DNA from: Winslowiella iniecta
GTDB taxonomy: Bacteria > Pseudomonadota > Gammaproteobacteria > Enterobacterales > Enterobacteriaceae
NCBI RefSeq assembly: GCF_001267535.1
Contig: NZ_JRXE01000028.1
Location: 1 to 64,000, forward strand
Length of the DNA stretch: 64,000 nucleotides
Direction: 5' to 3'
Shown here: positions 1-64,000 of the stretch, in pieces
How the letters are laid out: each line of letters opens with the position of its first letter
Numbering within the stretch: position 1 is the first letter of the stretch
Position numbers and translations under genes: made by a program
The notes under the pieces: generated by a model
What the model saw: only the letters and a program-made list of their open reading frames with translations
Databases searched by the model: none
Told to the model about the DNA's origin: nothing

Positions 1-47
1 ATCTCGGCGGCGTCAGTCCGCAGGCCTTTGAACAGGCCTCGTCGTGA
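1..47 (+). pseudogene. 3' end of an IS3-family transposase (cut by window edge)
   Basis: The first bases read LGGVSPQAFEQASS and then TGA at 45-47. An 'SP-x-x-F-E' tail close to the stop is typical of orfB transposases of the IS3 family. A terminal-repeat-like sequence follows a few bases later, as expected at the right end of such an element. Only this tail is visible, so whether the copy is intact cannot be told here. Confidence 0.5.
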
Positions 48-59
48 GGACAGAATTTG

Positions 60-82
60 TCTACTGGCGTGGGGTCAGTCCA
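60..82 (+). repeat. Probable right terminal inverted repeat of the IS element
   Basis: The sequence TCTACTGGCGTGGGGTCAG at 60-78 runs on to TCCA at 82. It lies 12 bases after the transposase stop and ends in CA, as IS3-family right ends do. The left end is outside the window, so the pairing cannot be checked here. Confidence 0.4.
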
Positions 83-94
83 CTCGTCACCCTG

Positions 95-140
95 TGATTC
101 CCCATTTTCTTTCCCTATAGGCCCATAATCTGGGGAATCA
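95..140. repeat. Perfect 10-bp inverted repeat with a 26-base spacer
   Basis: TGATTCCCCA at 95-104 is exactly complementary to TGGGGAATCA at 131-140. It lies between the IS end and hsdR. There is no T-run after it, so it is not a clear terminator; it could be a regulator site. From 141 to 412 I see AT-rich upstream DNA of hsdR and no further gene. Confidence 0.4.
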
Positions 141-412
141 AATTAACTCATTGTTAATTAGATATTTTCAATCCCTCTACATGGGCTGTCTCTTACCGTG
201 TTTATCGATAAAAAAAGGGGACTCTGCCGGTAAAATAGTGGGCAATGATAACCTTTTGTATTATTTCCTGTGATATTGATGCTTAAGCAAGGTTAATCTC
301 TTGATTAAAAACAGCACAGCGCTATGATTTTGAGAGATATTTCCCAAAATCGAACTTTTCAGCCGTTGTCTGGTAGCAATAAGTGACGGGTGAATGCGCG
401 AGGAGCCTGACG

Positions 413-3400
413 TTGACCACCCCGATTCCCCCTTTATCAGCTAACTTTGCTTTTCTGGAAGAATATGACCCGCTGTTTGTGCAGATAACCGCAACGGCTG
501 AGCAGGTGTTTGCCAGTGACCCGAACACTACGCTGATGAAACTGCGGCAATTTGGTGAGGTTCTCGCCCGGAATATTGCAGTCCGGTTAAATATCAGTCT
601 GGAAGATAACCCCAGCCAACAAGAGCTGTTGTATCGCCTGGACAGAGAGTTACAACTCGACCCTGCCATTCGCCAGCTGTTTCATACTTTACGTATCGAA
701 GGGAATAAAGCCACCCATCAGTTCCAGACTAAACACCGGGAAGCTATGGATGCATTACGCATCGCCCGTGCTTTAGCAATTTGGTTTCATCAAACTTTTG
801 GCAGTGCGGGGAGTGGCTTCAATCCCGGCCCCTTTACTGCTCCCCATGATCCCAGTACCCAGTTAACCCAGTCTCAGCTAGCCATTGAAAAACTTAAGCA
901 GACACTGCTGGCCACCAACCAAAAACTGGAAAGTAGCGAACAGTTACAGACATTACTCAAACAGCAGAAAGAAGAGTATGCCCAACTGGCCGAGGCGATG
1001 GATCAGGAGGTGCGGGAACAGCAAACCCTGCTGGAGATCAATCAGCAGGATTTGCTGCGTTTGCAGAAGGAGTATGACGCTAAGTTAAAGACGCTTCAGG
1101 AACAACTTGCCCTGCAAGCTCAGCAGGTGGTTACCGCCCAGCGGAAGGAGTTTGGTCGTAAGTCCAGCTCAGCCCGTAAGCAGGTGATGACCGAAGAACT
1201 GACGCGTATTCTGATTGACCAGCAGCTTAATGAGTGGGGCTGGCTGACAGATACCGAGGAACTGACCTGGAAAAAAGGCGCTCGGCCAGAAAAAGGTGTC
1301 AACAAAGCCATTGCTGAATGGCCTACCTTGCTGAATGGTGAGCGTGGTAAAGCAGATTACGTCTTATTTTGTGGGCTTATCCCTCTAGCGGCAGTTGAAG
1401 CGAAAAAGAAAAATGAAAATGTCGCAGGGAAAATTCCCCAGGCGGAGCGTTATAGCAAAGGCTTTCAGTTTGATGCCTCATTAACGCCTGCCTGGAAGGA
1501 AGAGGGGTTAACTGCAGGTTGGGATGACGGTACCGGAGAGGTGTTCCAAATCCCCTTTGTTTTCTCCTGCAATGGACGCCCTTACGTTAAACAACTAGCA
1601 GAGTTTTCCGGGACCTGGTTCCGGGATGTACGCTCTCTGGATAATACCCGCTACCCGTTAGAAAATTTTATTACCCCTGAGGGGCTGATAGATCGTCTCC
1701 ATCGCAGCCGAGCTGATGCCGAAGCCAAACTGCATAAGGAACCATTTGGCTACCTTGGTTTACGTGATTATCAGGAAAAAGCGGTCAAAGCAGTGGAATC
1801 GTCTCTGGAGGACGGGGAGCGAGAAGCGCTGCTGGCGATGGCCACTGGCACCGGTAAAACCCGTACCATCATCGGCCTGATCTACCGCTTTTTAAAAGCC
1901 GAGCGCTTTAAACGGATTTTGTTCCTGGTTGATCGTTCAGCGCTGGGGGAACAGGCCCAGGATGCCTTTAAAGAGGCTTCGTTAGAGCAGAACCAAACCT
2001 TATCGCAGATCTACAATATTGCTGAGCTGGGTGATATGGCAGCCGAAGCGGAGACACGCGTTCAGGTGGCCACGGTTCAGGCCATGGTCAGCCGTATCTA
2101 TCGTTCAGGTAATCCGCCTGCGGTGGATACCTTTGACTGCATTATTATCGATGAGGCGCACCGGGGATATACTCTCGATCAGGAGATGACCGAAGGCGAA
2201 CTCGCTATTCGTGATAATGCCCAGTATCTTTCCAGCTATCGTCGGGTGCTGGACTATTTTGATGCGGTAAAAATTGGATTAACAGCCACACCTGCCAAAC
2301 ATACCAGCGAGATTTTTGGGCACCCAGTCTATACCTATTCTTACCGCGAAGCGGTGGCAGAAGACTGGCTAATTGATCATGAACCGCCGATTCGCTATAC
2401 CACTCTGCTCAGTAAGCATGGTATTCACTTTGAGAAAGGTGATGAGGTCAGTGCAATTGATACCGAAACCGGTGAAGTGGATATCAGTGAACTGGAAGAT
2501 GAGCTCGATTTTGATATCGAGGCCTTTAACCGCCGGGTGATTACCGAAGAGTTTAATCGGGTAATTTGTGAAGAGCTGGCGAAAGAGATCGATCCTACAG
2601 GAAATGAAAAGACCCTGATTTTCTGCGCCACCGATGCTCATGCAGATATGGTTAAGCGCCTGTTAGATAAGGCGATGGGTGATGTTCACCCTGATTTTAA
2701 CCAAGTAGCGATAGAAAAAATCACTGGCAAAAGTGATCAGGTCAGTAAGCTTATCAAGCGCTTTAAAAATGAGCGCTACCCCAGTATTGCTATCACGGTT
2801 GACCTCCTGACCACCGGGATTGATGTCCCGCCTATTACGCATCTGGTTTTCTTGCGGCGCGTGAAGTCCCGCATTCTTTATGAACAGATGATTGGCCGGG
2901 CAACACGGCGCTGTGATGAGATCGGTAAAACCGTTTTCTGGATCCACGATCCGGTGGATCTCTATGCCACCCTGCAAGATGTGAATACCATGAAACCGCT
3001 GGTCAAAAATGCCGGGGTCAGTATTGAACAGCTGGTTGAAGAGTTAGCTAATGATGATGTACTGGCCACCGCACTCAATACGCCGGGGGATAGTGCCACG
3101 GAAACGCAAGCGGATAGCCTGCTTAATCAGCTGAGCCAGAAAGTGATGCGAGTGCTGCGTAAAGCCGAGAGCAAGGCTGACAGGCAGCCGGAAGTGCGCC
3201 ATAAGTTAAATGAGCTGGAAGCCTTATGGGGCGTCGAGCCGAAAAACCTGCATCAGCATCTGCATAAAATCGGAACTCAGCAAGCCTCCGTGTTTCTGAA
3301 ACAGCACCGTAATCTGATTACACAGCTGGAAGATGTGGGAGCGCTGCTGGGTAGTGAATACCGCCCGGTGATCTCTGATCACAAAGATGAGCTGATCAGT

Positions 3401-3934
3401 AGAGAGCAAAACTACGGGCGCTATCAAAAACCGGCAGACTATCTACAGAGTTTTACTGAGTATATCAAAAATAACCTGAATCAGTCCGCAGCTTTATCGG
3501 TGGTGGTGAATCGCCCGCGCGATCTGACGCGAGAGCAGCTTAAAGAGATCCGTTTATTACTGGATGAAGCTGGTTACAGTGAGACCAGCCTGCGTTCCGC
3601 TATCCGCACGGAGAGCAATCAGGATATTGCCGCCACCATTATCGGCCATATTCGCCAGGCTGCTCTTGATGAGCCACTTGTCCCCTTTGAAGAGCGTGTC
3701 ACTCAGGCACTGGAGCATATTTACGCCCAGCATAACTGGAACACTGTGCAGAAAAAGTGGCTGGATCGTCTGGCTAAACAACTGGTACATGAGGTGGTGC
3801 TGGATAAAAACGTGGTTAACCAGTCTTTCTCAAACATTGGCGGATCCAAAGGACTCAATAAGGTACTGGATGATCAATTAGACAGTATTCTTGAGCAAAT
3901 GAACGACACCCTGTGGGCTCCAAAAACCGCCTGA
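413..3934 (+). CDS. hsdR: Type I restriction enzyme, R (restriction) subunit HsdR
   Basis: This is the motor and nuclease subunit of a type I restriction-modification complex (R2M2S): it translocates unmethylated DNA with ATP and cuts at a distance. The N-terminal part resembles a DUF4145 domain. A PD-(D/E)xK nuclease follows (D315, then E329-x-K331). The helicase shows Walker A ATGTGKT at 477-483, DEAH at 580-583, then GLTATP and a motif VI 'IGRATRR'. The C-terminal part is the HsdM-contact region. I place the start at TTG 413 because AGGAG lies seven bases upstream; an in-frame GTG at 383 has no good ribosome binding site. At about 1173 residues it has the size of EcoKI HsdR. hsdM and hsdS follow on the same strand. 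Confidence 0.93.
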   Translation: MTTPIPPLSANFAFLEEYDPLFVQITATAEQVFASDPNTTLMKLRQFGEVLARNIAVRLNISLEDNPSQQELLYRLDRELQLDPAIRQLFHTLRIEGNKATHQFQTKHREAMDALRIARALAIWFHQTFGSAGSGFNPGPFTAPHDPSTQLTQSQLAIEKLKQTLLATNQKLESSEQLQTLLKQQKEEYAQLAEAMDQEVREQQTLLEINQQDLLRLQKEYDAKLKTLQEQLALQAQQVVTAQRKEFGRKSSSARKQVMTEELTRILIDQQLNEWGWLTDTEELTWKKGARPEKGVNKAIAEWPTLLNGERGKADYVLFCGLIPLAAVEAKKKNENVAGKIPQAERYSKGFQFDASLTPAWKEEGLTAGWDDGTGEVFQIPFVFSCNGRPYVKQLAEFSGTWFRDVRSLDNTRYPLENFITPEGLIDRLHRSRADAEAKLHKEPFGYLGLRDYQEKAVKAVESSLEDGEREALLAMATGTGKTRTIIGLIYRFLKAERFKRILFLVDRSALGEQAQDAFKEASLEQNQTLSQIYNIAELGDMAAEAETRVQVATVQAMVSRIYRSGNPPAVDTFDCIIIDEAHRGYTLDQEMTEGELAIRDNAQYLSSYRRVLDYFDAVKIGLTATPAKHTSEIFGHPVYTYSYREAVAEDWLIDHEPPIRYTTLLSKHGIHFEKGDEVSAIDTETGEVDISELEDELDFDIEAFNRRVITEEFNRVICEELAKEIDPTGNEKTLIFCATDAHADMVKRLLDKAMGDVHPDFNQVAIEKITGKSDQVSKLIKRFKNERYPSIAITVDLLTTGIDVPPITHLVFLRRVKSRILYEQMIGRATRRCDEIGKTVFWIHDPVDLYATLQDVNTMKPLVKNAGVSIEQLVEELANDDVLATALNTPGDSATETQADSLLNQLSQKVMRVLRKAESKADRQPEVRHKLNELEALWGVEPKNLHQHLHKIGTQQASVFLKQHRNLITQLEDVGALLGSEYRPVISDHKDELISREQNYGRYQKPADYLQSFTEYIKNNLNQSAALSVVVNRPRDLTREQLKEIRLLLDEAGYSETSLRSAIRTESNQDIAATIIGHIRQAALDEPLVPFEERVTQALEHIYAQHNWNTVQKKWLDRLAKQLVHEVVLDKNVVNQSFSNIGGSKGLNKVLDDQLDSILEQMNDTLWAPKTA

Positions 3935-3968
3935 TCGTGTTACCCTTTCCCGTAATTTTTCAGTAAAC

Positions 3969-3986
3969 AGGCCGGTTAACCGGCCT
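3969..3986. promoter_or_regulatory. 18-bp perfect palindrome between hsdR and hsdM
   Basis: AGGCCGGTTAACCGGCCT is self-complementary and lies 15 bases before the hsdM start. It is followed by TCTTC rather than a T-run. It could be a weak terminator or attenuator, or an operator for a separate hsdM promoter; separate control of methylase and nuclease is common in such operons. The role is not shown by the sequence. Confidence 0.4.
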
Positions 3987-4000
3987 TCTTCGGAATACCT

Positions 4001-5626
4001 ATGAGCAATAATAACGAAATCGTCCAGAAACTCTGGAACCTGTGTGATGTGCTGCGTGATGACGGCATTAACTACAGCGACTATGTCACTGAGCTGGTAT
4101 TGCTGCTGTTTATCAAGATGGTGCATGAGAACACCGAAGCTGAAACGCTGGATAAACACACCCTGCCAGAAGGCTGTCGCTGGACTGATTTAAACGGTAA
4201 ATCCGGGATTAACCTGCTGAATGATTACAAACAAATTCTGCTGAAACTTTCTACCGGTAAAGATGCGGAAGGCAACCTCGTGCATGCTGACCCGTTGATT
4301 ACTGCTATCTATGCCGATGCCCAGACCCGTCTGCGTGAGCCACGCCACCTAGAGCAGCTGATCCGCTCTCTGGACCAAATCGACTGGTTTAGTGTCCAGA
4401 AAGACGGTCTGGGTGATTTATATGAAGGCTTGCTGGAGAAGAACGCCGGTGAAACCAAGTCCGGTGCCGGGCAGTACTTTACCCCGCGGGTACTGATCAA
4501 TAGCATGGTTAACTGCATCAAACCCCAGCCGGGGGAAGTTGTACAGGACCCGGCGGCAGGCACCGCCGGGTTCTTAATCGCTGCCGACCAGTATATTAAG
4601 TCTCACACCGATGATCTCTACGACTTAACGGCCAAAGAGCAGCAGTTTCAGAAAAATAAAGCCTTTGTCGGTATCGAACTTGTGCCCTCAACCCGCCGCC
4701 TGGCGCTGATGAACTGCCTGCTGCACGGTATGGAAGGGGATGATGAAGGCGTGGTTCATCAGGGTAATGCCTTAGGGATGGCCGGGCAGTCGCTGGCGAA
4801 AGCCGATATTATTCTGGCTAATCCGCCTTTTGGTACCGCAAAGGGGGGGGAAGCCAGTATTACCCGAGATGACCTTACCTATCCCACCAGTAATAAGCAG
4901 CTGGCCTTTTTACAGCATATCTACCGTAATCTAAAACCGGGCGGCCGCGCCGCCGTGGTCTTGCCGGATAACGTATTATTTGAGGCCGGGGTCGGCACTG
5001 ACGTGCGCCGTGACCTAATGAATAAATGTAATCTGCATACCATCCTGCGCTTACCCACCGGGATTTTTTATGCTCAGGGCGTGAAAACCAACGTACTGTT
5101 TTTCACCAAAGGCACCGAGGCGGATAAATATCAGGAAGAGAACTGTACGCAAAATATCTGGGTCTATGACCTGCGCACCAATATGCCGAGCTTTGGCAAG
5201 CGCACCCCCTTCAATGAAAACCATTTAAAACCTTTTGAAAAGGTTTTCGGTGATTCGCCCAATGGCATTAGTCCGCGTCAGGAAGGGGAGTGGAGCTTTA
5301 ACGCTGAAGAAATTGAGGCCCCTGATACGGCAGAAAACGACAATGTGGCCGAGCGCCTCACGACCAGCCGCTGGCGGGCCTTTACCCGGGAGTGGATCCG
5401 CGACTCCAAAGGAGACTCGCTGGATATCTCTTGGCTACGGGATAATAGCAGCGTGGATGCTGCCAGCTTGCCAGAACCCGCGGTATTAGCCGGAGAAGCC
5501 ATGAGCGAGCTGGTACAGGCCTTGGGTGAGCTGGGTGCATTGATGCGTGAGTTAGGGGCTGTGGAAGAGGCGGATGCGCAGAGCATGTTGTTACATCAAA
5601 TGATGGGCGGAAGTAGTTATGAATGA
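4001..5626 (+). CDS. hsdM: Type I methyltransferase, M subunit HsdM
   Basis: N6-adenine DNA methyltransferase that modifies the site recognised by HsdS and forms the M2S core. The N-terminal HsdM_N helical domain (about 1-140) is followed by the Rossmann methylase domain. The S-adenosylmethionine motif DPAAGTAGF is at 183-191 and the catalytic NPPF at 274-277. A helical C-terminal tail, likely contacting HsdS, ends the protein. Its 541 residues are normal for the EcoKI class. It starts 66 bases after hsdR, and its last bases overlap the start of hsdS by eight bases (ATGAATGA), so translation of the two is probably coupled. Confidence 0.95.
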   Translation: MSNNNEIVQKLWNLCDVLRDDGINYSDYVTELVLLLFIKMVHENTEAETLDKHTLPEGCRWTDLNGKSGINLLNDYKQILLKLSTGKDAEGNLVHADPLITAIYADAQTRLREPRHLEQLIRSLDQIDWFSVQKDGLGDLYEGLLEKNAGETKSGAGQYFTPRVLINSMVNCIKPQPGEVVQDPAAGTAGFLIAADQYIKSHTDDLYDLTAKEQQFQKNKAFVGIELVPSTRRLALMNCLLHGMEGDDEGVVHQGNALGMAGQSLAKADIILANPPFGTAKGGEASITRDDLTYPTSNKQLAFLQHIYRNLKPGGRAAVVLPDNVLFEAGVGTDVRRDLMNKCNLHTILRLPTGIFYAQGVKTNVLFFTKGTEADKYQEENCTQNIWVYDLRTNMPSFGKRTPFNENHLKPFEKVFGDSPNGISPRQEGEWSFNAEEIEAPDTAENDNVAERLTTSRWRAFTREWIRDSKGDSLDISWLRDNSSVDAASLPEPAVLAGEAMSELVQALGELGALMRELGAVEEADAQSMLLHQMMGGSSYE

Positions 5627-6935
5627 TTTATCCTTCCCAAATATATGGCTGTCAAGGAAAGCTCTTGATTGCTTTATACAAATATCAACTAATAAAAAAA
5701 ATGTTAAAACTAAAGATTGCAAGTCTGAGGGTTTATATCCTGTCATCGACCAAGGACAACAGTTTATCTGCGGCTATATAGATGATGAAAGTAAAGTAAT
5801 TAAGATATCAAGCCCACTTTGTGTGTTTGGCGACCATACCAGAGTCATAAAGTGGGTTACTCAAGACTTTGTACCTGGTGCTGATGGAACAAAAATTCTA
5901 GAAGCAGAGAAATTTATTTTTCCAAAATATGGTTATTACGCGCTCAGATTTATCGATATTCCAGATAAAGGTTATTCGCGCCATTTTAAATATTTAAAGG
6001 AATTAGAAATACCTATCTCCTCCTTGGCTGAACAAAAAATCATCGCCGATAAACTCGATGACCTTTTGGCTCGCGTGGAGAGTATTAAAACCCGGCTGGA
6101 AAATATCCCTGAAATTTTGAAAAAATTTAGGCAGTCGGTGTTGAGTGCGGCGGTAAGTGGGAAGTTGACTGAAGAGTGGAGAAATAGCGATTCTTTTGGC
6201 GAAAATATTTTTTTAGGTGATTTGATTTCTAGCGGTCCCCAAAATGGATTGTATAAGCCTTCAAGTTTTTATGGGCGTGGAACAAAAATAATCAGAATAG
6301 ATAGTTTCTATGATGGTGAAATAATCGATTGGGAAAAAATAAAAAAAGTTGAATTGAGCAAGGGTGAATTAGATAAGTGGGCACTAAGAAAAAATGATGT
6401 GCTGATAAATAGAGTGAATAGCAGAGAATATTTAGGTAAGTGTGCTCTTGTCAAGAGTATGCCTAGTGAATGTGTGTTCGAAAGTAATATCATGAGACTG
6501 TCTTTAATTGAAGAGAAAGTAATTCCAGAATATATAATATTGTACCTTTGTAGTGAAAAAGGTGTTTCTGAACTAAGAAAAAATGCCAAATTAGCTGTGA
6601 ATCAAGCAAGTATAAATCAGGATGATGTGAAGAACTGTATTATTCTCCTTCCCAACATAGATGAGCAAAAAGAAATTATTAGGCGAGTTAATATATGTTT
6701 TTCGTATTCAGATAAGGTTTCGGAAAATGTTTTTATAGCTTTATCTAAAGTTAATGTTATTGCTCAATCCATCATCGCCAAAGCGTTCCGCGGCGAACTA
6801 ACCGCCCAATGGCGAGAGGAAAACCCTGAGCTGATTAGCGGCCTTAATAGTGCGGAAGCTCTGCTGGAAAGAATTACTGCTGAAAAGCTGGCTTCTGGCA
6901 CGATAAAAAAACGCACTAAAAAGACCTCCCACTAA
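5619..6935 (+). CDS. hsdS: Type I specificity subunit HsdS
   Basis: DNA-recognition subunit of the type I complex. Two target recognition domains are visible: about 1-135 and about 190-345. They are separated by the conserved helical spacer (LAEQKIIADKL at 137-147 to SAAVSGKL near 176-183). A matching C-terminal repeat includes DEQKEIIRRV and 'AFRGELTAQW'. The two recognition domains are much more AT-rich than hsdR and hsdM, while the conserved helices have normal composition. This is the usual mark of domain swapping in hsdS. The DNA specificity cannot be read from the sequence. It overlaps hsdM by eight bases. Confidence 0.93.
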   Translation: MNDLSFPNIWLSRKALDCFIQISTNKKNVKTKDCKSEGLYPVIDQGQQFICGYIDDESKVIKISSPLCVFGDHTRVIKWVTQDFVPGADGTKILEAEKFIFPKYGYYALRFIDIPDKGYSRHFKYLKELEIPISSLAEQKIIADKLDDLLARVESIKTRLENIPEILKKFRQSVLSAAVSGKLTEEWRNSDSFGENIFLGDLISSGPQNGLYKPSSFYGRGTKIIRIDSFYDGEIIDWEKIKKVELSKGELDKWALRKNDVLINRVNSREYLGKCALVKSMPSECVFESNIMRLSLIEEKVIPEYIILYLCSEKGVSELRKNAKLAVNQASINQDDVKNCIILLPNIDEQKEIIRRVNICFSYSDKVSENVFIALSKVNVIAQSIIAKAFRGELTAQWREENPELISGLNSAEALLERITAEKLASGTIKKRTKKTSH

Positions 6936-6938
6936 AAT

Positions 6939-6958
6939 CAGCCCACGCTGGTGGGCTG
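6939..6958. terminator. Hairpin between convergent hsdS and mrr
   Basis: CAGCCCAC (6939-6946) pairs perfectly with GTGGGCTG (6951-6958) around a GCTG loop, and is followed by an AT-rich stretch. It sits directly after the hsdS stop and before the mrr stop, so it may end both transcripts. Confidence 0.55.
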
Positions 6959-6983
6959 TAATAATATAATCCAGCGACGAATA

Positions 6984-7901
6984 TTACTGCTCAAAATAAT
7001 CCATATCGATTTTGGGCAGTTTAATCTGTTGCGAGGTAACACCCACTTCATTATCCATCATTAAGTTAACCAGTCGATTGCCATCGATCAGGACTAAACC
7101 CTCAACGGATCGGGAAAATTCCACCGCATGGGCGGTAAAGCCTGATGTGGTGATAAAGATACCGCGTTTGGCTTTTTGCCCCGCCAGTGCGCCATAGAAA
7201 GCTTGTAGTTCTGGGCGGCCAACAGTGCCTTGCCAACGCTTCGCTTGGACATAGACCTTTTCCAGCCCAAGTTTATCCAGAGAGATAATGCCATCAATAC
7301 CGCCGTCGCCGGTACCCCCGACGCGCTGGAGATCGTCTCTATGGCCGCCGTAACCAAGCTTATGCAACACATCTAAAACGATCACTTCAAAGCGATTCGG
7401 TGAGACCTGCAGCAAATTTTCCAGCAATTCGCTGGCTACCGCACTGCGGATCTCTGCCAGGGCTTCCGCTAAGCGGTCATCCGGGCTGCTGGTTTGTGGG
7501 GAAATTACCGTGTCCGGTGCGCCGTTATCATCCAGCATAACTGCATCCGCAGGGGTGGTCAGTCGGACGTTCATAAAATCAAACGCCAGATGATCAACCA
7601 GCTCTTTACTGAGGGGAAATGGATGCTGTTTAAGCCAGTTGAAGCCAGCTTCGGTTAAACACCATTTACCGCGCGACAGGCTTTGGGACAGTCCGGCACG
7701 TTTTAGCCGATCGTGGGCCCACCCGGCCCGATTTTTATAAACAGGTTGGCCGCTGGGGATAAGCTCATTACGCTGGCTATCATCAAGATGCAGTAAGTTG
7801 GCTGCTCCCTCATAAACCTCTTTTGCGGTGACTCCCGCAGGTGATTGCTGTAATACCCGTAATACGGGCTCAATAAAGTTATCGTAGGTAGGAACCGGCA
7901 T
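6984..7901 (-). CDS. mrr: Mrr-type restriction endonuclease
   Basis: Type IV restriction nuclease expected to cut foreign methylated DNA. The N-terminal part (about 1-95, YDNFIEPVL to FNWLKQHP) is the Mrr winged-helix DNA-binding domain. The C-terminal part (about 165-270) is the Mrr catalytic domain of the PD-(D/E)xK superfamily: D203 in GDGGIDG, and Q219-A-K221 in place of E-x-K, as is usual in Mrr. The length (305) matches E. coli Mrr. In E. coli mrr lies upstream of hsdR; here it lies downstream of hsdS and points towards it. A Mrr enzyme next to an adenine methylase raises a compatibility question, since some Mrr proteins attack methyladenine sites. Confidence 0.93.
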   Translation of the reverse strand: MPVPTYDNFIEPVLRVLQQSPAGVTAKEVYEGAANLLHLDDSQRNELIPSGQPVYKNRAGWAHDRLKRAGLSQSLSRGKWCLTEAGFNWLKQHPFPLSKELVDHLAFDFMNVRLTTPADAVMLDDNGAPDTVISPQTSSPDDRLAEALAEIRSAVASELLENLLQVSPNRFEVIVLDVLHKLGYGGHRDDLQRVGGTGDGGIDGIISLDKLGLEKVYVQAKRWQGTVGRPELQAFYGALAGQKAKRGIFITTSGFTAHAVEFSRSVEGLVLIDGNRLVNLMMDNEVGVTSQQIKLPKIDMDYFEQ

Positions 7902-8086
7902 GGTGCTCTCTTTCTATCTTAAGATTTAATATTTTTATTATGGCATCGAACTTATAAAGCGTGAAGTTCGATAACCAATTATTTTTATTGATTATGTTTT
8001 TTGCTTGCGAATAATAGGTTATATTTAATGGGTGCCATTAATAATCTTCACTCTCCTTTTTATTACTTTCTTCGAGGTTAATTATA

Positions 8087-8158
8087 ATGGATAAAAAGAT
8101 TGATTTTATTTTTCACCCCCAAATAAATGAAGCTTATTCTTCCAATGATATTTTTTGA
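8087..8158 (+). other. Out-of-frame 5' end of the gene at 8127-8663
   Basis: ATG 8087 has a good GAGG (8074-8077) nine bases upstream and reads MDKKIDFIFHPQINEAYSSN, then DIF and TGA at 8156-8158. The reading frame breaks exactly after a run of six T (8151-8156). With five T it would run on into the 8127 frame as ...SSNDIFDDEMIGLEI. So the original start of the next gene was very probably here. Confidence 0.6.
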
Positions 8159-8663
8159 TGATGAAATGATTGGTTTGGAAATATCAATGGAATACTACGA
8201 TTTTAGTCTTGATAACTTCCAAAGGGAAATTCTGCACTGGTTTAAACCACGCTTTGCAGCAGGGAAATTATTAGCGGGTGTACAGCAGCTAGTGAAAAAG
8301 CAGCTCCCTGAGATTAAGCCACATTCTATTGAAGTGAATGTGATACCTGCGATCTTACCTTTCGATGATGAAAACGGCGATATACTCAGCCTGCTGCAAA
8401 TCTGCGGTTTAACAATAACGGATTGGCAGAGTATTCATGCGGATGTGGAAGTCACCACGCTGCCGCTCTGGCATGGTGAGGAAGAAGAGATCGTGCTTAA
8501 TTTTTCCCCCAAGGTCCCGGCGGAGGTGATGCAGTATGTGAAACGCCTACATGGCTGGACAGCCTATACGGGCATTACGGTGAGTGAGACAGACCCAGGC
8601 ATTATCACCCATCACGGACTTTTACCGTATATCGCTGAACCGCGGCAATCAGAAAGTTTATAG
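8127..8663 (+). CDS. Unknown acidic protein, 178 aa, probably frameshifted at its 5' end
   Basis: I do not recognise this protein. It is acidic, soluble-looking and has no signal peptide or membrane segment. The start at ATG 8127 has no ribosome binding site (CCCCCAAATAA precedes it). A better start in another frame at 8087 leads into the same coding sequence if one T is removed from a six-T run at 8151-8156. It may thus be a slightly broken gene, a homopolymer switch or a sequencing error. It lies next to mrr, inside the likely island end, so a role linked to the defence cluster is possible but not shown. Confidence 0.6.
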   Translation: MKLILPMIFFDDEMIGLEISMEYYDFSLDNFQREILHWFKPRFAAGKLLAGVQQLVKKQLPEIKPHSIEVNVIPAILPFDDENGDILSLLQICGLTITDWQSIHADVEVTTLPLWHGEEEEIVLNFSPKVPAEVMQYVKRLHGWTAYTGITVSETDPGIITHHGLLPYIAEPRQSESL

Positions 8664-8689
8664 TTATCAGCAAATTATTCTTAAACCAT

Positions 8690-8708
8690 GAGTCCGGCCT
8701 TCGCACCA
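8690..8708 (+). repeat. Candidate attachment-site remnant: tRNA-Leu 3'-end-like sequence
   Basis: GAGTCCGGCCTTCGCACCA matches, with one missing G, the T-arm and acceptor end with CCA of the E. coli leuX tRNA-Leu(CAA) as I remember it. No tRNA body lies upstream (8650-8689 does not fold as one). Integrases that use tRNA genes leave such 3'-end copies at the far end of an island. A terminator hairpin follows at 8727, as it would behind a real tRNA gene. Confidence 0.45.
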
Positions 8709-8726
8709 AATGGTATGAAAATAAAA

Positions 8727-8749
8727 GTCGCTTACGAGCGGCTTTTTTT
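8727..8749 (+). terminator. Intrinsic terminator
   Basis: GTCGCT (8727-8732), loop TACG, AGCGGC (8737-8742), then seven T. The stem has one G-T pair. It could end the 8127-8663 transcript or be the former terminator of a tRNA gene. Confidence 0.65.
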
Positions 8750-8859
8750 GTGCCTGGAATATGGTGATTATAAAGGTCATCAACTGTTTTCTGTCCAGCA
8801 ACGTTACTTGGTTCAACTTAGCCTCAAGCCCATTTTGAACCAATCGATCGTTACCGCCT

Positions 8860-9390
8860 TCACGCACCACGCCACTCATCTAAACTAACTGAATACAGCA
8901 AGCTGGGCGGCGCATTCTCTACATCATAAATTTCTTCAACATACTTCAATCCAGCTTTCAACAGCACTTTCTGCGAAGCCAAATGATCGCCTCTCACCAC
9001 CGCCGAAATCTTATCCAGTTGTAGCTGCTCAAAACCATAATCAACAGCGTACCGGGAAAACTCGGTTGCTAATCCTTTGCCCCATGCTTCGGTAGCAAAA
9101 CGGTATCCAAGGTTGTTAACGTTGATACCGGCATAACTGCTGATGCTCAGTCCACCAAAACCCATTATCTTATCTGGCGTTTCATTTAATGAAATTGCCC
9201 ATAACCCGAAGGCCTTTTCTTCCCAGTGAGTCAGCCAGCGATTCAGAACAGCTTTCGCATGGCTGATATCCGGGTAAGGGCCAGCAGGGTTGAAAGTATT
9301 CGTTGCAGGATCGCCGTAAATTCTGAATAAATCTTCGACATCCGACGCGGTTACTGGCCGCATCGTCAGACGTTCCGAGTGTGCAGGCAT
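8860..9390 (-). CDS. GNAT family N-acetyltransferase (RimJ/RimL type)
   Basis: A 176-residue Acetyltransf_3 type GNAT enzyme that uses acetyl-CoA. It opens with SERLTMRPVTASD, typical of the family, and shows the acetyl-CoA loop in YRFATEAWGKGLATE and the late segment 'NLASQKVLLKAGL'-like (HLASQKVLLKAGLKYVE). The substrate cannot be inferred; relatives act on ribosomal protein N-termini or on small amines. ATG 9390 has GGAG six bases upstream. It stands alone, on the strand opposite to the island genes. Confidence 0.85.
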   Translation of the reverse strand: MPAHSERLTMRPVTASDVEDLFRIYGDPATNTFNPAGPYPDISHAKAVLNRWLTHWEEKAFGLWAISLNETPDKIMGFGGLSISSYAGINVNNLGYRFATEAWGKGLATEFSRYAVDYGFEQLQLDKISAVVRGDHLASQKVLLKAGLKYVEEIYDVENAPPSLLYSVSLDEWRGA

Positions 9391-9428
9391 TTAATTCTCC
9401 GGATTATTGGCTGAAAATGGATAACCCA

Positions 9429-9917
9429 TTAATAAGCCCCATAGTAATCTAACTTATAACGTTGCCCGTCAATTTGCAGATCGCGCCCCGGTTTTTCGAT
9501 CGTGCCAAGTTCTCCCTGCTGAATGGCGCGGTCAAATGCTGCGGAATATTTGTCCGGACACGAAATTCTGTCCCGACACGAAAATCCTGCAATGTTACGC
9601 CATTGCTCATTTTCTTCGCTAAAGGCGGTGATTTCACGCTGGTCGCGATCGTATACCAGTACTTCAGGCTTACCGTCATTATTGAGATCCATGGTCCACG
9701 CGATACAGGGTGATGAAGCAACAAGGCAGGTGCGCACCCCGTAACTGTTCTCGCTCAGGCTCTGCCACCAGCTTTCCGGTAACAACGGGCTCCCTTTACG
9801 TAATGTAATCGTTTGTCGCAGCTTTAGCGCTTTTAATGCCGGGGATTCATCTCGGGTCTGGCTGGTCAGTAATGATGCGAGGGTGCCACGCCAGCTCTGC
9901 TGGGTCCGCCAGCCACT
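9429..9917 (-). pseudogene. C-terminal part of the DUF4153 protein, in a shifted frame
   Basis: Reading downstream from about 9917 in the other frame gives a continuous protein-like sequence (RTQQSWRGTLASLLTSQT, then KLRQTITLRKGSPLLPESWW). It ends at TAA 9429 and holds a 'DLNNDGKPEVLVYD' segment like a calcium/FG-GAP style loop. No ATG or GTG start opens this frame; only a TTG at 9785 does. It is best read as the tail of the upstream gene after a one-base shift near 9905-9920. The periplasmic-looking tail has four cysteines. Confidence 0.6.
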
Positions 9918-11148
9918 GCGGATGAGCTTGCAAGGTTAGCAACGCCTGATGACCACGGCGACCAGCAATGCTGAACATGTAGAGATCGCCGGGGTTCGCC
10001 TGCTGCAAGCCTTGCTCAAGTCGTGATAACTGATTATTTATCGTAATACGGTAAGGGTCGAGAGCCGGGCTGTGTAGCAGTAGCCACAGTATCGCCATCA
10101 GACCCAGAACACAGGTACTCAGCATATCAAGTTTTGGTGAGTCATCACGCCATGCTCGTCGTTGTAGCCAGGCAGTGCCAACTGTCCAGGCCAGGGTGAC
10201 AGCAATGACAGCGGCAGCATTGATGCGATCCATTGTCCAGCCATACTGTGCTACGCGCAGCCATAGCGCCCAGGCTGCCAGTATTGCGAACAGGGGCATC
10301 AACCATTGCGCGATGACCACCAATTTGCGTAGCCAGCCAGGATAGCGCAGTACGGTTGCTGTGGGTGAGCAGACTATCGCGGTCATCACCATCATCGCCA
10401 GCGCCATGGTCGTAAGCAGCAGTACGGTGGAGACATTTTTGGGAATAATTATCAGCCCGGTAAAAGGCAATACGGCGAGGAATATCAGCGAGACAGCGGC
10501 GTGGAGCGGCAGCGCCACTGCGGCCATTAACGAGATAACCCGTTTGAAAATATTGCCGGCGGCAGGAAGGCTGCGGCATAACGCAACACTCGCCGCAATG
10601 ACAACGCCGGTGGCCACGGGCGGAAAAATATCGTTATAAAAAAACCATCGATCAAATAGCCTGAGCTCAATCAGGCCGAACAGATTGCTCCACAGCAGCA
10701 TAACCAACCAGAATAAACCCGTGAGCAGTGTGGCGACGATCACAGTAAAACTGTTAGCCCAAAGCGAAGCAATCACAGCGGTCGCCATGTTGTCACCCGA
10801 TTTCCAGTTACGCGCCTGCAGAAACGGTAATATCAGAAATAACCAGAAGACGATAACCGGCATGATGTCGACAATAAAGAAGCGCGAACTGTCGTCGCGA
10901 AAGTTCCAGTCCAGCCAGAGGGTAATTAATGCCAAAAACGGCAGAACTGACAGGGCGAGCAGCCAGGGCAAGGGAGAGCGAAAGCGGGTCACAGTGAATA
11001 CCAGCACGCCGGTAAAGCCGCTCAGCAGGACCAGCAGCAGCGCTGAAGTTTGGAAATACATCAGCGTGGCCCAGCTTGAGCCAGCTAAAAATCCGGTAAT
11101 AATGATACCTGAGCGGCAGGTCGGAGTGAGTGGAGAGGTTGCAAGCAT
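9847..11148 (-). CDS. DUF4153-like multi-span inner membrane protein (frameshifted)
   Basis: About ten hydrophobic segments mark this as a polytopic inner membrane protein; the general look is that of DUF4153. The function is unknown. I place the start at ATG 11148 (MLATSPLTP), with AAGGA seven bases upstream; an in-frame upstream extension to 11298 looks non-coding. The last 20 or so residues (ADPAELAWHPRIITDQPDPR) look unnatural. The sense continues in another frame to 9429, so a single-base shift near 9905-9920 has probably split one gene of about 570 codons. Confidence 0.65.
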   Translation of the reverse strand: MLATSPLTPTCRSGIIITGFLAGSSWATLMYFQTSALLLVLLSGFTGVLVFTVTRFRSPLPWLLALSVLPFLALITLWLDWNFRDDSSRFFIVDIMPVIVFWLFLILPFLQARNWKSGDNMATAVIASLWANSFTVIVATLLTGLFWLVMLLWSNLFGLIELRLFDRWFFYNDIFPPVATGVVIAASVALCRSLPAAGNIFKRVISLMAAVALPLHAAVSLIFLAVLPFTGLIIIPKNVSTVLLLTTMALAMMVMTAIVCSPTATVLRYPGWLRKLVVIAQWLMPLFAILAAWALWLRVAQYGWTMDRINAAAVIAVTLAWTVGTAWLQRRAWRDDSPKLDMLSTCVLGLMAILWLLLHSPALDPYRITINNQLSRLEQGLQQANPGDLYMFSIAGRRGHQALLTLQAHPQWLADPAELAWHPRIITDQPDPR

Positions 11149-11394
11149 TAAACAGTCCTTGTTATGCCAAGCGCAGCGTGTGAAAACGTTAATCCTGATA
11201 GCCGTTATCTTCGGTATCAGAGTACGGAAATCATATTCTTGTTTGTGTCTGCGGCCAATATGCTGACAATATAAAGAATGAGAAATGTGATCCCACATCA
11301 GATAAATAACATCAGTATTTATCTTGTGTAAATAAAATTGTCAGGGATAGCTTTTAAGAAGTACATTGCTTCACAGCAATAATGTCGTATAGCA

Positions 11395-11528
11395 ATGAGA
11401 AGGAGCCTCTGATGCTATCAAAACCGAATTTGACCTGCACACCGTTACGTTTTCCATTTACGGTTTACTGGAAAAAAATGAAGGGAAAAGTTTTTGACGG
11501 TTCAATAACGATAATATTCAGACGTTAA
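11395..11528 (+). pseudogene. Decayed 5' end of a DUF3289 gene
   Basis: The ribosome binding site and first codons (GAGAAGGAGCCTCT then ATG 11412, MLSKPNLTCTPLRFPFTVYW) are nearly the same as those of the intact gene at 12725 (MSSGLNLTCTPLSFPFTVYR). After about 20 codons the likeness ends, and a stop comes at 11526. It is the head of a second DUF3289 copy whose body has been lost. Confidence 0.7.
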
Positions 11529-11618
11529 ATTGTCAGACATAGATAAAAAATAAATACTACTGAACATCAGGATTTTTGTCAGTTCTCACCGATTAATATC
11601 CTGCAAGCACTATTCGCC

Positions 11619-11809
11619 TTAGCTAAAAATCCTCTGGATGCTTGCCTCATGTTGACGCACCTGTGCAATCACTGTTTCAGCATCTCCTGAACCCTTTTCT
11701 GTTGCGTTGTACAAGATGATCACTTCCATGCCTGGAGGTGATGGCTGGGTAAAATTGCAGAAAGCGAGGTAAAGAACACTGACAATGTTGAAAAAAGCAA
11801 GTAGGATTT
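11619..11809 (-). pseudogene. Coding-like fragment without a start
   Basis: The minus strand holds about 60 codons of protein-like sequence (FCNFTQPSPPGMEVIILYN, ending in QVRQHEASIQRIFS) before TAA at 11619-11621. The frame is closed upstream by a stop near 11809, and the only ATG is internal (MEVIIL). It looks like the 3' end of a lost gene, but I do not recognise the family. The rest of 11529-11800 shows nothing else. Confidence 0.35.
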
Positions 11810-11817
11810 AATCCTAC
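11801..11817. promoter_or_regulatory. Palindromic operator candidate before parD
   Basis: GTAGGAT-TTA-ATCCTAC is a perfect 7-bp inverted repeat, 24 bases before the parD start. Antitoxins of this class repress their own promoter by binding such palindromes. Confidence 0.5.
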
Positions 11818-11841
11818 CCGGCGGAAACTAAGGTGTTACCG

Positions 11842-12120
11842 ATGAGAACAACACAGCAGATGAGTATTACGCTGCCGAATGAAATGGCAGCGCAGGTGAA
11901 AGCACGTGTGGCCAGTGGCGAATATGCATCAGAGAGTGAAGTTATCCGGGAGGGGCTCCGGGCGTTGATGGCTCGTGATAATGCGGTGGAACAATGGTTG
12001 CGGGAGAAGGTAGTTCCTGCGTGGGAAGCACTGCAAAACGGTGAAACAGAAAGCCTCAGTGGTAACGATATCAGGGACAGGCTGAAAGCCGAACACAGGA
12101 AGGTTACCGGAGAGGAATAA
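11842..12120 (+). CDS. parD: ParD-like antitoxin of a type II toxin-antitoxin system
   Basis: A small DNA-binding antitoxin that would neutralise ParE and repress the operon. The N-terminal ribbon-helix-helix is clear (QQMSITLPNEMAAQVKARV, then GEYASESEVIREGLRAL). The C-terminal half, acidic and probably disordered until bound, would wrap the toxin. ATG 11842 has AAGG eight bases upstream; a GTG at 11833 overlaps that site and is less likely. The stop overlaps the toxin start by one base (TAATG). Confidence 0.9.
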   Translation: MRTTQQMSITLPNEMAAQVKARVASGEYASESEVIREGLRALMARDNAVEQWLREKVVPAWEALQNGETESLSGNDIRDRLKAEHRKVTGEE

Positions 12121-12434
12121 TGGACTACAAGGTCGTATTCGCATCGGAAGCGGAAGAACAACTGGCAGAATTGTATCGTTATATCGCAAAAGCGGCGACA
12201 CCGGAAACGGCTCTGGGCTATACGGAAAGTGTTATCGGTTACTGTGAGTCTCTGGAGCGTTTTCCGCACCGGGGAAATCGTCGTGATGATATCCTGACAG
12301 GATTGAGGGTAACGAATTATCGCAAAAGAACAATCATCGCCTTTATGGTACGTGATAAGACGGTAAGCATTTTGGGGATATGGCATGGCGGTCAGGACTA
12401 TGAAGACGATCTGCTGGCCGATGAAACAGACTGA
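12120..12434 (+). CDS. parE: ParE/RelE-family toxin
   Basis: A 104-residue toxin of the RelE/ParE fold; members of the ParE branch poison DNA gyrase. Typical features are the N-terminal 'YKVVFASEAEEQLAELYRYI', the central 'RFPHRGNRRDDI' and the C-terminal strand 'VSILGIWHGGQDYE'. It begins on the last base of the antitoxin stop codon, the usual coupling. The pair sits between a dead and an intact DUF3289 gene, which suggests it arrived or was trapped during rearrangement of that locus. Confidence 0.9.
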   Translation: MDYKVVFASEAEEQLAELYRYIAKAATPETALGYTESVIGYCESLERFPHRGNRRDDILTGLRVTNYRKRTIIAFMVRDKTVSILGIWHGGQDYEDDLLADETD

Positions 12435-12724
12435 TAATAATCGGCTACAGTATAGGTAGTCAGTTTCATCTGCCATTTGTAAGCATATAGTGTTCCATCC
12501 TCAGATAAAGCGCATTTGGACTAAATGATTGTCAGATTAAAATGTGTTAAATTCTGCAATCAGTTACGGTTGTTATATGCTGGTGCTTATTGCTAACATT
12601 ATGCTCCCCCCTGAAAAATGCATTCAATAAATATTGAATGAAAATAAACTTGTCATAAATACTCTAAAAGAGATAAATTACTGTGCAAGGCATGAAGCCA
12701 CATTATCTTGAGAAGGAGCCTCTT

Positions 12725-13579
12725 ATGTCATCCGGTCTGAATCTGACCTGCACACCGTTAAGTTTTCCATTTACGGTTTACCGGACAAAAAACAAAATGA
12801 ATGATTATCATGCTTATGATATGAGGCATGGTGATTTAAGTGAGTTTCAGTTAAAGGAACACTTTGGATTACATCAGATAGTTGAAGGTGTTAATCCTTA
12901 TACTAACGAAATTTCGCGCTATCCTGTTGGTAACTACAGCTTTGCCAGACCGGCTATTATTACTGAAACCCGAAGTCGTGAAGAAATAGCGCAAATGCTA
13001 TTTGATCAGTTCAGACAATACTCTGCACCCGTTTCCTTTATGGGATATCGAAAATTATTTATCAGTTTGATAAACCATCTGCAAACCGGGGATGGTGAGC
13101 CATTTTATGATGATTTATTGAACACAGCTTATCATAAGCAAATTGTAAGTGATACGACTGAAAATAGTTCACTTCTGACAATAAAAAATGTTATAGAAAG
13201 TAATATCGACTGGGGTGTGTCTGTCTATCCTGATCAATACAAGGATGAGTTTAATCAAAAGTTAAGCGGAGTTATTTTACCAAAATTCAATCTCTGGATA
13301 GATCGTGTTAACGGTTTGGGGATTTCCGTTCATGATATTTATGCAACACATATCACAATTCAATCGCTGACTGTGGATCAGGATGGTTATACTGCAATAG
13401 TTCATTATCAGGGACAGGATCATTTTGGGCTGGATGACAAAGATATAATGAGCCAGTTATATCATAACCTGCCAATTTTTCGGATTTGGTTTATACTGCA
13501 GCGCTGGGAAAAATTCGGATACAAGCCATTTGTTACTAATATGGAGGCGACTATCGAGTTCAAAGGGAGACGAAAATGA
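12725..13579 (+). CDS. DUF3289 family protein
   Basis: A 284-residue protein of what I take to be family DUF3289, often found in enterobacteria next to DUF943 genes. The biochemical role is unknown to me. The protein has no signal peptide; it carries the segment 'QTGDGEPFYDDLLN' and a C-terminal stretch FRIWFILQRWEKFGYKPF that looks conserved. ATG 12725 has AAGGAG six bases upstream; an in-frame extension to 12683 lacks one. Its stop overlaps the start of the DUF943 gene by four bases (ATGA), so the two are translationally coupled. The locus is AT-rich. An antibacterial effector with a membrane-bound immunity partner is one plausible reading, not proven. Confidence 0.75.
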   Translation: MSSGLNLTCTPLSFPFTVYRTKNKMNDYHAYDMRHGDLSEFQLKEHFGLHQIVEGVNPYTNEISRYPVGNYSFARPAIITETRSREEIAQMLFDQFRQYSAPVSFMGYRKLFISLINHLQTGDGEPFYDDLLNTAYHKQIVSDTTENSSLLTIKNVIESNIDWGVSVYPDQYKDEFNQKLSGVILPKFNLWIDRVNGLGISVHDIYATHITIQSLTVDQDGYTAIVHYQGQDHFGLDDKDIMSQLYHNLPIFRIWFILQRWEKFGYKPFVTNMEATIEFKGRRK

Positions 13580-14082
13580 AGAGTAATTATTTAAAGATAG
13601 CATTAATATTACTTCTCCTGCCTTTAATTTATTTTATTTGGCTTCTTGCGCAACCAGTACAAATAATTGCAGTTCATACAAACAGCCACTGGACAGAAGT
13701 TTTGGTGAAAAACTTCCCTTTAACCAGTAGAGGGAAAGTCGACTGGTGGGAAAGTAACAAAACACGGTTAAAGGAAAAATATGGGATGCCTGAAACAGAT
13801 AATGATGGTAGATATTCAATAACATTCTGGGATTTTGGTAATGGATATGAGATTGAACAGCCGGATAAAAGTACTTTTTTCCCCAGCAAAGACACCGATC
13901 ATCTGTTCTGCTTTGAGGATATGAAGGTTAAAGCGAGATGCATAAGGAAAGAAAATATTCTGATGAATATAAATACCACCAGTGAAAATCTTATAAGGTT
14001 TGACGCAAATGGAGATGTGTATTATCAGGATAAAAACGGGAAAATATCTGAAGGAGAAAGATTCTCTTATACGGTTAAATAA
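13576..14082 (+). CDS. DUF943 family membrane-anchored protein, copy 1
   Basis: A 168-residue protein with one N-terminal membrane segment (about 7-25, IALILLLLPLIYFIWLLA). The rest is a soluble, probably periplasmic domain with the motif run IIAVHTNSHWTEVLVKNFP, then WW, KYGMP, FWDFGNGYEIEQPDKSTFFPS. This matches what I know of DUF943. Function unknown. It overlaps the DUF3289 stop by four bases. A dead copy and a second intact copy follow on the same strand. Confidence 0.75.
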   Translation: MKSNYLKIALILLLLPLIYFIWLLAQPVQIIAVHTNSHWTEVLVKNFPLTSRGKVDWWESNKTRLKEKYGMPETDNDGRYSITFWDFGNGYEIEQPDKSTFFPSKDTDHLFCFEDMKVKARCIRKENILMNINTTSENLIRFDANGDVYYQDKNGKISEGERFSYTVK

Positions 14083-14110
14083 AATGCTCTATAAGGAATT
14101 ATAGGGGTGG

Positions 14111-14381
14111 CCTGTTAAAGCTATCGCGGTTCATTCAGATGAAAACAGACGCTGTAAAGTAATGAATAACTCTCCTTTAACGGATCATGGAAAGATTGAC
14201 AGGTAGTTAATTAACAAAAGGTTTTTGAAAACAGATATGCTGGCTCCGAAATTATCAATGATGGTGGTTATTCTGTTGTTATTTGGGGGTAAGTGCAATT
14301 CCAAATAACCCAATCAGCTTTTCTTTAGGTGATACATACTATTATCAGAACCAGAATGGTGAAATTAATAAAGGAAGATGA
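14111..14381 (+). pseudogene. Dead DUF943 copy
   Basis: Starting at 14111 the frame reads PVKAIAVHSDENRRCKVMNN then SPLTDHGKIDR and a stop, which lines up with the AVH...NFPLT...GKVDWW segment of the flanking copies. Further on, GDTYYYQNQNGEINKGR and TGA at 14379-14381 match their C-terminus. The N-terminal membrane segment and the middle are lost. Confidence 0.7.
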
Positions 14382-14427
14382 ATCAAAAATTATCGAGTGT
14401 CTGACGACTAATCTATAAGCGGATCAA

Positions 14428-14922
14428 ATGAAAACTCTCACGTTAAATATTCTTGCTGCATTAATTATCACTGCAACTATCTACCTGATCTGGAAATTTT
14501 CCCGACCGACCGAAATAGTCGCTGTCCACTTGAGTCAATACGCAAGCTATATAGTAGTTAAGAACTTTCCATTTACTGACAGTGGAATGATAACATGGTG
14601 GCAGGAGAACAGAGTCTTGTTAAAAGAGAAGTATGGTGTGCCAGAACTTGGTTCTGAGGGAAGTGAATCGATTTCTGTCTGGAACTTCGGGGATGGATAT
14701 CAAATTGAAAAGCCGGATAAAGATTCATTTTTCCCCAGTAAAGATACTTCTTATTTATTATGTTTTGCTGATATGAATGTCAAAGAAAATTGTATTGTCA
14801 AAGATTCCTTGATGAGCATAGGTAAAACACGTGATGGTGTAATACTCTTTCGATTTGGGAATAAAGTATATAGCGAAAAGGATAATGGGGAGGTGGTTCG
14901 CCGTAAAATCTCTGGCTCTTAA
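14428..14922 (+). CDS. DUF943 family membrane-anchored protein, copy 2
   Basis: A 164-residue paralogue of the protein at 13576. It has an N-terminal membrane segment (about 6-22), EIVAVHLSQYASYIVVKNFP, 'WWQENRVLLKEKYGVPELG' and 'IEKPDKDSFFPSKDTSYLLCF'. The two copies are clearly related but not close, more like diverged immunity variants than a recent duplication. No DUF3289 gene accompanies this copy. Confidence 0.75.
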   Translation: MKTLTLNILAALIITATIYLIWKFSRPTEIVAVHLSQYASYIVVKNFPFTDSGMITWWQENRVLLKEKYGVPELGSEGSESISVWNFGDGYQIEKPDKDSFFPSKDTSYLLCFADMNVKENCIVKDSLMSIGKTRDGVILFRFGNKVYSEKDNGEVVRRKISGS

Positions 14923-14986
14923 GCACTGTTAATCGGGACAGGGTAGCTTCTCTCGCTCAGGCTCAGCCGTCTGGTGTTTACTGCTG

Positions 14987-15269
14987 AACATCCATATATG
15001 GTGTAACACATTTTTGCGGCTTACGAAAATGAACGTAGTCACCCGCATACGCGGCTTATCACATAGCTTTTCAACCTGCGAAAAATCCTAACCACACCCT
15101 CTAATCTGCCACTTTCCTATCAATCTGCAAAAAACAATCGCCCAAACCATAAGTCAAATTTTTCCGACAATATATGATGCGCACTCAAATAGTTTTCTTT
15201 ACGACCAGCAAGCACTTTACCGGCTGACTTTGCAGTCTGGCGTTGTTACGCCTTATATATATGGATGTT
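14987..15269. repeat. 283-bp segment flanked by 13-bp inverted repeats upstream of mrkA
   Basis: AACATCCATATAT at 14987-14999 is the exact reverse complement of ATATATGGATGTT at 15257-15269. The segment ends 145 bases before the mrkA start and should contain its promoter. It could be a small non-autonomous element, or an invertible promoter like the fimS switch of type 1 fimbriae. No recombinase gene is near. The rest of 14923-15414 shows no gene. Confidence 0.45.
15118..15123 (+). promoter_or_regulatory. TATCAA hexamer, candidate MrkH box
   Basis: In Klebsiella the c-di-GMP-bound MrkH activates mrkA from a TATCAA site upstream of the promoter. The same hexamer lies here 297 bases before mrkA, in front of AT-rich promoter-like DNA (TATATGAT at 15171). 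A hexamer can occur by chance, so this is only a candidate. Confidence 0.3.
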
Positions 15270-15414
15270 GAACTTATATTTCTTTTCGCTTCCGCTGTGT
15301 CGGGGTTTCTATTTTGCTAAACCAGAGTTTGAGTGGCGCGAAATATTTCTGATTTTTGTGCCGTTTGACGCTTTATCCACTGATGTTCAATCAATTCCGG
15401 CATAGGAAATAGTA

Positions 15415-16017
15415 ATGAAACAACTCATCCTTTCAGCAGCAGTTGCTACTGTGGTTCTCGGCATGTCTGCGGCAAATGCAGCAGATAATAATGTAGGCGG
15501 CGGCCAGGTTAACTTTTTCGGTAAGGTGACTGACGTTTCCTGTACCGTTTCTGTCAATGGCCAGGGCAGCGATGCTAACGTTTATCTGGCTCCGGTTACC
15601 CTGACCGAAGTGAAAAACGCCAGCGCCAACACCTTCCTGAAGCCTAAATCCTTCACTATCGATGTCTCTAACTGCCAGGCGGCAGACGGCACCGCACAGG
15701 ATGACACCAGCAAACTGGGGGTCAACTGGACCGGCGGTAACCTGTTAGCCGGTGCGAATGCCCAGCAGCAGGGTTATCTGTCCAATACCGAGAGCACCGG
15801 TGCACAGAACATTCAGCTGGTACTGGCGACCGGCACTGATGCCAGCCTGACCAATAAAATCATCCCAGGTGCCAGCGGACAGCCAAAAGCCACCACCAGT
15901 GCGGTGAATAACGGTACGCGTTTCACCTACTACGTCGGTTATGCCACCAGCACCCCGGATACGGTTTCTACCGGCGTGGTAAACAGCTACGCGACTTACG
16001 AAATCACTTATCAGTAA
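15415..16017 (+). CDS. mrkA: Type 3 fimbrial major subunit MrkA
   Basis: Major pilin of type 3 fimbriae (surface filament, biofilm). It has a signal peptide ending near ANA-AD (residues 21-24) and is very similar along its whole 200 residues to Klebsiella MrkA as I remember it: [45 protein letters not shown], and the C-terminal donor/acceptor motif ending [13 protein letters not shown]. Two cysteines would form the pilin disulphide. It heads mrkABCD; a hairpin after it probably reduces read-through so that the subunit is made in excess. Confidence 0.95.
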
Positions 16018-16033
16018 TTGCTCTGTTAACCAC

Positions 16034-16062
16034 AAGCGGCAGGATTCTGCCGCTTATTTTTT
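16034..16062 (+). terminator. Attenuator hairpin between mrkA and mrkB
   Basis: AAGCGGCAG (16034-16042), loop GATT, CTGCCGCTT (16047-16055), then A and six T. The T-run ends a few bases before the mrkB start. A leaky terminator here would set the ratio of subunit to assembly proteins. Confidence 0.75.
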
Positions 16063-16068
16063 GAGGTA

Positions 16069-16773
16069 ATGATGAAGTACATTGTGCTTTTTTTCTGTTT
16101 CATTTTCAGTGTTGCCGCTCAGGCCAATAATATTATTACTAATGGCACCCGCTTTATTTATCCCGGAAATGAAAGAGAAATAACGGTACAGCTGTCGAAT
16201 ACAGCGGATCGCCCGGCGGTCGCGCAGGCCTGGCTGGATACCGGGGATGCTAACGCCACGCCGGATACTATCACCACGCCATTTATTATTACCCCGCCGG
16301 TATCGCGTGTTGATGCCAAAAGCGGCCAGACGTTGCGGATTAAACTGGCGAACGATCATGGGCTGGCAAAAGATCGCGAGTCACTCTGGTGGCTGAATAT
16401 TCTGGAAATCCCGCCGGTTACGGCCAGTGAAAAAGCCGAAAGCCAGAATATGCTGCAACTGGCGATTCGCTCGCGTTTTAAATTTATTTACCGGCCTGCC
16501 GGGCTGGGAAATCGTGAAGCCGCCGCCGATAAATTAGTGCTGAGTGCGGCGGATAAGCGCCTGACTATACGTAATCCCAGCCCATTTTATCTGACCCTGA
16601 CGCGTATTTCGCACGATGGCGGCGCGGCGCTGAATGCGCATACCGTAATGCTGGCACCGCAGTCCAGCAGCACCCTGACGCTTTCTGGATCGGTCCGGCG
16701 CGGAGAGACGCTGACGGTGAATAATATTAACGATTACGGTGCCGATATCGCGACACAAGTGGTTGTGAAGTAG
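16069..16773 (+). CDS. mrkB: Type 3 fimbrial periplasmic chaperone MrkB
   Basis: PapD-like chaperone that holds pilin subunits in the periplasm for the usher. A signal peptide (VLFFCFIFSVAAQA) precedes the two-domain chaperone fold. Family signatures are 'TRFIYPGNEREITVQLSN', the run SLWWLNILEIPP, and 'RSRFKFIYRPAGL' with the basic residues that clamp the subunit C-terminus. Its 234 residues are normal. It follows mrkA after the attenuator and ends eight bases before mrkC. Confidence 0.93.
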   Translation: MMKYIVLFFCFIFSVAAQANNIITNGTRFIYPGNEREITVQLSNTADRPAVAQAWLDTGDANATPDTITTPFIITPPVSRVDAKSGQTLRIKLANDHGLAKDRESLWWLNILEIPPVTASEKAESQNMLQLAIRSRFKFIYRPAGLGNREAAADKLVLSAADKRLTIRNPSPFYLTLTRISHDGGAALNAHTVMLAPQSSSTLTLSGSVRRGETLTVNNINDYGADIATQVVVK

Positions 16774-16780
16774 GGAACCG

Positions 16781-19279
16781 ATGATGAAGCAGCGGGTGTT
16801 GAGCGGCGTGAGTCGGAGAAAAAGGACAGCAACGATATTGCTGTCGCTGTGCTGTTTTCCGGCTTTTTCCAGCGCCGAGGAGAGCCAGAACCCGGTTTAT
16901 CAGTTCAATGATGGCTTTATTATGGGCAGCAAGGATAAGGTCGATCTGTCGCGATTTTCCACCAATGCCATTACCGAAGGTCGCTATTCGGTGGATGTGT
17001 ATACCAATAATGAGTGGAAAGGGCGTCAGGAACTGAATATCACCCGCGCGGAAGATGGAAAATTAGGGGTGTGTTACACCCGGGCGATGCTGGTGCGCTT
17101 TGGTATTGCGGTGGAAAAACTGAATCCAGAACTGAGCCAGCGTGAGGGTTATTGCGGGCGGTTACAGCAGTGGCGTGATGACCCGAATGTCACTGACCAT
17201 TTTATTCAGTCTTCACTGCGGCTGGATATTTCGGTTCCGCAGCTTTACGAGGATCAGCTGTATAAAAGCTATGTCAGCCCGGAATACTGGAATAAAGGTA
17301 TCACCGCACTGAATCTTGGCTGGATGGCGAACGTCTATAACAGCCATCTCTCATCCGTCGATAGCCGCGACGACAGTAGCGCCTGGCTGGGGATTAACGC
17401 CGGGCTGTCATGGGATGGCTGGTTACTGAAACATATCGGCAATCTGGACTGGCAGCAGCAAAAAGGATCCGCCAGCTGGAACAGCAATCAGACCTATTTA
17501 CAGCGACCGATCCCGCAGATCAATTCGATCGTCAGCAGCGGGCAGATCTTTACCAGCGGTGAGTTTTTCGATACCACCGGTTTGCGCGGCATTAACCTCG
17601 CCACCGACGATAATATGTTTCCCGATGGTATGCGCGCCTACGCGCCGGAAATTCGTGGCGTGGCGCAAAGTAATGCGCTGGTGACGGTGCGCCAGTCGAA
17701 CAATATTATCTACCAGACGACAGTATCGCCCGGGCCTTTTATCCTTACGGATGTTTACCCTTCGGGTTATGGCAGCGATCTGGAAGTGTCGGTGAAAGAG
17801 GCCGATGGCAGTGTGCAGGTGTTCAGCGTGCCCTATGCGTCGGTCGCGCAGCTGCTGCGTCCGGGTATGACGCGTTATGCCTTATCTGCCGGTAAGGTGG
17901 ATAACGAGAATCTGCGCAATAAACCGATGCTGTATCAGGGCAGTTATCAGTATGGCGTCAACAACCTGTTTACCGGCTATGTCGGCGTAACGGGCTTTGA
18001 TCAGTATCAGGCTTTTCTGCTGGGGACCGGGCTGAATACCGGTATTGGTGCGTTATCACTGGATGTGATTCAGTCACGTCTGAAGATGGATCAGGGTGAA
18101 AAGAGTGGTCAAAGTTATCGCGCCACCTTCAACCGCATGTTTGCCGAGACGCAAACCAGCATCGTGCTGGCGGCTTATCGCTACTCGACGAAAGACTATT
18201 ACAACCTGAACGATGCGCTGTATGTCGTTGATCAGCAGAAGAATGCCGGGCGAAACTACAGCCTGTGGCGTGAGAAAAACGGCTTCAGCTTTACGGTAAA
18301 TCAGAATCTGCCAGAGGGATGGGGCGGGTTTTATCTTAACGGGCAGATTTCTGACTACTGGAACCGCTCCGGTAGCGAAAAGCAGTATCAGCTGAGCTAC
18401 AACAATATGTTGGGTCGCCTCTCCTGGTCGCTGGGCGGGCAACGTATCTATACCCCGGACAGCTCCGGGCATCGCCGTGACGACCGCATTTCACTTAACT
18501 TTAGCTACCCGCTGTACTTTGGCGAAAGCCGTACCGCCAGTCTGACCTCCAGTACGGCCTTCAATAATTCGCGCTTCAGCAGCACCCAGATGGGGGTAAG
18601 CGGGTCGCTCGATGATGAAAACAACCTTGGTTACGGCGTGAGTACTTCAACATATCGCGGCGGTCAGCATGATGTCGCGCTGAATGGCAGTTATCGCACG
18701 CCTTACAGCGCGTTATCGGCCAGCTACAGCCAGGGCGAGGGATACCGTCAGAGTGGCCTGGGGGCCAGCGGCACGCTGATTGCGCACCGGGGCGGCGTGA
18801 CCTTCTCGCCGGAAACCGGCAGCACGCTGGCGCTGGTGGAAGCGAAAAATGCTGAGGGCGCGCGTTTACCTGGCTCGCCGGGCAGCAGAGTGGACAGTAA
18901 TGGTTACGCCATCCTGCCATATCTGCGCCCGTACCGGATTAACGCGGTGGAAATCGATCCCAAAGGCATGGCGCAGGATGTGACATTTGATAAAACCGTC
19001 AGCCAGGTGGTGCCTTATGAAGGCAGCGTGGTAAAGGTGGCGTTCGGCACCACGGTTGAGCGCAACAGGATGATCGTTGCCCGTCAGCGCAATCATGCGC
19101 CGTTACCGTTTGGTGCCAGCATCGTCGATCCGGCCGGTAAGGAGATTGGTGTGGTCGGGCAGGGCAGTATGCTGTTTATCAATGATGACAAGGTAAAGCA
19201 GTTTGCGGTCAGATGGAGTGGTGGTCAGTGCGACATCAGTCTGGAACAGAATAACGCTAAGGAAGTGCTATGTCGCTGA
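16781..19279 (+). CDS. mrkC: Type 3 fimbrial outer membrane usher MrkC
   Basis: Outer membrane usher of 832 residues that assembles and secretes the pilus. After a signal peptide (to about 31) come the N-terminal chaperone-binding domain (YQFNDGFIMGSKDKVDLSRF), the 24-strand barrel with its plug (GPFILTDVYPSGYGSDLEV), and the C-terminal domains. The late cysteines (GGQCDISLEQ...VLC) form the usual C-terminal pair. The gene overlaps mrkD by ten bases. Confidence 0.95.
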   Translation: MMKQRVLSGVSRRKRTATILLSLCCFPAFSSAEESQNPVYQFNDGFIMGSKDKVDLSRFSTNAITEGRYSVDVYTNNEWKGRQELNITRAEDGKLGVCYTRAMLVRFGIAVEKLNPELSQREGYCGRLQQWRDDPNVTDHFIQSSLRLDISVPQLYEDQLYKSYVSPEYWNKGITALNLGWMANVYNSHLSSVDSRDDSSAWLGINAGLSWDGWLLKHIGNLDWQQQKGSASWNSNQTYLQRPIPQINSIVSSGQIFTSGEFFDTTGLRGINLATDDNMFPDGMRAYAPEIRGVAQSNALVTVRQSNNIIYQTTVSPGPFILTDVYPSGYGSDLEVSVKEADGSVQVFSVPYASVAQLLRPGMTRYALSAGKVDNENLRNKPMLYQGSYQYGVNNLFTGYVGVTGFDQYQAFLLGTGLNTGIGALSLDVIQSRLKMDQGEKSGQSYRATFNRMFAETQTSIVLAAYRYSTKDYYNLNDALYVVDQQKNAGRNYSLWREKNGFSFTVNQNLPEGWGGFYLNGQISDYWNRSGSEKQYQLSYNNMLGRLSWSLGGQRIYTPDSSGHRRDDRISLNFSYPLYFGESRTASLTSSTAFNNSRFSSTQMGVSGSLDDENNLGYGVSTSTYRGGQHDVALNGSYRTPYSALSASYSQGEGYRQSGLGASGTLIAHRGGVTFSPETGSTLALVEAKNAEGARLPGSPGSRVDSNGYAILPYLRPYRINAVEIDPKGMAQDVTFDKTVSQVVPYEGSVVKVAFGTTVERNRMIVARQRNHAPLPFGASIVDPAGKEIGVVGQGSMLFINDDKVKQFAVRWSGGQCDISLEQNNAKEVLCR

Positions 19280-20262
19280 AGACAATGTTGCGCTGTGCCG
19301 CCGGGCTGCTGGCCGTGATCGCGGTATCCTCTTATGCTGACTGCACGCGCCTGGCGCAGCGCACCGTCACGCTGGATATGGTGGTCGGCAGAGTTGTCGT
19401 CAATCCGGATCTGCCGGTCGGGTCGGTGATTGCTACCCGCAACTGGACCATGTCGGCCGGTGATGGTGCCAGCTACCGCTGCCGGGGCACCTCGAATTTC
19501 GTCGCAAAAGTGGTAGCGCCTGGGGCGATGGATTTGGGCAACAAAATCTACTCCACCAACGTGCCTGGCATTGGCCTGCGCTTTAGCCGCGGTGGCGCGA
19601 CGGTCAATATTGTCTATCCCGGTAACTATATCTCCAGCACTTCGCGTACCACCGATTACTCACTGGAAGGTTCGCGCTTTACGCTTGAAGTGATTAAAAC
19701 CGCCCAGCTGACCGGCAGTGGCACCATTGCCAGCGGCAAATACACCTCGTATGACTATCAGTACGGTAATAATCCGATCCTGGAAACCTGGCTTAGCGCC
19801 AATGCGATTACTGTGGTTTCCCCTTCCTGCACGGTGCTGGCGGGCAAGAATATGAATGTGGATCTCGGAATGATTAAACGCAGCGATCTTAAAGGCCGGG
19901 GCAGCTACGCCGGGGGACGTCAGTTTAATCTGCAACTGCAATGCAGTGGCGGTATCAGTGCCACCGGGTATGCGAATATTAATACCACCTTCTCCGGTAC
20001 GCTGGCGAGCGGGACCACCGCCAGTCAGGGCGTACTGATTAACGAGAAAACCGGTTCCGGCGCGGCGCAGGGAGTGGGAGTACAGGTGCTGAAGGATGGC
20101 TCACCGCTGGAGATGAATAAAAAGTACAGCATTGGCCAGTTACGTAACAATCAGACGCAATATATTACCCTGCCGTATACCGCCCGTTTCTACCAGTATC
20201 TGCAAAATATCAGCAGTGGCGAGGTGGAGTCACATATGGTGTTTAATCTGACTTACGATTAA
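19270..20262 (+). CDS. mrkD: Type 3 fimbrial tip adhesin MrkD
   Basis: Two-domain tip adhesin of 330 residues with a signal peptide (to about 23). The N-terminal receptor-binding half contains the first disulphide (ADCTRLAQ, YRCRGTS); MrkD of Klebsiella binds collagen through it. The C-terminal pilin half begins near 'PSCTVLAGKNMNVDLGMIKRSDL' and ends VESHMVFNLTYD. Binding specificity varies with the N-terminal half, so the ligand here is open. A convergent hairpin follows; no mrkF is present after it. Confidence 0.9.
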   Translation: MSLKTMLRCAAGLLAVIAVSSYADCTRLAQRTVTLDMVVGRVVVNPDLPVGSVIATRNWTMSAGDGASYRCRGTSNFVAKVVAPGAMDLGNKIYSTNVPGIGLRFSRGGATVNIVYPGNYISSTSRTTDYSLEGSRFTLEVIKTAQLTGSGTIASGKYTSYDYQYGNNPILETWLSANAITVVSPSCTVLAGKNMNVDLGMIKRSDLKGRGSYAGGRQFNLQLQCSGGISATGYANINTTFSGTLASGTTASQGVLINEKTGSGAAQGVGVQVLKDGSPLEMNKKYSIGQLRNNQTQYITLPYTARFYQYLQNISSGEVESHMVFNLTYD

Positions 20263-20292
20263 AGCCGGCGTCGGCAGACAATAAGGTTTCAC

Positions 20293-20318
20293 ACCACGCC
20301 GGGTATTCCCGGCGTGGT
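20293..20318. terminator. Bidirectional hairpin after mrkD
   Basis: ACCACGCCGGG (20293-20303) pairs perfectly with CCCGGCGTGGT (20308-20318) around TATT. It lies between the mrkD stop and the convergent EAL gene. There is no clear T-run. Confidence 0.55.
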
Positions 20319-21043
20319 CAATCCACCGTAGCGGGTTCGGCAGTCAGCGTGGCGATATTGACCTCTTTCCAGTAGTGTCCCTGTAAAGCAAACCACGGCA
20401 TGCCGGCAAGCCAGCGCTGATGCTGTTCATTTTCAATACCTTCAACCACCACTTTGTAGTTGTTACAGTGCAAAAAACTGAGCAATGAATGCATTAGTTG
20501 TTTACCCTGACTTTCTCCCATTAAATACCAAAAAATGTCTTTATCGATTTTTATATAGTCAAAGTGATGACGTCGAATGGATGCCAGCCCGGCATAGCCG
20601 GAGCCAAAGTCATCAAGCCATAATGGCAGTGCGTGCGCGGTTGCGCTTTGCAAAGGAGAGTTGTCGGTAAGGCTACAGGAATGTTCGTTAACTTCGAAGT
20701 GAATGCATCCTGTCGCTTTTACCCGCCGGATAATGGCAGAGTCTTTCAACAGCGTAAGCGTATGGTTATCCAGATTAATCGTGACATAAATCTGACGTTC
20801 GTTGAACCAGTCTTTGTGCGCTTCAACTAAATCGAGTTGTTCATGTATTATCGCTTCGCGAACAGCATTGCTGGCAAAGCTAAAAAAGTGTTCCGGAGAG
20901 AGGGGGGTTAAACTGGCGTGCAGACGGGTTAAACATTCTACAGCCACCAATTTTCCGGCAGCAGAAAACATTTTCTGAAAAACATAGCTGACAGAGATAT
21001 CATCCCGGGATAAATTTTCAATAAAAGCTTTTTCTGATTCCAT
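20318..21043 (-). CDS. mrkJ: MrkJ-like c-di-GMP phosphodiesterase (EAL domain)
   Basis: A lone EAL domain of 241 residues, expected to hydrolyse c-di-GMP and so turn down fimbrial expression. Key positions are kept: E36 in ECL, N90, E117, D144-D145 in DDFGSGY, K165 and D167 in KID, E201 in EGIE, and Q221 in LQGHYW. It should therefore be active. It lies next to mrkABCD and a MrkH-like gene, as in Klebsiella, where MrkJ opposes MrkH by removing its ligand. It is convergent to mrkD. Confidence 0.85.
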   Translation of the reverse strand: MESEKAFIENLSRDDISVSYVFQKMFSAAGKLVAVECLTRLHASLTPLSPEHFFSFASNAVREAIIHEQLDLVEAHKDWFNERQIYVTINLDNHTLTLLKDSAIIRRVKATGCIHFEVNEHSCSLTDNSPLQSATAHALPLWLDDFGSGYAGLASIRRHHFDYIKIDKDIFWYLMGESQGKQLMHSLLSFLHCNNYKVVVEGIENEQHQRWLAGMPWFALQGHYWKEVNIATLTAEPATVD

Positions 21044-21280
21044 TTTCTTCTCAGTAGCATTGGCAGTTTTTATCTGAGCTTTTCAGAGTGTGCGGCTGCC
21101 TGATCCCTGTCATACTTCGCCATCAATGATTAAATCCATCTTATTATAAGATAACTTTTTAGTTTAATCTTCTGTTTATAGTGCTTAAGGTGATTTTTTT
21201 ATCTGTGGCTGACCACAAAGTTCTTCGGTTTTTTTACTGCTGGCGACAGAATGCAGTCAGTTATTAGTCGCCGCCAGTCG

Positions 21281-22000
21281 TTAAGACATTGAGTGGTATT
21301 TGTACCATTTGTTCTGCTTTTTCTGATGGAGTATCAGATTCATCAATATATCATCCAGCTCTCTTTCTATATGCCCAATATTTCTGAAATTGCAGGCGAG
21401 GTGAAGATAGCTTTTTTTCTGGTTATTGATGTCTATTTCACTGATCTCTTTGATATTGATGATAAAAATATCTGTCGAGATTTTTCCATAGCTTTCAAAG
21501 TCGAGAACGGTATTTTTAAGGATAGAGCCAATTAGAGCGGGGGCGTCAATAACCGGTGAGACGATCAGCGCGCAACCGCCTTTAGAAATGTTTTTTATTT
21601 GCAGTTTATAAGGCTCGCCATTTTTAAATCTGCCGTGACAGAAGAAATTATGATCTTCTGAAACATCAATTCTCAAATCTTTTCTTCGCTGCGTAATATT
21701 GATTTTTTGTGGCATCGGAATATGCAGCAATGCCTCATTGTCAGCGCAGACAAGTTGAGTGGCTGCCGTTTTGAATTCAATGTTTGAGATATTATTCTGA
21801 ATGGAAAAGTGCAGCGTCTGATTGCCATTAACAATTTTTTTATTAAAGGGTATCGCAAGGCCATTTAAATCTATCTTACACAGGCGGCTTATGACGATAC
21901 CTTTGTTACAAGATATCTCAATCCGGCTGTTTTTTTTGAATGCTTCCCGCAGCACGGCTAAAATTTCAAAGCGGTCTTTTTTTTCGTATACGCCATCCAT
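21281..22000 (-). CDS. mrkH: MrkH-like PilZ-domain transcription activator
   Basis: A 239-residue protein with an N-terminal YcgR-like half (about 1-100) and a PilZ domain (about 103-220). The c-di-GMP motif is intact: R105, R106 and R110 (QRRKDLR) and N137-x-S139-x-x-G142. Layout, length and neighbours fit MrkH, which binds c-di-GMP and then activates mrkA. The partner mrkI (LuxR type) is not seen beside it. Reading: high c-di-GMP activates MrkH and mrkABCD, while MrkJ lowers the signal. The similarity to MrkH is moderate, so the target promoter is inferred from context. Confidence 0.75.
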   Translation of the reverse strand: MDGVYEKKDRFEILAVLREAFKKNSRIEISCNKGIVISRLCKIDLNGLAIPFNKKIVNGNQTLHFSIQNNISNIEFKTAATQLVCADNEALLHIPMPQKINITQRRKDLRIDVSEDHNFFCHGRFKNGEPYKLQIKNISKGGCALIVSPVIDAPALIGSILKNTVLDFESYGKISTDIFIINIKEISEIDINNQKKSYLHLACNFRNIGHIERELDDILMNLILHQKKQNKWYKYHSMS

Positions 22001-22594
22001 ACATCAATCATCCTTTTCAATGCTTTCTGGTAATCATAGATCCTGAGCAGTACAAGGCTTGTTAGCGGGCAATATGCGGTGTTAATGCCTGGGTGATAAC
22101 AAAGTTGAATGTAATATAACTGCCTTGCATAACGAAATATGGAGGTTTTTTCCAGTAATATGACTGGAGAGGAATATTATAATAAACCCGTAAAATTATT
22201 ACAGAGAATATATTAATTAAACTGTTGTGTAACCAGCTAATTTGAGTCTATCTCAAAAAAAAATTTCTTTAATTGTTATTCCCTATTAATTATGAATGAT
22301 TGATTTGCCATCCGCAAAGTTATAGTTAAGTTATATTTATCATTTTGCGTGATTGATATTCCAGTAATGTGTAACAGATAATCTGAGCGTGCTACCGGTC
22401 AGTTTAGTTGAATCAGATAAACCACAATAATTACCTGACAGAAGAATAACATTAAGTGATTATTTGTAGTGGTGTTTTGCTATTTTTCGCGTAAAAAAAT
22501 AAGAACATGATTTTTCTTCATGTCACATGTGATTTTTTCAAAACCATAATTTATCTGATTGGTGTAACGTGCCAAAAGGAATCAAAAAACATTA
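22001..22594. other. AT-rich intergenic region between mrkH and the MetE-like gene
   Basis: About 590 bases without a gene. It must carry the divergent promoters of mrkH (minus) and the methyltransferase (plus). I see no tRNA, strong palindrome or repeat in it. The low GC suits a region bound by H-NS, but that is inference. Confidence 0.4.
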
Positions 22595-23785
22595 ATGAGA
22601 ATAATTATGACGTCAAAACACACACTACCGCCATTCCGTACTGATGTCGTCGGCAGCTATCTGCGTCCGGCCTATTTGCATCAGGCTCGCAGTCAGTTTG
22701 CCAAAGGGGAAATTAGCGCTGATAATCTTCAAACCGTTGAAAATAAAGCCATTACCGAGCTGATTGAGAAGCAGAAAGCGGCGGGGCTGAAGGTGATCAC
22801 CGACGGCGAGTTCCGTCGCAGCTGGTGGCATCTCGACTTTATGTGGGGACTGAATGGAGTGGAAAAGGCCGATTTATCCCATGGCTATGTATTTGACGGG
22901 ATTGAAACGCGCCCGGAAACCGCGCGGTTAACCGCTAAGATCGGCGGTAAAAACCATCCTTTTCTGGAACATTTCCGCTTCCTGTTACCGTTTGCCGACG
23001 CGGGTATTGTTCCGCGTCTGACCATTCCTGCGCCAGCCCAGTTTTTTAAAGAGCTGTATCGCCCGGAGAATAAAGCCGCGACAGAAAGCATTTACCCCAC
23101 GCAGGCGGAATTAATTCAGGATCTTACCCGTGCTTATCAGACCTTTATCGCCGAGCTTTATGCTGCGGGCTGCCGAAACCTGCAACTGGATGACTGCACC
23201 TGGGGCATGATGGTTGATGCGCGTTACAATAATGCTGGCGTTGCCGATCGCTCATTATTGAAAGAAGAACCCTGTGATTGTCACTCAACCACCCATACGG
23301 TGATTAGCGATAACGTTCAGTCACTGGCGGAATTACTGCTGGCGATTAACAATGCCGCCATCGAAGGTGCGCCGGACGATCTGATTCTGACTACCCATGT
23401 TTGTCGTGGTAACTATCGTTCCACCTGGGCTGCCAGCGGCGGTTACCAGCCGGTTGCCAGTGTACTGTTCGGCAGAGAAAACGTTTCGGCTTACTATCTT
23501 GAGTTCGATACTGAACGTGCCGGTGATTTTTCCCCTCTGGCTGAAGTGAGCGGTGACAAAAAGGTGGTGCTGGGTCTGGTATCGTCCAAAACCGGTGAGC
23601 TGGAAGATAAACAAGCGGTTATCGACCGTATTAAAGAGGCGACGCAGTATATCCCTCTGGATCGCCTGTGCCTGAGCACTCAATGCGGCTTTGCCTCGAC
23701 CGAAGAGGGTAATGCGCTGACGGAACAGCAGCAATGGGCGAAGATCGCGCTGGTAAAAGAGATCGCCGAAGAGGTGTGGAAATAA
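22595..23785 (+). CDS. MetE-like cobalamin-independent methionine synthase family protein
   Basis: A 396-residue protein matching the C-terminal (catalytic) half of cobalamin-independent methionine synthase, like Bacillus YxjG/YxjH. These proteins have the zinc and homocysteine site but lack the N-terminal half of MetE. Seen: DVVGSYLRPAYL near the start, ITDGEFRRSWWHLDF, 'LQLDDCTWG', THVCRGNYRSTW with the His-x-Cys zinc ligands, and a late CGFAS zinc cysteine. The usual start may be ATG 22607 (MTSKHTLPPFR), but neither start has a strong ribosome site. The methyl donor for such short forms is not settled; they can act on folates or other methyl donors. Confidence 0.85.
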   Translation: MRIIMTSKHTLPPFRTDVVGSYLRPAYLHQARSQFAKGEISADNLQTVENKAITELIEKQKAAGLKVITDGEFRRSWWHLDFMWGLNGVEKADLSHGYVFDGIETRPETARLTAKIGGKNHPFLEHFRFLLPFADAGIVPRLTIPAPAQFFKELYRPENKAATESIYPTQAELIQDLTRAYQTFIAELYAAGCRNLQLDDCTWGMMVDARYNNAGVADRSLLKEEPCDCHSTTHTVISDNVQSLAELLLAINNAAIEGAPDDLILTTHVCRGNYRSTWAASGGYQPVASVLFGRENVSAYYLEFDTERAGDFSPLAEVSGDKKVVLGLVSSKTGELEDKQAVIDRIKEATQYIPLDRLCLSTQCGFASTEEGNALTEQQQWAKIALVKEIAEEVWK

Positions 23786-23894
23786 GTTTTGCCGTTAAAG
23801 CGTGTTGGCTGAGCATTCGGGCCATTGGCTGGCGGATGCTCAGTGATTTGGATCGGCAGGATATGGGCAAGTTAATATTAACGAAGCCGCCGAT

Positions 23895-24350
23895 CTATTG
23901 CGGGAGATCGCCCATCAGGTTGATTTCCTCAATACGGCGTTTATTTATATTTATTTCGCATTGCTCAATTGTGGGCTGATAGTCAAAGCCTTCCTCTCCA
24001 ATTTGAGAAGCAACTGCCAGACAGAAATCTTTTTTGTATCTTTCCCAAGTTTTTTGAGATTTCGATAGTCGCTTTTGAAACACACTGCCGGTTGTTTCTT
24101 CACTTTTACTATTGAATGGATCCATAAAATTAGAGTCATTTATTATTGAGGTTAATTTTTTCTCTAAAACACGGTTTACCTCTTTATTACTTTTTTTCCA
24201 CTGTAATGCAATACAGTTTTCACCTTCATGGCGATTGTCTATCTTTGCATAGCATGCATCTTTTTCACTGCCTGCCATCAGTGGAGTGACGGCGAGGCAA
24301 ACGGATGGGAAAAGAATCATAGTGATGAGTGTAAAAGCTTTAATTTTCAT
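23895..24350 (-). CDS. LprI/DUF1311-like periplasmic protein, candidate immunity of the orphan module
   Basis: A 151-residue secreted protein (signal peptide to about A20). It resembles lysozyme-inhibitor LprI-type proteins: paired cysteines, a long helix, then 'LSKSQKTWERYKKDFCLAVAS' with the S/AQxxW motif and a late C. It shares its tail (RRIEEINL) and design with the protein at 24901. It overlaps the upstream orphan toxin tip by four bases (ATGA), exactly as its paralogue overlaps the intact effector. A role as periplasmic immunity against a muramidase is inferred from this pairing. Confidence 0.65.
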   Translation of the reverse strand: MKIKAFTLITMILFPSVCLAVTPLMAGSEKDACYAKIDNRHEGENCIALQWKKSNKEVNRVLEKKLTSIINDSNFMDPFNSKSEETTGSVFQKRLSKSQKTWERYKKDFCLAVASQIGEEGFDYQPTIEQCEININKRRIEEINLMGDLPQ

Positions 24351-24811
24351 TTTAGATACCTGATTCTTTTTCTGCTTGACTCAAATGTCATGTAGTAAGC
24401 ATTACTACTGATAGGTGAAATTAACTTACTTTCATCGTTATCCATTGCAGCTAAACATAAAATTTCAGCGTGAGTAGTGCCCTGATAGTATATATCAACC
24501 AGCACGTCACGGATTTTCTGATTTAATAAGTGCCAGGGAGTTGCTCCTTGCTGATTTTTCGTGTTCCGTAAATAAGACCTCCCGGTCTCATCGCGTTTAA
24601 TTCTGTAAGAAATCTCAAACAACCTGATCTGCTGCCGATGGCTGATTTCCCCGACCATTGGGCCATACACTTGTACAAACTTCCTGGCCTGACTAGATTT
24701 CAGACCGGCGGCTTTGTGGCAAATAACCGTTTGAATATTACTGGCGAGTCTATTAGCGCTGGATATAAATAAATTTGTTAATAAGTAAAATTTAATTGAG
24801 ATAAATATCAC
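24347..24811 (-). pseudogene. Orphan C-terminal tip of a lysozyme-type effector
   Basis: From about residue 26 (IQTVICHKAAGLKSSQARKF) this reads as the C-terminal lobe of the effector at 25359, from its residue 181 on. The first 55 residues are nearly the same, after which the two tips diverge. The peptidoglycan-binding domain and the catalytic lobe with E120, T153 and D159 are missing. The predicted start has no ribosome site. It has the form of a silent tip that could recombine into the full gene, with its own immunity gene directly behind it. Confidence 0.65.
24611..24716 (-). repeat. 106-bp direct repeat, copy in the orphan tip
   Basis: This stretch equals 25623-25728 except for two bases that I can see. 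The identity is far above that of the flanking sequences. It covers the boundary between the shared and variable parts of the effector and would be a good substrate for homologous exchange. Confidence 0.85.
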
Positions 24812-24900
24812 TCTTTTCTACAGAAGTCGAGGAGGACAGAAATCCTGATGGTATAGAGTAAATTGTATTATCTTTCATATGGTTAAATTATAATACCAGT

Positions 24901-25362
24901 CTAATTTTTAGCAGTACGTGTTATTAATTTTATTTCTTCAATGCGTCTGATATTCATCTTTATATTGCATGACATAACTGAAGAGTCATGTGATTGAGCC
25001 CATTCGCCCATTAAATTAGCATTCGCTTCGCATAGGTTATTTCTTGCTTCCTCCCACGCCTGTTGCGATAAATCAAACTGCTTAATGAAAATTTTGTTTA
25101 TTTTATCCCCGTCAGGCTCAGTTAAATGGAAAGGATCATCATATTTTTCCATGATAATCGCTTTCATGGTGCTGATTTCTCTCTGTAGATCTTTACGTGA
25201 TTTATCCTCTTCTAAAGAAATACATTCCTTTGAACTGTTAACTTGTAATGAGGCTTCGGTAAAACAATGGTTAATGGATTTCTCTATATCCAGCATGCTT
25301 GCATATACAGAGTTATCCCACAATCCAATAATAAATAGAAACAAGGCGGTTGTGTTTTTCAT
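24901..25362 (-). CDS. LprI/DUF1311-like periplasmic protein, candidate immunity to the lysozyme effector
   Basis: A 153-residue protein with a signal peptide (to about A21) and the DUF1311/LprI pattern: spaced cysteines, a helical middle and 'QFDLSQQAWEEARNNLCEANANL'. LprI of Mycobacterium inhibits lysozyme. The start overlaps the effector stop by four bases (ATGA), the tight coupling typical of effector-immunity pairs. The likely job is to protect the periplasmic cell wall of the producer and its kin from the effector. The sequence is related to, but clearly different from, the one at 23895, matching the different toxin tips. Confidence 0.7.
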   Translation of the reverse strand: MKNTTALFLFIIGLWDNSVYASMLDIEKSINHCFTEASLQVNSSKECISLEEDKSRKDLQREISTMKAIIMEKYDDPFHLTEPDGDKINKIFIKQFDLSQQAWEEARNNLCEANANLMGEWAQSHDSSVMSCNIKMNIRRIEEIKLITRTAKN

Positions 25363-26285
25363 AACAAATTCCTTATTCTCTTTCTTTCTTTTTCATATTG
25401 ACTATAGTGAGCACTTTGATTTATTACATCTGTCAACTGCTTTGGGTTATTACTCGCAACAGCTTTAACAAGTACAATTACATCATCTACACCCTGATAG
25501 ACGATATCAATATATACCTCTTTTATTTTTACATCAATTGCGTCCCATGTTGCGGCGTCAGGAATGTTTTTTGTATATTTCAGATAATAATTTTTTGATA
25601 ACTTTTCATAATATGGGTAAATAATCTCAAACAACCTGATCTGCTGCCGATGGCTGATTTCCCCGACCATTGGGCCATACACTTGTACAAACTTCCTGGC
25701 CTGATTAGCTTTCAGACCGGCGGCTTTGGAGCAGATAACCGCTTTAAACTCCTCCAGACCCGCCTGACGTAGCGTGGAATAGACTTCTCCTCGGCTGCGG
25801 CCACCCATATCGTAGCCCCTGCCCAGCGTGACGCCTGAATTTTGGCCTGGCCAGTGCAGCACGCGTGAAAAAAAAGGGGCGCGATGCTGGCGGTAAGGCA
25901 CTACTGCGGTGATATAGTCATGCCCTTCAGCATCAAAGGTTATCTGACCCTCGCGCACATGCAGCGGGCCATTCGGCTGCCGCTGCCGCCAGTGGGGCGA
26001 CATCTCTTTTAGCGCTTCGGTAAACCAGCTGTCGGTGGGGCCAACCAGTCCGCTGGGTGACAAATTGAGCAGTCGCTGATACCAGACGACCGCTTCGATA
26101 GTATCCTGTCCGCATTTGCCGCTGATTTCCAGTTCGCGGCCGGTAGCCTGCTGATAGCCAGCATTCATCACCATTCGCTGGAGTTTTTTGACTTCTTCCG
26201 GCTGGTTGGTGCCGCAGGTGCCCACCGAGGTAAACACCAGGTTCGGGTGTAACACCATCGGGTCGTGATAGCGCTTTTGGTTCAT
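25359..26285 (-). CDS. Peptidoglycan-binding, pesticin/T4-lysozyme-like effector
   Basis: A 308-residue protein without a signal peptide. Residues about 25-90 form a peptidoglycan-binding domain (EVKKLQRMVMNAG, QDTIEAVVWYQRLL). Residues about 112-308 look like a lysozyme of the pesticin/T4 type: E120 in FDAEG, T153 in GVTLGRGYDMG (151-161) and D159 are candidates for the E/T/D triad. The lack of a signal peptide together with a cell-wall target suggests delivery by the T6SS encoded further on, but no vgrG or hcp is adjacent. The C-terminal 50-70 residues differ from the orphan tip at 24347, so they may set immunity specificity. The LprI-like gene overlaps by four bases. Confidence 0.7.
   Translation of the reverse strand: MNQKRYHDPMVLHPNLVFTSVGTCGTNQPEEVKKLQRMVMNAGYQQATGRELEISGKCGQDTIEAVVWYQRLLNLSPSGLVGPTDSWFTEALKEMSPHWRQRQPNGPLHVREGQITFDAEGHDYITAVVPYRQHRAPFFSRVLHWPGQNSGVTLGRGYDMGGRSRGEVYSTLRQAGLEEFKAVICSKAAGLKANQARKFVQVYGPMVGEISHRQQIRLFEIIYPYYEKLSKNYYLKYTKNIPDAATWDAIDVKIKEVYIDIVYQGVDDVIVLVKAVASNNPKQLTDVINQSAHYSQYEKERKRIRNLL
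25623..25728 (-). repeat. 106-bp direct repeat, copy in the full effector
   Basis: Partner of 24611-24716. It lies in the codons for AAGLKANQARKFVQVYGPMV and following, just before the point where the two toxin tips diverge. Confidence 0.85.
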
Positions 26286-26504
26286 CAGAACTCCTTTTCA
26301 TCGCCCGGTAATGGCGGTTTCCTTTAACTTCTTTCCCTGATACTAATCGCGAGGTTATTAACGTTATATATAAATTTGATATTATTAATGATGGAATTAA
26401 TTACAGCTTATTACGATAATGTTTAATCATTAATAACGCTTTTAATGAAGAATAAAGTAAAGCATAAAGCGGTTTATTTACCAACAACTTTCTTTAAGCC
26501 GTTG

Positions 26505-26542
26505 TGATTAACGACGCACCCGTTAAGCTGCGTCGTTAATCA
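26505..26542. terminator. 14-bp perfect hairpin after opgB
   Basis: TGATTAACGACGCA (26505-26518) pairs perfectly with TGCGTCGTTAATCA (26529-26542), just past the opgB stop. No clear T-run follows on the minus strand, so the strength as a terminator is uncertain. The AT-rich stretch 26302-26504 upstream of the effector shows no gene. Confidence 0.55.
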
Positions 26543-26547
26543 GTCAG

Positions 26548-28851
26548 TTATTGTGGCTGGGTCGGCACAATTTTAATATTCACCATACCAATTCCCAGTC
26601 TGCGCGGGTCATGGCCGATAATATTACCGGTATCGGAGATTATCGGCTCTGGCGGGGTAATCACCAGCGTGCTGGCCTGCTGTGGGTTGCGGAAATGCAG
26701 AGTGGTGGTGGTCGCCTGTTCAGCCAGGTTCAGCAACTGAATATCCTCGCCGACGCTGACCGGAATCGGGCGGTGGATATTCGGGCCGATAGCGCGTGCG
26801 GTTATCACCAGATCAAAACTCTCTGGCAGGGGATCACGATATTCAATTTTCACTTCCGGGGCCAGATTGGCATTCGACCAGCGTCCCCACTCTTCCGGAC
26901 GCGAAATACCGCTAAAACTTTTCACCGCTTGCGGTGCGCCAGGCAGATGGAAAATAAAGCTGTCGGCCTGATAGCGGATATCATTATCTTCAATCTTAAG
27001 CTGGGCGATATTCTGTCTGAACCGTTTTTCGTCACCTTGTACCGGCTTAAAGTCGGCGGTGCCGTGATAGTTGTCACCGACAATCTGCATCACCTGCGGT
27101 TGCGCGTTTAGCTGTCCGCTGGACAGGCAAAGATCGTTGGAAAGCGCTAATTGCGGCTGCCAGATACGCGCCATCCTGAAACATTTATCCACCCAGAGAA
27201 ACGTATCCCCGGCGGCGAATTCCGCCAGCTGATAGCGCAGCGGGGCAGAGTATTCCCCCTCCGGGAACGGCTCCACTTTGCCTTCGCTAACCCGCAGCAG
27301 CAACGGCAGCTTAAAGTTAGCGCCGGAGAAACTGAAGGTGCCGTTTTTCTTATCGATAGTGAAATCGGTCAGGGTCTTAGGAAAGTTCCACAGGCGAATA
27401 ATGTCCGGCTTCCACTCGCTAATTTTTTCTTTCATATTGAGAAACGCGGAGGAGAGCGAGATACCGGACAGGCTGCTGCGCCCAAGGCCGATATAGTTAT
27501 CACCGCCTAAAATATCCAGCACCGTCGCACCGTTATCCAGTGAACTGCGCTTTACCGCATTGAGATCGCTATTCGGCTGATCACCACGAATAATAAAGAA
27601 CAGATTCTTCCGATCCTGTTTAGTGAGGTATTTATAGGCGGTGTTATTCATCGCCAGATGGTCACTGGAGACCACAATCACGGTATTTTCGAACCAGGGT
27701 GAGGCCTTAATTTTCTCAATCAGACGCGCGATATGCTGCTGGCTACAGGTGACCGCGCTGAAGGATTGATTGGCTTTACCCTCGATGCTGTAACTTTTGC
27801 GCTGACAACTGCGTGAGATAAAACCGTCCGGATGGTGGGTATCGACCGTCAGGGTAAACAGCGCGAAGCGGGTGTTCTGTTGCGACAGTTCGCTAAATTT
27901 CTGATACACCTCATCCAGTACCGTATCGTCGTAATAACCCCAGTTATTACGGTATTTCGCATCGGCCACCCGCTGTTCCAGTTCACGCGCACCATACAGA
28001 TTCTGGCTGTCGAAGCCATGGGATTTCAGAAACAGATCTTTACCGGCAAAGCGCAAATCTGCACCCTGGATAAAGTAGTTGGTATAGCCGGAAGCTTTCA
28101 GAATATCGCCGAGGCAGACGTTTTCCGGGTAGAAGCTCGACAGTGCAGCTGACGCATTGCCATTAAACGGCGCAAATAGCGGAATGCCGCATTGTGAAGC
28201 CACCATTCCGGCGATGGTATATTCCGTGCCGGGGAGTTGCTCGGTCTGGCTGAAATCAATCCCCTCGTCTTTCAGCGCACCCAGCTCCTCGGTCAGGCCA
28301 GGAAAGGCCTGTGGGTCGAAATAGGTGCGTTCGAGGCTTTCGGCATAGATATACACCAGATTAGGTTTACGGCCGGTCATGGTTTTGTGCGGCACCTGGT
28401 AGTGTGCGGCAAAATCCGATTCGCCCTGACGCGTTTGCGAGCGCACCAGATCAAATACCTGCTGAAAAGCGGGAGTGGTTTTAATTGAGGCCAGTGACAG
28501 CAGTAAAGCCAGCAGGCTATAGCCAAAATGGTGGGGCAGATGTTTGCGCCGCCGTAAAATCCAGGAGAGCAGACCGAATATCAGCAGCAGTCCGACCATC
28601 AGACCTGTGGCCGGCAGAATATATTTACTGATCCCGGCACCTTCCAGGCTGTTGGTCAGGGTGTAGATAACCGCATCATTTATTCCGTCGCCGGTAAAAT
28701 AGTTACTGGCAAATAAGGTCGCATTAAGAATGACAAATAAACCTGAGGTGATCAGAATAACGGTAAACCAAATATTATTACGCCCGGCCTTTAATGCATA
28801 AAGTAAAATAGCAGTTAAAAATAAAATAACTGAAAGTAGTTCCGACGACAT
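26548..28851 (-). CDS. opgB: Phosphoglycerol transferase I OpgB
   Basis: Inner membrane enzyme that transfers phosphoglycerol from phosphatidylglycerol to periplasmic glucans (OPG). Three or four N-terminal membrane segments (to about 110) are followed by a large periplasmic sulfatase-type domain. The sequence follows E. coli OpgB almost throughout: [20 protein letters not shown], '[12 protein letters not shown]', [20 protein letters not shown] with the catalytic Thr, '[15 protein letters not shown]' and '[11 protein letters not shown]'. I place the start at ATG 28851 (MSSELLSV); an in-frame extension upstream to 29109 looks non-coding. In E. coli opgB lies in the same 99-minute region. Confidence 0.95.
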
Positions 28852-28990
28852 CAATTCCTCTCTTGTCATAAAGCCGCGTTCCCTTGCGCTTACCCTCCTT
28901 ACCGGCAGCGATACCCGCGTCCAATTTAGCCTGAGAGGCGCAGGCAGGCAACTGGAGGTAGCAGAAATGCGGGCTGTATCAGAATCAGGC

Positions 28991-29023
28991 AAAAAAAGAC
29001 CAGGCTGAGGGAACCTGGTCTTT
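28991..29023 (-). terminator. Intrinsic terminator after the tautomerase gene
   Basis: Read on the minus strand, AAAGACCAGG and CCTGGTCTTT form a 10-bp stem with a nine-base loop and a T-run (28991-28997 is seven A on the plus strand). It ends the 29048-29437 transcript before opgB. Confidence 0.85.
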
Positions 29024-29047
29024 CGGCAGGGAAGCGGTCGGAAATGA

Positions 29048-29437
29048 TCAGAGTTCGCCGGTGATATACTGGGCAACGCCGTTGCCAAAACTCCAGTCGC
29101 CTTTGTCATTGGTGATAAACGAGATCATCAGATCGCTGCCGGCAATGCCGCAGCTCTGTTTAAATTCGCGCGCCAGTTCCGCCATAAAGAACTGTTTTTG
29201 CTGGTCGCTGCGTGGGCTGGTAAATACCCGCACCATCACCAGATTATCGGTGCGTTGCAGTCCGAGGCCGGTATCTTCAAAAACCATCTGATATCTTTTA
29301 TTCTCGTGAACAATCTGATAGCGATCGCGCTCCGGTACCTGAAACGCCGCCAGTACCGCGCGATGCGCTGCATCCAGCAGGGTTTTCATTTCAGACTCTG
29401 AGCGGCCCTGAATAACATCGAATTGTAATAACGGCAT
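29048..29437 (-). CDS. Tautomerase family protein
   Basis: A 129-residue member of the tautomerase superfamily (Tautomerase_2/MSAD-like). I start it at ATG 29437 with AGGAG five bases upstream, because the mature protein then begins with Pro (MPLLQFDV), the catalytic N-terminal proline of this superfamily. An upstream in-frame start at 29452 would bury that proline. Later motifs are '[20 protein letters not shown]' and '[22 protein letters not shown]'. The natural substrate is unknown. The LysR gene is divergent and may control it. Confidence 0.85.
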
Positions 29438-29546
29438 AGTAACTCCTGACATTGCGTAAAAGTGGGTAACTCACCGGGTTATCCTGCACCTGCTGGCGAC
29501 GAAGAAAAAGCGCTATACTTAAAATGATTATTTACTATTTTGAACA

Positions 29547-30479
29547 ATGACGATGAAAGAACTGAAAACCGATGCGCTGTGGATTCATCTGCACTGGCTG
29601 ACGGTGCTGGCCGAGCAGGGAAGTTTTACCCGCGCAGCCGAACGGCTGGAAGTCAGCAAAGCGGCGATGAGCCAGAAGATTAAACAGCTGGAAGAGATGG
29701 CGGGCGTGGCGCTGGTGCAACGCACCACGCGTAGTGTGCGGCTGACCAGCGCCGGTGAAAAACTGGTGGAGGATCTGCGAGCGCCTTTTTCGCAGATTGC
29801 CCGGAGTTTTTTCAGCGTCAGGGATTCCAGTGGGCCGCTGCGTGGCCTGGTGCGGGTAACCGCGCCGGTGGCGTTTGCCCGCCAGCAACTGGTGCCGCAT
29901 ATCAGCAGTTTTTTGCGCCAGCATCCGCAGGTGCGCGTGCAGCTGGAAGTGTCTGATCGTCTGGTGTCACTGGCCAGTGAAGGTTTTGATCTGGCGATCC
30001 GCCACAGTAATAGCCTGCCGGAAACCCATGTCGCGCTGCCGCTGTGCGAGACGCGTGCGCTGTTAGTCGCCTCGCCGGGATATCTGGCGGAATATGGCGA
30101 ACCGCAGACGCCGCAAGCGCTGCATCAGCATCAGTGTCTCTATTATCCACGTGGAGTCGAGTTACCGCGCTGGACGTTTGCCCGCCATAGCGCAGCCAGC
30201 GAGCAGGTGACGGTCAGCGTCAGCGGGCCGTTTGCCACCAATAACAGCGAGTCGATTCGCGATGCGGCGCTGGATGGTTTAGGTATCGCCATGCTGCCGG
30301 ATTTCAGCGCCCGCGCCGCGCTGGATAACGGCAGTCTGCAAGTGCTTTTGCCGCAGTGGCGCACCGTCGGAGCCTTCGCCGATAAGCTGTATATCGTGCG
30401 GCCCTACGCGCCTCAGGTACCCCGTGCTGTCACCGAATTCAGCCACTGGCTGCGCAACGCTTTTCAGCGCGATTCCTGA
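29547..30479 (+). CDS. LysR-family transcriptional regulator
   Basis: A 310-residue LysR regulator. The winged helix-turn-helix is at about 10-70 (LTVLAEQGSFTRAAERLEVSKAAMSQKIKQLE), followed by a linker helix and the periplasmic-binding-like effector domain (about 95-300). The closest general type is the CrgA/DmlR group (GPLRGLVRVTAPVAF). It is divergent from the tautomerase gene, 109 bases away, which is the usual LysR-target arrangement. The effector is unknown. Confidence 0.9.
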   Translation: MTMKELKTDALWIHLHWLTVLAEQGSFTRAAERLEVSKAAMSQKIKQLEEMAGVALVQRTTRSVRLTSAGEKLVEDLRAPFSQIARSFFSVRDSSGPLRGLVRVTAPVAFARQQLVPHISSFLRQHPQVRVQLEVSDRLVSLASEGFDLAIRHSNSLPETHVALPLCETRALLVASPGYLAEYGEPQTPQALHQHQCLYYPRGVELPRWTFARHSAASEQVTVSVSGPFATNNSESIRDAALDGLGIAMLPDFSARAALDNGSLQVLLPQWRTVGAFADKLYIVRPYAPQVPRAVTEFSHWLRNAFQRDS

Positions 30480-30552
30480 GGTTTTTCGGCAGCACCGGTC
30501 AATGAACTACGCTTAAAGTAGTGAATTCTCACTTGTCAGCAAGGAGAACAAC

Positions 30553-31503
30553 ATGACTGATGCGCCATACGGCCTGATCGCCGTTGATAAGCAGGGTAGC
30601 AATGTACTGTTTCTGAATCCGCAGACTTTCGCCGTTGAGCAACAACTTAACGCCTTTCCCCCGCGACCGCATGAGCTGCTGATTTTGCCGCAGCAGAATA
30701 AAGCTTATGTGCCGATTTTCGGCGATGGCATCCACGGTGATAACCCGCATCCCGGACATAAAATCGCAGTTATCGATCTGGTGACACGTCAGCTGAGCGG
30801 GTTTATTGATATTCGTCCGCTGGTATCGCCGCATACCGCGCGGCTGGGCCGGGATGGCCGGGTCTATATCTGTTGTGAAAACAGTGCCACTATTCTGGTG
30901 ATCGATCCTGAAACCGATCGGCCGATCGATCAGATCGCGCTGCCTTCGCATAACAGTCATCGCCTGACGATTCTGCCGTCAGGTCGCAAACTGTTTACCG
31001 AGAACGAAGAGGATGCCAGCATCACGGTGATCGATCTCTGCACCACGCACGGTGAAGTGGTGGAGAATATTTTGATGCCGCGCGCGATTAACGGTATTGC
31101 CGCGTCGTCGCGCTATCCCTACCTGGTTGCCACCGATGCCGAGCGGCCATTGCTCTACGTGCTTGATGCGGAAAGCCACCGTATCCGGCATTATCTGCCG
31201 TTACCAGGACATAAAAAAGCCGCGCAAATTGTTCGTTTTAGCGATGATGGTTCGCTGCTGATGGTGATTGGTGATGGCGAACCGATTGTCACGCTGTTCG
31301 ATGAGATGCTGACGCCGCTGAAACAGATCGAAGTGGGCAATAAACCGATGGACGGCTGCTTCAGCCCGGATAATCGCACCTTACTGATTGCCAACGAAGA
31401 GGATGGCACCCTGAGCGTCATCGACGTGATGGCCGGCAAAGTGATTGCCACGCCGTCGGTCGGACGCGGTTGTGAAGTACTGAGTTATTTTACCCTGACC
31501 TGA
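30553..31503 (+). CDS. YVTN/YncE-type beta-propeller protein
   Basis: A 316-residue protein built of repeated blades of the YVTN type: [57 protein letters not shown] and [14 protein letters not shown]. There is no signal peptide, unlike E. coli YncE, so it is probably cytoplasmic. The role is unknown. It follows the LysR gene on the same strand; a remnant of a dehydrogenase gene comes next. Confidence 0.75.
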
Positions 31504-31523
31504 AACTGTTTGAGAGGGAGTGG

Positions 31524-31782
<259 letters not shown>

Positions 31783-31817
31783 TAGTGATGCCGGTATCAC
31801 CGTATGGAGCAATACTG

Positions 31818-31883
31818 ATGGATTTCACCCGCGTACGCATTGAAACACCCCGCTTGATTCTTCGTCCTTTGATCTGCTGTTAA
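31818..31883 (+). pseudogene. N-terminal stub of a GNAT acetyltransferase
   Basis: ATG 31818 reads MDFTRVRIETPRLILRPL and stops after 21 codons (TAA 31881-31883). 'IETPRLILRPL' is the standard opening of RimJ/RimL-like GNAT enzymes. The remainder of the gene has been deleted and the vat-like gene begins 17 bases later. With the previous entry it shows a deletion-prone spot. Confidence 0.65.
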
Positions 31884-31900
31884 GTGAACGCAAGGAGTAA

Positions 31901-32536
31901 ATGATGCAGGGACCCAATCCCGATAATCCTTATCCGATGGCCGGTTTTCCCCAGGTTTGTTATCTGAAAAATGTGGTGCAGAACCCGCAAATTGAGATTG
32001 GTGATTTCAGCTATTACGACGATCCCGAGGGTGCGGAGAATTTTGAACGCAACGTGCGGTATCTGTTTCCGTTTATCGGCGATAAGCTGGTGATCGGCAA
32101 GTTTTGTGCGCTGGCACGCGGGGTTAAATTCATTATGAACGGCGGCAATCACCTGCTTTCCGGCGTCTCGACCTATCCTTTCTGGATATTTGGCGGCGGC
32201 TGGGAAAACAGTATGCCGCCAGCCAGCGCGTTGCCGTTTAAAGGCGATACGCGGGTCGGCAATGATGTGTGGATCGGTTATGACGCGCTGATTATGCCGG
32301 GGATAAAAATCGGCAATGGCGCGATTATCTCTGCACGTTCGGTGGTGACGCGTGATGTGCCTGCGTACAGCGTCGTGGGCGGCAACCCGGCTGCGGTGAT
32401 TAAAATGCGTTTTGCGCCCGAGCAGATTGCGCGTTTAGAAGCGCTGTGCTGGTGGGACTGGCCGGTGGATAAAATTACTGCCTGTCTGCCGCAAATTATT
32501 GCCGGGGATATTGACGGGCTGGCGGGTGAAAACTAA
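31901..32536 (+). CDS. Xenobiotic (Vat/CatB-type) acetyltransferase
   Basis: A 211-residue left-handed beta-helix acetyltransferase. The N-terminus (GPNPDNPYPM), 'IGDFSYYDDPEGAENFE', KFCALARGVKFIMNGGNH with the catalytic His, 'WIGYDALIMPGIKIGNGAIISARSVVTRDVPAYSVVGGNPA' type hexapeptide repeats, and WWDWP are all typical of the Vat/CatB group. Members acetylate streptogramin A or chloramphenicol, but many chromosomal forms have no shown resistance role. AAGGAG lies before ATG 31901. It meets the phosphatase gene tail to tail with a four-base overlap. Confidence 0.88.
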   Translation: MMQGPNPDNPYPMAGFPQVCYLKNVVQNPQIEIGDFSYYDDPEGAENFERNVRYLFPFIGDKLVIGKFCALARGVKFIMNGGNHLLSGVSTYPFWIFGGGWENSMPPASALPFKGDTRVGNDVWIGYDALIMPGIKIGNGAIISARSVVTRDVPAYSVVGGNPAAVIKMRFAPEQIARLEALCWWDWPVDKITACLPQIIAGDIDGLAGEN

Positions 32537-33087
32537 ATAAATGGCCGGTTATATATCGCCGTACTCCAGTGACGGCTACTGGCATGTTTTTCGCCTTGCC
32601 AGCCCTGCTTACGAAGCTCACGGGCGATCATTTTGTTCATGATGCCGTGACCGACCAGTAAAACCGTGCCCTGCTCAGACAAGCGGATCAGCTGAGTTGC
32701 CGCCTGCTTAGCGCGTGCGGTGGCAGATTTAAATGACTCCACCGAGCCGGAATAGCCGCAGAACCACATTAAGCGCCACAGCGACAGCCACACCGCAGGC
32801 GGCAGGTGCAGGCGCGCCAGCGGCAGAATCGGGATGTCGACCTCGCCGTACAGTGCATCGCTACTGTGCGCCTGCATCCCGAGTTTTTCCACTGACGACA
32901 GCGCGCGCGGCAGGGTGCTGGTGACAATCACTTCGGCCTTTCTGGCGATCATCAGGCTGCGTTGCGGCGGCAGATCGCTGACCAGCGAAAGATTATACTC
33001 TTCACACCATTGCGCCATCGCCAGCGCCGAAACTCGCGCCGGAAACGAATGATCGGGTTTTCCGTGCCGCATCAAAATTATGACCAT
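32533..33087 (-). CDS. Histidine phosphatase family protein
   Basis: A branch-1 histidine phosphatase of about 184 residues. The phospho-accepting His is in LMRHGKPD near the N-terminus and the second catalytic His in VGHGIMNKMIA. 'TSTLPRALSSVE' carries the middle Arg. I start it at ATG 33087 (MVIILMRHGKP), since the extension to 33144 is not family-like. The substrate is unknown. Confidence 0.85.
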   Translation of the reverse strand: MVIILMRHGKPDHSFPARVSALAMAQWCEEYNLSLVSDLPPQRSLMIARKAEVIVTSTLPRALSSVEKLGMQAHSSDALYGEVDIPILPLARLHLPPAVWLSLWRLMWFCGYSGSVESFKSATARAKQAATQLIRLSEQGTVLLVGHGIMNKMIARELRKQGWQGEKHASSRHWSTAIYNRPFI

Positions 33088-33406
33088 ATTATTCAGCCTG
33101 TGTTGCCGTCCATGCAGGTTAGCCGATTGCGCCAGTGCTGACATCTCTGACAGACACTTTCAGAATCAGTCCATCGTGAACGATACCTTCATCTGAATGT
33201 CATCTTGCCATGCGACAAACAGTCGCCAGTTGAAAGTTCAGCAGCGTGTCAGACTTAGCGGCAACAGATTAGCACTACAACAGTTGAAAAAAAAATCACG
33301 GTTTTTTCACCGATTGATCATTGTTTAACCTGTTGATTTTATGAGTTATCGATTTTACCCTGACGAATAAATGTAAAGGTAAGCTAATTATTAGTCGTGT
33401 TTGCTA

Positions 33407-33434
33407 TTGATTTATCTACGCGCGTAGATACAAT
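33407..33434 (+). promoter_or_regulatory. Promoter with an embedded LacI-type operator before the transporter gene
   Basis: A -35 TTGATT (33407-33412) and a -10 TACAAT (33429-33434) are 16 bases apart. The 18-bp perfect palindrome TATCTACGCGCGTAGATA (33413-33430) with a central CG fills the spacer. LacI-family repressors bind such palindromes, and a LacI-family gene lies two genes on. The rest of 33145-33700 shows no convincing gene. Confidence 0.65.
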
Positions 33435-33700
33435 CAAAGGGTAGTGATAACTCACAGCGCTTGTTGTTCTGGCTGCTCCGTGATGGTCGCATTTGTTTCG
33501 CGTTACTTAAGCGATCGGTTAATTAAAAACCGACAGACGCGCAGCAAAAATAAGATCCTGACACCAGGGAATCCTTTACTGACCTTTCATCATGGCTCAG
33601 AAACTGAGCGTCTTCACCGGGGAGTTATCTCTTCGTAAGCAAGGACGATGACCCACGGAAGGGCGCTCTTAAGATCTCCTCACATCAGGGAATTTTTTGA

Positions 33701-35095
33701 ATGACCGCACCTCAATCTGTAGTGCAAAAGGCTTCGCCAGCGGCACACTCCGCTGCTGATGAACGACTCACCACCGAAGAAGGACGCAAAGATTTCTGGC
33801 GCGCCACCTTCTCCTGCTGGTTGGGTACCGCGATGGAATACGCCGACTTTGCCCTCTACGGACTTGCCGCCGGAATTATCTTCGGCGACATCTTCTTTCC
33901 CGAAGCTACCCCTGAGATGGCGCTGCTCTCCAGTTTTGCGACCTGGTCCGTTGGTTTTATTGCCCGCCCGATCGGTGCGCTGTTTTTTGGCTGGCTGGGC
34001 GATCGCAAAGGCCGCAAGGTCGTCATGATCACCACCATCATTCTGATGGGCGCTTCCACTACCCTGATTGGCCTGATTCCCAGCTACGCCTCGATTGGCT
34101 TATGGGCGCCGGCTTGTCTGGTGATTCTGCGGTTTTCGCAGGGATTTGGTGCAGGCGCGGAGCTTTCCGGCGGCACCGTTATGCTGGGTGAATATGCCCC
34201 GGTGGCACGACGCGGGCTGGTTTCCTCAATCATTGCGCTCGGTTCCAACAGCGGCACCTTACTGGCTGCGGTCGTGTGGCTGGCAGTGGTACAGATGGAT
34301 CAGCAACAGCTTCAGGATTGGGGCTGGCGCATCCCGTTTCTTTGCAGCTCGCTGATCGCCCTGACGGCACTGTGGATTCGGCGTAATCTGCGCGAAACCC
34401 CGGTTTTTGAACGCAAAAAAGCGCAGTTACAGGCGCAACGCGCTGAAATGATTGAGGCAAGTCCGCAAGCAGCAGACAGCCGTGGTTTCTGGCAGCGCAG
34501 TAAAGCGTTCTGGATTATGGTTGGTCTGCGTATCGGCGAAAATGGCCCTTCTTACCTGGCTCAGGGATTTATTGTCGGCTATGTGGCGAAAGTGCTGATG
34601 GTGGATAAATCGGTGCCGACCACCGCCGTGTTTATCGCTTCACTATTAGGCTTCCTGATTATTCCGCTGGCGGGCTGGCTGTCCGACCGGTTTGGTCGCC
34701 GCATTACTTACCGCTGGTTCTGTCTGTTACTGATTATTTATGCCTGGCCGGCGTTTATGCTGCTCGATACCCGTGAACCGGCGATCGTGATTGCGACTAT
34801 TGTTACCGGTATGGCGCTGGCGTCATTGGGTATTTTCGGCGTGCAGGCCGCATGGGGCGTGGAGATGTTTGGTGTGCACCATCGCTACACCAAAATGGCG
34901 GTAGCCAAAGAGCTGGGTTCGATTTTATCCGGTGGTACCGCCCCGCTGATTGCCGCAGCGATGCTGTCATTGACCGGCCACTGGTGGCCTATTGCGGTCT
35001 ATTTTTCCGCGATGGCGGGGATCGGTTTTCTCACCACCTTTGTGGCACCGGAAACTCGCGGGCGCGACCTCAATCTTCCTGAGGACGCCATCTGA
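33701..35095 (+). CDS. MFS transporter, metabolite:H+ symporter (MHS) type
   Basis: A 464-residue 12-span permease of the major facilitator superfamily. The MHS signatures are present: WLGTAMEYADFALYGLAAG, 'RPIGALFFGWLGDRKGRKVVMI', RFSQGFGAGAELSGG and GWLSDRFGRR. MHS members carry organic acids, osmolytes and shikimate. Here the neighbours (LacI regulator, nucleoside hydrolase) suggest a nucleoside or similar substrate, which is inference. It is preceded by the operator-promoter at 33407. Confidence 0.88.
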   Translation: MTAPQSVVQKASPAAHSAADERLTTEEGRKDFWRATFSCWLGTAMEYADFALYGLAAGIIFGDIFFPEATPEMALLSSFATWSVGFIARPIGALFFGWLGDRKGRKVVMITTIILMGASTTLIGLIPSYASIGLWAPACLVILRFSQGFGAGAELSGGTVMLGEYAPVARRGLVSSIIALGSNSGTLLAAVVWLAVVQMDQQQLQDWGWRIPFLCSSLIALTALWIRRNLRETPVFERKKAQLQAQRAEMIEASPQAADSRGFWQRSKAFWIMVGLRIGENGPSYLAQGFIVGYVAKVLMVDKSVPTTAVFIASLLGFLIIPLAGWLSDRFGRRITYRWFCLLLIIYAWPAFMLLDTREPAIVIATIVTGMALASLGIFGVQAAWGVEMFGVHHRYTKMAVAKELGSILSGGTAPLIAAAMLSLTGHWWPIAVYFSAMAGIGFLTTFVAPETRGRDLNLPEDAI

Positions 35096-35112
35096 TCGCG
35101 CGGCGAAACAGG

Positions 35113-35135
35113 CTGGCCGGGCGTTGCCTGGCCAG
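35113..35135 (+). terminator. Hairpin between the transporter and LacI genes
   Basis: CTGGCCGGGC (35113-35122) pairs with GCCTGGCCAG (35126-35135) with one G-T pair, and is followed by TATTTTCTCTTTT. It may end or attenuate the transporter transcript. Confidence 0.7.
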
Positions 35136-35158
35136 TATTTTCTCTTTTATCGATTAAT

Positions 35159-36208
35159 TTGCAGGTAAAGGGTTTGGCTAAACAGCATTCTGAGCGTGTC
35201 ACCCGTTCTGACGTCGCCAGACTGGCGGGAACCTCCGTCGCGGTGGTGAGTTACGTTATCAATAATGGCCCGCGGCCGGTCGCAGAAGCGACGCGTCAGC
35301 GGGTGCTTGATGCGATCAAACAAACCGGTTACCGGCCTAACGGTATTGCCCGTGCGCTGGCTTCCGGCAGTACCAAAACCTATGGCTTAGTGGTGCCCAA
35401 TATTTCCAACCCGTTTATTGCTTCCATGGCGCATGCGCTGATACAGGAAGCGCTAAACGACGGGCTGGTAATTTTGCTGGGGGATGCGGGCGACGACCGT
35501 AAGCGTGAACGGGAACTGATTCACAGCCTGCTGAATCGTCAGGTCGATGGCCTGTTTTACAACAGCGTCGACCGGCACCCGTATATTGATCTGATTAAAA
35601 CCAGCGGCACGCCATTTGTGATGCTGGATCGCGTCGATCCGGAATTACAGGTCAGCATGCTGCGGGTGGATGAGCGTGCCGCTTCATGCCAGGTGACCGA
35701 ACATTTACTCAGTCACGGCTATCAGGATGTCGGCATTATCGCCGGGCCGGGCGAAATGCTGAATGCCCAGGATCGCATCAACGGCTGGCGTGACGCGATG
35801 GAGAACTATGGCTTAGTGATTAATCCGGCGTGGATTTTCCCGGCCAGTTATACCCGCGAAGGCGGCTATCAGGCGACAGAGCAAATGTTGCAGGGCGATA
35901 AGCTGCCACGTGCGCTGTTTACCAGTAACGAAGCGCAGGCGATTGGGTGTATTCGCGCCTTGCAGCAGCACAATATCCGCGTACCAGAACAGATTGCTCT
36001 GGTGTGTTTTAACGGAACCGATCAGTCAGCCTATCATGTACCGGCGCTGACGACGGTGCGCCAGCCCATCCGGGAGATGGCGAAAACGGCCATTGAGATG
36101 CTGAAAGCATGGAATGGCGAAGCGATGCTGCGTGAGTTTTCTCACCAGCTGGAAATCGGCGAATCCTGTGGCTGCGCGTCAGCCAGGCCGGAAAGCGCCA
36201 GCAAATAA
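35159..36208 (+). CDS. LacI-family transcriptional regulator
   Basis: A LacI/GalR regulator of about 349 residues. The helix-turn-helix is near the N-terminus (VTRSDVARLAGTSVAVVSYVINNG) with the hinge 'GYRPNGIARALASG'. The sugar/nucleoside-binding core follows (YGLVVPNISNPFIASMAHAL to TTVRQPIREMAKTAI). Start codons are TTG at 35159 or 35174; neither is ideal, and the second has AGG eight bases ahead. It ends 11 bases before the nucleoside hydrolase gene. The likely target is the palindrome at 33413. Confidence 0.88.
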   Translation: MQVKGLAKQHSERVTRSDVARLAGTSVAVVSYVINNGPRPVAEATRQRVLDAIKQTGYRPNGIARALASGSTKTYGLVVPNISNPFIASMAHALIQEALNDGLVILLGDAGDDRKRERELIHSLLNRQVDGLFYNSVDRHPYIDLIKTSGTPFVMLDRVDPELQVSMLRVDERAASCQVTEHLLSHGYQDVGIIAGPGEMLNAQDRINGWRDAMENYGLVINPAWIFPASYTREGGYQATEQMLQGDKLPRALFTSNEAQAIGCIRALQQHNIRVPEQIALVCFNGTDQSAYHVPALTTVRQPIREMAKTAIEMLKAWNGEAMLREFSHQLEIGESCGCASARPESASK

Positions 36209-36219
36209 AGATAATAACG

Positions 36220-37206
36220 ATGAAAAGATTAATTATTGATTGCGATCCGGGGAATGGCATCGCAGGAGCCAATGTTGATGATGGTCTGGCATTAGCACTG
36301 GCTATCGCCTCGCCGGATATTGCGCTGGAGATGATCACCACCGTTGCCGGTAATACGCCGGTGGACGTGGGCTATCGCGTGGCTCAGGATCTGCTGAACC
36401 GCCTCGGGCTGACGATTCCGGTGTATAAAGGCGAAAGTCAGGCGTTGCAGGAGCCACCAGAGCCATGGCGACAGGCACTCGATCAGCGGGTGCATCAGCT
36501 GAATCTGACGCATTTATGGCAGGGCGTGCGCCAGCCGTTAGCGCAGGATACGCCGACCCACGATGCGGTAGATGCCATCGGTCAGCTGATTTGTGACCAT
36601 CCCGGCGAAATTACGCTGGTGGCGATTGGCCCGCTGACCAACGTGGCGCGCGCGATGCAGCGTTATCCGCAGCTGGCCGAATCGGTGGCGGAGATTGCCA
36701 TTATGGGTGGCGTTTTTGCCCTTGATGATTATCTGAAAGACACCAATTTTGGTCTCGATCCGGAAGCGGCTCATCAGGTACTGACCAGCGGAGCGAATAT
36801 CACGCTGGTGCCGATGGATGTCACCACTCAGACGTTAATGACCCATCAGGATCTCGACAGGATTGCGAAGATCGATAAGCCGCTGGCGCGTTTTGTCACG
36901 GAAACTTTTCGTCCGTGGATTGATTACTCGATGAAAACGCGCAATCTGTCCGGTTGCTGGATCCATGATGCGCTGGTGGTTGCCTGGCTGTTAAACCAGC
37001 GGGTAGCCAGCGCCACCGATTATCTGGCGGATGTCGAGCTGCGTCCCGGCCCGACGCGCGGCAAGTCGTGGCGTTATCGTCAGCCATTACGGGTCGATGT
37101 CGGCATTCAGCAGCCGGCAGGTGGCATGGTACATGTGCTGCAAACGGTGGATAACACCTTGCTGTTAAGCATGCTGGAGCAGGCGCTGGCCGCGTCAGAA
37201 TATTGA
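36220..37206 (+). CDS. Inosine-uridine-type nucleoside hydrolase
   Basis: Enzyme that splits the N-glycosidic bond of nucleosides into base and ribose. The N-terminal calcium site reads DCDPGNGIAGANVDDGLAL (D7, D9, N18, D20, D21), a longer loop than the common DTDPGxDD. 'VAIGPLTNVA', IMGGVF, 'NFGLDPEAA', 'VPMDVTTQ' and WIHDALVVAWLL (H249 region) are typical of the IunH fold. The long calcium loop sets it apart from RihA/B/C, so the base preference is open. It is probably co-transcribed with lacI. Confidence 0.9.
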   Translation: MKRLIIDCDPGNGIAGANVDDGLALALAIASPDIALEMITTVAGNTPVDVGYRVAQDLLNRLGLTIPVYKGESQALQEPPEPWRQALDQRVHQLNLTHLWQGVRQPLAQDTPTHDAVDAIGQLICDHPGEITLVAIGPLTNVARAMQRYPQLAESVAEIAIMGGVFALDDYLKDTNFGLDPEAAHQVLTSGANITLVPMDVTTQTLMTHQDLDRIAKIDKPLARFVTETFRPWIDYSMKTRNLSGCWIHDALVVAWLLNQRVASATDYLADVELRPGPTRGKSWRYRQPLRVDVGIQQPAGGMVHVLQTVDNTLLLSMLEQALAASEY

Positions 37207-37230
37207 GGAAGAGTGACCTGATAAAGTAGC

Positions 37231-37295
37231 GGAGCCGTTTTCGGCTCCCGTCCTGATGGCTAACCCTGGTCACGGGCGGCGAGATCGCCGCCCGT
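37231..37295. terminator. Two tandem hairpins between convergent genes
   Basis: GGAGCCG/CGGCTCC (37231-37248, loop TTTT) and ACGGGCGGCGA/TCGCCGCCCGT (37272-37295, perfect 11-bp stem) follow the nucleoside hydrolase. Neither has a clear T-run. Confidence 0.5.
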
Positions 37296-37324
37296 TCGGG
37301 AAAAGCGAGATATTAGCGGCTGAG

Positions 37325-38752
37325 TCAGGCGTTAAGACTTCTCTTCCAGCGTACGTAATCAATCAGCAAAAACAGCAGCAGGCTGATGCCCATCAATGGC
37401 AGGCTAAATGCCAGCGCAATCACCAGCACCGACAGTAAAAAGCGCCCGCTGAGACTCAGTTTACGCCAGCCATAAATCAGGGTATCGGCCGGACTTGCCT
37501 GCTGGTGAATTGCCGGACGGCGCAACCACCACATGCGATAGCCCAACACCACCATCAGGCATAACCCTATGCCAAACAGCGCCAGCACCAGCTGGTTTGC
37601 CAGCCCAAACAGCACGCCCATATGCGCGTCGATTCCCCAGCGCGTCAGTTTGGCTAACAGGCCAAAACTGGCGAATTCGACCTTGTCTGTCACCTGGAAG
37701 TTATGTGGATTAACCGCGACGGCATCCACCTGCGTTGGCCAGCGACCATCAATCTCAGATACCACCCAGGCTTTGTCAGCATGGTAAGCCGGACGAATTT
37801 CCACTTTACCGGCATCAATATTTGCTGCCCGGGCGGCAGCCAGCACCGCATCAAATTGTGCCGGTGACAGCGGCTCATGTTCGGCGTGGTGAGTCATCAT
37901 CGCCTTATGATCGCCATGATGCTCCGCATGCTCATCCACCGGCATGGCAGGTTGCGCGCCATCCAGCTGGGTATTCACCGCGGGCGTCAGCCAGCCAAAA
38001 TGCGCGCGCATTTGCGAAATATTATTACCTGCCCAGTTCGACCAGGTTAAGCCGGTAGCCGAGAAGAACAGCAGACCTGCAAGCAGCACCAGGCCAAGCG
38101 TGGTGTGCCAGTGGCGCTGGCGCAGGAAACGGGCGGTGCGTGAGGCTCGCTGAGTCGCTACCCGGCGGCGCGGTGTGCGGCTTGTGGCCCATAATGCCAT
38201 CCCGCCCAGCGCGGCGATCCACAGCCAGCTGGCTGCCAGCTCACTGTAATTACGGCCAACATCACCGAGCAATAAATTGCGATGCAGATAGTCCAGCCAG
38301 GTACGAAACGGCAGGATGCCACTGGTGCCATACGCCGTCAGCTCGCCGCGAATCTCCAGCGTTACAGGATCGATAAATACCGCATGCGTTTCCGATGGGC
38401 CTGCGTTCGCGCCGCGAAACATCACCCGGGTGGTCGCCCCGGCAGCGGGCGCTGGCCGTACTGCGACGATATGGGCTTCAGCGCCCATATGTTTAATCGC
38501 GCTGGCTACCTGTTGCGAAAGCGGGCGATCTTCACCACTGGCGCTGGTGTATAACTGCTGCGCATACAGCTGATTTTCCAGCTGCGGTGTCAGAACATAC
38601 AGCGTGCCGGTCAGTGCGGCGACGAAGATAAACGGGCCGATAAACAGGCCAATATAGAAGTGCAGACGACGCAGCAGATGCGTAATCGCCTGCGCACTTT
38701 GTGCATTTTCGGCGCGCGCGGCTGGCGCGGCCGGAATGATTTTTTCCGACAT
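37325..38752 (-). CDS. PepSY-associated membrane protein with a His-rich loop
   Basis: A 475-residue PepSY_TM protein with four main membrane segments. The first carries HFYIGLFIGPFIFVAALTGTLYV, the family signature. A periplasmic loop (HAEHHGDHKAMMTHHAEHEP) is rich in His and Met. Such proteins are linked to metal or siderophore reduction at the inner membrane. Start ATG 38752 has AAGGA six bases upstream. The next gene upstream is a His/Met-rich DUF2946 protein, so a copper-related job is plausible, not shown. Confidence 0.85.
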   Translation of the reverse strand: MSEKIIPAAPAARAENAQSAQAITHLLRRLHFYIGLFIGPFIFVAALTGTLYVLTPQLENQLYAQQLYTSASGEDRPLSQQVASAIKHMGAEAHIVAVRPAPAAGATTRVMFRGANAGPSETHAVFIDPVTLEIRGELTAYGTSGILPFRTWLDYLHRNLLLGDVGRNYSELAASWLWIAALGGMALWATSRTPRRRVATQRASRTARFLRQRHWHTTLGLVLLAGLLFFSATGLTWSNWAGNNISQMRAHFGWLTPAVNTQLDGAQPAMPVDEHAEHHGDHKAMMTHHAEHEPLSPAQFDAVLAAARAANIDAGKVEIRPAYHADKAWVVSEIDGRWPTQVDAVAVNPHNFQVTDKVEFASFGLLAKLTRWGIDAHMGVLFGLANQLVLALFGIGLCLMVVLGYRMWWLRRPAIHQQASPADTLIYGWRKLSLSGRFLLSVLVIALAFSLPLMGISLLLFLLIDYVRWKRSLNA

Positions 38753-38826
38753 AGAAGTTCCTTTGCCCATAGCAGGCATGTGCAGGTGCCTGTCGATTGT
38801 CGCGACAGGTTAATAAATTAGCGTTT

Positions 38827-39258
38827 TCAGGAAATCAGTGTCGGAAGTGGCGGGGCGCGCGAACGGAAGTGAATCGGAACAAAGATGGCGATATACAGCG
38901 GCTCAGGATGTGCCACCGGGCGCGTCGCCGCCTGTAGCATACTCCAGAGTGGAGGCAGGTTACTCAGATTCAACGGCAGATGGATCAGCAGTACACAGTA
39001 GCCGCAGGCGTTATCATCCATCATTGACATATGATGCACCCGCGTGGGCGGCGACAGCTCAGATGACGTCATCTGATGCGGCATTTCGGCCATCGCCATC
39101 TCGCCGTGGTGTGACATCATCATCATTGGCATCTCTGCGCCACGCGCATGCGCCAGTGATTTTGAGATCACCGGTGCAACAAACAGCAGCAGAATCGCGA
39201 ACAGGCCAAGCCAGGCGGGCAGGCGACTGCGCGAAGCATAAATCTGTATCAGAGACAC
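38827..39258 (-). CDS. DUF2946-like His/Met-rich protein, possibly copper-related
   Basis: A small protein with an N-terminal hydrophobic segment (LPAWLGLFAILLLFVAPVI), then a His/Met-rich stretch (MPMMMMSHHGEMAMAEMPHQ) and the DUF2946 mark ACGYCVLLIHLP. The Met/His clusters and CxxC suggest copper binding. GTG 39258 is my preferred start (AAAAGG ten bases before); a TTG at 39279 is possible. It lies 74 bases upstream of the PepSY gene, on the same strand, and probably forms an operon with it. Confidence 0.7.
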   Translation of the reverse strand: MSLIQIYASRSRLPAWLGLFAILLLFVAPVISKSLAHARGAEMPMMMMSHHGEMAMAEMPHQMTSSELSPPTRVHHMSMMDDNACGYCVLLIHLPLNLSNLPPLWSMLQAATRPVAHPEPLYIAIFVPIHFRSRAPPLPTLIS

Positions 39259-39463
39259 ACTTTGCCTATACCTTTTCAACGCGGGGGGATTGTAACGGAA
39301 ACCACCCCAGATGTTGATAACGTTCTGTGCAGAAACTTCCTGGCTTCAATAGAGAACTTTGTGCTGTTTGCTGGCAGGCTGCGCACGGGCGGATAAATCA
39401 ACCGCCGCGGCTGACATACTCTGAGCGGGCATAACGCGAATCACGCGATTAAGGAGAAGGCGT

Positions 39464-39889
39464 ATGACCGCTGTCGATACGGGTCTCACCCACGTGGCAT
39501 TTGAAGTAAAGGATTTGGCAAAAAGCATCGATTTTTATCAGCGCTATGCCAGTATGAAGGTGATTCATCAACGAGAACCCGGCGCGCCCGAAGCAGAAAA
39601 GGTCGCCTGGCTTTCCGATCTGACGCGTCGCTTCGCCATTGTGTTGGTGCAGACGCAAATCAGTGAAGACACGCCGCTCGGGCCGTTTGGTCATCTCGGG
39701 GTGGCCTGTGCCAGCCGCGCAGAGATTGATGAAAAAGTGGCGATGGCGCAGCGGGAGGGGGTACTGCGCCGCGCGCCAGAAGATTATGGTCTACCGGTGG
39801 GCTACTGGGCGTTTTTCGCCGATCCGGATGGTAATACGCTGGAGCTGTCATATGGTCAACAGGTGGGATTCACCGTCGACCAGGCGTAA
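39464..39889 (+). CDS. VOC-family (glyoxalase/dioxygenase-like) protein
   Basis: A 141-residue vicinal-oxygen-chelate fold protein with two beta-alpha-beta-beta-beta modules. The first metal ligand is H in LTHVAFEVKDLAKSIDFY, and a late E in DPDGNTLELSYG. The middle 'GPFGHLGVACAS' carries another His. This matches glyoxalase I-like or bleomycin-resistance-like proteins; no exact reaction can be given. It has GGAG upstream (AAGGAGAAGGCGT). Confidence 0.85.
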   Translation: MTAVDTGLTHVAFEVKDLAKSIDFYQRYASMKVIHQREPGAPEAEKVAWLSDLTRRFAIVLVQTQISEDTPLGPFGHLGVACASRAEIDEKVAMAQREGVLRRAPEDYGLPVGYWAFFADPDGNTLELSYGQQVGFTVDQA

Positions 39890-39926
39890 CGGACAGCGGC
39901 AACCGGCTGCTGTCCATGATTTCAGA

Positions 39927-40394
39927 TTACTCAGCTGGCTGACAGACATCGACCCATTCTGCTGCGGTCAGGTCAGCCATCTGCTGCGGCGAGATACGCA
40001 CCGCACTGTGAATCGCGCCAGCAGCTGGCAGCACTTCGGCGAAGGCTTGCAGTGAAATATCACAATAAACCGGCAGTGGATTCTCGAGACCAAACGGGCA
40101 CACGCCACCCACCGGGTGACCGGTCCAGTTGACCACTTCGTCGGTCGTCAGCATGCGGGCTTTAGCTCCCAGCGCCTGTTTTAATTTGCGATTATCGAGG
40201 CGGGCATCGCCGCGCGTCACAATCAACACCACCCGATCTTTCACTTTCAGCGACAGCGTCTTGGCGATTTGTCCCGGCGTGACGTTATGGGCGCTGGCCG
40301 CCAGCGCCACAGTTGCGGTGCTTTCAGCCAGTTCAATAATATCAATCTCAGGGGCGCGATCGGCAAAGTACTGCCGCACAGACTCCAGGCTCAT
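39927..40394 (-). CDS. YbaK/EbsC-type aminoacyl-tRNA deacylase
   Basis: A 155-residue protein of the YbaK/ProX (INS-domain-like) superfamily, which clears mischarged aminoacyl-tRNA. Family features: the Lys in 'QIAKTLSLKVKDRVVLIVTRGDARLDNRKLKQALG' and 'GHPVGGVCPFGL'. The type with 'GGVCPFG' is often called YbaK/EbsC. Start ATG 40394 has GGAG six bases upstream. Its exact tRNA substrate is unknown. Confidence 0.85.
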   Translation of the reverse strand: MSLESVRQYFADRAPEIDIIELAESTATVALAASAHNVTPGQIAKTLSLKVKDRVVLIVTRGDARLDNRKLKQALGAKARMLTTDEVVNWTGHPVGGVCPFGLENPLPVYCDISLQAFAEVLPAAGAIHSAVRISPQQMADLTAAEWVDVCQPAE

Positions 40395-40494
40395 GCTTTT
40401 CTCCAGACTTTTAGCAGCAGATAAAGCTGCCACAATGGCTGGGATCTGTAAACCGGAGGAAAACGGAAAAATCGTCAGAAAATGGCGGCAGAGG

Positions 40495-41289
40495 TCAGGC
40501 GCATTTTAGCGTGCAGTCGCCACAGCGTTGCACATCAGGGATACGATAGCGCTGGCAGCAGCTACGGCGCTGCATGGCACCGTCGCGGGGAATCATGGTG
40601 CGGTAAAGTGGATTGTCTGTGCCGTTAAGCAGTTCGCGCGAAAAGAACAGCGCATGCTCAAGGCTGACCAGCGTATCTTCATCAAGAAAAGGTTTCAGCT
40701 CGCTGAGAAACCAGTGCATCAGGTAGCCGGTATTGTTCCAGATCAGTTTGGCATTAATATCGCCATGTTGTTCAATACCCTGAACGACCGGCAGCAGGTG
40801 GCGCTGAATCATGCGGTCGATGCGCTGGCGGGCGCTGAGGTAGCGGGCGTCTTCATCTTCACGCACGTCGAGCCAGTAGCAGGCAGGGCGGCCAGTTTCG
40901 TGAAATTCAATATGGAAATGTTCCGGGGAACAATCCAGCGCGCGCGGCTCCAGCAACAAAGCCATCATCATCGGCGGTACAATCAGGCCGAAATACCATT
41001 GCGCCCAGAGTGACTGTAGCGGTTTGGCTTCACGTGGCGTGTGCGGGTGGTCGCGATAAAGATGATCGCTGTACAGATGAGTGAGCGGTAAAAACGTCTC
41101 AGGTTGCGACCAGTTTGCCAGCGGCATGCAGGCCGCGGGGGCTTCTTCACCCAGCTTAACGCTATCAAGAAAATAAGCACGATGTTCGCTAAACAGCGCA
41201 TGCAGCGCAGCACCGAGCGATCTGTCACTTTGCAGAAAGATCAGCGGACTCGAACCATACTCATAAGCCTGACGCGTAATGATTGCCAT
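40495..41289 (-). CDS. fhuF: Ferric iron reductase FhuF
   Basis: Cytoplasmic [2Fe-2S] protein that reduces iron from hydroxamate siderophores. The family's unusual cysteine pattern C-C-x10-C-x2-C is at the C-terminus (RRSCCQRYRIPDVQRCGDC). The middle has LIWNNTGYLMHWFLSE. ATG 41289 has AGGA five bases upstream. A Fur-box-like sequence lies about 40 bases upstream, so it should be iron-repressed as in E. coli. In E. coli fhuF is likewise near leuQPV, rsmC and holD. Confidence 0.93.
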   Translation of the reverse strand: MAIITRQAYEYGSSPLIFLQSDRSLGAALHALFSEHRAYFLDSVKLGEEAPAACMPLANWSQPETFLPLTHLYSDHLYRDHPHTPREAKPLQSLWAQWYFGLIVPPMMMALLLEPRALDCSPEHFHIEFHETGRPACYWLDVREDEDARYLSARQRIDRMIQRHLLPVVQGIEQHGDINAKLIWNNTGYLMHWFLSELKPFLDEDTLVSLEHALFFSRELLNGTDNPLYRTMIPRDGAMQRRSCCQRYRIPDVQRCGDCTLKCA

Positions 41290-41325
41290 GGGCATCCTGT
41301 GTGAAGCGTTAACCGTGATACGAAA

Positions 41326-41344
41326 ACAAATGATAATCGTTCTT
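41326..41344. promoter_or_regulatory. Fur-box-like site upstream of fhuF
   Basis: ACAAATGATAATCGTTCTT agrees with the 19-bp Fur consensus at 13 positions by my count, with the core TGATAATC intact. It lies 37 bases before the fhuF start. Confidence 0.6.
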
Positions 41345-41500
41345 GATTCTATCCAGGATGCAAAACGCAGGCAAGCTGATCAATGACGATCTTTCGGCCA
41401 CCGCATTTATCGCCAATAGTTTGGGTATTAGTGCTAAAGGTTTTTTGTCTCGGAATATTCTGGCGGGAAATATTCAGCCCCATCGCGGGGCTGCAATCGG

Positions 41501-42598
41501 TTAAAGAATATCGGCGGGTTGCGGGGTATTGGCAGCCGGCAGGTTATCCCAGCAGAGAATAGTATTGCGGCCCTGATTTTTTGCCACATACAGTGCGCGA
41601 TCGGCATTAGCCAGCGCCAGCTCAAAGTCATCGTCAAACAGCGGAGCGATACCGGCGCTGATGGTGACGTGCGTGGCGACCCGTTCATTAAAACGGTGCG
41701 GGATATCCAGATCCAGAACGTACTGACGAATGCGCTCGGCCAGCTTCAGGGCAATGGAGGCGTTAACATTGGTCAGCAGCACCAGAAACTCTTCGCCACC
41801 GTAGCGCGTCACAATATCACGCGAACGTACGGCATCCCGTATCGCCACCGAGACGCGGGCCAGCGCCTGATCGCCCATCGCATGACCGTAATTGTCGTTA
41901 TAGGCCTTGAAATGATCGATATCCAGCAGCAGGACGAAATGGCTGCCTGAGTGGTTCTCCAGCACGTTTTGCAGCCGGTTTTTCAAGCCGCGACGATTAT
42001 ACAAACCGGTCAGCGGGTCGAGCATGCTGAGATCGCTGTAGGTCTGTTTTTCTTCATAAAGCTGGGACATCAGCCGACGGGTAAAGCCATCGCTGCGCCG
42101 CCGCATAAAGTGGTGCAGGGTAAAGCCGGTCAGCGGGAGCGCAATGGTAAACAGGATCATCAGCAGGTTATTACCGTTGTCGAGCACCAGTACGGTCGCG
42201 GCAGCGGGCGCGGTATGCAGGCAAAATGCCAGCAGATGATCGCTCAGGGCGATTGAGCTGATAAAGAAAATACTGATTAAGCTGATCAGTAAGTAGCTGC
42301 CATCGAAATAAAATATCAGCTCATATTTCAGTGCAATATGCCAGGCCCAGAGTATTCCTGTTATCAGGGCGACACTATTCAATAACGGGAATTTGGCTTG
42401 TGGCTTTAGAAACATCCAGCCTAACAGCATGGTGCTCATAGTGGGGATCAGCAGTGTTGGCAACAGTATCCGCGACGGCGATTGATGATGATGATTAAGT
42501 AAAAAAAACAGTGATGTCGCTGTGTTTAAAAAAAGAAATAACATCACAGTTAGCCGATATTTGCTGTGAAGCAATTCGTCATAAGTTTGTAATTTCAT
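41501..42598 (-). CDS. Membrane-bound diguanylate cyclase (GGDEF)
   Basis: A 365-residue protein with about six N-terminal membrane segments (to about 180) and a C-terminal GGDEF domain (about 195-350). The active site is GGEEF (about 267-271). An inhibitory RxxD site, RSRD, sits five residues before it. It should make c-di-GMP and be feedback-controlled. The signal sensed by the membrane domain is unknown. In this window the product would feed the MrkH/MrkJ circuit, which is inference from shared chemistry. Confidence 0.93.
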   Translation of the reverse strand: MKLQTYDELLHSKYRLTVMLFLFLNTATSLFFLLNHHHQSPSRILLPTLLIPTMSTMLLGWMFLKPQAKFPLLNSVALITGILWAWHIALKYELIFYFDGSYLLISLISIFFISSIALSDHLLAFCLHTAPAAATVLVLDNGNNLLMILFTIALPLTGFTLHHFMRRRSDGFTRRLMSQLYEEKQTYSDLSMLDPLTGLYNRRGLKNRLQNVLENHSGSHFVLLLDIDHFKAYNDNYGHAMGDQALARVSVAIRDAVRSRDIVTRYGGEEFLVLLTNVNASIALKLAERIRQYVLDLDIPHRFNERVATHVTISAGIAPLFDDDFELALANADRALYVAKNQGRNTILCWDNLPAANTPQPADIL

Positions 42599-42808
42599 AT
42601 ATATACTCGCTGCTGCCCTGAAATATCAAAGCACTACGCCCGAATTCAATTTTATTATTCGAACATGAATAGTTTTAAGTTGTTATTATTTTGTTTTTTA
42701 TAAATATTGATCGAGCGCAATCTATCACTTTACTCCTGGTCTGTCATCCTCAGGGTCAAAGATTCAACAATTCTTGCTGCATAATGAAAAAAACTATCAT
42801 ATGCTATT

Positions 42809-42827
42809 GGTAATCATTATCATTCGC
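42809..42827. promoter_or_regulatory. Fur-box-like site upstream of the DUF1435 gene
   Basis: GGTAATCATTATCATTCGC agrees with the 19-bp Fur consensus at 15 positions by my count. It lies 38 bases before the start of the DUF1435 gene. Confidence 0.7.
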
Positions 42828-42865
42828 AGGCAGTGGTGGCGGATACGTTATGGGGAGTAAACGGG

Positions 42866-43102
42866 ATGTCAGGAAAACGACTGGATAGCGCCTGGGGCGT
42901 GCTGTTACCTTGTGTCATGATGCCGTTAATGGCATTGATGGAACTCTCGTTTGATCAGTGGCGACTGGTGATGGTGATTGCCCTGCTGGCGACGATCAGC
43001 ATGCTGTATCATAAAAAGCTGCGTCATTACCTGCTGCTGCCGTCATGCGTGGCATTGGCCGGATGTTTAGTCGCTATATCGTTGAAATTTACCGCATGGT
43101 GA
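42866..43102 (+). CDS. yjjZ: DUF1435 family small membrane protein (YjjZ-like)
   Basis: A 78-residue membrane protein with about three hydrophobic segments. The stretch LEW/LSFDQWRLVMVIALL and then MLYHKKLRHYLLLPSCVALAG matches E. coli YjjZ as I remember it, which lies in the same gene neighbourhood (between fhuF and rsmC). ATG 42866 has GGGGAG eight bases upstream. A Fur-box-like sequence precedes it, so it is probably iron-repressed. Function unknown. Confidence 0.75.
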   Translation: MSGKRLDSAWGVLLPCVMMPLMALMELSFDQWRLVMVIALLATISMLYHKKLRHYLLLPSCVALAGCLVAISLKFTAW

Positions 43103-43166
43103 GGAAAGTACAGGAACAGGGAAGTCATAAAAATCAGGGGAGAAATGCCAGGGAGAGTTTACAACT

Positions 43167-43253
43167 TGGTGCGAAGAGAGGGACTTGAACCCTCACGTCC
43201 GTTAAGACACTAACACCTGAAGCTAGCGCGTCTACCAATTCCGCCACCTTCGC
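43167..43253 (-). tRNA. leuQ: tRNA-Leu (anticodon CAG)
   Basis: The 87-base minus-strand sequence starts GCGAAGGTGGCGGAATTGG, has the anticodon CAG (43217-43219 on the plus strand reads CTG), a long variable arm and an encoded CCA end (43167-43170). It matches the E. coli leuQPV tRNA type in sequence and place, but only one copy is present here instead of three in tandem. Confidence 0.97.
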
Positions 43254-43428
43254 GTACCGACAATACTTTAATTAGTATTGCAACCACGGAGGCGCATTCT
43301 AGTGATTTTCACCGGCACGTCAACAGATATTTCATCGTCACGGAATGATTGCTTTAAAAAGCAACATTTCCATGACGATTAACTGAATCAGTAAGTTGCG
43401 AAAAGCGGCATCGGCAGCAAACTGCTGC

Positions 43429-44463
43429 TTAGCGTTTTGCTTTCGCCGCGCGACTTAATACCGCACGATAAACCTTAAAACGCCCGGTCTGTGCCAGCAC
43501 TTCATGGCTGCCAAAAGTCTCATCGAGAATAGCCGGATAAGGCAGGAAGGCGTTGGCGACAATGCGCAGTTCACCGCCCATATTCAGGTGTTTTGCCGCG
43601 CCGCGAATCAGCGTTTGCGCCGCATCGAGGCTGGTCTGCATCCCGTCATGGAACGGCGGGTTGGAGATAATCATATCGAAGCGGCCGCTGACGTCAGAGT
43701 AGACGTTACTGGCAAAGACTTCGCCTTCCAGCTGATTCGCTGCCAGCGTCGCTTTACTGGCTTCAATGGCGGCGGCACTGACATCGGTCAGCCACAGGCG
43801 GACTTTAGGTGAGTGGCTGGCCAGCAGGGTGGAAAGCACCCCGGCACCACAACCGACATCCAGCACTTTGCCTTTGGTATGCGCAGTAAAGGTCGACAGC
43901 AACAGATCGCTGCCAATATCCAGTCCGTCACGGCTGAATACGCCAGGCAGCGTTTTAATGGTGAAGTCGTCGAGGGCATATTCGCCCCAGAAGTTTTCAG
44001 CATTAAACTCCGGGTTGATGTCGAGACGGCCGTGATACAAACCGCAACGGCGCGCGCTGTCAATTTTGTTCAGCGCTGCCCATTTACTGACCATTTCTTC
44101 CGCACTACGCACACCGCTGCGGTTTTCGCCGATAACAAAAATATCGCTACCCACCGGTAACAGTGACAGCAGGTTCTGTAACTGGAACAGTGCTTCTGGC
44201 TTATTTTTCGGCCAGTAGTAGATTAAGGTATCGCAATCACTGACCATCTCAGCGCTGGCCACCAGGCTGTATTGCGCATTTTCACCCATCGCACGGCTCA
44301 GGGTCTGCCAGTGATGATATTGCTGGGTATGAACCTTGCTGTGTGCAGTCTCCAGTTGAGCGGGCAGGTCATCCTGCAGGTCACCGGCAAACAGCACGCG
44401 GCGTTCAATAAATTCATCACTGTGGCGCAGAATAACTTCACTGGCCGGGGTAAAAGCGGACAT
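43429..44463 (-). CDS. rsmC: 16S rRNA (guanine1207-N2)-methyltransferase RsmC
   Basis: Methylates G1207 of 16S rRNA in the 30S subunit. The N-terminal half (to about 165) is a degenerate methylase fold, and the C-terminal half is the active one. S-adenosylmethionine motif: [12 protein letters not shown]; catalytic motif: ISNPPFHDG. The N-terminus ([18 protein letters not shown]) and length (344) match E. coli RsmC. It is divergent from holD, as in E. coli. Confidence 0.96.
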
Positions 44464-44642
44464 CGGATGGCTCCTTATAAATCAGAACAGCGATTATACC
44501 TTAAGTCGTCCATGTTGCAGCAAGGCAGCAACAGAATGAATGCCGGTAAAAGGGATTGTTCAGCAATAGCGTGGTTTGTTGGCGCATATTCGATGGGTTT
44601 GTTAGCATAGCGGCGCAATCGGGCGACCAGACGGGAAAAAAT

Positions 44643-45062
44643 ATGTCTTCCAGACGTGACTGGTTATTACAGCAAATGGGCATTACGCAGTATGTACTGC
44701 GGCGTCCGCGTGCCTTACAAGGGGAAATTGCTGTCTCCTTGCCGACGCACACGCGCTTGCTGATTATCGCCGATGTGCCGCCCTCTACCGATGATCCATT
44801 AGTCAGTGACGTTTTGCGCGCACTGGCTGTTGATCCGCACGATGCCTTTGCATTAACGCCGGATCAGCTGGCGATGCTGCCGGATGATAATCATTGCGCC
44901 AGCTGGCGCTTAGGCATTGATACGCCGCTGACGTTGCAGGGCACCCAGCTTGCTTCTCCTGCTCTTGAAGAGCTCTATCATAATGCCAGTGCCAAACGCG
45001 CACTGTGGCAGCAGATCTGTGAACATGAATCAGATTTCTTTACTCACCCCGAACGACCTTAG
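44643..45062 (+). CDS. holD: DNA polymerase III psi subunit HolD
   Basis: A 139-residue psi subunit that ties the clamp loader (through chi) to single-strand-binding protein. The start MSSRRDWLLQQMGITQYVLRRP is the usual one, with the N-terminal peptide that binds the clamp loader. I take ATG 44643; the in-frame extension upstream is not conserved-looking. The 3' end overlaps rimI by 38 bases, an arrangement also found in E. coli. Confidence 0.94.
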   Translation: MSSRRDWLLQQMGITQYVLRRPRALQGEIAVSLPTHTRLLIIADVPPSTDDPLVSDVLRALAVDPHDAFALTPDQLAMLPDDNHCASWRLGIDTPLTLQGTQLASPALEELYHNASAKRALWQQICEHESDFFTHPERP

Positions 45063-45465
45063 TCACGCATTTGCCATTGAACAGCGTAGCCATGCTTTTC
45101 CGTGGACGGAAAAAACCTTTGCCAGTAATCAGGGCGAGCGTTATCTCAACTATCGGCTTGATGTCGATGGCGTTATGGCTGCGTTTGCCGTCACGCAAAT
45201 CGTGCTTGATGAAGCCACGCTGTTCAATATTGCCGTCGATCCGGCTTTCCAGCGCCGTGGGCTGGGGCGTCAACTGCTGGAACATATTATTGCTGAGCTG
45301 ACGCAGCGTGAGGTGTTAACGCTATGGCTGGAAGTGCGCGCCTCAAATCTCGGGGCGATTGCGCTATATGAACAGCTGGAATTTAATGAGGTATCGGTGC
45401 GCAGAAACTATTATCCGACCGCTGAAGGACGTGAAGACGCACTGATCATGGCTTTAACCCTATAG
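45025..45465 (+). CDS. rimI: Ribosomal protein S18-alanine N-acetyltransferase RimI
   Basis: GNAT enzyme that acetylates the N-terminal alanine of ribosomal protein S18. It matches E. coli RimI closely: [33 protein letters not shown], the acetyl-CoA loop [10 protein letters not shown], and [19 protein letters not shown] with RRNYYP. ATG 45025 lies inside the end of holD. The two are probably co-translated. Confidence 0.95.
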
Positions 45466-45506
45466 CGGGCAACGCCTGCGCAGATAAAACAGGATTTAAC
45501 GACAAG

Positions 45507-46187
45507 ATGTTAAAAGATTGGGATTGGATCTTATTCGACGCCGACGACACGTTATTTCATTTTGATGCCTTTGCTGGCTTACAGCGCCTGTTTCAACAAT
45601 ACGATGTGCAGTTTACCACCGCGGATTATGATGATTACCAGGCGGTAAACAAACCGCTGTGGGTGGATTATCAGAACGGTGTCATCGGTGCATTACAGCT
45701 TCAGCACCAGCGTTTTCAGGGCTGGGCGGATAAACTGAGTGTTGAACCACATGAGCTTAACCGCGGTTTTCTGGCGGCGATGGCGGAAATTTGTGTGCCG
45801 CTTGAAGGTGCCGTTGGCCTGATGAACCTGCTGAAAGGCCGGGTCAAAATCGGCATTATCACCAATGGTTTTACGGCACTACAGCAGGCGCGTTTGCAGC
45901 GCACCGGTTTCCTTGAGTACTTTGATCTGCTGGTGATCTCAGAACAAGTGGGTTATGCAAAACCTCATCCGGCGATTTTTGACTATGCGTTAAAGAAAAT
46001 GGGTAACCCACCACGCGATCGCGTGATGATGGTGGGAGACAACCCGGATTCCGATATTCTCGGCGGTATCAACGCTGGCCTGGCGACCTGCTGGCTGAAT
46101 GCGGATAACCGTGCCAGACCTGAAGGGATTGAGCCAACCTGGCAGGTCTCTTCGCTGAAACAGCTGGCTGAAATTCTCAGCGCTTAA
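45507..46187 (+). CDS. yjjG: Nucleotidase YjjG (HAD superfamily)
   Basis: A 226-residue HAD hydrolase that dephosphorylates pyrimidine nucleoside monophosphates and helps remove non-canonical ones. Motif I is [10 protein letters not shown], motif II is IITNGFT, motif III K is in '[14 protein letters not shown]', and motif IV is [13 protein letters not shown]. It follows rimI by 41 bases, as in E. coli, where prfC comes next. prfC is not in this window; a T6SS cluster follows instead. Confidence 0.94.
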
Positions 46188-46207
46188 CTGCGCACCCCGG
46201 CTTTTCC

Positions 46208-46240
46208 GGTTGCCAGACAGACTCTGTCTTTCTGGTAACC
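46208..46240 (+). terminator. Hairpin after yjjG
   Basis: GGTTGCCAGACAGAC and GTCTTTCTGGTAACC form a long stem with one mismatch and one G-T pair, 20 bases past the yjjG stop. There is no strong T-run directly behind. Confidence 0.5.
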
Positions 46241-46348
46241 ACACTTCTCTTTAGCGGTTCCGCTGTGTTTACCTCCTCGCTGACTTATTTTATCAATCCG
46301 TCATTCCCGCCCCGGAAGCAACAATCAAAAAATGAGAAAAGTTTTTTT

Positions 46349-46381
46349 CACTACTCAAATCCAGAGTGGTGGCTTTTTTTT
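46349..46381 (+). terminator. Intrinsic terminator before the T6SS cluster
   Basis: CACTACTC (46349-46356) pairs with GAGTGGTG (46364-46371) with one T-G pair, followed by GC and eight T. It insulates the T6SS cluster from the housekeeping operon. Confidence 0.8.
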
Positions 46382-47026
46382 GTGCGTTATATCATAAATT
46401 TTATCAATGTTTGTCGTCTGTTTCCTACAACCGTGGCGCAAAATATCGAGGATTTGTGATTATTTCTATGTGAAAGAATAATTAATGATTATTAGTTGGT
46501 TAACAAAGCGTTGAATTTTTGTCGGGACACTATAAACTGCGCAAATTATGATGTTTAAAGCCGTAATAAAACGCAAGTGTGCGTTACCGGGTGCAGGCTC
46601 GTGCGGTAGCCATGGTCAGATAAAATTTTATTATCATTATGATTTACATGATAAAGTAACAAATATTACAACGTGATCATTACGTGTTTACTTATCATAT
46701 CAATGAAATTCTCTCCCGGACGATAACAGAGAGTCGAAGCAAGGAAGTTTTAAGGCATGTTGAACGTTATCCCCTGATGTTCATCATTACCGCACAGGAG
46801 TGCAGTTTCTGGTTACTCGTTAGCTTATCAATTACCCTGATGTTGCTTTGTATTTAGCCTGTTTTAATTTTTTTATTCTTAATAAAATTGATTAAATTAA
46901 CTGGCGTTTTTTATCTGTTTGCCAGAGCAGTGCCGATTGCGTTTTCTCTGCTAATCGGAGGCTTTAATCAGCCTGTTTACCTCGCCAGTCATTATGGCGT
47001 GATGTCATTAGTGTTATGGAAAATTT
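46382..47026. other. Long AT-rich leader of the T6SS cluster
   Basis: About 645 bases with no gene I can support. It has a TATAAA at 46531, which may be a -10 element without a well-placed -35. The promoter of the T6SS operon should lie here. I see no clear operator repeat. Confidence 0.4.
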
Positions 47027-47539
47027 ATGAGGATCATGGTGAAAATTCGTGTCGCACTAAGTCTGATTGGGGTGTTAAGCCTTGCTGGTTGTCTCCCTCG
47101 AACGCCGCCGTTAACGGATGAGACGATAGTTTCCACGACTGTCGACGGCGTGAAAATTAACTACCGGCACGCCATTTTGCCCCCTGCGCAGTTCACGCCG
47201 CTGAATGAAGAGTATCGCGCACTGTATAACGCGTCAGTGATGAACCGTCCTGATTTCGGCGGCAAACTGCTGCGCTATCTGAGCAACGGTGAGACCTACA
47301 CGGTGGCAGGCAAGGTAGAAAATGGCTGGTATGCCATTGCCGGCGATCAGCAAGAGCTGATTGGCTACGTTCCTCTGCGTGCCGGCGTAAAAAGTGAGCT
47401 CTGGGATAAGACCGTCAAAGCGGATTCCCGCCGTAAACGGGTAAGGAGCAATCAATCTGCTAAGCCGACCTGCGTGGCAGTTGCTGGCGAGAGCAAAGCT
47501 TGCCAGAACGCTAACAACGGTACCTGGATCATCGATTAA
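47027..47539 (+). CDS. SH3-like lipoprotein at the head of the T6SS cluster
   Basis: A 170-residue lipoprotein: signal peptide with lipobox LSLAGC (Cys22). The middle (LSNGETYTVAGKVENGWYAI to IGYVPL) resembles a bacterial SH3 domain, which often binds cell-wall peptides. The C-terminus is basic with two further cysteines. An ATG at 47036 is an alternative start. It lies directly upstream of tssJ in the same direction. It may help the secretion apparatus pass the cell wall, but I know no experimental role. Confidence 0.75.
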   Translation: MRIMVKIRVALSLIGVLSLAGCLPRTPPLTDETIVSTTVDGVKINYRHAILPPAQFTPLNEEYRALYNASVMNRPDFGGKLLRYLSNGETYTVAGKVENGWYAIAGDQQELIGYVPLRAGVKSELWDKTVKADSRRKRVRSNQSAKPTCVAVAGESKACQNANNGTWIID

Positions 47540-47563
47540 AATCGCTTCAATGGAAGCATTGCT

Positions 47564-48070
47564 ATGAATGGATTCAACGGGTTGCGTCTGAGTGCTCAGG
47601 CGTTGTTACTGGCGGTGCTGCCGCTGGTCTCTGGCTGTTTTTCATCTTCCAACAGTTCGCAGCAGGTGCGTTACAGCCTGTCTTTTCAGGCACATCCGCA
47701 AATTAATGAATCCGCTCCGCTCAAGGTGAGAGTGCTGTTACTGAAATCGGACGCGGATTTTATGGCGGCAGATTTCTGGTCACTGCAAAACGATGCCCAC
47801 GCCTTGTTGGGTGCCAATCTGCTTAACAGCGAGCAGTTTTTTCTGCGACCAGGACAGCTGAATAAAAAAATCAGCGGTCAGGGCAGTGGCGAAGCACGTT
47901 ATCTTGGCATTCTGGCTGAATATCAGTCACTTGACGGCAAGATATGGCGGTTGTCATTGCCGCTATCGGCTCCTGGTGAGGGGCTTTTACACTCCATCTG
48001 GCAGGGATCGTCAGGGGAGACAGATGCGGAAGTTATTGCGGATATCAACGGCATTCGCGTTATTCGCTGA
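47564..48070 (+). CDS. tssJ: T6SS outer membrane lipoprotein TssJ
   Basis: Lipoprotein (lipobox LVSGC, Cys25) that anchors the TssJLM membrane complex in the outer membrane. The beta-sandwich core is seen in VRYSLSFQAHPQINESAPLKVRVLLLKSD, with the L1-2 loop facing TssM, and LGILAEYQSLDGKIWRL. Length 168 is normal. It lies 30 bases before tssK. Confidence 0.92.
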   Translation: MNGFNGLRLSAQALLLAVLPLVSGCFSSSNSSQQVRYSLSFQAHPQINESAPLKVRVLLLKSDADFMAADFWSLQNDAHALLGANLLNSEQFFLRPGQLNKKISGQGSGEARYLGILAEYQSLDGKIWRLSLPLSAPGEGLLHSIWQGSSGETDAEVIADINGIRVIR

Positions 48071-48100
48071 CAGGATTAAGTCTTTGAAAAGGAAGTCATT

Positions 48101-49444
48101 ATGAATCACCCGGCAAAAGTGGTGTGGAGCGAAGGGATGTTTCTGCGGCCGCATCATTTCCAGCAATCGGAAAGCTATTTCCATCACCTTATTCACGCCA
48201 GGGCGGAGCTGCAACACCCCTGGCAGTGGGGTTTTTTCGAGCTCGAAATCAATCACACGCTGCTGCGGCAGGGAAAACTGGCACTTAACTCTGCCCGCGG
48301 CCTGCTGCCCGACGGGACGTACTTCTGCTTTCATGACGGGCGTGATGCGCCCGCGCCATTGTTCATCGCAGACCATTCCGCCGGAGCGAAAGTGGTGCTG
48401 GCACTGCCTGCGCGTCGTGGTGGGCGTGAAGAAGTGATTTTTGACGAGGCGGGGGATTCGCTGGCACGCTTTGTCAGTTTTGAGCAGGAAGTTGAAGATG
48501 TTAACGCGGTAGCCGTGGGGCAGACCGCCGTTCAGTTTGGCCGGCTGCGACTGAAACTGATGCTGGAAAGCGAACTGTCGGCCGAGTGGACGGCGTTAGG
48601 CGTGGCGCGGTTTAACGATACTCGCAGCGAAAATCAGCTGCGCCTCGACCCGGCTTATATTCCTCCATTGCTTAACAGCAGCGTCAACGCCACGCTGCGC
48701 AATTACCTCCATGATCTGCAAACTATGCTGACGCAGCGCTGTCAGCAGCTGGGCCAGCGTCTGCAACAGCCAGGACGTTTTAACCAGGCTGATACCGTTG
48801 ATTTTATGCTGCTGGCATTACTCAATTATCATTCAGGTCAACTCAGCCACCTCAAACACCTCCCTTTATTGCACCCTGAACAGCTGTGGCGTCAATGGCT
48901 GGCTTTTGCCTGTGAACTGACCACCTACACGCCCCGACGTTTTCCTGACCAAACCTTGCCTGAATACTGCCATGACGACCTGGCGCGATGTTTTGCGGAA
49001 CTTATGCTGATGCTGCGCCACGGCTTGTCGCAGGTGCTGGAAGAACATGCCATTCAGCTGGTACTCACCGAGCGTTCTCACGGTCTTAGCGTGGCAACGG
49101 TGTCCGATCAGGCAATGATTCGCGAGTTTGGCTTTGTGCTGGCGGTGCGTGCCGATATCCCTGGCGAAACGCTGCATATCCATTTCCCGGCGCAAATGAA
49201 AATCGCGCCGGTGGCAAAAATTCGCGACCTCGTACATCTGCAACTGCCAGGCCTGGTGCTGCGTGCCATGCCGACCGCACCACCTCAAATTCCCTGGCAT
49301 GCTGGCTACAGCTATTTTGAGCTGGAGAAAGGCGGTGAGCTATGGAAGGAGATGGAAAAGTCCGGCGCGTTTGCCCTGCATCTGGCGGGGGATTTTCCCG
49401 GCCTGGAGATGCAGTTCTGGGCGATTCGTAGTCATTCAGTCTGA
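48101..49444 (+). CDS. tssK: T6SS baseplate protein TssK
   Basis: Baseplate subunit that links the wedge complex to the TssJLM membrane complex. The start KVVWSEGMFLRPHHFQQSE is the strong family signature, which contacts the baseplate; the C-terminal domain binds the membrane proteins. Length 447 is as usual. It is part of a close-packed operon with tssJ and tssL. Confidence 0.96.
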   Translation: MNHPAKVVWSEGMFLRPHHFQQSESYFHHLIHARAELQHPWQWGFFELEINHTLLRQGKLALNSARGLLPDGTYFCFHDGRDAPAPLFIADHSAGAKVVLALPARRGGREEVIFDEAGDSLARFVSFEQEVEDVNAVAVGQTAVQFGRLRLKLMLESELSAEWTALGVARFNDTRSENQLRLDPAYIPPLLNSSVNATLRNYLHDLQTMLTQRCQQLGQRLQQPGRFNQADTVDFMLLALLNYHSGQLSHLKHLPLLHPEQLWRQWLAFACELTTYTPRRFPDQTLPEYCHDDLARCFAELMLMLRHGLSQVLEEHAIQLVLTERSHGLSVATVSDQAMIREFGFVLAVRADIPGETLHIHFPAQMKIAPVAKIRDLVHLQLPGLVLRAMPTAPPQIPWHAGYSYFELEKGGELWKEMEKSGAFALHLAGDFPGLEMQFWAIRSHSV

Positions 49445-49458
49445 ATCAGTGAGCGCTT

Positions 49459-50700
49459 ATGATGCAGGAACGACAATCCACCGGCAGTAATACCCTTTTC
49501 CCTGGCGCGAACAGCAGCAACCTGTTGGTGGTTGCTGCCAATTCGTTACTGAACGCTATTCCTGATATTCGCCATTGCGTCACGCATGCTGATCCGGCGG
49601 GATTGCGTCAGCAATTGATTGACGAGATCCGCCAGTTTGAGATGCATTGTCAGCGCTCAGGCTTACCCTATGAAATGATCGTTGGCGCGCGCTATTGCCT
49701 GTGTACCGCGCTGGATGAGGCTGCGGCGCTGACGCCGTGGGGCAGCAGGGGCGTCTGGCCGGGAAGTGGGCTGCTGGTGACTTTTCATAATGAAACCTGG
49801 GGCGGCGAAAAGTTTTTTCAGTTACTGGCTAAGCTGTCGCAAAGCCCGCGTGAGCATCTCTGGTTACTCGAGTTGATTAATTTCTGTCTGCAACTGGGCT
49901 TTGAAGGGCGCTACCGCGTTACGGATAACGGGCGCTCACAACTCGACACCATCAAACGGCGCTTATTGCAGATGATTCATGGCGTGCGTGGAGGATATTC
50001 GCCACCGCTGTCGCCACATCCTCTGGATCAACCGCAGGCCAGTAAGCTATGGCGACCGGTGGTACCCCTCTGGGCGGTTACCGCACTGACCGGATTAATG
50101 GCCTGCTTGTTTTATATCGCGCTTAACTGGCGGTTGAGCGATCGCGTCAGCCCGGTACTGGCGGCGATTTATCAGATCGTACTACCTGAAGTCGCCATTC
50201 CTCATCCGGCACCGCCGCCGCCGCCAGCTTTAAATCTGCGCGGGTTTCTGCGTGCCGAAATCGAGCAGGGACTGGTGACGGTGCGTGATCAAGCGGCTCA
50301 GAGCGTGGTAACCATAAATGGCGATGGTCTGTTCGCTTCGGCATCAACCACCGTTCGCAGCAGTTATCGGCCGGTACTGGATCGCATCGCCCAGGCGATG
50401 GATAACGTCAGCGGCAAGATTCTGGTGGTGGGTTACAGCGATAACCTGCCGATACGCAGTGTCCGTTTTGCGTCGAATTATGAGCTGTCGCTGGCGCGGG
50501 CAGAGTCGGTACGTCAGATTTTGCAGTCACATCTGACGCAGCCTGAGCGTGTTAAAGCCGAAGGGCGTGGTGAGAACAGCCCGCTGGTCGCCAATAATAG
50601 CGCCGAAAACCGTGCCCGCAATCGGCGGGTTGAAATAACACTATTGGTTTCACCCGAGAATACTCGGGCAGAGCTGAATCGCCGGTCGCAAGGAAATTAA
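49459..50700 (+). CDS. tssL: T6SS inner membrane protein TssL with an OmpA-like domain
   Basis: An evolved TssL of 413 residues. The cytoplasmic DotU/TssL domain (about 1-190) has the marks 'ARYCLCTALDEA' and 'WGGEKFFQLL'. One membrane segment follows (about 200-222, LWAVTALTGLMACLFYIAL). A proline-rich linker leads to a periplasmic OmpA-like domain (about 290-405: GYSDNLPIRS, NYELSLARAESV, GRGENSPLVANN) that should bind peptidoglycan and anchor the channel. Confidence 0.95.
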   Translation: MMQERQSTGSNTLFPGANSSNLLVVAANSLLNAIPDIRHCVTHADPAGLRQQLIDEIRQFEMHCQRSGLPYEMIVGARYCLCTALDEAAALTPWGSRGVWPGSGLLVTFHNETWGGEKFFQLLAKLSQSPREHLWLLELINFCLQLGFEGRYRVTDNGRSQLDTIKRRLLQMIHGVRGGYSPPLSPHPLDQPQASKLWRPVVPLWAVTALTGLMACLFYIALNWRLSDRVSPVLAAIYQIVLPEVAIPHPAPPPPPALNLRGFLRAEIEQGLVTVRDQAAQSVVTINGDGLFASASTTVRSSYRPVLDRIAQAMDNVSGKILVVGYSDNLPIRSVRFASNYELSLARAESVRQILQSHLTQPERVKAEGRGENSPLVANNSAENRARNRRVEITLLVSPENTRAELNRRSQGN

Positions 50701-50703
50701 CCC

Positions 50704-53700
50704 ATGCTGAACAGACTTTTTGCTTTCCTGACCAGCCGGTTGATGTGGGGGTTTATCGGTATCACCGCGCTGGCTGTGATGATTTGGGTGATCGGCCCAC
50801 TGCTTGCTGTCGCTGATGCCCGGCCACTTGAACCTGGAATCAATCGCCAGATGCTGATTGGATTACTTTACCTGCTGTGGGCAATCAGTCGCGTTGTCCC
50901 TCGCCTGTATAACGCCTGGCTTAATCGCAAACTAATGGGAAGTCTGAGCCGCGTAACGCCGTCCGGCACAGGCGAGCGTAAAAGACTCACCGGCGAAGAA
51001 CAACTGCTGGCGGATCGTTTTAATGAAGCATCCCGGCTGTTAAAAAAAGCCCATTTTCTCCGTGCAGAGAGTCAGTATCAGCCGCTCTGGATACAAAATT
51101 TCAGCCGCCAGTACCTTTATCAGTTGCCATGGTATGTGATTATTGGCGCACCGGGCGCGGGTAAAACCACCGCGCTGCTCAACTCAGGCTTACATTTTCC
51201 CCTGGCCGATAGCCTGGGCAAAACGGCACTGCGCGGAATCGGGGGGACGCGCAACTGTGACTGGTGGTTTACCAGTGAAGCCGTACTGATCGATACCGCC
51301 GGGCGTTACGCCTTGCAGCAGAGCCAGCAGGCGCAAGATGCGGGAGAGTGGCAGCGTTTTATTGCGTTGCTACGTAAATATCGCGCGCGCCAGCCGATTA
51401 ATGGCGTGATCGTGACGATCAGCGTGGCCGATCTGCTGACACAGGATCCGCAGATCGCGCAGCAGCATGCCCGTTCCCTTCGCCAGCGTCTGTCAGAGCT
51501 GCATGAGCAGTTAGGCATTGGTTTTCCGGTCTATGTGCTGGTGACCAAAACCGATTTGCTGAAAGGGTTTCGCGCCTATTTTGCGGAATTTGATAAAGCG
51601 CAGCGCGATCAGATATGGGGTTTTACTTTTCCTCGTGAGCAGGTAAAGCAGGCGGGCTTTGATCTGGCAGAAGCCTGCAATCAGCACTATTTGCTGTTGC
51701 AACAACGGCTTGAGGCTGGCCTGCCCGATACCCTGTTACAGGAACAGAATGCGCAAGCGCGTGCTGAAAGTTATCTGTTTCCACAACAGTTTGCCGCATT
51801 GCGTCAGCTACTGGTCGAGATGCTCGGCAATGTGTTTTCCCGTTCGGACTTTGAAACGCCATTTTTTCCACGTGGGGTTTATTTCGCCAGCGGAACCCAG
51901 GAGGGGCTGCCTTTTGATCGGGTCATGGGTGAACTTCATCGTGCCATGCGGCTACAGCCCAGGGTGGATGAAGCGCCTGCTGCTAACAGCAATAATGCCT
52001 GGGATCGTGTTAATAAAGCTGCGCCCGTTCCCGCCAACAAAGGCCAAAGTTTCTTTCTTAAAAATCTGCTGCAGGATGTGATTTTTCAAGAGTCGGGGCT
52101 GGCTGGCAGCAACCGCTGGTGGGAGCTGCGTAATCGTGCGGTGCTGTGGTCCGGCTATCTGCTGCTGGCTACATTACTGATCATTGCCGCTATCCTCTGG
52201 CTGACCAGTTATCACCACAATCAACACTGGCTGCATGAAGTACAGCAAAAAGTGCCGCAAATTGAGCAGCAAAGTAAGCAGTTGCAGATTTCCGGTGAGA
52301 ACGATCTGTTCGTGCTGCTGCCGTTTCTTAACCAGCTGCAACATCTGCCCGAAAGCCAGGATTTTAATCGTGCTGCGCCACCGCTGACATGGCGCATGGG
52401 ACTCTATCGCGGTGTGGAAGTCAATGATGCCGCCATGACGTTGTATCAGAAGTCACTACGTCAGTTGCTACTGCCACTGGTCGCGCAGGCGATTACCCAC
52501 TGGTTGCAAAATGATAACGGCAGCGATGCGGATTACAGTTATGAGGCACTGAAAGCCTACAGGATGCTGTATCAGCCTGATCGGTATGACGGTAAATTTT
52601 TACACGCCTGGCTGATGCTGAATGTGCAGCGTAATCTGCCATCCGGGGTGACCCAACAGCAAATTAAACAACTTGATGACCATCTGACACAGCTACTGGA
52701 ATCTCAGATCCAGGCCTCTCCCTATGCACGCGATGACAATTTGATCGCTCGCCAGCAGGCGCTCATTAATCAGGTCGCTTTGTCACAGCGAGTTTATGGA
52801 CGTATAAAACGCCTGCTGGAGCATAACGCAAACTTAAAACCGGTTTCCCTGTCATCTCTCGGTGGACCGCAAAGTGAGCTGGTGTTTTCACGCAAGAGCG
52901 GAACTTCTGCCAGCGAGGGAATAAGCGGATTGTTTACTCCGGAGGGTTACTGGAACAGCTTTAATAAAAATATCGATGCCATCACCGCAGAGCTGCATAA
53001 AGACGATTTATGGGTGCTGGGCGGGCACAGCCAGAACGAAAACAAGCAACAAACGGATGACGCCGTGCGTCAGCTCTACCTCACTGATTATATTGGCCAG
53101 TGGCAGAGTTTGATCGAGGATATTCAGCTGAATAACAGCGCCAGCCTGGCGCAGCGTATTAATACCGCCCGTCTGCTTTCCGGCAACAATTCACCGCTGC
53201 GCAGGCTGGTGGTTAATCTCAGCCAGTATCTGATGCTGGAACGGTTACCGGAACAGCGTGCTGAGGCACAGCCCAAGCCTGAGTTGACGTCGGGTCGTGC
53301 GACTCAAACCTTACAGGCACTGTTTCGTTCTCCGCAGGCGGTGGCGCTGGTCGATTCGCCGCCGTCGCCAGAACAGGCGGTAAATCATCACTTTGCCGCG
53401 ATCATTGAACTGGCGCAGCCGTTGGAAAAAGGCGGAAATGTTGTGGTTTTCGACGATATTCTCCACCAGATTGATGAGCTTTATCGCTATCTGACTGCGG
53501 TTCAGGATGCGGCTAACAGCGGTATGCCTCCGCCCTCCAGTGAGCCAATCAGCCGGTTGCAGGCCAGTGCCGGGCGTCTGCCAGGTTCGTTACAAACCAT
53601 GCTGACGGGTCTGGCGGTGGGCGCCAGTAGCGATACCCAGCGGCGCGATCTGGAAAATGTCAGCAAGCGGAGCAATGTGGAAGTCGGTAGCTTTTGTCGC

Positions 53701-54342
53701 CAGGCAATTGCCGGACGTTATCCGCTGGTGCGTACGGGCACGGCAGAGGTGACGCCGGACGATTTGGCACGCATGTTTGCGCCCGGCAGTGGGCTGATGG
53801 ACAGCTTCTTCCGCGATAATCTGGCGAATAAGGTGGATACCACGCAGGCCAACTGGCGTTTTATGCCGGGTATTGACGGGAAAGCGTTGCCTGGTGGGGA
53901 AGCCATTCTGCGACCTTTTCAGCAGGCGCAAAGCATTCGTGATGCTTTTTTTGCCAATGGCGCCAGCTCCCCCTCTTTTCGTACCACGCTGCGTACGGTG
54001 CGGATGGATAGCGACATCTTAAACCTGACGCTGGATGTCGATGGTCAGATCCTGCGCTACAGCCATGGGCCGCAAGTCGTCCAGCTGGTGAGCTGGCCCG
54101 GCCCTGGCGGTACCAGTCAGGTGCGGATGCAGTTAGGGCTGATTAACGGCAAATCAGCCACGCTGGTGACGAATGGTCCCTGGGCGCTTAACCGCTTTTT
54201 TGACCGTGCGCGTCTGGCCAGCGGCAGTAGCAGTCTCAGTCGTCAGGCGACTTTTATTCTGGACGGCCATCAGGTCACGCTGGAGTTCACGCCAAACAGT
54301 ATCCGCAATCCGTTTCAACTCCCCGGCTTTTCATGCCCATAG
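50704..54342 (+). CDS. tssM: T6SS inner membrane protein TssM (IcmF)
   Basis: The 1212-residue core of the trans-envelope complex. Two N-terminal membrane segments (about 12-35 and 50-66), then a cytoplasmic NTPase-like domain with Walker A GAPGAGKTTAL (about 148-158) and 'LIDTAGRYAL'. A third membrane segment (about 480-505) leads to a long periplasmic part that reaches TssJ. The Walker A motif is intact, which is not so in all TssM proteins. It starts three bases after tssL. Confidence 0.96.
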   Translation: MLNRLFAFLTSRLMWGFIGITALAVMIWVIGPLLAVADARPLEPGINRQMLIGLLYLLWAISRVVPRLYNAWLNRKLMGSLSRVTPSGTGERKRLTGEEQLLADRFNEASRLLKKAHFLRAESQYQPLWIQNFSRQYLYQLPWYVIIGAPGAGKTTALLNSGLHFPLADSLGKTALRGIGGTRNCDWWFTSEAVLIDTAGRYALQQSQQAQDAGEWQRFIALLRKYRARQPINGVIVTISVADLLTQDPQIAQQHARSLRQRLSELHEQLGIGFPVYVLVTKTDLLKGFRAYFAEFDKAQRDQIWGFTFPREQVKQAGFDLAEACNQHYLLLQQRLEAGLPDTLLQEQNAQARAESYLFPQQFAALRQLLVEMLGNVFSRSDFETPFFPRGVYFASGTQEGLPFDRVMGELHRAMRLQPRVDEAPAANSNNAWDRVNKAAPVPANKGQSFFLKNLLQDVIFQESGLAGSNRWWELRNRAVLWSGYLLLATLLIIAAILWLTSYHHNQHWLHEVQQKVPQIEQQSKQLQISGENDLFVLLPFLNQLQHLPESQDFNRAAPPLTWRMGLYRGVEVNDAAMTLYQKSLRQLLLPLVAQAITHWLQNDNGSDADYSYEALKAYRMLYQPDRYDGKFLHAWLMLNVQRNLPSGVTQQQIKQLDDHLTQLLESQIQASPYARDDNLIARQQALINQVALSQRVYGRIKRLLEHNANLKPVSLSSLGGPQSELVFSRKSGTSASEGISGLFTPEGYWNSFNKNIDAITAELHKDDLWVLGGHSQNENKQQTDDAVRQLYLTDYIGQWQSLIEDIQLNNSASLAQRINTARLLSGNNSPLRRLVVNLSQYLMLERLPEQRAEAQPKPELTSGRATQTLQALFRSPQAVALVDSPPSPEQAVNHHFAAIIELAQPLEKGGNVVVFDDILHQIDELYRYLTAVQDAANSGMPPPSSEPISRLQASAGRLPGSLQTMLTGLAVGASSDTQRRDLENVSKRSNVEVGSFCRQAIAGRYPLVRTGTAEVTPDDLARMFAPGSGLMDSFFRDNLANKVDTTQANWRFMPGIDGKALPGGEAILRPFQQAQSIRDAFFANGASSPSFRTTLRTVRMDSDILNLTLDVDGQILRYSHGPQVVQLVSWPGPGGTSQVRMQLGLINGKSATLVTNGPWALNRFFDRARLASGSSSLSRQATFILDGHQVTLEFTPNSIRNPFQLPGFSCP

Positions 54343-54358
54343 CTGCAAGGAAATGATA

Positions 54359-55069
54359 ATGAGTGATTCCACTGCGATTGGCTGGTACGGAAAATTACCC
54401 AGTGCCGGAGACTTTTTGCAGCGACGCTTTCCTGACGCGTTGATCAACCAATGGACCCACTGGTTTCAGGTGGGACTGGTGAACTGGCAAAAAAATGCCG
54501 GGGAGCGGCAGGCGAGCGGGCGTCATTTTAGCCATGCACCGGTATGGAATTTTGTCGTGCCGCCGATGCTGGATAGCCAGCTGATACAGATGGGATGCCT
54601 GCTGCCAGCCTGCGACAGTGTTGGTCGCCACTACCCGGTTTGCGCGCAGCGTACCTTTACCTCAACCCAGTGGTCACCACAGATGCTGTCAATGGCGGGT
54701 GAATGGTATCAGCAGTTGGGTTGCGCTCTGAAGCATGCCGTGAACCATTGTTACTCCGCCGAGCAACTCGATCAGACTCTGCTGGCCATTCCTGCGCCAC
54801 CGGATCCGGCAGCGGAGCGACGTTCGGCTATTTTTGATGTGCTGGGTTATGGCGACAATCTCAGCACCCTGAGCTGGAAGCAGGTTTCTGACTGCTTTGA
54901 CCCGCAGCACTACACCAGTTTCTGGTGGAGTAATCAGACTGACGGTTTCCCGCTTTATACCCATGTTCATAGCGGCAATCTGACCGGACAGCTTTTTTCG
55001 ATGCTGTTCGATCCTGCTGGTGGTACCCGACCTGGACGCCATGGCCTCTATCCACCAATGTTCGAATAA
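54359..55069 (+). CDS. tagF: T6SS-associated protein TagF (ImpM)
   Basis: A 236-residue TagF (DUF2094) protein. The N-terminus (IGWYGKLPSAGDFLQRRFP) is the family signature, and WWSNQTDGFPLY is typical near the end. In Pseudomonas TagF holds the system back after translation, acting with Fha. It fits that fha and a PP2C phosphatase lie downstream. ATG 54359 has AAGGA seven bases upstream. The 17-base gap to tssM suggests the same operon. Confidence 0.92.
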   Translation: MSDSTAIGWYGKLPSAGDFLQRRFPDALINQWTHWFQVGLVNWQKNAGERQASGRHFSHAPVWNFVVPPMLDSQLIQMGCLLPACDSVGRHYPVCAQRTFTSTQWSPQMLSMAGEWYQQLGCALKHAVNHCYSAEQLDQTLLAIPAPPDPAAERRSAIFDVLGYGDNLSTLSWKQVSDCFDPQHYTSFWWSNQTDGFPLYTHVHSGNLTGQLFSMLFDPAGGTRPGRHGLYPPMFE

Positions 55070-55089
55070 GCCTGAAGAAAGGAATCGAT

Positions 55090-56106
55090 ATGGAACTCGA
55101 CGCATTATTAGCGCCGGTTAGCCCCGAGCGACCCTGTGGAGAAAATCTCGAATATGACGCCGATTTTATCGCCATGGAACTTGCCTGTACCGGCAAAGCT
55201 GAACAGCAGTTTGGCGATACCCTGATTCCAGCCGAGCCTGCCGACTGGAATAAAGTGGAGGCGCTGGCATCCGGGGTACTGCTACGGAGCAAAGATCTGC
55301 GTGCGATGCTGGCGCTCACGCGGGCGTGGACACATCTGAAAGGACTGAACGGTTATGCCAGGGGGCTGCAATTAATTACGCAGTCACTACAACGTTACTG
55401 GCAATCGCTTTATCCGGCTCTGGAAGAGGGTGGGGAAGTGAGTCCTCACTATCGCATTAACGTCCTGGCAGGCTTGAGTGATAAATCGGCACTGACCCTC
55501 GCAGTGCGGCAGGCTTCGCTGTTGCGTTCAGTGGCCGATGAAATCACTTTGCGTGATGCCTGTGCGCTGCTTGAAGGCAGTAAAAGTGACTTTCCTGATT
55601 ATCCCGGTGGCCGCGTGCGATTGATGGATGAACTTTCCCGCAGTGAACATCCCAATATAAATGCAGTGAAAAATATAAGTGAGTGCTTGCAAACAATTCG
55701 GGAAATACTGACTGAACAGTTTGGTGAAGCGAGCGCCCCGACAATGGTTCAGCTAATTAAAACCATCAGCACGGTGGAGCAAGCCTGCCGGATTACCGAT
55801 CTTTCCGTCATGATTCCGCCCGCCCGCGCTGCCGATGACATAAAGCAGGTTGCTGCTGAGGTTCAACTGCCACAACCCGATAAGCACGGATACCGCGTCA
55901 CCGGTCCTCAGTCACGTAGCGATGCGCTGATGATGCTGGAAAAGGTTAAACAGTACTTTGCCGAATACGAGCCAGGCCATCCCGCCCCGCTAATGATCGA
56001 GCGTGTTCAGCGGGTCATCGGACTCGATTTTATGGATATGGTGCGCGAGCTGGCACCCGATGGCGTTAATCAGCTTGAGAATATTTTTGGCCGTCGTGCC
56101 AACTGA
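55090..56106 (+). CDS. tssA: T6SS assembly protein TssA
   Basis: A 338-residue TssA. The N-terminal ImpA_N domain is clear (LLAPVSPERPCGENLEYDADF and WNKVEALASGVLLRSKDLRAMLALTRAWTHL). The C-terminus (KVKQYFAEYEPGHPAPLMIERVQRVIGLDFMDMVRELAPDG) is the ring-forming domain. TssA primes sheath and tube assembly at the baseplate. It lies between tagF and tssB. Confidence 0.94.
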   Translation: MELDALLAPVSPERPCGENLEYDADFIAMELACTGKAEQQFGDTLIPAEPADWNKVEALASGVLLRSKDLRAMLALTRAWTHLKGLNGYARGLQLITQSLQRYWQSLYPALEEGGEVSPHYRINVLAGLSDKSALTLAVRQASLLRSVADEITLRDACALLEGSKSDFPDYPGGRVRLMDELSRSEHPNINAVKNISECLQTIREILTEQFGEASAPTMVQLIKTISTVEQACRITDLSVMIPPARAADDIKQVAAEVQLPQPDKHGYRVTGPQSRSDALMMLEKVKQYFAEYEPGHPAPLMIERVQRVIGLDFMDMVRELAPDGVNQLENIFGRRAN

Positions 56107-56166
56107 ATACCCCGGGTATTCAGTCGCCTATTTCTTTCCTGTATCGCATAACAGATGGAGCTAACT

Positions 56167-56703
56167 ATGCATAACAACAAAGCTGGCGGGCAGAAGTTTA
56201 TCGCCCAAAATCGTGCGCCACGCGTTCAGATTGAGTATGACGTGGAAGTTTATGGTGCCGATCGCAAAGTCCAGTTGCCTTTTGTAATGGGCGTAATGGC
56301 GGATTTAGTCGGTAAGTCAGGTGAGAATCAACCGGAAATCGACCAACGCAAGTTTGTGGATATTGATGTCGATAATTTTGACGATCGTATGAAAGCGCTC
56401 GGACCGCGGGTGACGTTTCGCACCGAAAATACGCTCACCGGAGAGGGTGGACTGAATATCGATCTGACTTTCAACAGCCTGAATGATTTTTCGCCGGATG
56501 CGGTGGCACGCAATGTTGCGCCGCTGAATCAGATGCTTGAGGCCCGCACCCAGCTGTCAAATCTGCTCACCTATATGGATGGCAAAAATGGTGCCGAGCA
56601 GCTGATCGCCAATATTCTGCAAGATCCTGGGTTATTGAAGTCGCTGAGCTTTTTACCGCAGTCGGCAGAAAAAGCCGCCAATAGTCCGGACGAGGAGGGT
56701 TAA
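56167..56703 (+). CDS. tssB: T6SS sheath subunit TssB
   Basis: Small sheath protein (178 residues) that forms the contractile sheath with TssC. Typical are 'KFIAQNRAPRVQIEYDVE', 'LPFVMGVMADLVGK', 'DIDVDNFDDRMKALGPRV' and LNIDLTFNSLNDFSPDAVA. ATG 56167 has GGAG seven bases upstream; an upstream in-frame ATG at 56155 overlaps it and is less likely. Confidence 0.96.
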   Translation: MHNNKAGGQKFIAQNRAPRVQIEYDVEVYGADRKVQLPFVMGVMADLVGKSGENQPEIDQRKFVDIDVDNFDDRMKALGPRVTFRTENTLTGEGGLNIDLTFNSLNDFSPDAVARNVAPLNQMLEARTQLSNLLTYMDGKNGAEQLIANILQDPGLLKSLSFLPQSAEKAANSPDEEG

Positions 56704-56706
56704 CTG

Positions 56707-58200
56707 ATGAATCAACTACAGCCAGAACTATCTCCGCAGCAGTTTAGCGAAGATGAATTTAGCGCCTTGCTGAACAAAGAGTTTCGACCGAAAAGCGATC
56801 AGGCACGTGCGGCAGTCGAAAGCGCAGTTAAGACTCTCGCTCAGCAAGCGCTTGAGCACAGCCTTACGCTATCCACTGATGCTTATCGAACTATACAGGC
56901 GTTAATTGCCGAAATAGATCAAAAACTGTCTCAGCAGGTGAATCAGATTATTCATCATCCGGATTTCCGACAGCTGGAAGGGGCATGGCGCGGCCTGAGT
57001 TATCTGGTGAATAATACCGAGAGCGATGAAATGCTTAAAGTGCGCTTTATCAGCATCTGCAAACGGGAGCTGGGGCGCACGCTAAAGCGATATAAAGGTG
57101 TCAGCTGGGATCAAAGCCCGATTTTTAAAAAGGTTTATGAAGAGGAGTATGGTCAGTTCGGCGGCGAGCCATTTGGCTGCCTGGTGGGAGATTACTATTT
57201 TGATCACAGCCCGCAGGACGTGGAGTTACTCGGCGAAATGGCACGCATCGGTGCGGCTTCTCACTGCCCGTTTATCAGCGGCACGGCGGCAGGAATTATG
57301 CAGATGGAGTCCTGGCAGGAGCTGGCGAATCCACGCGATCTGAGCAAAATCTTTCAGAATACGGAGTATGCCGCCTGGCGCAGCCTGCGCGAATCTGAGG
57401 ATGCCCGTTATCTTGGCCTGGTCATGCCGCGTTTTCTTTCGCGCCTGCCCTACGGCATTCGCACTAATCCGGTCGATAGTTTTAATTTTGAAGAACAGTG
57501 CGACGGGGCTGATCACAGCAATTACACCTGGAGCAATGCGGCCTATGCCATGGCGGCCAATATTAATCGTTCATTTAAACAGTACGGTTGGTGCACATCG
57601 ATTCGCGGAGTGGAGTCCGGTGGCGCTGTAGAGAGTCTGCCAGCCCATACCTTTCCGGGCGATGACGGCGGAGTCGATTTAAAATGCCCGACGGAAATCG
57701 CCATCAGCGATCGCCGTGAAGCAGAACTGGCGAAAAACGGATTTATGCCGCTGGTCCACCGCAAAAACTCTGACTTCGCCGCCTTTATAGGAGCGCAGTC
57801 ACTGCAAAAACCAGCCGAATATCACGATAACGATGCTACCGCCAACGCCCGTCTCGCAGTACGTTTACCCTATCTGTTCGCCTGCTGCCGTTTTGCCCAC
57901 TACCTGAAATGTATTGTCCGCGACAAAATCGGCTCTTTTCGTGAGCGCGATGAAATGCAGCGTTGGTTGAATAACTGGGTGATGAATTATGTTGATGGCG
58001 ATCCGCTAAACTCCTCACAGGAGACTAAAGCGCGTAAACCGCTGGCTGCAGCAGAAGTGGTGGTGGAAGAGAGTGAGGACACGCCAGGCTATTATTCAGC
58101 AAAATTCTTTTTGCGCCCGCATTATCAGCTGGAAGGATTAACGGTATCTTTGCGGCTGGTTTCAAAATTACCATCGCTTAAGTCGGGTGATAAGGGGTGA
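56707..58200 (+). CDS. tssC: T6SS sheath subunit TssC
   Basis: Large sheath protein (497 residues). Strong signatures are FRQLEGAWRGLSYLVNNTE, 'FGCLVGDYYFDHSPQDVELL', 'GAASHCPFISG' and the C-terminal 'YYSAKFFLRPHYQLEGLTVSLRLVSKLPS'. It starts three bases after tssB. After it the operon is interrupted by the AT-rich hcp island. Confidence 0.97.
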   Translation: MNQLQPELSPQQFSEDEFSALLNKEFRPKSDQARAAVESAVKTLAQQALEHSLTLSTDAYRTIQALIAEIDQKLSQQVNQIIHHPDFRQLEGAWRGLSYLVNNTESDEMLKVRFISICKRELGRTLKRYKGVSWDQSPIFKKVYEEEYGQFGGEPFGCLVGDYYFDHSPQDVELLGEMARIGAASHCPFISGTAAGIMQMESWQELANPRDLSKIFQNTEYAAWRSLRESEDARYLGLVMPRFLSRLPYGIRTNPVDSFNFEEQCDGADHSNYTWSNAAYAMAANINRSFKQYGWCTSIRGVESGGAVESLPAHTFPGDDGGVDLKCPTEIAISDRREAELAKNGFMPLVHRKNSDFAAFIGAQSLQKPAEYHDNDATANARLAVRLPYLFACCRFAHYLKCIVRDKIGSFRERDEMQRWLNNWVMNYVDGDPLNSSQETKARKPLAAAEVVVEESEDTPGYYSAKFFLRPHYQLEGLTVSLRLVSKLPSLKSGDKG

Positions 58201-58210
58201 GAATAATAAT

Positions 58211-58490
58211 GTGACAGTCAGACTGAACATTCTATCTGCCTGAATTCTTGTCGTTGTGTCATTTTCTTCTTCGTTGGCAGATATCGAAGATCCTGAATGC
58301 CAGAATAAATGTATTTATTAACTCTTTTAAAATGAAAAGGAATCATTTTTATAATGATTCAGGAGTCATACCAGGCGGATATATGATGAATTGCCTGAGG
58401 ATTTATCATAGTCCAGAACTGGATGAGTTATCTAAAGAGGTTATCTACGATAATCCTTTTAGCACCAGGTATAAGGACCATGCTCAGTAA
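58211..58490 (+). pseudogene. Dead secreted Tai4-like gene between tssC and hcp
   Basis: From GTG 58211 one frame reads VTVRLNILSA, a TGA (58241), then ILVVVSFSSSLADIEDPECQ and TAA at 58319-58321: a signal peptide and mature start broken by a stop. In another frame 58370-58490 reads SGVIPGGYMMNCLRIYHSPE and on to TAA, the conserved end of Tai4-like immunity proteins (a KC or NC, then Y-HS-x-ELD). The two ends are the remains of one small gene. From 58491 to 58716 no further gene is seen. Confidence 0.6.
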
Positions 58491-58716
58491 CTAACTTGAC
58501 CCTGTCATGATGGTCAAACCCTCTGAATAATCACATGTAGCAGCGATATTCAGAAGCGCGGCAAAGGTAAAACATGGAACGTTTTATTTTATCCCCATGA
58601 TTTTCTGCATGCCATATCAGTGCTTTATCTATACCCATTAACTGAAAGCACAGTGGGCAACATTGCAATTTCAGCTGTAAGGGTAAAAAGCAAAATTAAC
58701 CTAAGAGTAGATAATT

Positions 58717-59187
58717 ATGCCTATTGATATGTTTATAAAAGTTGACGGTGTGACAGGTGAATCGAAAGATGCCAATCATATCGGCTGGACAGATATTAGT
58801 TCTTTTTCCTGGGGGGCATCACAACAGGGTAGTTCAGGTGATGCTGCGGGAAAAGTCAATTTCACCGATCTGCATATTACAACGTTAATTGATAAATCTG
58901 TAACGGCGTTACTGAAATTCTGCTCTACGGGAAAACGGGTCAAAAACGTCGAACTCTCGCTGTGTAAAGCCGGAGGAGAACAGGTTGAATATGCAAAGAT
59001 CACGCTGGAGGATGTGCTGGTCACCTCAGTAGATTATAGCGGAGCGACCAAAAACGATACTCTTGGCATTACCTATAGTTTCCAGGCTGCCAGGGTAAGG
59101 CAGCAGTATTGGGAACAAACCAGCTCTGGTGGCCGCGGTGCAGAAACCAGTATGGGGTGGGATATTAAAGGGAACAGAGAGATGTAA
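58717..59187 (+). CDS. hcp: T6SS inner tube protein Hcp (TssD)
   Basis: A 156-residue Hcp that stacks as hexameric rings into the tube and carries small effectors in its lumen. Signatures are DMFIKVDGVTGESKDANHIG, 'DISSFSWGASQ', FTDLHITTLIDKSVTALLKF and YSGATKNDTLGITYSF. A strong hairpin follows the stop. A DUF5675 protein and small secreted proteins follow hcp, as in many cargo islands. Confidence 0.96.
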   Translation: MPIDMFIKVDGVTGESKDANHIGWTDISSFSWGASQQGSSGDAAGKVNFTDLHITTLIDKSVTALLKFCSTGKRVKNVELSLCKAGGEQVEYAKITLEDVLVTSVDYSGATKNDTLGITYSFQAARVRQQYWEQTSSGGRGAETSMGWDIKGNREM

Positions 59188-59191
59188 CATA

Positions 59192-59217
59192 TAAACCTCC
59201 TCGTAGGGGGAGGTTTA
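59192..59217 (+). terminator. Hairpin after hcp
   Basis: TAAACCTCC (59192-59200) and GGAGGTTTA (59209-59217) form a perfect 9-bp stem, followed by CTTATTATT. It should end most hcp transcripts and lower expression of the cargo genes. Confidence 0.7.
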
Positions 59218-59243
59218 CTTATTATCCCCGAAATTGCGTCGCT

Positions 59244-59612
59244 ATGGATATTGTAATAAAATGGATTATTATTTTTGCATTTACTGTCCCGTTACAGGCT
59301 ATTTCTGTGGTACCTCTTTCTCCTGATGATTTTTCACAGAAATCTATTTTCAATAACTGGTTGCTGAATCGCTGTATTGGTAAAATTGAGCCAGAAAGTA
59401 AAATGATGGATGATGCTTTTAAAAGCGCAGCAGTCTGGCTGGAATTTAGTAAATTACCTACTGATGCATTTAATGAAGGCGATGGCTTGGTTGAGAAATA
59501 TTTGAAGTTGAATTTCGATGGTTCTGTTAAGAGTGATTATAACGTGCTTAAGTGTACTTTGCTTGCAAGTAGTCATGAAGCCACTTCTCTTTTCGAAAAA
59601 CATGATATTTGA
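59244..59612 (+). CDS. Tai4-like candidate T6SS immunity protein
   Basis: A 122-residue secreted protein (signal peptide to about S21). The layout follows Tai4-type immunity proteins: SIFNNWLLNRCIGKI near the start, an alanine-rich helix (DDAFKSAAVWLEFSKLPTDAF), EKYLKL, and a late YNVLKCTLL with the second cysteine. Tai4 proteins block Tae4 amidases in the periplasm. No Tae4 is visible next to it, so the toxin it matches may be the DUF5675 protein or may be lost. The call rests on pattern, not on a search. Confidence 0.55.
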   Translation: MDIVIKWIIIFAFTVPLQAISVVPLSPDDFSQKSIFNNWLLNRCIGKIEPESKMMDDAFKSAAVWLEFSKLPTDAFNEGDGLVEKYLKLNFDGSVKSDYNVLKCTLLASSHEATSLFEKHDI

Positions 59613-59629
59613 AGCTATAATGATTTAAT

Positions 59630-60073
59630 ATGGCAGATAAAATAATTAACATAAAAAGAATATCACAAACAAAAGATTCGACCATAAGTAGATATGAAAT
59701 GCCAAGCAGTAATATATCAGGGTTTATTCTGGAAAGGCCTGGGCCTGATACCACGGAAGTTAACTTAAGGCTAAGGATACCTGAAGGATTTTACAGGCTC
59801 AAATGGCATAATAGTAACATCAGATCTGTTAGACCTTTCAACCCTGTACCATTAATCTATAATGAAAATGTTTCTATATCGAGATTCATTCTAATACATA
59901 ATGGCAATTATCCGGTAAATACAGATGGTTGTTTACTTATAGGAGGATCAAGAGGCGTGGATTTTGTAGGAGGCAGCGTTGTAAAGTTACAAGAACTGAA
60001 AACTCTTCTGCAGAGTGAAGGGATAGAAAAGTTTAGACTTTCTATCAAATCATGCTATTCAGATTGCAATTAA
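59630..60073 (+). CDS. DUF5675 family protein, candidate T6SS cargo effector
   Basis: A 147-residue protein without a signal peptide. DUF5675 features: RYEMPSSNISGFILERPGPD (about 21-40), LRIPEGFYRLKWH, NPVPLIYN, and RFILIHNGNYPVNTDGCLLI with H90, D99 and C101, then GGSRG. The His and Gly-Cys set recalls the active site of L,D-transpeptidase-like enzymes (His, then ...GC), but I cannot claim that fold. Its place behind hcp, its size and the flanking immunity-like genes make it a likely Hcp-carried effector against the cell wall. Confidence 0.7.
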   Translation: MADKIINIKRISQTKDSTISRYEMPSSNISGFILERPGPDTTEVNLRLRIPEGFYRLKWHNSNIRSVRPFNPVPLIYNENVSISRFILIHNGNYPVNTDGCLLIGGSRGVDFVGGSVVKLQELKTLLQSEGIEKFRLSIKSCYSDCN

Positions 60074-60091
60074 ATATTATAAGTGAAATAA

Positions 60092-60835
60092 ATGCTGAAA
60101 ATAAATCTGGCAGCTATATTAATGGTGGTTGCATTTTCCTGCTTTGCAACTGAAAGAGATTCGTCAACTTCGATAGCAAAAAATGTTAATAAGGAGCGAG
60201 CGGCGCTGTTATCGTATCAGGGAGTATTACAAGCTTATTGGCTACCTGTCTGGAGTGATGATGGTAAAAAAAATAACCCAGAAATAAATATTCGATTCTT
60301 TATTTATGAAAAAAATAAAAAACAATGGAAAGTAATAAATATTGATAATGGGAAGCATAAATCAGCAGGGTTTGATGTTGTTTCATATATTAAAAGATTT
60401 TTTTTAAAGTTACCTGATGATTTCCTGAAGTACCGGGAGGGCCATATAGAACAGTATGGTGTTTTGACGGTGAAGGATTTAAGAACCTATGTGGAGTGTG
60501 ATCATAAATACCATGATGCTCAATCCGTTAATTTTACTCCGAAGTGGCATAAGGTTATTAATATTGATGAGCTCGAGTCAACCGCCGGATGTGAGCGCTA
60601 TCCTTATATAATGACCTATACCGTACGCCCTGGAAACAGTCTGCGCCATTTTAAACTAGCACCTTCAGAACAGGCTGAAAATGGTGAGGTTATTCCTGTT
60701 AATACTCCGATTAGTAAAATTAAAACTATCAATGAAAACTGGATTTATGCCGCGAATTATGATGCGCATTCCCCCGGGCTGGCTGGCAGGATAAGGGGCT
60801 ATATTAATAAAAAGGATATTGTTCCGATTAATTAG
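60092..60835 (+). CDS. Secreted protein of unknown function with an SH3-like C-terminus
   Basis: A 247-residue protein with a signal peptide (LAAILMVVAFSCFA). The middle part is not recognised. The last 70 residues (SLRHFKLAPSEQAENGEVIP to GRIRGYINKKDIVPIN) have the look of a bacterial SH3 domain with the typical closing G-Y-I. It follows the DUF5675 gene by 18 bases, probably in one transcript. It could be the periplasmic immunity partner or a helper of that protein. Strongly AT-rich. Confidence 0.6.
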   Translation: MLKINLAAILMVVAFSCFATERDSSTSIAKNVNKERAALLSYQGVLQAYWLPVWSDDGKKNNPEINIRFFIYEKNKKQWKVINIDNGKHKSAGFDVVSYIKRFFLKLPDDFLKYREGHIEQYGVLTVKDLRTYVECDHKYHDAQSVNFTPKWHKVINIDELESTAGCERYPYIMTYTVRPGNSLRHFKLAPSEQAENGEVIPVNTPISKIKTINENWIYAANYDAHSPGLAGRIRGYINKKDIVPIN

Positions 60836-60862
60836 CCCTCTTTCTGTGGGTGCTGTGGTTAT

Positions 60863-61207
60863 ATGAGTTATCCTGATAAGATTTTTATTAAAGTTATTTG
60901 TTCTCTATTTATTATTACAACGGCTTCACTTTCCTCACAAGCAAAAATCCATTACTCAGCTCAGCAATATATAAAAAACTATGCATTCAGTACCTGTATT
61001 GCTCAGGGCTATAGAGGCTATCTTGAATTCGGCGAGCACTCTCTTTCTGCACATACTGCAGTCAGAGAACTGGGACAAAAATTTTTGGCTTAGCATTATG
61101 CCAGCCAGTCAGGGCAGCCGATGATATTGGCAAAATGCATCGAATTTCTTTATAGCTAGGAACTGGACAAGTTAATCATGGAGTATAAAGATAAACAGGA
61201 CGAGTAA
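60863..61207 (+). pseudogene. Tai4-like immunity gene with two in-frame TAG codons and an internal gap
   Basis: The frame opens with a signal peptide and YIKNYAFSTCIAQGYRGYLE, goes on to AHTAVRELGQKFLA, then TAG (61091-61093). It continues in frame as HYASQSGQPMILAKCIEFLY, S, a second TAG (61157-61159), ELDKLIMEYKDKQDE and TAA (61205-61207). Apart from the two TAG codons and a short deletion between QG and YRG, it is a complete Tai4-type protein. The state of the flanks suggests recent loss. From 61208 to 61302 nothing is seen. Confidence 0.75.
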
Positions 61208-61302
61208 ATAATCATTACGGTTTTTTCACCAGGGTAAATAATTCATTAACAGAGTATTACAGAATTGAACTAAGGATAATTATTAAAACTTAAGGGATTA
61301 AA

Positions 61303-61671
61303 ATGAAATATTTATTGAAAGTTAACCTTTTCACTATGCTGTTTCTGTCGTCCTTTACTAGTCTGGCGGAAACTATCACAACCTTTAACGGGCGTCATTT
61401 TACTATCGAGATTGAGTCGCAATGTGATATTACTGCGGAGGATTGCGAAAATGTCAGATTTCATTCGGTGAGTCTGACGAATGGCGGCTTGCTCGATTTG
61501 AATGGGCGTACGATAAAATTATCAGGCGATGATAATGTTTTTGGCTACCAGTTCAATCATGGGGAATATATTTATCGTTTATCTCCTGATATTTCCAGTA
61601 TTAATTACTGGTATCTGACGGTATTAAACCAAAATAAATTAGTGGCAGAAGATTCCGGGGTCATGAAATAG
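61303..61671 (+). CDS. Small secreted protein, possible immunity factor
   Basis: A 122-residue protein with a signal peptide (to about LAE23). The mature part begins TITTFNGRHFTIEIESQCDI with a cysteine pair CDITAEDC. The rest is beta-rich. I do not know a named family; such proteins with the 'C-x6-C' pair occur in accessory islands of enterobacteria. Its place at the end of the cargo island suggests immunity or inhibition in the periplasm. Confidence 0.6.
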   Translation: MKYLLKVNLFTMLFLSSFTSLAETITTFNGRHFTIEIESQCDITAEDCENVRFHSVSLTNGGLLDLNGRTIKLSGDDNVFGYQFNHGEYIYRLSPDISSINYWYLTVLNQNKLVAEDSGVMK

Positions 61672-61796
61672 CGACTAACTGTCTGCGGCATAACTTATTT
61701 AAGTCACTCCGCTAATAGTTTCTGATAAGACGGCGCTTAACTGGAAGTTGCGGGTTATGGCCGGAACGGAGAACACCTTAACCGCAGGAAAACGTT

Positions 61797-63443
61797 ATGC
61801 GATTTACGATTATAACCACCAAAAATGGTCATCAGCCGCCGCAGAGCCGTTGTGATTTTCTGCCGCCTGGTGGCACGATTGGCCGCGGAATCGACAATAA
61901 TCTGGTACTGCCCGATGATGAGCGCACGATATCCCGCTTGCAGGCCATTGTTCATATCACGGCTGAAGGTGATTGTCGTATTACTAACCGTGGCAATGTC
62001 ACACGTGTCATGCTGAACGATATTCCCCTGGAACGTGGTCGGCAGGTCGATTTACAGGATGGCGATATCATCGGTATTGATGATTATCGTTTGCAGGTAA
62101 ACGATTTACAGGTGGATGGCGCCGCCGCTGCGCCGGACAGGCCAGAAATCCCCCCCCCGACGCCTGCGCTAAATACCGCATCCGCGCCTGTTCCCGGTGA
62201 GATCTGGGACGATCTGGTGCAGGAGTTCTCAACCGCAGGCAACTTTTCCAGCCCAACAGCCGCACAGCCGCAGGGGGCGGTTAATCCGTTCACTGAACCT
62301 GTAAACGCCGAGCGTAATCCTGTTGACCCGCTGTCGTTGCTGGCAGACCAGAGCCCGTCACTGATGCCGGAACAGCGTCAGCGCTTACCTGAGGAGCTTT
62401 TCAGTGACGATAAGTTGTTCCAGACGGACAGTTTATTTGCGGATCACACGCCCAGTACTTTGCTGCAACATCCTGCCGGAGCGGTTGTCAGCCGACCGCT
62501 CAGTACCTCTCAGGATGAGCAGGATCCACTGGCACTGTTTGGTGCAGATCATTCAACCGCGCAGCTTAGCCAGGATCCGCTGGGATTAATGATGGCGGAG
62601 CCGGTGCTAAGTGGCGATGCGGCGGATTCGCCAAAGTCTCCGCCGTTAACCACCGCGCCATCTGCTGCCATGCAGCCTCAGAGCGACCAGCAGTATGACG
62701 GTATTACTTTACCCACACCGCAGGCGGTCGCGCGAACCCATACGCCACCGCCAAAAGGACGCCTGCGCATCGATCCGGTAGCCGACAATGTTGCGCATCA
62801 GTCGTCAGTACCAGACAGCAATGAAGCCTTGCAGGGAGAATTATTGCAGGCCTTAATCAATGGGATGGGGTTAAACGATATGCAGCCAACGCCGCGCTTT
62901 GAACCCCATAATATGGAGCAGCTCGGGCAAATGTTGAGTATGTTTTCACAGGGTACGGTGGCACTGCTCTCTTCCCGCTCGATTCTCAAACGCGGCGTCA
63001 AGGCAGAAATGACGGTGATCCTCGACGAAGCGAATAATCCTTTCAAGCTGTTGCCATCCGGCAAAACGGTGTTGATGCAGATGTTCGGCAGTCGGATGCC
63101 GGGCTTTATGCCGCCGACCCAGTCGGTGCGTGATGCGCTGGTTGATCTGCAAGCGCATCAGCTTGGCATGATCGCCGGGATCCGCGCGATCATCGCATCC
63201 ATGTTGCAATCCTTTAATCCTGAGCAGCTGGAACAGGAAGCGCGCAACGATGGGGTGACGTCGCGCCTGTCGTTCCCGCGCAGCCGGAAAGCGACGTTAT
63301 GGGAACAGTACAGCAAACGCTACCAGCAAATTGCCGGTGAAATCGAAGATGACTTCCACACGCTGTTTGGTGAGGCCTTCTTACATGCCTACGACATGGA
63401 AGTTAACCAGTTTAAAGACTCTCAGAATCGATTGGATAAATGA
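61797..63443 (+). CDS. tagH: T6SS FHA-domain protein TagH (Fha)
   Basis: A 548-residue protein with an N-terminal FHA domain (about 1-100: GTIGRGIDNNLVLPDDERTI, SRLQAIV) that binds phosphothreonine. A long Pro/Gln/Ser-rich linker follows (about 105-330). The C-terminal type VI-specific domain is at about 340-540 (LLQALINGMGLND, 'FSQGTVALLSSRSILKRGVKAEMT', 'FGEAFLHAYD'). Fha proteins are the output of the PpkA/PppA phosphorylation switch that triggers T6SS assembly. The gene overlaps the phosphatase start. Confidence 0.92.
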   Translation: MRFTIITTKNGHQPPQSRCDFLPPGGTIGRGIDNNLVLPDDERTISRLQAIVHITAEGDCRITNRGNVTRVMLNDIPLERGRQVDLQDGDIIGIDDYRLQVNDLQVDGAAAAPDRPEIPPPTPALNTASAPVPGEIWDDLVQEFSTAGNFSSPTAAQPQGAVNPFTEPVNAERNPVDPLSLLADQSPSLMPEQRQRLPEELFSDDKLFQTDSLFADHTPSTLLQHPAGAVVSRPLSTSQDEQDPLALFGADHSTAQLSQDPLGLMMAEPVLSGDAADSPKSPPLTTAPSAAMQPQSDQQYDGITLPTPQAVARTHTPPPKGRLRIDPVADNVAHQSSVPDSNEALQGELLQALINGMGLNDMQPTPRFEPHNMEQLGQMLSMFSQGTVALLSSRSILKRGVKAEMTVILDEANNPFKLLPSGKTVLMQMFGSRMPGFMPPTQSVRDALVDLQAHQLGMIAGIRAIIASMLQSFNPEQLEQEARNDGVTSRLSFPRSRKATLWEQYSKRYQQIAGEIEDDFHTLFGEAFLHAYDMEVNQFKDSQNRLDK

Positions 63444-64000
63444 TGAATATCACCTTTGCTTCAATGTCGAATCAGGGCGATCGCGAAACAAATCAGGATC
63501 AGACGGGTGAAATTGTGGGTGAACGCTCGGCATGCTTTGTGGTGTGTGACGGCGTGGCGGGTTTTCCCGGTGGTGACGTTGCAGCAAAGCTGGCGCGCAA
63601 CACCCTGCTTGACGGCTTTGACGGCCAGCAGCACCTTGATGCACAGCATATCCGTCAGTATGTGACGGATGCTAATCACGCGATACGGCAGCAACAAAAA
63701 GCGCATCCGCAGTATGGCCGTATGGGCACCACTATGGTCAGTTTATTTATCGATCGTGACTATCAGCTGGCTTACTGGGCACATGCGGGCGACAGCCGAT
63801 TATATCTGTTTCGCCGCGGCTATCTTATCCATACCACTCTCGATCATAGCCTGGTGCAGCAGATGAAGGATGCCGGGCATCAGACCGATGGCATCAACAG
63901 TAATTTGCTCTATTTCGCTTTGGGTATGGGCGATGAGGAGCGCGATGCAAGCTACAGCGATGTGGTGCCGATTGAAGATGGTGATGTTTTCTTACTGTGT
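63443..64000 (+). CDS. pppA: PP2C-family Ser/Thr phosphatase of the T6SS (cut by window edge)
   Basis: The first 186 residues of a PP2C-type metal-dependent phosphatase. Metal-site motifs: VVCDGVAGFPGGDVAAKLA, 'YGRMGTTMV' and 'AYWAHAGDSRLYLFR'. It starts with ATG 63443 (or the adjacent ATG 63440), overlapping the tagH stop. In Pseudomonas PppA dephosphorylates Fha and ends the firing signal. The kinase ppkA should lie beyond the window. Confidence 0.9.
   Translation, partial: MNITFASMSNQGDRETNQDQTGEIVGERSACFVVCDGVAGFPGGDVAAKLARNTLLDGFDGQQHLDAQHIRQYVTDANHAIRQQQKAHPQYGRMGTTMVSLFIDRDYQLAYWAHAGDSRLYLFRRGYLIHTTLDHSLVQQMKDAGHQTDGINSNLLYFALGMGDEERDASYSDVVPIEDGDVFLLC

Follow-up and report, generated by a model that had tools for sequence, protein, structure and literature searches.

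A 19-base sequence, GAGTCCGGCCTTCGCACCA, lies at positions 8690-8708 on the forward strand of the 64,000-nucleotide stretch of Winslowiella iniecta DNA analysed here (the window), and it raises the question of why the 3' end of a tRNA gene should stand there with no tRNA body attached. The 19-mer is an exact match and the sole one in the window at up to three mismatches (none in 100 shuffles), and no second copy turned up in the 4.78-Mb assembly when up to two mismatches were allowed, indels not counted. ARAGORN called no tRNA at 8690-8708, and the only tRNA found in the window is a tRNA-Leu(CAG) at 43167-43253. A complete tRNA-Leu(CAA) gene, leuX, occurs elsewhere in the genome (G000:C6:182891-182975) and has the same end bases with GG. 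Two observations of a preliminary description, that these bases lie past hsdRMS-mrr without a tRNA body and that they match the CCA end of a leuX-type tRNA-Leu(CAA) but for one G, were thus confirmed. The sequence is very probably the distal attachment site (attR) of an island that entered at the leuX 3' end in the manner of P4-type integrases, with hsdRMS, mrr and an orphan gene between its ends.

Three segments of this site could be distinguished, all on the forward strand. The core (8690-8708) corresponds to the displaced leuX 3' end minus one G, and the similarity to a copy in Tatumella sp. JGM91 (L147) ends at its last base. The left, element-side arm (8664-8689) aligns with three sister elements and, from 8664, also with P4-like prophages of Escherichia coli. 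The terminator-like arm (8709-8755) resembles arms that directly follow complete leuX genes in other genomes, and the 52 bases 3' of the scar have a strong terminator-like hairpin (-18.4 kcal/mol, z -4.7).

The region to the left of the site appears to hold a type I restriction-modification system together with a type IV enzyme, as domain matches to R, M and S subunits and to Mrr indicate, and the gene names given in the preliminary description were right. These genes are hsdR (383-3934, forward strand; recognised by Pfam, PADLOC and NCBIfam), hsdM (4001-5626, forward), hsdS (5619-6935, forward) and mrr (6984-7901, reverse; 97% identical over 239 aa in L145). The orphan reading frame adjoining attR (8127-8663, forward) encodes 178 aa here and 191-192 aa in relatives; in the window the gene (8088-8663) is out of frame near its start, and alignment showed intact copies in three relatives. 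No family match was found for the window frame against Pfam or for its Tatumella copy against PADLOC, NCBIfam and Pfam. Among genome contigs, relatives of the orphan protein were confirmed in JGM118, BIGb0407 and JGM91 only, and none was confirmed in viral contigs. The cargo is variable, as hsdR, mrr and the orphan were found in none of the stretches (15-20 kb each) from 14 genus-mates, three of which contain a distant HsdM-like match (24-27% identical).

The orphan, the left arm and the core also occur together in three fetched genomes, Tatumella sp. JGM118 (L148), Klebsiella sp. BIGb0407 (L146) and Tatumella sp. JGM91. In JGM118, a single contig runs from leuX (8818-8902) through about 1 kb with a terminator arm to hsdRMS, mrr and the orphan, and then to the core at 18341, with approximately 9.5 kb between the two cores. 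The two ends expected of a tRNA island, a complete tRNA gene and, opposite it, a displaced 3' fragment of like orientation, are therefore present on one contig in this copy; in the source genome they lie on different contigs. Window positions 196-8760, with collinear hsdR and hsdM, are about 90% identical in DNA to the JGM118 copy, except for hsdS, where just 138 bp of 5585-6737 align. The HsdS of the window (5619-6935) and that of JGM118 (15187-16584) thus differ over most of their length in otherwise closely similar islands, as expected from the swapping of target-recognition domains. The Mrr proteins of the window and JGM118 share 97% identity over 239 aa, whereas YjjA, encoded beside leuX, is only 58% identical over 101 aa between the two genomes, which indicates that the block has moved horizontally between genera. 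The JGM91 copy ceases to resemble the window after 8708, where a P4-type integrase gene comes next. In BIGb0407 and JGM118 the similarity continues to 8760 because their right terminator arms resemble that of the window, and hence the clean breakpoint comes from JGM91 alone. Both BIGb0407 and JGM91 have kept the orphan end and lack hsdRMS-mrr. The stretches with this orphan-attR end hold other defence-like genes, and those recognised in BIGb0407 encode a retron reverse transcriptase, a PtuA-like ATPase, a QatA-like NTPase and an NsnA-like protein.

The window covers the first 64,000 positions of a contig of 78,423 bp (C28), and leuX and the scar are thus on separate contigs in the source genome. 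A DUF4153 gene to the right of the scar provides a link, since each of the five other genus genomes that carry it has this gene on the yjjA contig, at a distance of 10-57 kb from yjjA and towards leuX. Based on this synteny in the genus, C6 and C28 are very likely neighbours in the source genome, their join being absent from the assembly. The adjacency of opgB and yjjA in E. coli K-12 lends no more than weak support to this arrangement, since yjjA is on C6 in the source genome. As other markers, mdoB gave no match in the 36 stretches searched, and fimbrial usher homologues were dropped for the right flank after matches had appeared in 32 of 37 genomes, many per genome. The complete leuX that the preliminary description had placed to the left does exist, and its position next to the window is suggested by synteny. 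A point against the island reading is that on C6 leuX is followed by an arm different from that of the window and by other mobile remnants (a PD-Lambda-2_C-like gene and a capsid protein), implying more than one element at the site. In the fetched stretch around this gene (L006), a second 13-base leuX 3' fragment, with GG, was noticed at 8529-8541, about 0.55 kb past leuX, and after it come the PD-Lambda-2_C-like gene, a truncated integrase and the capsid protein (8902-12646 and 17880-19004); this is another element at the same tRNA gene. In addition, positions 1-6968 of L006, beside yjjA-leuX, appeared by eye to be part of a type III secretion (hrp-like) cluster, in which a sigma-54 activator (also present in genome G033) and a transglycosylase were recognised.

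An integrase was also expected to the left of the window, and this part of the preliminary description was not upheld. The Pfam integrase model gave nine matches in the source genome, and P4-type integrase queries against the stretches around all nine recognised only the integrase beside tmRNA. The sole integrase-like match in the 11.7 kb after leuX on C6 is a XerC-like fragment of 219 aa, and no P4-type integrase was found in window positions 1-15500 (tblastn, E up to 0.01) or in L006. With the same type of query, no integrase was detectable between leuX and hsdR in the contiguous Tatumella copy, so that an integrase next to the tRNA gene, one mark of tRNA islands, was seen neither there nor in L006. 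For this reason the element is termed an integrase-less derivative and not a full member of the class, and the Tatumella copy indicates that the block can occupy leuX without an integrase.

YjjA (DUF2501) was found in all 37 genomes of the genus, just 5' of leuX wherever a fetched stretch contains the two genes. Besides the source genome, 11 genus-mates contain the exact scar. In nine of them the scar shares a contig with yjjA and follows leuX, similarly oriented, at a distance of 8-32 kb; the contigs of the remaining two (G016 and G031) are broken. Eight of the nine have a P4-type integrase sequence that begins no more than 0.25 kb from leuX, although it is only an N-terminal remnant in G023 and is in two pieces in G026; none was found near leuX in G014. 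The suggestion that everything from the left edge to the scar is the distal part of a tRNA-integrated island is thus supported by the contiguous Tatumella copy and by these nine scars downstream of yjjA-leuX, apart from its integrase. Conservation of the scar in strains without hsd had been named as an argument against the island. Such scars do exist in other species, yet they border other islands and hence do not count against this reading.

The absence of one G from the core extends well beyond this locus. Among 121 distinct sites in the fetched loci, a biased set, since most loci had been picked up by searching for either the G-less or the leuX pattern, 72 of 81 leuX-type scars lack the G; the remaining nine scars and all 34 recognised leuX genes have GG. 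Sites with fewer than 30 bases on the left or 10 on the right were skipped, three tRNA-Thr rows were excluded from the counts, and from 12 GG sites without a recognised leuX 5' half, L067 (a leuX), L099 and L023 (tRNA-like T-arm) were set aside as tRNA-like or cut-off to give the 81 scars. Before these three rows were set aside, the scars formed 39 left-arm clusters, of which 30 were G-less only, six showed both states and three had GG only. In a set of 196 relatives, the G-less core was detected in 22 genomes and the GG core outside a leuX-like context in none; in 392 genomes of the family, the exact G-less core was found at 63 sites in 62 genomes, compared with six GG cores in a non-leuX context. 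Viral contigs yielded 25 G-less and six GG matches, with just two scars among the latter and four tRNA-Thr genes. The GG pattern barred any site at which the fifth base ahead of the core is G, and so removed leuX itself. As exact patterns overlook drifted scars, a looser search of 37 fetched genus loci is also relevant, and it revealed three more scars (L015, L027/L078 and L081), all G-less. Random decay of the G was rejected on the basis of the 63 versus six sites in the family and these three drifted scars. The missing G is therefore a recurrent feature and not an odd mismatch.

These observations suggest a mechanism of the following kind. The island would have entered the leuX 3' end by site-specific recombination of the P4-integrase type, which would keep leuX complete proximally and shift a copy of its 3' end, together with a terminator, to the distal boundary. 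The insertion was presumably made by a P4-type integrase that the examined sequence does not contain. The missing G corresponds to the 'damage' seen in the displaced fragment of some tRNA islands. A G-less fragment could not serve as a tRNA 3' end, and leuX would therefore be expected to break if excision used a crossover 5' of the damage. The simplest reading is that the G is lost at or after integration. In 2003, Williams reportedly described the P4-subfamily integrase as appearing to promote attachment-site damage routinely, perhaps adaptively.

Three alternatives need to be weighed against the attR reading and its account of the lost G. That the 19-mer arose by chance, or by ordinary drift of a sequence other than a tRNA, has a negligible probability, since nothing but the single-base difference speaks for it, about 3.5e-5 chance copies are expected per genome and the exact 19-mer is present in 62 of 392 family genomes; moreover, we regard it as already refuted by the collinear island in Tatumella. 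A different possibility is that the scar marks the junction of two tandem leuX elements, so that a second element, its integrase lost, would start to the right of 8708. The right arm does resemble arms that precede P4-type integrases (best match in G034, 88%), and in two of three E. coli regions (L002 and L003, but not L004) the same core is followed by the integrase remnant of a second element. The DUF4153 gene of the right flank has a patchy distribution of its own, with 6 of 37 genomes carrying it, and variability may extend past 8708. Against such a junction, no P4-type integrase sequence was detected in the first 15,500 positions of the window, as noted above, and in two genus-mates (G005 and G033) a similar arm after leuX is followed by DUF3289/DUF943 genes related to window positions 12683-14922, with no P4-type integrase detected in these 18-20 kb stretches. 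The junction is therefore considered unlikely, although it retains some plausibility. Between the scar and the fimbrial cluster, a ParD/ParE toxin-antitoxin pair was also observed (11833-12434).

The third alternative concerns the origin of the missing G, which could be carried in the attP of the element, with the crossover to its right inside GCACCA, and thus be passed on with the left arm instead of arising at integration. The state of the G indeed tracks the left side in the leuX genes and scars counted above, and seven right-arm clusters occur behind both leuX with GG and G-less scars. On the other hand, the attP of free phage P4 has GG, while the G is missing from all 10 distinct integrated sites whose left arm is P4-like. 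No free attP other than that of P4 was seen, since a search with the P4 attP returned P4 records only from the phage collection and one partial match from the plasmid collection; when phage records were searched with the scar region, the matches were weak throughout (30 records, E up to 10). In addition, GG is found in three sister elements that share the left arm of the window, and the loss has thus not become fixed in this element. According to the relevant passage of PMC3202238, an E. coli 536 strain from which PAI II had been lost regains a complete leuX once the island is inserted, which fits a damaged end left by excision and a crossover 5' of the damage. Inheritance through attP is thus rather improbable, and loss at or after integration is preferred.

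As an attR, the scar is of a known and ordinary kind, with a neat regularity at the edge. The leuX gene is listed as defence hotspot #37 (HS37) of E. coli, with defence genes in 97% of isolates, and type I restriction-modification is given at 17% in a wider enterobacterial set (sections of PMC12707154 on this hotspot); a BREX island with a P4-family integrase is described at leuX in Salmonella in part of PMC9009780. The island shares the leuX anchor, type I restriction-modification with other defence cargo and high turnover with the hotspot as portrayed in these sections, but differs in that no integrase was found at its left anchor, mrr and the orphan ride with hsdRMS, and its right-hand neighbours are other ones. 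P4-like satellite prophages at leuX-type sites have the same core, the same one-base loss and a similar terminator arm; however, none of 12 P4 proteins had a match in window positions 1-15500 or in the C6 leuX stretch (tblastn, E 1e-3), including alpha, psu, delta and sid. With respect to the 'damaged' tDNA islands of Islander, the absent G, one of the GG before C-A(73)-CCA, amounts to a small loss in the displaced fragment, 3 bp upstream of the discriminator, which agrees with the definition given there, where Williams 2003 is cited for this position and 148 of 3919 islands are listed with damage (as far as the relevant part of PMC4383910 goes). Islander requires an integrase inside the island, unlike the Tatumella copy. 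A text search of open-licence papers found neither the 16-base GG nor the 15-base G-less core string, and the leuX pattern is not claimed to be unpublished.

With the attR reading, the right boundary of a mobile defence block, seen crossing between genera, is placed to the single base. The one-base loss may further serve as a cheap beacon for leuX islands in draft genomes, even when the tRNA gene and the island end sit on separate contigs, and an older idea, that attachment-site damage stabilises islands, becomes easy to test with phage P4 in E. coli. A bolder proposal, which we regard as speculative and probably wrong, is that hsdRMS-mrr-orphan is an integrase-less defence cassette with leuX attachment sites at its ends, moved between genera in trans by the integrases of other leuX elements, and that loss of the far-core G, which recurs in dozens of leuX elements whose left arms are unrelated, traps islands in place, since their excision destroys leuX and the tRNA is held hostage.

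Two further loci, L049 and L128, were considered as leuX genes with a G-less end. This was rejected because the longer stretches L159 and L172 show only the leuX 3' half and ARAGORN called no tRNA, so that they are scars too. In both of these G-less scars the leuX 3' half is present from the anticodon loop onward, and an element using an anticodon-loop site has perhaps been joined to a P4-type arm.
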